33,073 nt of DNA from NCBI GenBank assembly GCA_000310025.1, contig FN649728.1, positions 6,534,993 to 6,568,065 of the forward strand, in the 5' to 3' direction. The translations under genes and the position numbers were made by a program. This document shows positions 1 to 33,073 of this stretch, one piece after another. The stretch's first letter is position 1; the number at the start of each line of letters is the position of its first letter. Source of the stretch: Ectocarpus siliculosus (Eukaryota > Sar > Phaeophyceae > Ectocarpales > Ectocarpaceae). A model generated the notes under the pieces. It ran no database searches. It was not told the DNA's origin and was given only the letters and a program-made list of their open reading frames with translations.

Positions 1-363
1 ATCATGCCGTTTGCTTGTTTTTTATGTCGTTGTTGTTGCTATTGCTGTTGTTCGCGTTGTCGTTGTCGATGTTGCTGCTGCTGCTGTTGCTGTTGACGTT
101 GTCGTTGGTGTTGTTGAAGTTGGTATTGGCGGTGGTGGTGGCGATGATATCGTTCTTCATGTCTTTGTTGTTAATGATGTACCCTTCTTGATGTGTGTTC
201 ATTACAAGTGGTATCCGTCGCCTCCCCCTACCCCACTCGAACACAAGCCCCGATGATACCCTGATGTCCATCCCGCTGGCTCCCTCTCTTTCCTGGACGC
301 TGCGGCCTCACCCCCCCCCCGCCTCCTCCGGTAATATGGCGTAACCCCCCCCAAAAAAACCAG
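1..363 (+). repeat. Intron with GTT/GCT-type trinucleotide tract
   Basis: This is the 3' part of an intron of gene 1 whose upstream exon lies outside the window. Positions about 15-150 are a degenerate GTT/GCT/CGT trinucleotide tract; the remainder is C-rich and ends in the CAG acceptor at 361-363. The tract reads as Asn/Ser-rich on the minus strand and Val/Ala-rich on the plus strand, but it sits in an intron and I do not take either as coding. Confidence 0.6.
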
Positions 364-579
364 GCAATAGACAAAGCTGGAGAAGCGGCGGGAGAAGTGC
401 TCTCGGAGATCGGGGAGGCCCTCGAAGGGTTGGAAACCCCGGCGGCGGTATCGGAGGGCGGGGATGCTGTTGGGGGGTTGGTGACGACGACGACTGCCTC
501 GGAAGAGGACCAAGGGAGGGCGGCGGGAGGCCTGTCTACCGTGGGTAGCGTGAAGGACCTGGTGGTCGAAAACAAAGAG
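364..579 (+). CDS. Gene 1, exon 1 of window
   Basis: Begins after CAG (361-363) in phase 0 and reads AIDKAGEAAGEVLSEIGEAL, continuing Ala/Gly/Thr/Glu-rich for 72 codons. The end is set at GAG|GTGTGT (donor at 580). A weaker donor at 545 (G|GTAGCG) would end in phase 1 and would not fit exon 2, so 579 is preferred. An upstream exon outside the window is implied because there is no start codon in context. Confidence 0.75.
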
Positions 580-3500
580 GTGTGTACAGAACGCGCGCTA
601 CAGTACAAAACCACTCGAAGAACCACTTCTTGATTTTTCAGCTTTTCCAACAAAGAGGGCAGAACGCCTATTTAGCACGAGTCACTTGTTGACTTTTTTT
701 AACTTTGCTCCCGGGAGCTCGTTTCTTGTGTTTCTCTGTGGGGTATGCATAGTATCACGCAACCAAGATCGACCACAAGGTGGGGAAAAACTACGGCCAT
801 ACAGTTTGCTCTTTGTTGTCGACGGAAAAGAAGAAGTAGATAGCGACATTCAGCGAATTATTTCCAGGGAGGGAGTTGACATGACGAGGGCCGCCAAGGC
901 GGCAAGGCAGGCGTGAACTAACGGTGCTAACGGTAGGCTGGTAGGCACTGCGAGCGACGGTAGGTAACATCATGAAAGCGCCGGCGAAGGCCACAGACAG
1001 GACCGCGTTGTTTACGAAAGCTCGATTTCTCCACAACCATGGAGATGATATCGAGACCCTACTCACACACTCACAAGGGAAGGAACCTCTCTCTCTAGAC
1101 GAAGAGCTCTTTTCAACGCCGACGTGTTTTTGTCGGCAGTTGTTGTGGCTGCCCTCTTGGGGGCTGTACGTGGAGCACTCGAGCTTTTAAGAAAATTCGA
1201 CCGCACGCTTACCTGTGAGTTCGCTCGCGCTATCTACGCACGACGGGTGTTGTCGTCGCTCTCAATACCAAGCTACCTTTGGTTCACGCCTACCCTGCTG
1301 CCCTCACGACCCTCTTGACGTCAACTATGTCCTTGTAGTTCGTTGATTGCCGTTGTCTTAACGTTAATAAAACATTCCCATGTCTCCCTAGTACCGATCC
1401 AGCCGACGCGGACACCTTCCGTGATCTCACCAGGCCTACTACTGTACACCCAAACAGAGTGTTATACTGGGGAGTAGTACCAAACGAGCTTCCTGATGGC
1501 GCTAGGATACCAAAGATTGAGCAATCCACGGTATTGACGGCCTTGGGTTCCTTCGTGAGGCGGCGATAGGGTGGAACAGCCCCCAAGTTCGAGGTGGCTG
1601 TAGCCCCGCTACATGCACCGCGGGCGGACAGATTTGTCTCCGTCCATGTTTGTTGTGCAAGGAGAGAGATCCCGAGAAGAGCACGGGGGTATTGGGGGTC
1701 CCCGCCCGCCCCTGCCAGCTAGTGGCACATGGAAGGCCGGCCCGTTTTTGCATCAGTGTTGTGTCCCAAGTGTCAACGGTTCTCGGAACGGATGTATCAA
1801 TGTTACACTTTGATTGCGAACGCATGGATCCTACAGAACGCTTCCGAAGGTATCTAGATATCTGCTATCACTCACAGAATGCCCTGTTTTGGTGTGTGTC
1901 TCTCTCTTGCTTCGTCTGCAACGCAGTGATAGAACGTTGTGGCCACCTTCCGAATCTCCTCCTCCTTCTTACTTCCGAAGAAAAAATAAACGATTTCGAA
2001 CAAGACAAGAAGCTGCTCCCACCAATTGGTGTCAACCACTAACGAAAAGACATAGTGTTGAGCGACGAAAGGCTTTCAGGTTCAACGTCGTGTCGGCTTC
2101 GCCCTCTCGATTCAGGCCATTTTCAAGCGTTTCTCTCTCTCTCTGGCCTGATGGTATTGACGCTGAGAACGCCCAGCACTTGTTTCTTGTTTCTGTTGCG
2201 TTCATTCTGCTCTGACCCCCCGATTGCGGTCGGAACCTCCTCCCCCGCCCTTGGGGGTTCCGCAGGTGGTAGCGGTGGTGGTTGCCGGGGTGATCGGGTC
2301 TAGGTACCTGCTGGTCCAGAACGGCGGTAAACGTGGCCGGGGTGGAGGCCGGAGGTGAGACGGGGACAAGGGATTGGCGGGTAGATTAGGTTACCCCGCA
2401 TCAAGGCTAGATTCGCAACCAAGATCACGTCACGCTTGTGTGTGTCACTGCTTGCCGCATGGGTATTTACTTGTGAGAATCACCACCCCCCCCGCCTGCT
2501 GTTCACCTGATTCCATCTCGCATGGTTGGTTCTAAACTTGAAGAAAAAAAATCTCGCTAGTGTCGTCAGTCATTTTAAAAGATAATTGTTGCGTCTCATT
2601 TTTGAGTATTACCCTAAGGCCCACGCAATGTCTTTCGTAACACATGAAATAGACGACGGAGAGGAGGGGGAGGGGGCGGTGCTGCCCCTAAGTCTCCGCT
2701 AGCGGGGATCGGACAGCCCCGGGTTTCGCCGGAGGTGGCGGCGGCCGACCTGAAGAAGCGGGCGGATAGCCTCAAGAGCGCCAACTTTGACGTGGACCTC
2801 GACCTCTTCGGCGACGCCGGTGAGGGAGGGAATAAGTGTACCTCTGTGTGTTTTATTTACTGTTATTATTAGCGTCGACCGCGCTAGCCGTCTGACCAAT
2901 GAAAAGACGTGAGTCGCAGTGCGGTGGAAAACAGAAGAACCAAAACACTACTGAAAGTCATATACATATGCTTATGTTTGTATTGAAATGGCATCGACCG
3001 CGCTAGCAATGAACAGACGTCAGCACGTCCCATGCGTTCTGTAGTTTTTTTTTTTTATGGACAACGTGGTCTTGTTGTGAGGAGGGAAGACTGGGAGTCC
3101 CCCGGTGTTCTGTCTATTCCTATTCCGTATCCACCACACCCTGTGCTGAATATGCACGTTTACCATCGTGGTGGCAAGTTGTGCCGCATTGATCCTCCGT
3201 TGTCAACAACATCAACAACAACTATCACTGCCACCGCCGCCATCACCACCGACACAATTACCATCGACAACATCTACGATATCTACGACATGTACACGAC
3301 GACATCCACGACATCTACAGTAAGCGACTTGCCGGCTAGACCGCCGCCACCGGCACCTCCGGCGGCGGAACCGTCCCCTTCCCCGGCCGATGCAATGAAG
3401 GGGGTAAGTGTTACTGCTGCTACTACTGCTACTACTGCTACTGCTGCTACTGCTGCTACTGCTGCTGCTGCTGCTACTACTGCTACTGTTGTTGGTCGCG

Positions 3501-6500
3501 CATGAAAGCGTTTTTTTTGTCTTCGTGGGTAGGAGTCTTAGTGAATGCACGGTTTTTTTCGAAGAGTTTTGAACACAGGAATTCCACCCGAAATCCTGTG
3601 ACTAGAGCAGGCTATTTTTAGACCTTTTTTTTTTTACCCTCCTGGGGTGTTTTCCATTTGTAGAGATTATTGTAGAGAGCGTAGGCTTTTATTTGTCAAG
3701 ATCCCCCCCTCCCAACCAAAAGGCGACTAGTGATAGAGACAGGATAAGGGACGATTGGCCATCGGCGATCGGTCCCGTGAGAGCAATGCTCCGTCCTCTG
3801 GAGAGGACGCGTGGTCAATGGTCTATGTACCCGCTAAGGCATGCAATGAAATATCAGTACCCCGTCCCCCTCTCTGGTTTATCGTTGTCCTTGTGAAACG
3901 TATCCTGGCCCGGTGAAAACCCGTCATGTCGCTCCGTCCCGGCATTGTAGGCATGCGACGTCAATGGTCTAACGACTACGGCATGCACGACTATGAGTAC
4001 ACCCCCCTCCCGATTGGCCATCGGTGATCGGTCCTGTGGGAACAATGCTCCGTCCTCGCTCCGTCCTATCGAGGACGCGTGGTCTATGGTCTGTCAGCTA
4101 AGTCATGCAAAGCATAAGATCACCCCCCCCGTCCACGCCCGTCCCGCAGGCCGTGGCGGCGGCGTCTGATTCCGCCGCCGCCGCAGCAGCAGCAGCAGAG
4201 GCGGAAGGCGTAACCGCTGAGGCTGAAAGTGCGGCGGGACCCGCGCCGGTTGAGGCTGTTGCCGCCGCCCCCCCTGCTGGTGAGTGGTCATTTGGCAGGC
4301 ATTGTTGTGGTGGCTTGAGTTTTGCTACTAAATGGATGGTATCAATGCTGCCCGCACCAAGATTCTGTGTTCGACAAATGCATCCTTGAGTTCTACACAA
4401 GCGCGTGGTATACAGCAGTCTGCTGGTGTGGAGGTATGTGGCTTTTGTGTGTGCGTGGTTACCGAGAGCGCCGTAGCTTGCGAACCTGCGAGACAATAAC
4501 TTCGGGCTCAGAAAGACCTTCCGCAGCTGGAGATCTTGACCGTAAGAACAGGTGCTCAATCAAGGAATCCTTGTACTAATGGCTCATGGCTCAGAAAGAC
4601 CTTCCGCAGCTGGAGATCTTGACCGTAAGAACAGGTGCTCAATCAAGGAATCCTTGTACTAATATCATATGAAAAGGTCTTCTGGGTTAGGCGCCCCGAC
4701 ACGCGTTCTCCATTTTTTAGCGCCCCGCGGGGCGTTTGTTGTGATGGAGGCATTTACTCCGTGCTGCTACGGGCACCTACCTCTCTGTCGTTTGGGGGGG
4801 GGGGCGGTGTAACTGTCGTCGGTTCAATTTTGTCGGTTTCGTTGCCAGAGGCTTTTGAGTGGTTGACCGTTCCTGGGCTGGGCACATCTCGTTGTGATTG
4901 CGGCGGACCGATGTAAGAGTAGGAATTTGTCAGCGCCGCACATGCTGATCATCGATAAGGAACACGCTGCTCGGTAGTCCCCCTCCGCTCTATTTTGATC
5001 TCGCTTGAACGATTTGTTCTACGAAATGTCACGCGTAGAACCTGTTGCAGCCGCTCTGCAACAGGCTCTACGTGTCACACTTTGTCGAGCAGGTCGGTCA
5101 AGCGAGATTACATTAGGGGGGGGAGGAGTACGGAGCAATGTGTTCCTTCCCTATTGATCCGGTTTTCCTCCTGCCAACGTGTGCTAAACCCCGCCCATAT
5201 GGCATTTCTCACATTTTATTTTCTTCCCTGAACAATGAAATTCCCAGCAGTTTGTTCTTCTACAGCCTAACCTGCACCTTCACATCAATTCCTTCGACCT
5301 ACTGCACGTAAATGGTACCCCCGTCGTTCACAGCAGTAACCCTCCCTCTTCCCCAAACAATTTCAATTGTACCCCGCAGTTATGACACCTGCCACTCACC
5401 GACACCGCACCTGCCTGCAATAGTATTCCTCTGACCTGTATGTATGTAGTCATTTGTATGCGTACCCCCGTGGATAACCTGTTTCTCGTGATCCCTCTCT
5501 TACCCAAACAATTACCCCGCACTTGCGGCCGAACCGACACCTGCCTACAATGTTATTCCCCCGACCTATCGTCAGTAAATTGTACCCCCGTGGACAACAT
5601 TATTTCTCGTGATCGCTCTCTTCCCCAAACAATTACCCCGCAGTTGCGGCCGAACCGGCACCTGCCGCCGTCGCCGAACCTACTCCCGCGCCGTCCACCT
5701 CCTACTCCATCAAGCCCGAGAAATCTAAGCGCAAGCCCATCCTCAGCCTCTTCAAGCGGGACACGGGGCCGCAGCGGTCCACGACCATGCAGGAAGCCCT
5801 CTCCGCCGAGGTGAGTTAAGGAGGCTGCGATCTAGTTTTATGTTGTTTTTCTGTCGGGAGTATACATCAGATAAAATACTGATATACCTGTTGGAGATAT
5901 AACCACAGTCGAAGAGGATGCGTTGAATGCATTTTTTACATTGAGCATGGGAAAAAAATTCTGGACTCTGTTTTTTCTTTGCTCTATTTTTTGTTGTTGC
6001 TCATCACTGTAAATCAGCGCTCACGGTGTTTCTGCCGGGTAGAAAGGTGCTCCAATCCGTGATGATGGTTAAACCCAAGGGTTCCTCTCCCTCCACCCGT
6101 CTTGCCGTGCTTGCCTACGCGAGAAGAGTACAGCACTCTCGTATTCCCTCAAAAGTGTAAACACGAACTTATGTATGATAGCGCTTTCCATCACGAGGAA
6201 CCGGAAGTGAGAAAGCTCGCTTACGCCGGGATTCGAACCCCTGAGGATTCGAACCCCTGACACTGGCCACTATAAGGTTGCGAGGGTACTGTACCAACTA
6301 GACTTTCCGGGGCGACCGAACGAGGCTTCGGTTATTCTTTCGTCGTCTGTCTTCGCCGTCCTACCTAAATAGACCAACCACGAGAGACCAACTGCCATAC
6401 CGCCACTCTACCGTAGGTGACGTAAGATATCACACCCCTGGATCGATTTTCGCCGCTCCATCACTCCACGACGAAGAGGATGCAACAACCTCAATCGATA

Positions 6501-9500
6501 ATACGTTTTCGGAGAGCTCTCGACAAGACGGTTCCAGCGCCGCTATTTTCCACGCCGCCGCTAGTTTCGCCGGCGAGAAATCAAGCTCTGCAAGTCAGTC
6601 CAGGTGGTGCATCTTGCGTCACCTACGGTAAAAACCACCCAACAGACCGCTCACTGGGTGGAGCTACACCGACGAGCTATACCGACCACAATTTTGTAAA
6701 CTGCAGCAGTAGATCCTACATAACCTTGCTCTAAGCCCTTTGTGTTCGCGTGTGAAAAAATGTGTGTTTTTTTTTATTATTATTAGCGTCGACCTCGCCA
6801 ACCGGCCGACCAGTGAAAAGACGTCAGTCTCCGTGCGGTTGAACGCACGAAATATGCATGCTTTTGTTTTTCTTGAAACACCTAGTGCGACTCCTTCGTG
6901 TGTGCCTGTAAATGTGTGATGCTGTCAGACACCAATTGTGGCTCTAAGCTCTTCATGCGTGTCTGTCAATGTGTGCGTGTTTTTTTTTTTTGTTTGTCAG
7001 TCACCTAATGTGGCCGACTTCCGACGAGGGCTGGCCGCGGTGCTGGCCGAATCTGCACCGAAGGGCGAGTTCGACGTTAAGGAGCCGAGCCTGCTAGCCG
7101 AGGCGACGATCATTCCAGAGGACTTCGAAGGAGAAGCGGTACGTTTTCTCCCTCTTTTCATTTAAGTTCACCCCCACACACGCGCATGGTGGTGTGCTCG
7201 TGCTCGCCTGGTTCGGTGATAACCCGGCATGCTCCGTCCCTGCTTTGCAGGGATGCGAGGTCAATGGTCTGACGACTACGGCACCCCCCCCCTGTTGTTT
7301 TTTTTACATTCTGCGAGGCCACCGTCAAAGGACCCATCGATTCACGCACCGCCTGATGCACCGTAGGCGTGTGGTTGTGTTTTGTGTTTTGTGGTTCTTT
7401 GTACAGGCAATGTCAGCAGAGAAATGGAGACTATTTTCCATACTTGTGGATATATGCATAGGGGCGGAAGGGGGGGGTACTCAGAGCCGTGCATGCCATA
7501 CAATACCGTAGACGACACAAGATAACACAGCCCGGTGATAACATTCTGGGCTTTAAAAATATATCGGGCGTGGTATCCTGTGGGGGGTGTGTTATCTTGT
7601 GTAGCCCGGGTGATAAAGTGCAGCTCGCACGGGCCCCTAAGGGGGTGTGATAAACCAGGGTGTGCGATTGCACGTCCGAACACGCACAGGGTGTGTTTTT
7701 GGGGTGTGATAAATGAGGGTTTGATAGAAACGGGGTGTGATAGCACGTCCGAATACCCACAAGTGGGGGTGTGATAATGAGGATGTGTGAAAAAAATTGG
7801 GGGTGTAATAACACTGCTTGTAGAGTTGAACCGGTGCTGCCGCACACTTGAAGGGGTGTGGTGTTGCGGGGGTGTGTGATAGCAATGCCTGTACGAACAC
7901 TTCATGACTTGCGGTTCTGCGGAATGTTGTAAAAACAAAAGCTCAGCGGAGGAGACAAAACTCCTGAGCATACTACCTCGGTGGCCACAGAGTGCGTCGA
8001 CCGTCCTGCCCCCTCACACAAAAAGTAGCTGCTGCATACCTTGCTATTGGGTACGACCAAAAGAGAGTTACGCAGATGTTGCGTGTGTGTGCGATGCCCG
8101 CATGCCCACGGGGCAGATGCTGTATCACCACGGTGATACAAGGAGGGGCCTCGTGAATGTATGCGGCGTAACGTCAAGGGGTGTGTTATCTTATGTAGCC
8201 CTGATGATAAATCGATGGTTTGTCAGAAACGCCCAAAATTGTCACCGGGGCGTCGTATTCTGTGGGCGGTGTGGTTTCTTGTGTGGTTGTGTTATCTTGT
8301 GTCGTCTACGGTAGTCGTTAGACTAATTACCTTCTGCTGTTTACCATGGTAGTTGCCATTGGGGAGATGTAAGGCTAATACATGTTTTTCTTGTGTATTT
8401 TTCGAACGTGTTTCTTTGCTTCGGCCCGGGCGCAGGGCGCTAAGGCTGCGGCTGCCAGCAGGATGTCCGCCCTCAAGGAGCTCATGGAGACCGCCGGGCT
8501 TTCTCTGGAACAGGGCGCAGAGGTCGTCGCCGACGTCGTAAACGCCATGGTCGTCAAGTGAGCTTGCTTATTGGCGCTAGGAATAGGGTGCAGGTGTCAA
8601 TGAATCCTCGTTGCATCATTTCGGTAGGGACCCGGTGTCAATGGGTCCACGTTAAGCGCTACCCGTAGTGGGAGAAGCTATTCACCGTGAACAAGCAGTC
8701 TCAAAAAGTTCTGTGCTGCCTGTGGTGAAACGAAAGCTTTTGGCCACAAAGCAGTCATCGATAGCTCAACAGCTCTACTCTGTAAGCTTTAGCTGGTAGT
8801 TTGGTCGAAAATAGACGGAAGACAGGCGCGAAACCCACAGTAAAATCTAGTGAAGTCTGCACCACGTCAAACCGTAATTTGACAGCAATAAAACAGGCCC
8901 ATTTTTTTCATGTCCACGTGAGTTCAAGGCTGATGGCAGTAGATACGTGCAGTGGCAAACAGCGTGTGTGTGTGTAGCCGTTCAAGTTTGCGGGCAGGCG
9001 CATAGGCAGGTGGGCCATCGATTTTCAGGAAAGGTCGATTGCTCCACAGCCCATAGGATAACCAGACCGACACGTGCAAGGAAAGAACTCTCTCTCTCTC
9101 TCTCTCGACGACAGATAGATCTTTCCGAAACCACGCCTTTCGTTTCGGATCAAGAAAATGACAGCCAGTCTCCTCGTTGCGGAGACTTTTTTTGTTTTGT
9201 TTTAGTCTCTTGATTACGGAGACATGGAGCTCAAAATAGTGGATGGCACACCTGACTCGCCCCGTGCTTTTCTACGGCACGTCCCTGTGTGCAACGGCAG
9301 GGAGCGCGTTCATGAATTTTTCGTGGTGCTGTCTCTCTCCCGTGCAACTCTCCTCATTTTTTTTTTTTTTTTTACAGGCTGACAGACGCGGCAGTGAGTC
9401 CCCCCATTTTTTTCGTTTTTTTCGACAGGCAGACAGACGCAGCGGTGAGCAGCAAAGTACGGCACAGCAATATCCCCCCGCGCCCTTACGGCACGTCGCT

Positions 9501-12500
9501 GTGAACATGTTCGTGATTGTTTGTTGGTCCCGTGTCTCCCGTGCAACTCTCCTGGTTTCGTTTTCTTTCGTCAGGCTGACAGACGCAGCAGTGAGCAGCA
9601 AGGGCGTCGATAGCACGGCAGCAGCCTCGAATGCTCTTCTCAACTACATGGACGGTACGCCCGTTATCCTTGCGTGCCTTTTTTTTTGAGCGGATCACAA
9701 CACAATGTAAACCCATCTCTCTCCGTTAATAAGGGTCTTATTTTGCATTTTGTTCGACCGCTTTTCGTTCTGCTTGTAGCTCGGGTTGTGTATGGTACCT
9801 TTTTCTATGTTTGTCCTAGCATGTTACGGGCGTTTTTTTTTTTTTGTACAGGAGCGCAACCCTCGCCAATAGGGAAATCGGATACACCGATAACCCCTCC
9901 CCCCACTGGTTGAGACCCCCCTCTCCGCTAGTGTTAATCGCAGTGCTTACCCTAAGGTTGTTGTTGTTATTTTCGTTGTTTTCGATTATATTGTTTGGTG
10001 TTGCTGTTGGTGGTAACTTTGTTGTTGACATCATCATTATCTCGACATTGTAATGGTGATGGTAACGGTGCTGTTGCGGCTGTTGACGTCGATGATACTG
10101 TTGTTGATGATCATCATAGCTCACACTGTGGCTTTGTTGTTGCTGTTGCTGTTGATTGTCGATGCTAATGTTCTTGACGACTTGATGGCCATACTCACAG
10201 TTGTTGTTGCTGCTGTTGCTGCTGCTGCTGCTGCCGCGTCTGCCATCTTGGCCCTCAGAGGCGGGAGCCCTGTTCGTTGCCCTGTGTCCCGGCATCGCCC
10301 TCGACCCCCAGATCAAGTACAACGGCACCTATAAGAGAGGGAAGCTCGAGAAAGTGTTCGAGGCGGCAGCTAAGAATACCCTCAAGTCCATGGGGGACGA
10401 AGGCCAGATGATGTCTTTGGACCGACTACAGGTGGGGGGGGGGGGGGGGGGGGGGGGACCATTTTTTTGTTGGCGTAATTTTTTTTCCCATGGACCACCC
10501 CCCCTTTTCNNNNNNNNNNNNNNNNNNNNNNNNNNNNNNNNNNNNNNNNNNNNNNNNNNNNNNNNNNNNNNNNNNNNNNNNNNNNNNNNNNNNNNNNNNN
10601 NNNNNNNNNNNNNNNNNNNNNNNNNNNNNNNNNNNNNNNNNNNNNNNNNNNNNNNNNNNNNNNNNNNNNNNNNNNNNNNNNNNNNNNNNNNNNNNNNNNN
10701 NNNNNNNNNNNNNNNNNNNNNNNNNNNNNNNNNNNNNNNNNNNNNNNNNNNNNNNNNNNNNNNNNNNNNNNNNNNNNNNNNNNNNNNNNNNNNNNNNNNN
10801 NNNNNNNNNNNNNNNNNNNNNNNNNNNNNNNNNNNNNNNNNNNNNNNNNNNNNNNNNNNNNNNNNNNNNNNNNNNNNNNNNNNNNNNNNNNNNNNNNNNN
10901 NNNNNNNNNNNNNNNNNNNNNNNNNNNNNNNNNNNNNNNNNNNNNNNNNNNNNNNNNNNNNNNNNNNNNNNNNNNNNNNNNNNNNNNNNNNNNNNNNNNN
11001 NNNNNNNNNNNNNNNNNNNNNNNNNNNNNNNNNNNNNNNNNNNNNNNNNNNNNNNNNNNNNNNNNNNNNNNNNNNNNNNNNNNNNNNNNNNNNNNNNNNN
11101 NNNNNNNNNNNNNNNNNNAACTGCCTCGAGGAAGCTTGACCATTTTAACACAACGTGGTACGATCATCCCCCGTTGCGCGGAGTGAGGTTTCTCCACCCC
11201 GCACAACATGATCTACTCGACCACCATTATGGTTACCGCCAAAAAAAAAAAACGAGGTAAAAAAAAAAACGGTAACCTGGTTGCCGAGTTCACGAAGTGA
11301 ATTGGCTTGTTTTACAACGTCGTTGCCAAGCGACGAAAACCCAATCCCGATGGCAAACACCGAGTGGGGGGCTTGTTTTACAACGTCGTTGCCAAGCGAC
11401 GAAAACCCAAACCCCGATGGCAAACACCGGGGGGGGCGGCTTGTTTTATAACGTCGTTGCCAAGCGACGAAAACCCAACCCCGATGGCAAACACCGGGGG
11501 GGGGGGACCTCGCCTTCCTACAAATTCCGTTTGTGCGGGGGTACTCATGTAAACGGGTGCCGTAGTCGTTAGACCGTTAACCTCGCATCCCTGCAAAGCC
11601 GGGACGAAGCCATATGCCGGGTTTTCGCGGGCCCAGGGGTGGGGTACTCATGTTAACGGGTGCCGTAGTCGTTAGACCATTGATCTCGCATCCCTACAAA
11701 GGCCTGTTTGCGGGGGGTACTCATGTACACGCATGCCGTAGTCGTTAGACCGCTGATCTCGCATCCCTACAAAGGGCTGTTTGTGGGGGGTACTAATGAA
11801 ACGGATGCCGTAGTCGTTAGACCGTTAACCTCGCATCCCTGCAAAGCCGGGACGAAGCCATATGCCGGGTTTTCGCGGGCCCAGGGGTGGGGTACTCATG
11901 TTAACGGGTGCCGTAGTCGTTAGACCATTGATCTCGCATCCCTACAAAGGCCTGTTTGTGGGGGATACTGACGTAAACGGATGCCATAGTTGTTAGACCG
12001 TTAACCTCGCATCCCTGCAAAGCCGGGACGGGGCGATATGCCAGGTTTTTACCGAACCAGTCTGGCACATCGCCAAGCGCGAAGCGCCGTGAGGTATTTG
12101 GCGAGTCGCATAGAGGCATCGCATGCGGGCTTATCAGAAACTGTGATGGCGACAGGCGTAGAGTTTTGCCGAAGATATGGTTTGTTTGTTTTGTGTTTTC
12201 TGGTGTTGTCTTTTTCCCTTCGGTGATTTCCCCATTTTGGGGGGGTGCCGTGGTGGACACTTGGACACGCGTGTTTTGTGTTGATTGTGAGTGTGCGGGT
12301 GTTTTTGTTTTCCGTATATTCGCAGGACCTGTGTTCGATCAACAAGGTTTCGTTTTGAAATGCGTGTGTGTGTTTTTTATGGTGTGTTCCTAGTATGACC
12401 CAACGAATCCATCTCAATCTAAAATCGAGTCTCATGTAGATTAGCAATGAATCCATATCGTCAGCGACGGCTACCCGTATTTCCACGATGTCCCGAGCAG

Positions 12501-15500
12501 CACACAGCGATTTTTGTGTTTGTTTTTTTATTTTCGCAGGACCTGTGTTCGATCAAGAGTTGTATTGAATTTTGATTTTGTGTTCCCGGTCCTTTCTGTT
12601 TTTTCTGTTGTTGTATTTTCGCAGGACCTGTTTTCGATCAAGAAGTCCAAGGCGGACAGCATCACCCAGAAGATCATGATGGACCTCATGATGAAGATGA
12701 TGTCGGAGGTAAACGCTTGGATTTTTTAAAGAAAAAAATTGGTTTCGTGTGGCTTTTTTAAAGTACAGGGATGGTCCTACCCGATATACCATACCCCCGC
12801 GTAGTAACAAGCAAAAAGAACCGCGGTATACCGTGACACCGCACTATTAAGAGTTGGGGAATATATAGCTTTTAGTATGGTGTTCAAAGCCAGTGAAAAG
12901 CGGTTTTTACTGCGGTGTATCGGGACCTCCACTGCTCGGGACCGCGGTACGGTACGGTATGTCGGGACCACAACTGTTTCTGATAAAAAGCTGACGTCAT
13001 CGTGCACGCCGTTGTTGTTGCGCGACCTGCTAGTAAAGCTGCATTCGAGGACAAGCTTGATAATCGTGCTGTACAGTAGTGCTTCAAGTGTCCACGCGCT
13101 AAAACTACCCGCCCCGCCCCACCAGTTGTGTTTCCCCCCGCTCCTCTGTCGTTATCATCAATTAGTTTTCATCGGTGGTGTCACATTTGTTTTCTTTGGC
13201 CTGCGCTCGAAATCGTGCGACCTTGACTCCCCCCAAGTACATGAAGTACGAAGAATTTAACAAGGAGGAATGAAGAAGACGAAGAATTTAACAAGAAGAA
13301 ATAAACAGGGTCGAAAAACTATCGAAGAAATAGAGTGTCAGCTCAAGCAGTTGTTCCTCGGCCTGGACTGTCGTGATGAGTTCATTCAACACATACCTTC
13401 CGACGGGGTATTATTGGTATCTCTCGGACGGATAGACGTATCTTTATGTGTGTGTATGTGGTACTTTATATCTCGTTTTTTTCCCCCCTCAGTACTTTTC
13501 TTTCTCTTTGGTCTGCAGGGAGAGGTGGTGAAGGCGGTAGCGTTTGGTGTATACATATGTGCAAGAAGATGTGGAAAGTGCTACTCTCTAGAGAGAAATC
13601 CCTCCCCCCTTTTTTTTTCCCCCTCGTCCTATTCTTGCTCTCTTTGGTCTCTGCAGGGACGGGGTGCAGGCTCCGTTTGGTGTATATGAACATACGGAGA
13701 CTGTCGTTCTCTGGGGAGAAAGTACCCGTTTTTTTTTTCCCCTCGTTCAATTTTTTTTTTCTCTTTCTCTTTGGTCGCTTTGGTCTTTTTTGCAGGGAGG
13801 CGGTGAAGACGGCGACGCGGAGGGTCTCGAGAAGATGATGGAGGCAATGGGCGGGATGGAAGGGATGGGAGGGATGCCCGGGATGGGGGGCATGGGGGCG
13901 GGCCGAAGCCCGGAAGACCACAAGAAAGAGGTGGAGGCCCTCAAGCAGGTGAGCTTGCATGCACACCCCGGAGGGGGGAGAAATTCCAAGAGTTGCGAGG
14001 AATCGCTGAAAAATCCGACCCATTCCGGGAGCGTTGGCAGCCTTTGGGCCTTCGCAGTCGACGACGGTATTGCACACGTTGTACACAAACAATACCACTG
14101 TAGTTACGGACCAGAGCCTAGTGTAGGCGCATGCGCACGCACGATAGCAAGTGTACGTCCAAGCGTGCCCCTCCCTCCACCCCATGCTCTCTGTAAGGGG
14201 GTGACGGCCATTCGTAGAAATGGGTCCCCCCCCCCCTGCTCCGTCTCGAAAGGGACGCGTGGTCAATGGTCAAATGACTACGGCAAGCAACAAATGAGTA
14301 CGCCCCCCCCCCCTGGATAGAGTGCGCAAAATGTCCAATAGGGAAAAGCACGAGCTGAGAGTGGGGCCGTGGAACGTGTGCGGGTTCGCAAGGAGTGAGC
14401 ACAAGCGGTTGGAAATAGTGGACCAAGTAGAACAGAGCGATCTAGATGTAGTGGGGATTCACGAGACGTGGGAACTGAAGGATGGGGACGTGGTAAGCAA
14501 CTAGGGAAATACCGGTGGGTAGGGAAGGCAAGAAAGGGCTTACACCCCAAGAAAAGGGGGGAGGGGGGAGACGGATTCCTGGTCAAGGAACACTTGTTTG
14601 ACGTGGTGCAAGTAGAGGTGAAAACGGAGTTCGAGGAAAGCCTATGGCTTAAGATACCGGGGGAGCGGGGTGAGAAAGACTTGTTTCTAGGGAACGTATA
14701 CGTCCCACCGTCATCGAAGAAAGTCGCAAGCAAGGCGCAGGAGAACTTCGGACAAATTGGAGAAGATGTCCAGAGGTTCAGTAGGAAGGGAGAAGTTGTC
14801 ATGGTGGGCGATTTCAACTCCAGAGTAGGGAAAGCTTCCAGTAGAGGGCAGGCGATCGGGCAGCACGGAGAAGACAAAGTGAATGACAACGGAGTGAGGA
14901 TGCTTGAATTCTTGGGAAGCAACGAGCTGATGGTTTTGAACGGTAGGAGGGAATGCGATAAGCCGGAGTTCACCAGGCAAAGGGCCAGTTTGCAATGAAT
15001 ACTCGATCCTCGACTACATCCTGGTAGATAGGGGGAGCACACATATCTCAGAGCTGCACGTAAGTGCGATAGATATAGGTTCGACCGACCACTTCCTCGT
15101 ATGGGCAAACATCGACCGATCTAGAAAGACGGAGATTAAGAAACAGAGGAAAGTGTTCCGGTGGAAAGTAGAGCGTTTGGGAGACGAGGGGACAGAGGAT
15201 GAATTCCAGAAGGGACTGGCTGGTAGTGCAGAACCCTTCAGGAAACTGCTGAGAAGCGTCGAAGACGGACAGGTAGACGTACAAGCAGCAGGGGACAGGG
15301 TGATTGAAGGGTGGGAGTCCATAGTGTGCGGCTTAGAGGGTAGTGGGAAAGAAGGTGGTACGATGTGGGGTATCGGTTAAGTGGTGGGATGACGAGCGAA
15401 AAGAAGAAATAGGGAAACGTAGAGAAGTCTTCAAGCAGTACCTGAGTGAGGGGTCTGAGGAGAGTCGGGAAAAGTACAGGACCAAGAGGAAACAGGTGAA

Positions 15501-18500
15501 GAGACTAGTGAAAAAGAAGAAAAAGTGCATTTGGGACGAAGTAGTGCAGAAGGTCAACGGAGGCCTGGAGGGGAACGCCAAGCGGATATGGGAAGGGATT
15601 AGTGGGATGGTAAAATAGACCGCGCAAGAGGGGGGGATACAGGGGTAGCAAATTTGCGAGGTGTGAGCGGTGGACTAGTCAGCAGTGGGAAGGGAAAAAG
15701 GGAAGTTCTAGCAGGACACTACAAGAGACTTGGAGTGCCTTCGGAGAATGAAGATTTTGACCAAGTGTTTAAGAAGGAGGTGGACGCATGGGCCCAGAAA
15801 GAAGAAGAGATTTCGAAGGCAGACGTTGGGAACGTAGAACTAGAAAAGGAGTCCACTGAGGACGAGGTTGAGGCGTGTGTGAACAAGCTGCAGTGCCACA
15901 AAGCAGAAAGGGGCGGATGGGATAGTCAACGAGTTCATGAAGTTTGGGGGGAAGGGGATGATCCGGTTGATGGTACTGTTGTACAACTGGGTGTGGAAAA
16001 ACGAGTATGCGCCAAGTAGATGGAGGGAAGGAGTGGTTGTGAACTTGTTTAAGAAAGGAGACAAGACTGACCCAGGAAATACCAGGGGTATCACACTGTT
16101 GAACACAGTAGGGAAGGTGTTTTGTACGCTGCTGAACGATAGGATAGTGGGAGTATTGGAGAAGGAACGTAGCATTAGTGAGGGCCAGGCAGGTTTCCGA
16201 CAGACGAGGGGGTGCGTAGACCACGCATTCACGGTAGGGAGAATCATCCAAGGTAGAAAGAGGGCGGGAAAGCCGACGTACTGCTTCTTCCTGGACGTGA
16301 AAAAAGCATACGATACCGTATGGAGAAATGGGCTGTGGAAACAATTGTCCAAGTACGTGATCAAGGGGAAAATGTGGAGAGTGCTCAAGAAGATGACATA
16401 GTGTACGAAAAGCGCGGTCATGCTAGACGGAGAACTGTCTAAATTCTTCGACATTGAGCAGGGGGTCCCACAAGGTTGCAAGCTGTCCCCAACATTGTTC
16501 CAGGCGTTCATCAATGATCTGTTGGAAGTCGTAGAGGCAGTCCGGAAGGGCGTAAAAGTAGGGGACACGGAAATTTCGGTGTCAGGAATGCTGTTTGCGG
16601 ATGATTTTGTTGGTATGTCGGACACCCCTGAGGGACTGCAACTACAAATTGACGCGGCGAAGAAGTTTACTGATAAATGGAGATTGTTTGCCAACGTTAC
16701 GAAGAGTGCCGTCATGGTAAGCAACGAGTTCAGGGAGGAACCAGTAGAACATAGATGGAAGTGGGGGATCGAGGAGATTGCAGCAGTGGACCAGTACACA
16801 TACCTCGGAGTAGAGATCGCAAAAGACTGCCCGTGGAATGCACACATGTCCAAGGTAGCGGAAAAGGGCAAATCACGAGCAGGGAAGCTGCACCCAATAC
16901 TCGCAAACCGGCACCTCGATACACGCATCAACTTGGCGGTTTTGAAAAGCGTAATCGTACCGCCGCTAGAGTACGCCGGAGAAGTATGGGAAGGAAATAA
17001 GAAGGTAGTGAAATAAATCGAGGCGGCGCAGATGAAAGCAGCGAAAATCATCCTAGGATGCTCCAAGCGCACAAGTAATGCAGCCGTCAGGGCAGAATTG
17101 GGGATCCAATCCCTGCGGTCGGGAAGAGACGCAAGGAAGCTGACATGGCAGTATCGCATGTGCGGGATGGGAGAGGAGAGGTTGCCGAGAATAGTATTGG
17201 AGGCGAAGTGGGCAAACAAAAAGAGGGGTAGACAACCCACGGAATGGGTCAAGGTTGTAGAGGACGTATGGAAGGGGTTAGACATCGACGAAGATGAAAC
17301 GCTGGAAACGGAGGGTCCACAGGGGTTCAAGGAGAAGATATCTGTTACTTGTGCCGAGAGGGAACAGAATCTACGGGAAAAAACCAAGGATAAGGAGGGT
17401 CTAGAAGTGTACGGAATGTTGAAAGAAGAAATAGGGTTCAAGGATTACCTACATGGACCAATGGATGCAGGGACCAAAGCTTAAGGTCAAATTCAGGACC
17501 GGGGACATAGGCCTTCGAGAACGTCGACGAAGACATAGGACGGTAGACGACGAAGATGACAAGTTCAAATGGGATTGCGGCTTCGAATGCGAAGACCGTG
17601 TTCATGTAGTCGCGGGATGTCCTTGGTACGAAGAGGAGAGGGAAGTGTACATGACTGAGCTGGAAAAATACAAGGGACGTACAGGGAGATGATTGAGGCA
17701 TGGAATAGAGAGGAGAGGACGGTAGCTGTACTGGGGAGTAGGAAGTGGTTTGAAAAGGCGGGAAAGGATATCGTTAGGATAGACAGACTAGGGAAGACAT
17801 TTTTGAGCCACCTTTGGCAAAGTAGGAAGGAACGATTGGCCATCGGTGATCGATCCTGTGGGAACAATGCTCCGTCCTCTCGAGGACGCGTGGTCAATGG
17901 TCTAACCGCTAAGGCATGCAAAACACAAGAGTACCCCCCCCCCCCCCGGGTCGGCGAAAACGCGGCATATCCCGGCATTGTAGGGATGTGAGGTCAACGG
18001 CCTAACAACTACGGCATGCGTTTTACATGAGTACCGTTTCTGTCTTTGATCCGAAGGGTAGTTTAGCCTCCCCCATGCTGCCCCCTCACGGGGTCCCAGT
18101 TCATGGCAGATAGAAGTGTTTTGTGTTTTCAACGGCGCTAAGACTGACGTCTTTTCATTGGTCAGCCGGTTAGCGCGGTCGATGCTAATAATAAAAAAAA
18201 AACACACACACACCCCACCGCTTGATTTTGTGGCTTGCACTTGGGAATGGAAGCCGACTGGCCTTCTCACGGCCGTTTTGTGATATTTATGCATACGGCG
18301 TTTCACTTTTACGTTTCGCCTTCTCTTGGTGTCTTGATGTCGCGACGCTACTGGTGATGTCACGGCGCTCTTCTTGCATTGGTAGTCCCTTTCGCTGTTG
18401 TGCGCTTGACGTTGGCGTCTCGGGGTTGTTTTGCTCGTTTGCCGTCTGTTTGCATGTTTTTTCGTTCAACATTTCCCCAGATGCTTGACTGCTACGCCGG

Positions 18501-19868
18501 CAGCCTCTCCCCCTCCCTTTGGTTGACATCTCCTTGTCGTGGTCATGCTGTTGTTAATGTTGTAATTATTGTTTTTGATTATGACGGTATGGCTGCTATC
18601 GCGGGTGTGGTTACTGTCTTAGCCGCTGTTGCTGTAGTGTCGTTGTGTCGTTGGTGAGATGTTGCTATAGTTGATGGTTACATTACGGCCTTTTGTAACC
18701 CCCACCCACCCACCCGCGCCCGCGTCTTGCTGTGCCCCCTGTGTTGTATAGATGGTGGAGTCTGGCGATTGCCCGAAGGAAGAAGTCGACGCTCTCAGAA
18801 AAATGTACACGGTGAGTCTGTGGAAGCATTCATACACATGCGTCCCCATTATTGTGTCAGGGGCATCGTGTATGTAAAGAGATATATGAGCCATTGATGC
18901 ACATCCCTCCCCCCTTGCATTCAGTGCGTCAAGGGGTGTCGTGTATGTAAAGAGATGAGCATCAGGGTAAGTTTTATTGGCGCTCGTATGTATGTACTCC
19001 TACCAAGCACGACTTGATTTGGTACCGTCGCACATACCCACGGCGTATCTCCCATCCACCGCCCCCCCTGATATTGCTGGCAGGGAATTGTTTCGTGGAC
19101 GTCACCGAAGCCGTAGGCAACCTCCTCAAAAGAGAGATCATTTCCAGTCGAACCAATCCCTTGACTACAGATACCGTTCACGACTCGAGAAAACTCGTCC
19201 CCGGTGTAATAACATTTTGGGGTTGTTGTTTGTGTGGGGTGTTGGGTATTTTATGTCGCCCCATGTACTACCTAGGATGTAAGTTTTGGGCTCATGCTGA
19301 CCCCCATGACAACATTTTCACCGAGCATGATATTTCTTGTGTTTGTGGGGGGTGTTATCTTGTGTCGATTGCGATACCCCATGTGAATCGTTTGTGCCCC
19401 ATGTTCCCTTCCCATCCCCCGCGAGGACAACAAGATGCCGCACATACGAAATAGGCTACACCTATGAATGATTCTGCCCCACCGCCATCTTGTGCCGGGA
19501 ATACGGTTTTTGTGCAGCATCGCCAGGCATTGCCGGTTGGGAGACTCTTCACATCTACGGAATGCCGTACATACCGTACCGTGAAAGAAAGTGATCGCAA
19601 GCCCCCATTGGCTGACTTTCAAAGCCCTGCAACCAACGAACAAGGGAGCGACATGGCGTGTGGTTTATTTACCCGGCTACAATATTGTTCTTAACTATTT
19701 TTTTTTTTAAGTATGTGTCTTGTCCGTTTTTTTTTTGTTTTTTAGGACGCCGGCCTGGACATCGACACCCTTGTCAACGACCCCAACATGGAAGCGAGCA
19801 TGGATGCCGATGCCAAGGAAGTAGTCGTGCTTCTCAGGAAGCTGCTCGACCTGTGGCCCAAGAAATAA
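364..19868 (+). CDS. Gene 1: 14-exon gene for an unrecognised membrane-anchored, helix-rich protein (5' partial)
   Basis: I do not recognise this protein family. Seen in the sequence: fourteen exons at 364-579, 2266-2354, 2653-2819, 3321-3403, 4150-4279, 5644-5810, 7001-7138, 8436-8557, 9575-9654, 10259-10431, 12625-12708, 13796-13948, 18752-18811 and 19746-19868. All have GT-AG borders, all phases match, and the sum of 1785 nt is exactly divisible by three. In residues of this partial protein: 1-72 Ala/Glu/Thr-rich; about 73-92 hydrophobic (VVAVVVAGVIGSRYLLV); 93-110 Arg/Gly-rich; 155-250 Pro/Ala-rich; about 255-275 basic (KPEKSKRKP); 285-485 helix-rich blocks with a Met-rich run; 484-517 with GGM-type repeats; 518-594 charged helices ending LLDLWPKK. 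Inference: a single-pass membrane protein with a flexible linker and a helical domain; the missing N-terminus could hold a targeting signal. The first two exon borders are the least certain. No exon need be hidden in the gap, because exon 10 (phase 0 end) joins exon 11 (phase 0 start). Confidence 0.88.
1339..1960 (+). pseudogene. Unrecognised decayed coding stretch inside intron 1
   Basis: Reading from 1339 the frame gives natural-looking protein (for example TDPADADTFRDL, then VLYWGVVPNELPDGARIP) to a TAG at 1567. It continues in the same frame (APKFEVAVAPLHAPRADR) to about 1660, after which the frame starting near 1650 takes over (STGVLGVPARPCQLVAHG, GTDVSMLHFDCERMDPTE). One stop plus one frameshift suggests an old gene or transposon fragment in sense orientation within the host intron. 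I cannot name the family. A further hydrophobic open stretch with a GTGAGT donor lies just upstream at about 1099-1211. It could instead be exons of a nested gene. Confidence 0.33.
2266..2354 (+). CDS. Gene 1, exon 2: hydrophobic segment
   Basis: Acceptor CCGCAG ends at 2265. The exon reads VVAVVVAGVIGSRYLLV followed by QNGGKRGRGGGR and ends at GGAG|GTGAGA in phase 2. The hydrophobic run is long enough for one transmembrane helix and is followed by positive charges. A shorter end at 2326 (G|GTAAAC, phase 1) would also join in frame to an alternative exon 3 start at 2703, so alternative splicing is possible here. Confidence 0.7.
2653..2819 (+). CDS. Gene 1, exon 3
   Basis: Starts after TAG (2650-2652) and takes one base to complete the Arg codon left by exon 2. 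It reads Arg/Gly-rich, then AAPKSPLAGIGQPRVSPEV and ADLKKRADSLKSANFDVDLD, and ends GACGCCG|GTGAGG in phase 1. An internal acceptor at 2702 (CTCCGCTAG) could give a shorter form that pairs with the alternative exon 2 end. Confidence 0.78.
2863..2935 (+). repeat. Dispersed repeat C, copy 1
   Basis: About 70 bp beginning TTATTATTAGCGTCGACC, with a core containing GACCAATGAAAAGACGT and then GTGCGGT. Related copies lie at 6774-6844 (same strand) and 18126-18195 (opposite strand), with a shortened copy at 2989-3020. All are in introns of gene 1. The family is short, with no ORF and no obvious inverted ends; SINE-like or MITE-derived are both possible. Confidence 0.6.
2989..3020 (+). repeat. Dispersed repeat C, partial copy
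   Basis: Carries only the GCATCGACCGCGCTAGC and AACAGACGTCAGCAC parts of repeat C, about 55 bp downstream of the fuller copy at 2863-2935. Confidence 0.45.
3190..3496 (+). repeat. Trinucleotide tracts flanking exon 4
   Basis: CAACA/CACC/ACGAC-type triplets run from about 3200 to 3318, directly before exon 4 (3321-3403). A (TACTGC)-type tract runs from about 3408 to 3488, directly after its donor. The long open frame across the region comes from the triplet periodicity of these tracts; only the exon itself is supported as coding. Confidence 0.65.
3321..3403 (+). CDS. Gene 1, exon 4: proline-rich
   Basis: Follows CTACAG at 3320. Its first two bases finish a Val codon from exon 3, then it reads SDLPARPPPPAPPAAEPSPS and ends at AAGGGG|GTAAGT in phase 0. 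It is a low-complexity Pro/Ala linker. The flanking triplet repeats make the exon look like part of a repeat, but its phases and consensus donor fit both neighbours. Confidence 0.8.
3752..3871 (+). mobile_element. SINE-like module A with C-rich tail
   Basis: Begins CGATTGGCCATCGGCGATCG, includes GCTCCGTCCTC and GGACGCGTGGTCAATGGTC, then GCTAAGGCATGCA, and ends AGTACC followed by a C-rich run. It matches modules at 4011-4130 and 17833-17948 over the same span. TGGTCTAACCGCTAAGGCAT in the 17833 copy resembles a tRNA A-box region; a tRNA origin is only a guess. Confidence 0.65.
3904..4010 (+). mobile_element. SINE-like module B with C-rich tail
   Basis: Reads CCTGGCCCGGTGAAAACCC, then GCTCCGTCCCGGCATTGTAG, GTCAATGGTCTAACGACTAC, GGCATGCACGACTATGAGTAC and a C-rich end. 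It shares the GCTCCGTCC, TGGTCTAAC and GAGTACCCC parts with module A and lies between two A modules. Other B copies are at 7206-7290 and 17950-18035 (+) and at 11540-12113 and 30294-30456 (-). Confidence 0.65.
4011..4130 (+). mobile_element. SINE-like module A abutting the exon 5 acceptor
   Basis: Starts exactly at CGATTGGCCATCGGTGATCG and ends in a C run at 4122-4130, only 19 nt before exon 5. It has a small internal duplication of GCTCCGTCCT. The poly-C tail forms most of the pyrimidine tract of this intron's 3' splice site. Confidence 0.65.
4150..4279 (+). CDS. Gene 1, exon 5: alanine-rich
   Basis: Follows GTCCCGCAG at 4149 in phase 0 and reads AVAAASDSAAAAAAAAEAEG, then VTAEAESAAGPAPVEAVAAA, ending GCTG|GTGAGT in phase 1. 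It is a low-complexity Ala/Glu/Pro linker; the poly-Ala stretch uses mixed GCC and GCA codons. Confidence 0.85.
4505..4663 (+). repeat. Tandem duplication with a candidate 15-nt micro-exon
   Basis: Positions 4505-4580 and 4588-4663 are identical over 76 bp (period 83). Each copy holds CCTTCCGCAG, then CTGGAGATCTTGACC, then GTAAGAAC, which looks like a 15-nt exon between an acceptor and a strong donor. Inserted between exon 5 (phase 1 end) and exon 6 (phase 1 start) it would add five codons without a stop (A, G, D, L, D with a split final codon). Use as an exon is unproven. Confidence 0.7.
4998..5108 (+). repeat. 111-bp long hairpin
   Basis: Arms 4998-5050 and 5056-5108 (53 nt each) pair around a 5-nt loop (CCGCT). 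About 43 of 53 positions are Watson-Crick pairs, and about five of the remaining ten are G-U wobbles when read as + strand RNA. The ends are ATCTCGCTTGA and its complement. It could be a small foldback MITE or a hairpin RNA precursor within intron 5 of gene 1. Confidence 0.75.
5262..5643 (+). repeat. Tandem copies of the exon 6 acceptor region
   Basis: Three tandem units each run CCCCGTNG, then CTCTCTTCCCCAAACAATT, then ACCCCGCAG, then a stub of exon 6 (GCGGCCGAACCGGCACCTGCC or a degraded form). Acceptor positions are 5379 (CAG kept, stub diverged), 5522 (CAG changed to CAC, stub well kept) and 5643 (used). Spacings are 143 and 121 nt. Confidence 0.8.
5644..5810 (+). CDS. Gene 1, exon 6: linker end and basic patch
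   Basis: Two bases complete a Val codon from exon 5, then it reads AAEPAPAAVAEPTPAPSTS, YSIKPEKSKRKPILSLFKRD and TGPQRSTTMQEALSAE, ending GAG|GTGAGT in phase 0. The Lys/Arg-rich patch lies between the Pro/Ala linker and the helical part. The first ~25 nt are copied twice upstream in the intron. Confidence 0.9.
6070..6318 (-). mobile_element. tRNA-like SINE candidate with duplicated B-box
   Basis: Read on the minus strand from 6318, the sequence has GTCTAGTTGGTACAGTACC (like a tRNA A-box/D-arm), then GGGGTTCGAATCC twice in tandem (plus strand 6229-6239 and 6245-6255), which matches the pol III B-box. A full cloverleaf cannot be drawn because the acceptor stems do not pair, so this is a tRNA-derived SINE head or tRNA pseudogene. 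The sequence below 6228 would be its tail region. Confidence 0.45.
6411..6628. mobile_element. TA-flanked MITE, family M, copy 1
   Basis: 218 bp bounded by TA on both sides. The left end is CCGTAGGTGACGTAAGAT and the right end is its near-perfect inverted copy (one difference in 18). It aligns end to end with the reverse complement of 25756-25971, and its ends match those of the 806-bp element at 7506-8311. The TA flanks suggest TA target-site duplication. Confidence 0.75.
6731..7000 (+). repeat. Tandem copies of the exon 7 acceptor region
   Basis: Before exon 7 (CAG|TCACCTAATGTGGCCGACT) the intron holds GTCAGACACCAATTGTGGCTC (AG at 6928) and GAAACACCTAGTGCGACTCC (about 6875, AG lost). Each is followed by a CTTC-GTGTGTCTGTNAATGTGTG-type spacer. 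A further spacer piece (GCTCTAAGCCCTTTGTGTTCG) lies at 6731. Spacings are roughly 50-70 nt. Confidence 0.65.
6774..6844 (+). repeat. Dispersed repeat C, copy 2
   Basis: ATTATTATTAGCGTCGACC, then CAGTGAAAAGACGTCAGTC and CGTGCGGTTGAA; matches the repeat at 2863-2935 and the inverted copy at 18126-18195. The three copies differ by scattered substitutions, so they are not recent. Confidence 0.6.
7001..7138 (+). CDS. Gene 1, exon 7
   Basis: Follows TTTGTTTGTCAG in phase 0 and reads SPNVADFRRGLAAVLAESAP, KGEFDVKEPSLLAEATIIPE and DFEGEA, ending GCG|GTACGT in phase 0. It is a mixed helical segment with ordinary composition, the start of the folded-looking part of the protein. Confidence 0.9.
7206..7290 (+). 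mobile_element. SINE-like module B
   Basis: CCTGGTTCGGTGATAACCC, GCTCCGTCCCTGCTTTGCAG, GTCAATGGTCTGACGACTAC and a GGCACCCCCCCCC end. It is a 5'-shortened B module with the poly-C tail, in the intron just after exon 7. Confidence 0.6.
7506..8311. mobile_element. 806-bp TIR element with many GGTGTGATA motifs (family M, copy 2)
   Basis: Flanked by TA (7504-7505 and 8312-8313). The terminal inverted repeats are perfect for 23 bp (beginning CCGTAGACGACACAAGAT). The interior has no transposase-like ORF but about ten copies of GGGGTGTGATAA-like motifs between 7585 and 7880, plus inner copies of the end (GTGTGTTATCTTGTGTAGC near 7587 and 8178). This is typical of a non-autonomous DNA transposon with subterminal repeats; the family is not identified. 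Confidence 0.8.
8436..8557 (+). CDS. Gene 1, exon 8
   Basis: Follows CGGGCGCAG in phase 0 and reads GAKAAAASRMSALKELMETA, GLSLEQGAEVVADVVNAMVV, ending in phase 2 (AA|GTGAGC). Predicted to be largely helical; no motif recognised. Confidence 0.9.
9278..9574 (+). repeat. Tandem copies of the exon 9 acceptor region
   Basis: Two upstream copies (TTTACAG|GCTGACAGACGCGGCAG, AG at 9377; TTCGACAG|GCAGACAGACGCAGCGG, AG at 9428) precede the used site (TTCGTCAG, AG at 9574). In both copies the stub runs straight into GTGAG, giving an exon-like 17-nt segment with its own donor. A spacer block (CCCGTGCAACTCTCCT) is also repeated at about 9338 and 9538. Confidence 0.8.
9575..9654 (+). CDS. Gene 1, exon 9
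   Basis: The first base completes Lys, then it reads LTDAAVSSKGVDSTAAASNA and LLNYMD, ending G|GTACGC in phase 1. In the used copy the GTGAGC that acts as a donor-like motif in the decoys is read through as Val-Ser. Confidence 0.85.
9955..10240 (+). repeat. TTG/CTG trinucleotide-rich tract
   Basis: Degenerate GTT/TTG/GCT repeats fill the 3' half of intron 9, with the purest (TTGCTG) run at about 10200-10235 just before the exon 10 acceptor. The poly-Gln/Asn frame on the minus strand is a repeat artefact. Confidence 0.65.
10259..10431 (+). CDS. Gene 1, exon 10
   Basis: Follows GGCCCTCAG at 10258. Two bases complete Glu, then AGALFVALCPGIALDPQIKY, NGTYKRGKLEKVFEAAAKNT and LKSMGDEGQMMSLDRLQ, ending CAG|GTGGGG in phase 0. 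This is the longest well-structured block of the protein. The donor runs directly into a G homopolymer. Confidence 0.88.
10434..11118. other. 24-nt G run followed by a 609-base assembly gap
   Basis: G residues occupy 10434-10457 immediately after the exon 10 donor; 10510-11118 is N. The homopolymer probably stopped sequencing. The sequence right of the gap begins inside, or at the edge of, composite repeat R1, so R1 may extend into the gap. Confidence 0.9.
11119..11495 (+). repeat. Composite repeat R1, copy 1
   Basis: Nearly identical to 30588-30965. Contains GGTTACCGCC, two A runs and CGGTAACC (a small inverted repeat), then three 66-68-bp units of CTTGTTTTACAACGTCGTTG with CAAGCGACGAAAACCCAA and CCCGATGGCAAACACC, each ending in a G run. 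No coding capacity recognised. Confidence 0.8.
11540..12113 (-). repeat. Array of six inverted module B units
   Basis: Six copies of the inverted B core (GTACTCAT, then CCGTAGTCGTTAGACC, then CTCGCATCCCT) have anchors at 11560, 11663, 11736, 11808, 11911 and 11984. The spacing pattern of 103, 73, 72, 103, 73 shows a higher-order duplication. The last unit is near full length, reaching GGTATTTGGCGAGTCGCAT at 12113, which defines the 5' end of the B element. Confidence 0.75.
12300..12624 (+). repeat. Tandem copies of the exon 11 acceptor region
   Basis: TTCGCAG|GACCTGTGTTCGATCAA occurs with AG at 12325 and 12539 before the used TTCGCAG|GACCTGTTTTCGATCAAG (AG at 12624). Both upstream stubs carry GTGTTCG where the exon has TTTTCG, so they are closer to each other than to the exon. 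Confidence 0.85.
12625..12708 (+). CDS. Gene 1, exon 11: Met-rich helix
   Basis: Phase 0 at both ends; reads DLFSIKKSKADSITQKIMMD and LMMKMMSE, ending GAG|GTAAAC. It follows exon 10 directly in frame, so the intervening gap need not contain coding sequence. Confidence 0.88.
12772..12971. mobile_element. Imperfect inverted-repeat element (MITE-like)
   Basis: The left end TGGTCCTACCCGATATACC and right end GGTATGTCGGGACCA form imperfect inverted repeats about 200 bp apart. Inner inverted parts (CCGCGGTATACCGTGACACC against GGTGTATCGGGACC and CGCGGTACGGTACGG) extend the fold. No ORF. Confidence 0.5.
13480..13795 (+). repeat. Tandem copies of the exon 12 acceptor region
   Basis: Three units of T/C-rich tract, CTCTTTGGTCT(CT)GCAG and a GGA-rich stub have AG at 13518, 13656 and 13795. 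The first stub is GGAGAGGTGGTGAAGGCG followed by GTAGCG (donor-like); the second is GGACGGGGTGCAGGCTCC followed by GTTTGG. Spacings are 138 and 139 nt, the most regular of the five arrays. Confidence 0.8.
13796..13948 (+). CDS. Gene 1, exon 12: Met/Gly-rich repeat
   Basis: Phase 0 at both ends. It reads GGGEDGDAEGLEKMMEAMGG, then short GMxGM-type repeats (GGMEGMGGMPGMGGMG), then AGRSPEDHKKEVEALKQ, ending CAG|GTGAGC. The Met/Gly repeat resembles flexible tails seen in some chaperone-associated proteins, but that is composition only. Confidence 0.9.
14226..14313 (+). mobile_element. Partial SINE-like module A upstream of the LINE
   Basis: Contains GCTCCGTCTCGAAAGGGACG, GTGGTCAATGGTC and AATGAGTACG followed by a C run (14302-14313). 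The LINE-related sequence begins immediately after, so the two are arranged tail to head. Confidence 0.6.
14331..15380 (+). pseudogene. LINE endonuclease (EEP/APE-like) region, broken
   Basis: From ATG 14331 the frame reads ELRVGPWNVCGFA (the family's N-terminal W-N motif) to a TAG at 14502. The next frame carries GDFNSRVG (GDFN at 14807-14818, a metal/phosphate-site motif of the family) to TGA 14996. A third frame carries ILDYILVDRGS and STDHFLVW (the D-H catalytic pair near 15081). At least two frameshifts, so not functional as a protein. Confidence 0.8.
15381..17016 (+). pseudogene. LINE reverse transcriptase region, broken
   Basis: After a Lys/Glu-rich linker (to TAG 15616) and a segment from 15654, the RT domain reads FKKGDKTDPGNTRGITLLN, then FLDVKKAYDTVW (motif A, about 16287), QGVPQGCKLSP (motif B, about 16459) and FADD (motif C, 16594-16605). 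A frameshift near 15910, a TAG at 16399 and a TAA at 17014 interrupt it. The catalytic Asp residues of motifs A and C are intact, which suggests moderate age. Confidence 0.88.
17032..17740 (+). pseudogene. LINE C-terminal region with CCHC-like motif
   Basis: Continues the element with KAAKIILGCSKRTSNAAVRA in one frame to TAA 17482, then in another frame DCGFECEDRVHVVAGCPWY (C-x3-C, H-x4-C spacing, about 17574-17630), as in the zinc-knuckle-like ends of several LINE ORF2 proteins. The sequence continues to module A without a clear 3' UTR. Confidence 0.65.
17950..18035 (+). mobile_element. SINE-like module B after the LINE tail
   Basis: GGTCGGCGAAAACGCGGCAT, CCCGGCATTGTAGGGATG, GTCAACGGCCTAACAACTAC and ATGAGTACC. 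It repeats the A-then-B order seen at 3752-4010, but its own C tail is missing. Confidence 0.55.
18126..18195 (-). repeat. Dispersed repeat C, inverted copy
   Basis: The reverse complement reads TTATTAGCATCGACCGCGC, then GACCAATGAAAAGACGTCAG, matching 2863-2935 and 6774-6844. The A run on its plus-strand side corresponds to the T-rich stretch before the other copies. Confidence 0.6.
18752..18811 (+). CDS. Gene 1, exon 13
   Basis: Follows TTGTATAG in phase 0 and reads MVESGDCPKEEVDALRKMYT, ending ACG|GTGAGT in phase 0. It is short and charged, continuing the helix begun at the end of exon 12. The ATG at its start is internal, not an initiator. Confidence 0.88.
19200..19362 (+). mobile_element. 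Truncated relative of the 7506-8311 element
   Basis: CCGGTGTAATAACATTTTGGGG resembles 7531-7553, and GGTGTTATCTTGTGTCG near 19348 resembles the right end of that element, in the same order. The outer CCGTAG ends are missing, so this is an eroded internal-deletion copy in intron 13. Confidence 0.35.
19746..19868 (+). CDS. Gene 1, last exon (14) with stop
   Basis: Follows a long T tract and TTTTTTAG at 19745 in phase 0. It reads DAGLDIDTLVNDPNMEASMD, ADAKEVVVLLRKLLDLWPKK and TAA (19866-19868). The amphipathic Leu-rich helix at the end is a likely interaction or packing surface. Confidence 0.9.
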   Translation, partial: DAGLDIDTLVNDPNMEASMDADAKEVVVLLRKLLDLWPKK

Positions 19869-21635
19869 CTAGAAAATAGAATAGCAAAAGTTGAGTAACT
19901 TGGGGGCAAAACTTTTTTTTTTTGCCTAAGAAATAGTACGAAGTAAAATACAATATTTGAATTCGAACAATCAGTTCGGCTTTTTTTTTTGTGCCCCAAG
20001 AGCTTCGCCGAAGAAGACAAGAAAAATCTGAATATTTAAAACGAAAATCGTAAAAAAACAAAGGACACCCGGGGGAATGAATGTCCGTAAGGAGGCTCAC
20101 TGGTTTCTGTTAAGAAGGAAGACGAGAAAAAGAAACGGATTGTTGAGTTGATCGCTTGCTGCTCGATCTGCGGTCCAAAGATCAAGCCAAATCCAATCCA
20201 ATACCACCACCGTTTCAGCGAAAGAAGAGATGCCTACAACATGAACTTGGTAATTCTGCCATGCATGGCGGCATCTGCTACGTCTCTGGTTCTCATAGGT
20301 ACTGCTGTACGGCGGCAAAACATGTTTGGGTTGCATCCATCCCTAACACCTGTTGCTGAGCGATTTCCCGACATGATCAGCAAGCTTTCCAACCGAAGGT
20401 GTTGCAGGTACTCTGCATCTGAAACGAACGGGCTTGTCTTACGAGAAATAAATGTTCCATCGAGACCTCGCTAACCCCCGGGGTTGCCCCGCAATTGGGA
20501 AAAACGTGGCTCTACATATCTCCTCAGCAGCACAGCAGCACCGACTCTCCCCGAATAAGCTGTAGCCTAGATAATAGCCTCGGACACTTCACCCAAATAC
20601 TCTGTGCACGTGCCTAGATGTCGAGATGCCTGTAAGGTCTATCACGTTGCCTGCCGCGCCGCCAGCATTTTCGGAGAGATTTCCGAGATGCGGCGTAACT
20701 ACTGCAGAGAGGCTGCCGTCCCGTTGCGTACACGCAGCAAGCAGCAAGCAACGTGGTCGCCCTAGGGATGCCTACCATGCGATCATGGGCTGCACTCGGG
20801 TTGGTACCATTCGTTGGGTTCGGGGTACTACGGGGAGGTGAGTCAAGTTTCGCGCCTGCTGCCAGATTCGACGTCGTTACCGTCCTATCTGATCTACGTA
20901 CAGCAGTGGTTGAGAGAAAGGACTGCGCTTAGCTTACTAGGCTCGCGGGGCCGTTTAGTCACAGGACACAGGACTGGTTCTTCGCGACAACTGCGGAGGA
21001 ATGGGGCACCCAAGCTTGTTTGTTTTGTCCCGCTGTGGTATCCTGTATGGACAGAATAGAGGCACTCCGCAAGACGACGAGGCTGCGGAGGATCAGACCC
21101 TTGACTTGACTCTTCGCGACACACACACTTACACTATCGCTCTCAAACACCGCGACTGAATGACGATACATCGGCAAGATAGTCATCTCCACTGCAAGAT
21201 CAAGCTACAGCAGTAATACAGGAGAGCACCTGGTGGATGCCTTTATTCCGGAGACCCTATGTGCAGGACGCCCCTGCAACGAACAAGTTGCAGGGCATCT
21301 TGAAACAATTTTGTCCGACATGCGCGCACAGACCCAACGCAGCCCTAAACCTAGCGCTAACCCAAATCTAGAGGGCCTCCGTCGCGCCGGCAGGCGTTCG
21401 CCCAAGAAAAACGCACGCGCCAACTCGGGCAGTACTATCGAAATAGCCAATCAGAGTACATAGCGTCCCGCAAAATTAACGTCTTGGCCATGATACCGCT
21501 TTTGTCCTTGTGACAAAACGGGTGGCCAACAGACCAGGTTGTAGGGGCACTATTGCCAACCTCCATCTTCAATTATTTTGGCACGAGTTGCAACCTCCCC
21601 ACCTTGGGTAATCCTTGAAATGCAACGATGGCCAG
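19869..21635. other. 3' flank of gene 1 and intergenic sequence
   Basis: The first few hundred bases are A/T-rich and probably hold the 3' UTR; I see no standard poly(A) hexamer I would rely on. Open frames at 20148-20474 and 21233-21463 (+) have no splice support or recognisable motif. No repeat, RNA or promoter signal stands out elsewhere. Confidence 0.4.
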
Positions 21636-21639
21636 GTTG

Positions 21640-22120
21640 TGCAAGGTATACCTTTCTTGGAGGGTGCGCGTTGTTTACAAGTCGGATAGGGGGCAGGTTG
21701 CCGATAGTAGTGCAAGGTGTACCCTTTCTTGGTGGTTGGTGCGCTGCTGACAAGCCGGATAGGGGTCAAGCTGTCGATGGCGGTGCAAGGAATACCATTT
21801 CTTGTGGTTGGTGCACTGCTTGCAAGCTGGACAGCGGGCAGGCTGCCGGTGGCAGCGCAAGGTGTACCCTCTCTGGGAGGTTGGCGCACCATGCACAAGT
21901 CGGTTAGGGGGGAGGTTGCCTATGGTATGACAAGGTGTACCCCTTCTTGCAGGTTGGCGCGCTTCGCACAAGCCGGTTGGGGGGCAGGTTGCCGGTAGTA
22001 GTAGTGCAAGGTGTACCCTTTCTTGCAGGTTGACGCGTTGCGCACAAGCCGGTAAGGGTGCAGGTTGCCGATAGTATTGCAATGGGTACCCTCTCTTGAG
22101 AGGTTGCGCACGATGCAGCC
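21640..22120. repeat. About 73-bp minisatellite, seven copies
   Basis: Units begin GCAAGGTGTACCCTTTCTTG and contain ACAAGCCGGNTAGGGG and CAGGTTGCCG. Starts are at about 21638, 21712, 21785, 21857, 21930, 22006 and 22079 (periods 72-76). The period is mostly not a multiple of three, so the minus-strand open frames with repeated PxxxGTPC motifs are by-products. Confidence 0.85.
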
Positions 22121-22124
22121 GGTC

Positions 22125-23730
22125 TACAACAAGCAGGAGTGCTCAACACTGTGTAGTGGCAGGTTTAATTCCCCTGCACTGTACGTTTTTTTTTTTTCAT
22201 GTTTCATTTGTTTTTTCGCCCCCTGTATTCGAATCACTACAATTTTACCGTCGGTACATTCCCGAGCAAACCCCGGAAACAACGACATCCCGTGCCCGCG
22301 CATCATACGCATGTTGCCAGTAGCTCTGGCTTAAACCCATCTCCGCCGGCGGCTTATCATCTCGACCCAGGGTCGTCAACATCCCAAGTTGCACGAATAC
22401 AAGCGAGAACCATAAAACGAAATTCAAATTGAAACAACACATGCATACCCTTTCGAACGTCGTTCTGTGTATTGAATGTCCCCCCACAACAACAGCATGC
22501 CCTCGCCCATGACCGTCAGCCGCGTCGATCATAGAGACGACCCACAACCCCCGCAACAAACTCCCTTCGTTTGTTGCGAGGAAACACAACTCAGCCGGAG
22601 ACAACAGCTACACGTAGCGGCAGCAGTGTTGTCCAAACGCACAGGTAGAAACGACCGTCTCTCCCGACACGAAACACAGAACCCCCCCCCACCCGGGCCG
22701 CCCCAAATTCTATAACTAACTCTAGTCAAGAAAAAACGTCACTGCCTGAGACGGAGCCAACCTGCGACAGCGGTGTCCTCCCAAAACAATGTAGAGACTG
22801 CAGAAATAGACCTCTCTACTTTCCCAACACCATCGAAACAACTCCCCCCTCCCCTTCCCCCAAAAAGCCACATTTCGCAAGGACAAAAAACGGCACGGAC
22901 GAAGCCAAGAGGCAGCAGCGACAGATTCCAAACGCCCTTGCAGACATAGCAAGAAAACACCTGGCTCTCATCCCGCGTCAGGCGCCCTCATGCACCAGCG
23001 AGAGCAACAAGCATATCATAGCACCATATGATTAAAAAAAAGCTGTGAGACATGGCGAGCCGGATATTTCTCCGTCTCCTACGTCAAAGCTTCTACCCGT
23101 TGTGAACGTCATGAGGACCCGAGAAAACGCTTTGAACGATGTTGCAGCGGAGGTCCCGGCGACTCGACCTGGAGGTTACCGATCAGCAGCGAACTAATAT
23201 TGAGGTGTGAGAGGAGGGCAATAGTGGGCCGTCGAGGAATGGAGGGCATGCCCTCCCCCTTTCCTGCAGTAATAGTTCTTGGTATAGCTGACAGATGTAC
23301 GTTGTCAACAATAATATTTGCAATCAGGCATGGGGGGGGGGACACAAACCGACAGCATAACCGCAGGTCGTAGAATACGTCAGAGACGACGATAAGCTAC
23401 GCACCCCCGCAGAACTATTTTGAAGGGAGGCGAGGTACATTCAAACGTCAGGGGTCGCCAACGGACACGCTGGGATGAGGAAGGGTGTACATTATAGGGA
23501 TTCGCGGACATAACGGATGCACGACAAGAAACACGTCAGCATCCAACATCATCGCAGGCAGAGAGAAAGAGGCAGAAAGAGAGGCACGATTTTTGGAAAG
23601 GACAAGACACATGACATACCTTGTCAACAAGGTTTAGGTGTCCGCCAGGGCTTTGTAGCCAGCGTAGTCATCAGGACTATCGCTTTTCTCGCTCGGAGAC
23701 GAAGAACATCCCCGTCTCCATCTTTAGTTC
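22125..23730. other. Region without a supported gene
   Basis: A/C-rich on the + strand (T/G-rich on the minus strand), as expected for introns or the 3' flank of the minus-strand gene at 23733-25377. Short frames at 22476-22715 and about 22740-22945 (+) are Pro/Gln-rich and unrecognised. C runs and G runs occur at 22682-22692 and 23330-23340. Confidence 0.35.
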
Positions 23731-23732
23731 AC

Positions 23733-23892
23733 CCTCCACCCCCATCCGCTCCTCGGTCACCTCCTCCACCTCCTGCCCCCCGTCCGCGAACAAGCACGGC
23801 TTGAGGTAGCGCTTAGCGTCGTCCTGACGATCAATACTCTCGGTGGAGAGGATCGGCCCAACGTATTCCAAGCCGAACCACATGAAGCTCTC
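23733..23892 (-). CDS. Gene 2, candidate downstream exon (minus strand)
   Basis: On the minus strand after TCAGGTTCTAG the frame reads ESFMWFGLEYVGPILSTESI, DRQDDAKRYLKPCLFADGGQ and EVEEVTEERMGVE, ending GGAGG|GTGAAC in phase 1. The composition is that of a normal acidic globular protein, unlike the other frames. The family is not recognised. It lies in the same direction as the exon-like segments at 24356-24445 and 25265-25377, so probably the same gene. Confidence 0.55.
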
Positions 23893-24355
23893 CTAGAACC
23901 TGAGACGCGACACAAAGAACAAGAGCGTTCCATCTGAATGTCAGTTTGTTTGACGTCACGGGTTCATACATAAATAGCTTGCGACAAACCACCAGCACGT
24001 CGACTGCCTAGGAGCAACGCCAGGGCACACTGAAAATGTGGGGAAATCATTTAAAAGGCTGGAAACGCGTCAGGAACAAAACGAACGAGAGTATTGGACG
24101 TTCAGCAGAGCTTGCACGTCAAATGAGCGCTTTATCGGCCTGACAAATTGCCGACAGCACACCAGGGGAGACAGGGTTAGAAGAATACGCCAAATACAAC
24201 AAAAAAACCCTCAGCCCCATAGAGCTTAGTTCACATATCGAAACAAAAGCAGCGTACATGTCGTTCATGACGTCCAAATGTTTTCACCGCCGCCGCCCTT
24301 CGCAGCAAACGTCTTTCCGAAAAAAGCCTCGCACACGGGGAAGGTAAGGCAATAC

Positions 24356-24445
24356 CGTCGTGGTCGGGGTCGCTCTTGTTGCCGAAGTGTAGCCTGTACT
24401 GCCCATCTTCGTCTTGATATCCGTGAGGACGTACTGCTCGAGCAT
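24356..24445 (-). CDS. Gene 2, candidate exon with a 1-nt frameshift (minus strand)
   Basis: The minus strand reads MLEQYVLTDIKTKMG in one frame and, from the same point, GQYRLHFGNKSDPDHDG in the next frame, then G|GTATTG. A single missing base near 24406 would join the two halves. Both halves have GC-rich third positions. The acceptor (TTCGAAG) is weak. Either a pseudogene, a sequencing error or an unusual exon; function unknown. Confidence 0.42.
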
Positions 24446-25264
24446 CTTCGAACGATGCCAATCCTTACCGTGAGGGGGGGGGGGAGTGGTGCTTGGCGGG
24501 CAAGGGGTTGGATGGATGGATGCACCAGAGCAAGGGTGACAGTAGATGGCCTGGAATTTGCGCCTGAAACAGCAAGCATTAGGGCTAACAGGACATCAGC
24601 AGCAGCTATCCTCGCTGTAAAAAAGTACATGGGGATTAAAAAATTTAAGCGTCATTACCACAGGGAAGCGGCGTTAGCATTTCAAGGACAATAACTCTTC
24701 GTCCCCGGCGCTGTTGCTCGGCATCATGAGAGTTGGCTAATTGCACAGTATCGGTTTACCTTGCGCCGCCCTTCTGTCTTGCACTATAGGCTAACGCTAC
24801 AACATGCGAGACCCTCAAACCAACAGCAGTACCGGTGCGCGCGCGTCAAAATTATCTACTCCTTCCACAAGCAACGCATCGCGAGGAATAGTTGCCTGCA
24901 CGTCCCCCCGTGCATACGCTTTGGTTGAGTCTCATAAATGAACGAATGAACAGCTCTCAAAATGAGGTATTCCATCGTTCCTTCCGTTCACATTGAAATA
25001 GGAGCGAATTTACTCAATACGTGCGTGGAGTTATGCCGGAGTGATCGACGATGTTATGCACGACTCTGGCAGCAGGTGCGGTAGCAGACCTCCATCGGTT
25101 CTCGGTGGACGGAGGTGTCGGGGGTCGGGACATGAACTTTCCATCGTACTTTGTTTTTCAAATCACTGGGCACCATTTCTGAACAAAATCTCGCATTTGC
25201 TGCGGAGTGTTCACTTAGCCCGACCGTACCTGAGCTATGGGGTGGTGCGCTTGCATCGGTGGAC

Positions 25265-25377
25265 CTGATCGAAGTTCACCCTCTGCATGGCCTCGTCCTC
25301 TGACACGGGAATGCCGTGGTTGGTTGGCCCTATCACCTTCGAGAACATGACGACACCAAGCCCACTCATGGCGGTAT
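25265..25377 (-). CDS. Gene 2, candidate upstream exon (minus strand)
   Basis: On the minus strand a C/T-rich tract and GTAGGCAG precede TAMSGLGVVMFSKVIGPT, NHGIPVSEDEAMQRVNFDQ, ending CAG|GTCCAC in phase 0. It could begin at ATG 25369 or, more likely given the pyrimidine tract, be an internal exon from 25377. The family is not recognised. Confidence 0.55.
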
Positions 25378-25755
25378 CTGCCTACTACATAGTACGATAC
25401 AAGGGAGGGGGGGGTGAGACGCAATAATATATGAAGACATACATACGTATCCCTCCGCTCTGCTATGCATACTACTGGTGCCCTCTTCATTTCGCATCAG
25501 TGGCGCGGCATGGGGGGACCCGCTGCGACCGCCTTTTCTCAGTTGTTGTGGTCTTGACGTCGAAAGAAAAAAACTTTCCGATCTCTGACACGCCTTGTTT
25601 CTCAGGGGTTTACTCGGTATTTTGTATTTTACGGCCAAAAATGTTTTCAAAGGGGTACATCGAAATTTCGGAGGAAAAAGAAAGAGAAAAAAAGGGTGGT
25701 GGGAAGAAAAAATCTGGCGCAGAGGAGAATCGAATCCACTGATCTCACAGCACAG

Positions 25756-25971
25756 CAGTTGGTTGCATAAGATACCACGCCCCCTGGACCGATTTCCAAA
25801 GCCTGCTTATTCCACAGCAGAAGGAGTGGCGAGGCCGGAAATGGCGGCATTGGAACTGCCTTGTCGAGGGTTTTCGAAAATGTATCGTTTGATTTTCGGA
25901 ATCGTCTTCGTCGTGGAACATGATAGGTTGAAACTTGGTCATGGGTGTGTGGTATCTTGTGCAACCTACGG
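25756..25971. mobile_element. TIR MITE, family M, copy 3 (inverted)
   Basis: The ends TTGGTTGCATAAGATACCAC and GTGGTATCTTGTGCAACC are inverted repeats. The reverse complement aligns over its whole length with 6411-6628, sharing TCCACGACGAAGA, ATTTTCG..., CTCGACAAGG and GGTCCAGG. A B-box-like GGATTCGATTC (minus) and a T run lie just outside its left end at about 25700-25740. Confidence 0.7.
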
Positions 25972-26448
25972 TTGGTTACCGTGAATTCTTGCTTTCAACA
26001 CGATATATTTTGCAAACGTGTGAACGACCTGTGTCAATCGAGCAACCCATCTAAAACAATTGGGTTTGGTAAGGGCTGGGCATTGGTTGAAGCATGTGGA
26101 CGGTTGGCACGGTCGATGCTATGCATGTGTGTGGACAGGTCAGATACAGCAGACATGCAGGGTTGTTACTGTTTTGTTGAAGAATAACGAGCGCCCCACC
26201 AAAAAAAAAAAAAAACGTTGAAATAATGAAATGCCACCCGCCCTCCAAAAAGCTCTTTTATGAGGCTGGGCGCTTATTGACGCCTCCGGAATAATCCCCG
26301 CTCTGTACATGGTGAGGAAGAGCCGCATACACGCAGTAGGCCGAGAGCCATTGGGCGTGCAGGACCAACTGCTGGTGTCTGAGCGTACATGCATCTCTAC
26401 AAAACACGTGGAGAGTTCGCGCCTTTCCCAACGGGGGCATACATATGC

Positions 26449-26522
26449 TGTTAGAAAGGCTTACCCATTAGACTACTCAGTCAGCGCTGACTGAGTAGTC
26501 TAATGGGTAAGCCTTTCTAACA
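26449..26522. repeat. 74-bp perfect palindrome
   Basis: Two 37-nt arms (starting TGTTAGAAAGGCTTACCC) are exact reverse complements with no loop, centred between 26485 and 26486 at AGCGCT. Symmetry stops abruptly on both sides. It could form a cruciform or a long RNA hairpin, or be a fold-back assembly artefact. Confidence 0.9.
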
Positions 26523-26664
26523 AAAGATATACTCTCGGCTCGTTGCCACCCAGCTGGTCACTATGATGTTTACAATACTAACATATGCATAGAGACACAC
26601 AACTATAATAACTACACAACACACAACGTCCCCTTAATTAATCCTTCTTTTTGCTACGATCCAG

Positions 26665-26834
26665 ATATAAGTGGAGGGGAATCGCTAACCCAAGCAGCAA
26701 CTGCTGCCGGAATGTCGCTCTCTCTTCTCCACGCGCGCCGTGTAGAAGCGCGTCTTGCCGCTCTACAGCAGCAGCAGTTTCGTGCGGCGGGTTTAGCTCG
26801 CGGCGGTTGCTGTGCCCCGAGTCCGAGCATCTAG
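26665..26834 (+). CDS. Candidate terminal exon, alanine/glutamine-rich
   Basis: After CCTTCTTTTTGCTACGATCCAG (a good pyrimidine tract and acceptor) the frame reads ISGGESLTQAATAAGMSLSL, LHARRVEARLAALQQQQFRA and AGLARGGCCAPSPSI, then TAG. It is helix-like, but no partner exon was found upstream. The minus strand is also open here for 176 codons with a less natural composition. Confidence 0.28.
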
Positions 26835-27337
26835 GGATAGTATAGCTGTTTGCCTTGGTTACGAAAGGAATGGCACCAGCCTGGTCGCTCTTATTCGTCT
26901 TGGCATGATGCGGCCTCTGGCCGCCTGTGTCAAGGCTAGCTAGCTCGCCACGAGGGCGGGGCCAAACAAAGCTTAAGCTTGGCCATGCATATAGGGGGCT
27001 CGCTTGTTCGGATGCCCCCCACCCCCTCTTCCCATCTGTCTGGCGGGATCCATAACGGGATCCGAGAGCTTGTTGTACCCTGCACCATGTAGCTGGTACA
27101 CACATAGCACTCGTGAATCCCCGCACACACCCACTAAAAAGCCCAAATTGAATAGTGTATGCGTTCATTTAGTATGCATTTTGTGCGAACGTATCCTGGG
27201 CTCTTCTATCTACATATATATCTGTGTTGGAGACGAAATTGTTGCGCATTGTCCAGCCGGAAAAAATACATAAATTCAAGTGTAATCTACACTGAAGTCC
27301 AGTTATCCCGACAGTCGAACCGACACAATCTACAGCC

Positions 27338-27745
27338 TCCAGGAGGTCTGACCTCCGGTTGTGACTGCCTCCCAACCTGTAACATCGGTGCTTTCACAAC
27401 CAGGAGGTCTGGCCTAAGGTTGTGGCTGCCCCCCAACCTGTGTGATCGGTGCTTGCACATCTAAGAGGTATGGCCTAACGTTGTGGCGGCCTCCCAACCT
27501 GTGTCATTGGTGCTTTCACAACCAGGAGGTCTGGCCGAAGGTTGTGGCTCCCCCCCAACCTGTGTCATCGGTGCTTTCACATCTAAGAGGTATGGCCTAA
27601 GGTTGTGGCGGCCTCCCAACCTGTGTGACCGGTGCTTGCACAACCAAGAGGTGTGGCCTAACGTTGTGGCTGCCTCCCAACCTTCCGGATTCGCGCTTGT
27701 ACAACCAAGACATCTGGCCAAGGTTGAGGCCTCCTCCCAATTCCC
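27338..27745. repeat. 61-bp satellite with alternating monomers
   Basis: Seven units carry CTCCCAACCTGTG, GGTGCTT and GGCCTAAGGTTGTGG; CAACC anchors are at 27373, 27434, 27495, 27556, 27617, 27678 and 27738 (61, 61, 61, 61, 61 and 60 bp). Variant ACAACCAGGAGGTCT alternates with ACATCTAAGAGGTAT over the first four units, giving a 122-bp dimer. The non-triplet period argues against coding. Confidence 0.88.
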
Positions 27746-27952
27746 CTCTACAACCTGCCCCTTACCTTGTGGATGCTCACAACCTACCCGCAACCCCCCC
27801 TCTGGCCACCCGTGTTTGTATTTAGGCGTTGTGGTGCGGGCCAGCTCCGGGGCTGCAGGGGCTGCCTAATATTTCAAGCCTGGTGGGCGAGCCTGGGCCC
27901 CCTTCGCAGCCAACCGCGCACCGGCAAATTTGGAGCATAAGGAACACCGGCT

Positions 27953-28235
27953 ATGGCAGCTCCGAATATTGAACCTGTAGATATTGCTCTCTCTGATGTA
28001 TCGACTCACGTATCATGCTCCATTTCGCTTCTTCGAAACTGCGCGTCACTTCAGGGCCAGCCTCCTGCGTCGCCAAGTGCTGGAAGCAACCGCATAACCC
28101 ACGGGGCGAACATGGATGCCACCTACCTGCGGAGCTCTGCACTGGACATCGCTTACTGTTTGCTCATTCCTTTGTGGATCGTCCCCCTCTATGCCACTTT
28201 CTGGATGGCCGTCGGTAGCGTGAACGGATGCAAGA
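27953..28235 (+). CDS. Gene 3, first exon: predicted membrane protein
   Basis: Possible starts are ATG 27953 or ATG 28112; the second opens a clear hydrophobic stretch (LDIAYCLLIPLWIVPLYATF) followed by WMAVGSVNGCK, then AAGA|GTAAGT in phase 1. Upstream of 28112 the sequence is Ser/Thr/Asn-rich. The downstream exon at 28858 begins in the matching phase. The family is not recognised. Confidence 0.45.
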
Positions 28236-28584
28236 GTAAGTACGGTGAGAGCAGAATGGAGGAGAAGATGCGGCTTGAAAATGGGAAGAAACAGCCCGTC
28301 GCCTTTCAAAGTGATCCAAAAATGAGCGGGCCCGTGGTCGCTACGTTAGCAGAATCCCGTCTCACCGGGATTTTTTGGCAAAGCTTTGGGCTTCTACCGC
28401 TTCCGACAACATTCTGTACTATGTTGACATGTTCTGAATCATTTCAAGTCCCCCCGAGTTCCCCGCAGCAGAAACGCAGACTCACAAACTCCATTCATGA
28501 TCTTGGCTCTGGCTGAGCAGCAGACAACTTAAAGCGAAGGCCAAGTATCAGGAATAGGTCTGTCACATGAGTCTATTCAAATCT

Positions 28585-28833
28585 TCAAGTGTATCTCCGC
28601 TTTGTGGCGTGAGACTCATGAAGATAGGCCCGCCGATGAGTACCGACGTCCGTCCCCGTTCTTGATGCTTCGACAAGGCTTTCGTCTCGATCCCTCTGAT
28701 GGAAGCAAATCCACACCGTTGTTCTTCCCAGTTCCTCCACAAAAGCCCTACATTTCAATCTGGCAGGGAACGTCCGGTAGTTTTGCAGAATTTGCGCCAT
28801 GGTCGTGTTGCGCTTACAGACGAATGCATCCAC
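28585..28833 (-). CDS. Minus-strand ORF of unclear status
   Basis: 82 codons from ATG 28833, reading MDAFVCKRNTTMAQILQNYR and later RTTVWICFHQRDRDESLVEA. The amino-acid composition is ordinary, and it sits in the presumed intron of gene 3 on the other strand. It could be an upstream exon of the minus-strand gene 2, a nested gene or chance. Confidence 0.22.
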   Translation of the reverse strand: MDAFVCKRNTTMAQILQNYRTFPARLKCRAFVEELGRTTVWICFHQRDRDESLVEASRTGTDVGTHRRAYLHESHATKRRYT

Positions 28834-28857
28834 CCTGCTTTCTCGGTACCCGCGCAG

Positions 28858-29249
28858 ATTACTTTTATTGCTGGACGTGCATCTACTGGGTGTGGCTCAC
28901 GCTCCCTGCCTTGATCTGCTCCACCTCGGGACTAGCGCAAGGCTACAGCGCTCGGTGGCTCCAGTCGCTTCCGGTGTGCACGTTTGGTGTCACCCTCACG
29001 GCATTCAACATTTGCCGTGCTGGCCGTGTTCCTCCCCAGGTTGTCGTGGCTGGGATTGTATCATCCTTTGGGGCTATTCTGTTCTCGGGCACGCACGGGA
29101 TGCTAGTCGGTGGTATTAGTGCTGGGGGCGTATCTGTAGCTGCATCCCCGTTTTGCGTCGCGCGCGTCCCGCGTTCCTGGGAAGATGGACAGCTCTCTCC
29201 TCTTCTTGTTCCGCTACCTGCAGAGAGACACCCTGCTGCTGGCTGTCCG
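28858..29249 (+). CDS. Gene 3, second exon: three predicted membrane helices
   Basis: Follows TACCCGCGCAG. Two bases complete the codon from 28235, then YFYCWTCIYWVWLTLPALIC, LPVCTFGVTLTAFNICRAG and VVVAGIVSSFGAILFSGTHG are hydrophobic segments. A donor CCG|GTAGGC ends it in phase 0, and an AG at 29312 after a T tract would resume in the same frame, which stays open to 29615. With the first exon this makes about four membrane helices. The 3' end is unresolved. Confidence 0.42.
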
Positions 29250-29648
29250 GTAGGCAACGCTGACCCCCCACCTCCCCCTTTTTTTTGCATCAGCGCTCAC
29301 ACATTTCTTCAGGGTAAAAGCTCCAATCCATGGTCACACAGAGGGGTTCCTCCCCCTGAGGGCCCCTACCCACCCACCTGTCACCTCTCCTCCTGCGGTG
29401 CTTGCCTTTGTGCGGTGCTTGCCTTTGATACATGTAATGCGATTCTCTCCCGGTACCATAATCGAAAGTTTTTTTTCGGATCAGGCCGCAGCCAGCAACC
29501 ATGGTTGGTCGCGTCCATCTACAACAGGCAGACGCAGATTTACTTGTTACCTTGCGAGCGAGCCCTACTGCGGGGATGGCATGCCACTGCGTATAGAGAC
29601 CTGAAAAAAGAATAGCGATCGACGTTGTTGTGCCGGGGGTACACTGTA

Positions 29649-29852
29649 CAGATGGCGCCCGCACTTAAGAACCTACCTGTTAAGAACATGAGGCTCAAAA
29701 AATCCAAAACTCATAAACATGAACGTATTTTAGTGGTCCCCGTGAAGAACCTCACACTAAAACCTATATAATGGCCATTCGCAGCCTCCACAGGCAACTA
29801 AGAACCCCAGCCTCACGCAAATTAAGATGTTCTTAAGTGCGGGCGCCATCTG
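29649..29852. mobile_element. 204-bp MITE with perfect TIRs and TA flanks
   Basis: The ends CAGATGGCGCCCGCACTTAA and its exact complement are perfect over 24 bp; TA lies on each side (29647-29648 and 29853-29854). The interior repeats TAAGAAC and CCTCAC motifs. No ORF. A TA target duplication fits Tc1/mariner-like mobilisation, but the superfamily is inferred only from that. Confidence 0.85.
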
Positions 29853-30195
29853 TAGTCTACAACGCATTTCGGGTGCGGACGAAGAATACTTACTGTTGTT
29901 ATGTTATGAACGAGTCCTGGGGTAGATGGCAAGCCACGTCATAATCGCCGCCGCGGTTGCATCGGCCGAGTCCATCCTCACACGCCCATCCAAAAACAAC
30001 AAGTAATTCTCGTTAAGCCACCACGCATTGTGCATGCATGCATATACGTTTCGAGACGAGGTAGGTCGCAACCTACAGTACTTGAATCATACTTCGTACT
30101 TCGTACTCACAACAGTAGGTGGGTGCGACGGATGATGATGCACTTCTTCGGTCGGTTTTTATCGTTCGTCGTACCCCCCCCCACCCCTTCCCCAC

Positions 30196-30299
30196 CTATT
30201 TTACAGCGTGTCGTTTGGTGAACGTCTTCCCCCGACTCCGGCGGGGGGCTATTTTACAGCGTGTCGTTTGGTGCACGCCTCCCCGACTCCGGCGGGGGG
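30196..30299 (+). repeat. Short tandem duplication ending in G runs
   Basis: CTATTTTACAGCGTGTCGTT with TGGTG and CCCCGACTCCGGCGGGGGG is present twice (about 30198 and 30249). The unit resembles the GTTTTACAACGTCGTTG unit of R1 located 0.5 kb to the right, in both sequence and the terminal G run. Confidence 0.65.
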
Positions 30300-30456
30300 C
30301 GGGGGGGGGGTGTACTCATAGTCGTGCATGCCGTAGTCGTTTGACCATTGACCTCGCATCCCTACAAAGCCGGGACGGAGCACGCCGGGGTCTCACCGGA
30401 CCAGGCTCTCACATCACCAAGCGCGAAGCGCCGTGAGGTATTTGGCGAGTCGCATG
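30294..30456 (-). mobile_element. Near full-length SINE-like module B, inverted
   Basis: On the minus strand it starts ATGCGACTCGCCAAATACC, continues CACGGCGCTTCGCGCTTGG and GGTCCGGTGAGACCCC, then the B core, and ends ATGAGTACA plus a C run. The start coincides with that of the copy ending at 12113, so both ends of the ~150-bp element are defined. Confidence 0.72.
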
Positions 30457-30587
30457 AAGGGTGAGCTGCATCCTGCTAAGGGTGTTCGGCATCTTGTGCT
30501 TACTTCCTTGCGTACGGATGACAGCTACGTATGACTTAATTTACTTTCTGGTGCTTTCACTTCCAGAGACAGTTGTAAGCACTGTGT

Positions 30588-30965
30588 AACTGCCTCGAGG
30601 AAGCTTGACCATTTTAACACAACGTGGTGCGATCATCCCCCGTTGCGCGGAGTGAGGGTTCTCGACCCCGCACAACATGATCTACTCGACCACCATTATG
30701 GTTACCGCCAAAAAAAAAAACGAGGTAAAAAAAAAAAACGGTAACCTGGTTGTCGAGTTCACGAAGTGAATTGGCTTGTTTTACAACGTCGTTGCCAAGC
30801 GACGAAAACCCAATCCCGATGGCAAACACCGAGTGGGGGGCTTGTTTTACAACGTCGTTGCCAAGCGACGAAAACCCAAACCCCGATGGCAAACACCGGG
30901 GGGGGGCGGCTTGTTTTACAACGTCGTTGCCAAGCGACGAAAACCCAACCCCGATGGCAAACACC
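30588..30965 (+). repeat. Composite repeat R1, copy 2
   Basis: Matches 11119-11495 almost base for base, including the A runs and three CTTGTTTTACAACGTCGTTG units (30775, 30841, 30910). Copy 1 lacks a visible left boundary because of the gap; here the left boundary AACTGCCTCGAGG is preceded by unrelated sequence. Confidence 0.85.
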
Positions 30966-33073
30966 AATTTTGGGGCGGGGGGCGGGGGGGGGGATTTTCT
31001 CCTCCTTTGTCGATTATTGATAATGTTACAAGGGGACCAGCCGATTGTTATATTCAAATGTAGTATTGCTTCGTTAGGATTGATTGGGAGATAACTCTCA
31101 GCATCTATTACCGTCCACGGATGGTGTAGAATAACGGTGTATACAATTGGTTGCGCCTCTTCGACGGGGCGGGAGAGCACAACTCGGTACATACATACAT
31201 CTGGTTCTCTGCGACAAGGCATCCATTCATTCACTGTAGACGGTTCCGGAGGGGTGGGGGTCTTTGCCGATGATCTGTTTCAATGTAAGTCTGTCTCCTA
31301 CTGCTGCTGCTATTATTGACGAAACGGAAGAAGACGGATGGATCTTGATCGATTTTGGTCTTTTCGCCTTGTTATTTCGTTGGTATTTCGTTGTTAATGC
31401 TTGCTTTGCGCCATTTTGAATGGTCTAATCTGCTACAATGTATGTGGTAAAACCGACGTCGTCGTCTGCGTTGAGAAGCTGTTCGTCGAAGAAAAGAAAA
31501 CGGAGCATTGTACTGATTGAGATGCTGTACAGAAGCTTTTCTTCCCCCAGGCGCAGCGGTGAAGAAGAACAAACACAACAATAGAGGCGGGCAGAGTTGC
31601 AAGAACCTTCCCTTCCTACTGCTGCTGTGTTTATCACAGCCGATGCATAGTTTGTTGACCTTCCTTCATGTTGCAACGTGGCTCATCGTGTCATGTTTGG
31701 CTGGCTGGAGTTGAACAGATCCCAAACCTGGCTGCCTTGCCCCTTCGGGAGAAGTATATAGTCTAACGGCCATGCAGGCAGACTACTCCGTTTGTATCAT
31801 CAGCGCTCACTCACTATGTCAATACACCTGGCCTGGTCAATACACCTGGCCTCGCCAATGAAGCCGCCCGGCAGCAGTCGAAAGTTGCGCATCTACAGCT
31901 GACCTCGACCATCCGCCGTTTTTCATGTTTCAAAAGGTTACCGTGTTGCCGTATCGCCTGCAACTTTTGTGTAACGTATCAAATAGTTGTAGCTCACCGT
32001 CGGCGATCTCTAACCTGCCTAGAGCTTGCGGTGGTCGTGAGGGGGAGACAGAGATAGTATAGGTTGAAGGCAACGACCCGTGTGGGACACATGCACGCAC
32101 ACACGCGCTTTTCGCGACGAGCAAGATCCGAAGATCCAAGATCCGTCGAGGGGTGACAAGAGCGCAAATAAGAAGAGGCGTTTTTCGTTCTTGAAAAAAA
32201 AAATGTTTTGGCGTCGTCGTTGGTGAGGCGGTTCGACTGTTGAAATAGATCCGCCGCGCGCTTTAGTCTGTCTGACTGCTGCTATTCTCTGTTTCTCGAC
32301 CTCCCAACCTTAGTTGGCTGTTGCTGTTGTAGTTCTACACTACCACCACCCCCAGAGCACTGAGATAGAGAGACGCGCGCGGCGGAGCTTTGAACCATGG
32401 GGGTGATCCACCGCTGGTGACATCGAAGCAATTAGAAAGAGAGGGGCGTCGTCTTGAGGGAGGCGTCTGACAGCTGAGGGCGTTCGTTGTAGCTCCGTCG
32501 AAGCAACTTCAGCTACAGCTAAAGCAGCACCTGCCGTGCTTGTGCCGGCTGTGCAAACCCAGGGAAGCGAGGGAGAGAGAGAAAGAGAGGGAGAGAGAGA
32601 GAGGAAAACAAGCAGTCGGCAGGATTCCCAGACGTGTGATCGAGATCCGCGGGGGTCAGAGGCGACGAAACGAAAGACAGGTGAGTAGCCGATGTGGTGT
32701 CGGCGTCTGAACCTTTTGCGTTCCTCATGCAAAGAGCGACAGGGGTTGGGGGTGGCCGTTGTGGACGGGGAGGCTGCTTCGGCCTCAACAACTGGCGCGG
32801 ATTTTCCAGAAGAAACGCAAGAGAGGGCCTTGGTGTTGTCGCAGGGTCTTCTCCCCTTTGCTCATCTCGACGACCCTTTTTGCTGACATCACAGCAGATC
32901 CAACAATCAATGTACTGCTGTAGCTATAATAGCCTGTTGTGTTTGCCACAGAGAAGCAAGCAGGGGTGGGTGTGGTCGTTGCTGCTGTATCGTGCATACA
33001 TAGTTCTGAGAGGAGAGAGCGCTCGTGGTTCTACCCACCCCATGGCTCAAGGGTAAACAAGAGAGTTCTTGGG
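30966..33073. other. Right flank; possible first exon of a plus-strand gene
   Basis: No gene is supported from 30966 to about 32100; there is a small direct repeat (GTCAATACACCTGGCCT) at 31818-31856. At 32560-32605 a GA-rich tract is followed by CGAAAGACAG|GTGAGT (donor at 32681), a perfect consensus that could end a 5' UTR or first exon. The frame at 32743-32850 (GVAVVDGEAASASTTGADFP) could be a following exon. Weak support. Confidence 0.25.

Follow-up and report, generated by a model that had tools for sequence, protein, structure and literature searches.

Tandem extra copies of 3' splice sites in introns of one Ectocarpus siliculosus gene

Duplications at intron borders in known systems

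NAGNAG acceptors offer several AGs to a single exon. A gene of the brown alga Ectocarpus siliculosus, contained in the 33,073-nucleotide stretch of contig FN649728.1 analyzed here (the window), likewise places several AGs before one exon. Unlike in NAGNAG, the whole acceptor is copied together with its pyrimidine tract and a stub of the exon, and the AG-bearing copies lie 72–299 nt upstream. Tandem alternative acceptors of the NAGNAG type are mentioned in the available text of PMC2891723, which describes novel intron positions in Drosophila. In these, short tandem duplications copy splice signals and give rise to alternative boundaries. In the Drosophila cases covered by that text the duplicated piece is exonic and creates a new intron, whereas here the piece spans an existing acceptor and the intron is merely lengthened. 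Direct repeats at intron/exon borders are also the subject of the accessible part of PMC11782384; however, the comparison there is between the opposite ends of a single intron, from which insertion is inferred, while both copies in the present gene are 3'-end copies. Finally, the brown algal ROCO genes, as presented in the excerpted text of PMC11378527, are intron-rich genes in which exonic sequence is duplicated locally, but the ROCO arrays consist of whole, expressed exons and those of the window gene contain exon stubs only.

The host gene and its acceptor arrays

The host gene was modeled as follows (positions are those of the window).

364–19868, + strand, host gene with 14 recognized exons; its 5' end possibly lies beyond the window
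364–579, 2266–2326, 2703–2819, 3321–3403 and 4150–4279, + strand, exons 1–5 of our own gene model
5644–5810, + strand, exon 6 (real copy), frame open
7001–7138, + strand, exon 7 (real copy), gene model
8436–8557, + strand, exon 8, gene model
9575–9654, + strand, exon 9 (real copy), gene model
10259–10431, + strand, exon 10, gene model
12625–12708, + strand, exon 11 (real copy), gene model
13796–13948, + strand, exon 12 (real copy), gene model
18752–18811 and 19746–19868, + strand, exons 13 and 14, gene model

The joined 14-exon frame is 1707 nt long and open up to the terminal stop. Searches with the first 12 exons returned no Pfam match and no paralogue or second copy, a search of the PDB with all 14 exons gave no match, and the window has no Rfam match at gathering scores.

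The unit copied in tandem before exons 6, 9, 11, and 12 consists of the pyrimidine tract, the AG, and the first ~17–25 nt of the exon. The arrays are listed below with their copies, each given by the position at which the exon stub begins.

5260–5643, + strand, array before exon 6, with copies at 5260 (no AG), 5380 (AG) and 5523 (AC) ahead of the real exon at 5644; spacing 120, 143 and 121
6878–7000, + strand, weak array before exon 7, with copies at 6878 (AA) and 6929 (AG) ahead of the real exon at 7001
9378–9574, + strand, array before exon 9, with AG copies at 9378 and 9429 spaced 51 and 146
12326–12624, + strand, array before exon 11, with AG copies at 12326 and 12540 spaced 214 and 85
12387–12511, + strand, dispersed repeat located between the 12326 and 12540 copies before exon 11
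13519–13795, + strand, array before exon 12, with AG copies at 13519 and 13657 spaced 138 and 139

The initial annotation had reported extra 3' splice sites in five introns. The eight AG positions that it listed are all correct, and its claim holds for exons 6, 9, 11, and 12, while the exon 7 array is a probable, not certain, weaker fifth case. Three copies were added to its list: one at 5523, where AC stands in place of AG, and degenerate ones at 5260 and 6878, which have no AG. The copies before exons 6, 9, 11, and 12 share order and strand and are separated by homologous spacers, exon 7 being weaker in this respect. For exons 6 and 9 the alignments extend about 111–133 bp upstream of the border (the 9378 copy aligns with the real exon 9 border from −133 to +21), and such homologous spacers are what tandem duplication requires. 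The dispersed repeat in the exon 11 spacer is 125 bp long and recurs in at least 39 other places among the best 40 of 767 candidates that were scored; once it is set aside, the spacings of 214 and 85 become 89 and 85. The sequence past both exon 12 stubs begins, by eye, with GTTTGGTGTATA. The five arrays were also compared with each other (blastn, word size 7, low-complexity filter on), and no two matched at E 0.01; thus the sequence shared across introns that would mark a mobile element or introner was not found.

The similarity of the copies was scored by ungapped comparison of the first 20 nt of each exon with its own upstream intron (11 introns). The best scores were 19/20 for exon 6, 19/20 and 18/20 for exon 9, and 18/20 twice for exon 11; those for exon 12 (14/20 and 13/20) improve with gaps. 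The listed exon 7 copy reaches 11/20, and because foreign exon starts peak at 12–15 per intron this stub is by itself at chance level (11/18 ungapped, 13/18 gapped). The 25-nt spacer stretch common to the exon 7 units was equaled in 0/300 plain and 1/1000 dinucleotide shuffles. Of the gapped alignments between array members, those of the pairs 5380/5644, 5523/5644, 9378/9575, 12326/12540, and 13519/13796 were used, several others being void as self-alignments of overlapping stretches. Probes were scored by gapped local alignment at a 0.1% threshold, with swapped introns as the null. An acceptor probe (−60 to +40) was positive in 6/13 introns, those before exons 6, 7, 9, 10, 11, and 12, and exon 10 was left out of the array count because it adjoins TGC/TTG triplet repeats. 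A stricter exon-start probe (−6 to +40) was positive in 4/13, before exons 6, 9, 11, and 12, while the donor probe matched in 1/13 and the exon-end probe in 0/13.

Other introns of the same genome

The comparison sample comprised 189 introns of the same genome, located in chaperonin, myosin, dynein, and kinesin genes, and is not genome-wide; its intron borders are our own calls, made without transcripts. It was built by retaining 63/69, then 119/140, then 16/20 stretches, for a total of 198, of which 189 are at least 160 nt long. The kinesin part includes 49/56 intron stretches, with at least 2 of 138 kinesin rows left out as lone or non-contiguous matches, and the myosin and chaperonin places were sampled in part. 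The exon-start probe matched in 5/189 of these introns against 0.15 expected, so that within this sample copies occur above the chance level that the initial annotation had named as grounds for rejecting its proposal. Two of the five are unambiguous arrays of several copies. Beyond the window the layout recurs at L013 and at L023, a myosin gene in which two introns each hold a three-copy array. Neither the L008 repeats nor the second array of L023 (exon at 3774, with AG-less copies at 3439 and 3571) entered the unbiased count. L070, L085, and L120 contain single or more decayed exon-start copies. The similar stub length pointed out for the host gene does not extend to the myosin intron L013, where the stub is about 45 nt.

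Results from the remaining probes indicate that duplication is not directed at acceptors, because donor and mid-intron probes match as often: the acceptor probe matched 5/189 introns (one match, L001, being purely intronic), the donor probe 8/189, and mid-intron probes 6/109 in each direction. At the 0.1% null, three runs gave 4/174, 3/174, and 5/189 acceptor matches, 8 donor matches every time, and 5/102, 1/102, and 6/109 mid-intron matches; the third run, with the most introns, supersedes the other two. Mirror cases exist on the donor side: in L132 the last 37 exon nt and 60 intron nt recur further downstream, and in L005 the last 20 exon nt recur. The first ungapped window counts, which are thin, were 2–3/51 at the acceptor border, 1/57 at the donor, and 17–51/1949 in mid-intron. 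Duplicated 20-mers cover 1.6% of the first 20 exon nt versus 2.3% of mid-intron sequence (182 introns). Consequently, the part of the initial annotation that proposed a repeated duplication mechanism is retained as recurrent local duplication, and the part that placed it at 3' splice sites is not.

The host gene is an outlier in array density relative to the sample, with acceptor-probe matches in 6/13 introns (one by triplet repeats) versus 5/189 (Fisher 7.7e-6) and exon-start matches in 4/13 versus 5/189 (p = 0.0011), p values that are post hoc because the gene was picked for its arrays. In the sample, duplications are not clustered by gene (3 same-gene pairs versus 2.2 expected, p = 0.36), and gene-level mutability is therefore unsupported.

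Origin of the arrays and its implications

The arrays probably arose because local tandem duplication recurs in large introns and is tolerated even where it crosses a 3' splice site; the host gene then seems to be a particularly dense example of this ordinary mutational process. Ectocarpus has about 46% intronic sequence according to the available part of PMC12477816, and its large introns would gather short local tandem duplications with a copy spacing of about 50–230 bp. Where a unit spans the intron, the 3' splice site, and the exon, the downstream copy would retain the whole exon, while the upstream copy would turn into intron bearing a redundant pyrimidine tract and AG with a stub of the exon; repetition of the event would extend an array to three copies or more. 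Such redundant acceptors may be tolerated because an exon is recognized as a unit, through its entire body, its enhancers, and its donor, and a stub of 20 nt has none of these; splice-enhancer usage in Ectocarpus is similar to that in human according to the accessible text of PMC4476162. Copies with long stubs, and those that outcompete the real site, would presumably be lost, the acceptor in normal use would be the last copy, and arrays would then decay through substitution, indel, and insertion. Four or five such arrays would have accumulated in the host gene. The outlier status of the gene, the excess of exon-including copies at acceptors over donors (5 versus 2), and the strength of 7/11 copies weigh against this explanation; copy strength and the in-frame stops that most AG copies would bring argue against plain neutrality.

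Most copies in the host gene still look like usable splice sites as judged from their sequence: 7/11 score at least as high as the real acceptor versus 2.5 expected under plain mutation (P = 0.0016) or 3.0 under T bias (P = 0.006), figures that are inflated by the first choice of copies, made by a reader seeking a tract and AG. In these tests the real site of today stands for the ancestral sequence, and T runs can grow only through T-biased substitution. Before exons 9, 11, and 12, all six copies equal or exceed the real acceptor of their own intron and fall in the 70th–90th percentile of 198 real sites. Additionally, use of seven of the eight modeled AG copies would produce an in-frame stop (the 6929 copy would add 72 nt in frame), and the donor probe matches only 1/13 introns of the gene. 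These observations favor a reading in which the extra acceptors work: they would draw splicing away from the true site and turn part of the transcripts into mRNA that is frameshifted or truncated and unproductive, thereby setting or regulating gene output, with several copies retained by selection. This reading is rather unlikely, as AG is not retained significantly above the neutral expectation (8/11, AG being missing in 3/11, versus 6.7 expected, P 0.28), the exon 12 stubs are poorly preserved (8/18 and 12/18 ungapped), a dispersed repeat sits inside one array, and 0/6 copies in other genes have full acceptor strength. Somewhat more doubtful still is the extension that the competing 3' splice sites arrayed in four or five introns form a joint output damper, in which each array intron would leak part of the transcripts to unproductive mRNA, productive output would be the product of the leaks, and local duplication and conversion would renew the copies and so maintain the set; no name for such a multi-intron dosage device was found in the literature searched. 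Given the strength of the copies, the selection for decoy acceptors put forward in the initial annotation may play a part.

A mechanism that duplicates 3' splice sites in particular, such as slippage or repair with priming in pyrimidine tracts, or one coupled to splicing, is improbable. Copies that include exon sequence occur in 5 of 189 introns on the acceptor side versus 2 on the donor side, and acceptor-like pairs in 173 kb number 6 sense versus 1 antisense at ≥13/18 (3 versus 1 at 15/18). However, these differences are small, the first 20 kb of the window contain 5 sense pairs (1 within a satellite) and 3 antisense, the whole-probe counts given above indicate no acceptor preference, and the border is absent from the exon copies of L085 and L138. 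It is very unlikely that the stubs are mini-exons of 16–21 nt, each with its own donor, that serve as alternative exons. By eye, GTGAGT follows the 9378 stub and GTGAGC the 9429 stub, but GTGAGC is present within real exon 9 too, and no close GTRAG donor follows the exon 6 stubs, the second exon 11 stub, or the second exon 12 stub. Least credible is an assembly artifact. The assembly does contain N gaps, one of them within intron 10 (10511–11118, upstream of the exon 11 array in the same intron), but the same layout occurs at unrelated loci, and the divergence of the stubs (1 to 10 differences per 18 bases from the real exon start) and the repeat carried by one spacer also argue against it.

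With local tandem duplication as the preferred origin, the arrays illustrate one route of intron growth. They also provide a naturally graded series for testing how a eukaryote with large introns chooses among near-identical acceptors 50–300 nt apart. If the upstream sites are used, the arrays would amount to a dosage device distributed over several introns.

Tandem arrays in the window gene

The gene under study lies on the + strand of the window and has 14 recognisable exons (364-19868), whose joined frame is open up to the stop. Searches with exons 1-12 matched no family in Pfam and no second place in the surrounding assembly (492 contigs, 189.5 Mb), and a PDB search with all 14 exons matched no chain. 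The initial annotation proposed that the introns before exons 6, 7, 9, 11, and 12 carry upstream copies of their own pyrimidine tract, AG, and exon start (the stub). This was borne out for exons 6, 9, and 11: their own upstream introns hold copies that match the exon start at 18-19 of 20 positions, each preceded by a pyrimidine-rich stretch and AG except that with its stub starting at 5523 (AC). The two copies before exon 12 also hold, at 13-14 of 20 positions, and improve once gaps are allowed. Before exon 7, the stub match is at chance level (11/20), while the units do have a common spacer stretch that is equalled by 0 of 300 plain shuffles and 1 of 1000 dinucleotide shuffles.

Spacing of copies in the arrays of the window gene (+ strand)
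Array before exon 6: 120, 143, 121
Array before exon 9: 51, 146
Array before exon 11: 214, 85 as found; 89, 85 without the dispersed repeat at 12387-12511
Array before exon 12: 138, 139

The irregular spacings of the exon 11 array are suggestive of an insertion. A genome search with its long spacer identified a dispersed repeat of ~125 bp at 12387-12511, which occurs in at least 39 other places genome-wide at 81-89% identity (40 scored of 767 first-look candidates). The two units of the array align once this repeat is set aside. The copies of the window gene thus form tandem arrays, of which the exon 11 array has acquired a dispersed repeat. No mutual similarity was detected between the five arrays at E 0.01.

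Other repeats and elements in the window
4505-4663, intron 5: perfect 83-bp tandem duplication remote from exon borders, seemingly a recent duplication like those behind the arrays
14399-14995, intron 12 (4.8 kb): open frame with a PF14529 endonuclease-reverse transcriptase match below the Pfam cut-off (E 0.0005), probably a LINE
2868-2930, 6780-6825, and 18150-18200: common motif TTATTATTAGCGTCGACC...GACGT and its reverse complement (by eye), probably the ends of a transposon family
21639-22106 and 27339-27740, downstream of the gene: minisatellite arrays with 73-bp and 61-bp units

Duplication in other introns

The frequency of such copies was probed in introns of conserved genes located exon by exon via Pfam matches (PF00118, PF00063, PF00225, PF12774, PF08393), with borders set by frame, profile continuity, and GT/AG context. 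The median length of the first 182 of these introns is 406 nt, a large size that would fit a brown alga such as Ectocarpus, for whose autosomal introns PMC12477816 gives a median of 524 nt. When the first 20 exon nt were compared with their own intron, 3 of 182 introns gave a match of at least 16, whereas swapped introns predict 0.07; for the last 20 exon nt the count was 1 of 182 (0.04 expected). Gapped probes scored at the 0.1% null threshold were positive in 5/189 introns for the acceptor (0.20 expected), 5/189 for the exon start (0.15), 8/189 for the donor (0.15), 2/189 for the exon end (0.18), and 6/109 for mid-intron sequence in each direction (0.10). Local duplication is thus widespread in the sampled introns without targeting of acceptors. 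The local duplication mechanism put forward in the initial annotation is supported, but its direction to 3' splice sites is not. Exon-including copies lean toward the acceptor side (5 vs 2 on the donor side), numbers too small to judge. The window gene, with 6/13 introns positive for the acceptor (one adjoins triplet repeats), 4/13 for the exon start, 1/13 for the donor, and 0/13 for the exon end, is a clear outlier from this sample, yet it was chosen for that very feature.

The same layout is observed at other loci. A myosin intron (L013) contains two upstream copies, the nearer matching ~45 nt into the exon, and the myosin gene in L023 has three-copy arrays before the exons starting at 5097 and 3774, the latter with GCTG in place of GCAG in both upstream copies. 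Single, more decayed exon-start copies occur at four loci (L070, L085, L120, L138). L132 is the donor mirror event, wherein the last 37 exon nt and first 60 intron nt recur farther down the intron, and at L005 the last 20 exon nt are repeated. By eye, a chaperonin intron (L008, 2950-3370, gene strand) is made up of about four diverged ~100-bp units ending near the acceptor, and so resembles an array of this type at a greater age.

Probable mechanism and strength of the copies

Among the papers listed in literature searches, none describes, in its title or the opening of its abstract, acceptor arrays that recur across several introns of the same gene, a weak negative. The closest cases found are the origin of introns by tandem duplication (PMC2891723), direct repeats at intron borders (PMC11782384), and the tandemly arrayed exons of brown algal ROCO genes (PMC11378527). 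In the likeliest mechanism, a tandem duplication across an acceptor leaves the downstream exon whole and so, like its donor mirror, is a type of exon-touching duplication that can leave the protein intact. The true 3' splice site would then have to be recognised by more than the local acceptor. PMC4476162 reports that Ectocarpus makes wide use of exonic splice motifs similar to human enhancers, along with a low detectable rate of alternative splicing, and its authors discuss decoy sites as the reason for these motifs. We infer that a ~20-nt stub with no donor close by would miss exonic-motif support.

Alternatively, the upstream copies may function as working decoy acceptors. In a weight matrix built from 198 real acceptors, all six copies in the exon 9, 11, and 12 arrays fall in the 70th-90th percentile, each at least equal to the real site of its own intron. 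Overall, 7 of 11 window copies equal or exceed the real site in strength, whereas mutation to the extent seen in the stub predicts 2.5 (plain, P 0.0016) or 3.0 (T-biased, P 0.006), an excess that sits awkwardly with the duplication reading. Growth of T-runs and selection of the copies by the initial reader could explain part of this excess. However, AG retention is ordinary (8 copies vs 6.7 expected, P 0.28), and none of six copies in other genes is as strong as the real site. Seven of the eight modelled AG-bearing copies introduce an in-frame stop. On the basis of copy strength and these stops, a decoy function is retained as an unlikely but appreciable possibility; if the upstream copies are used, the product would be mostly unproductive.
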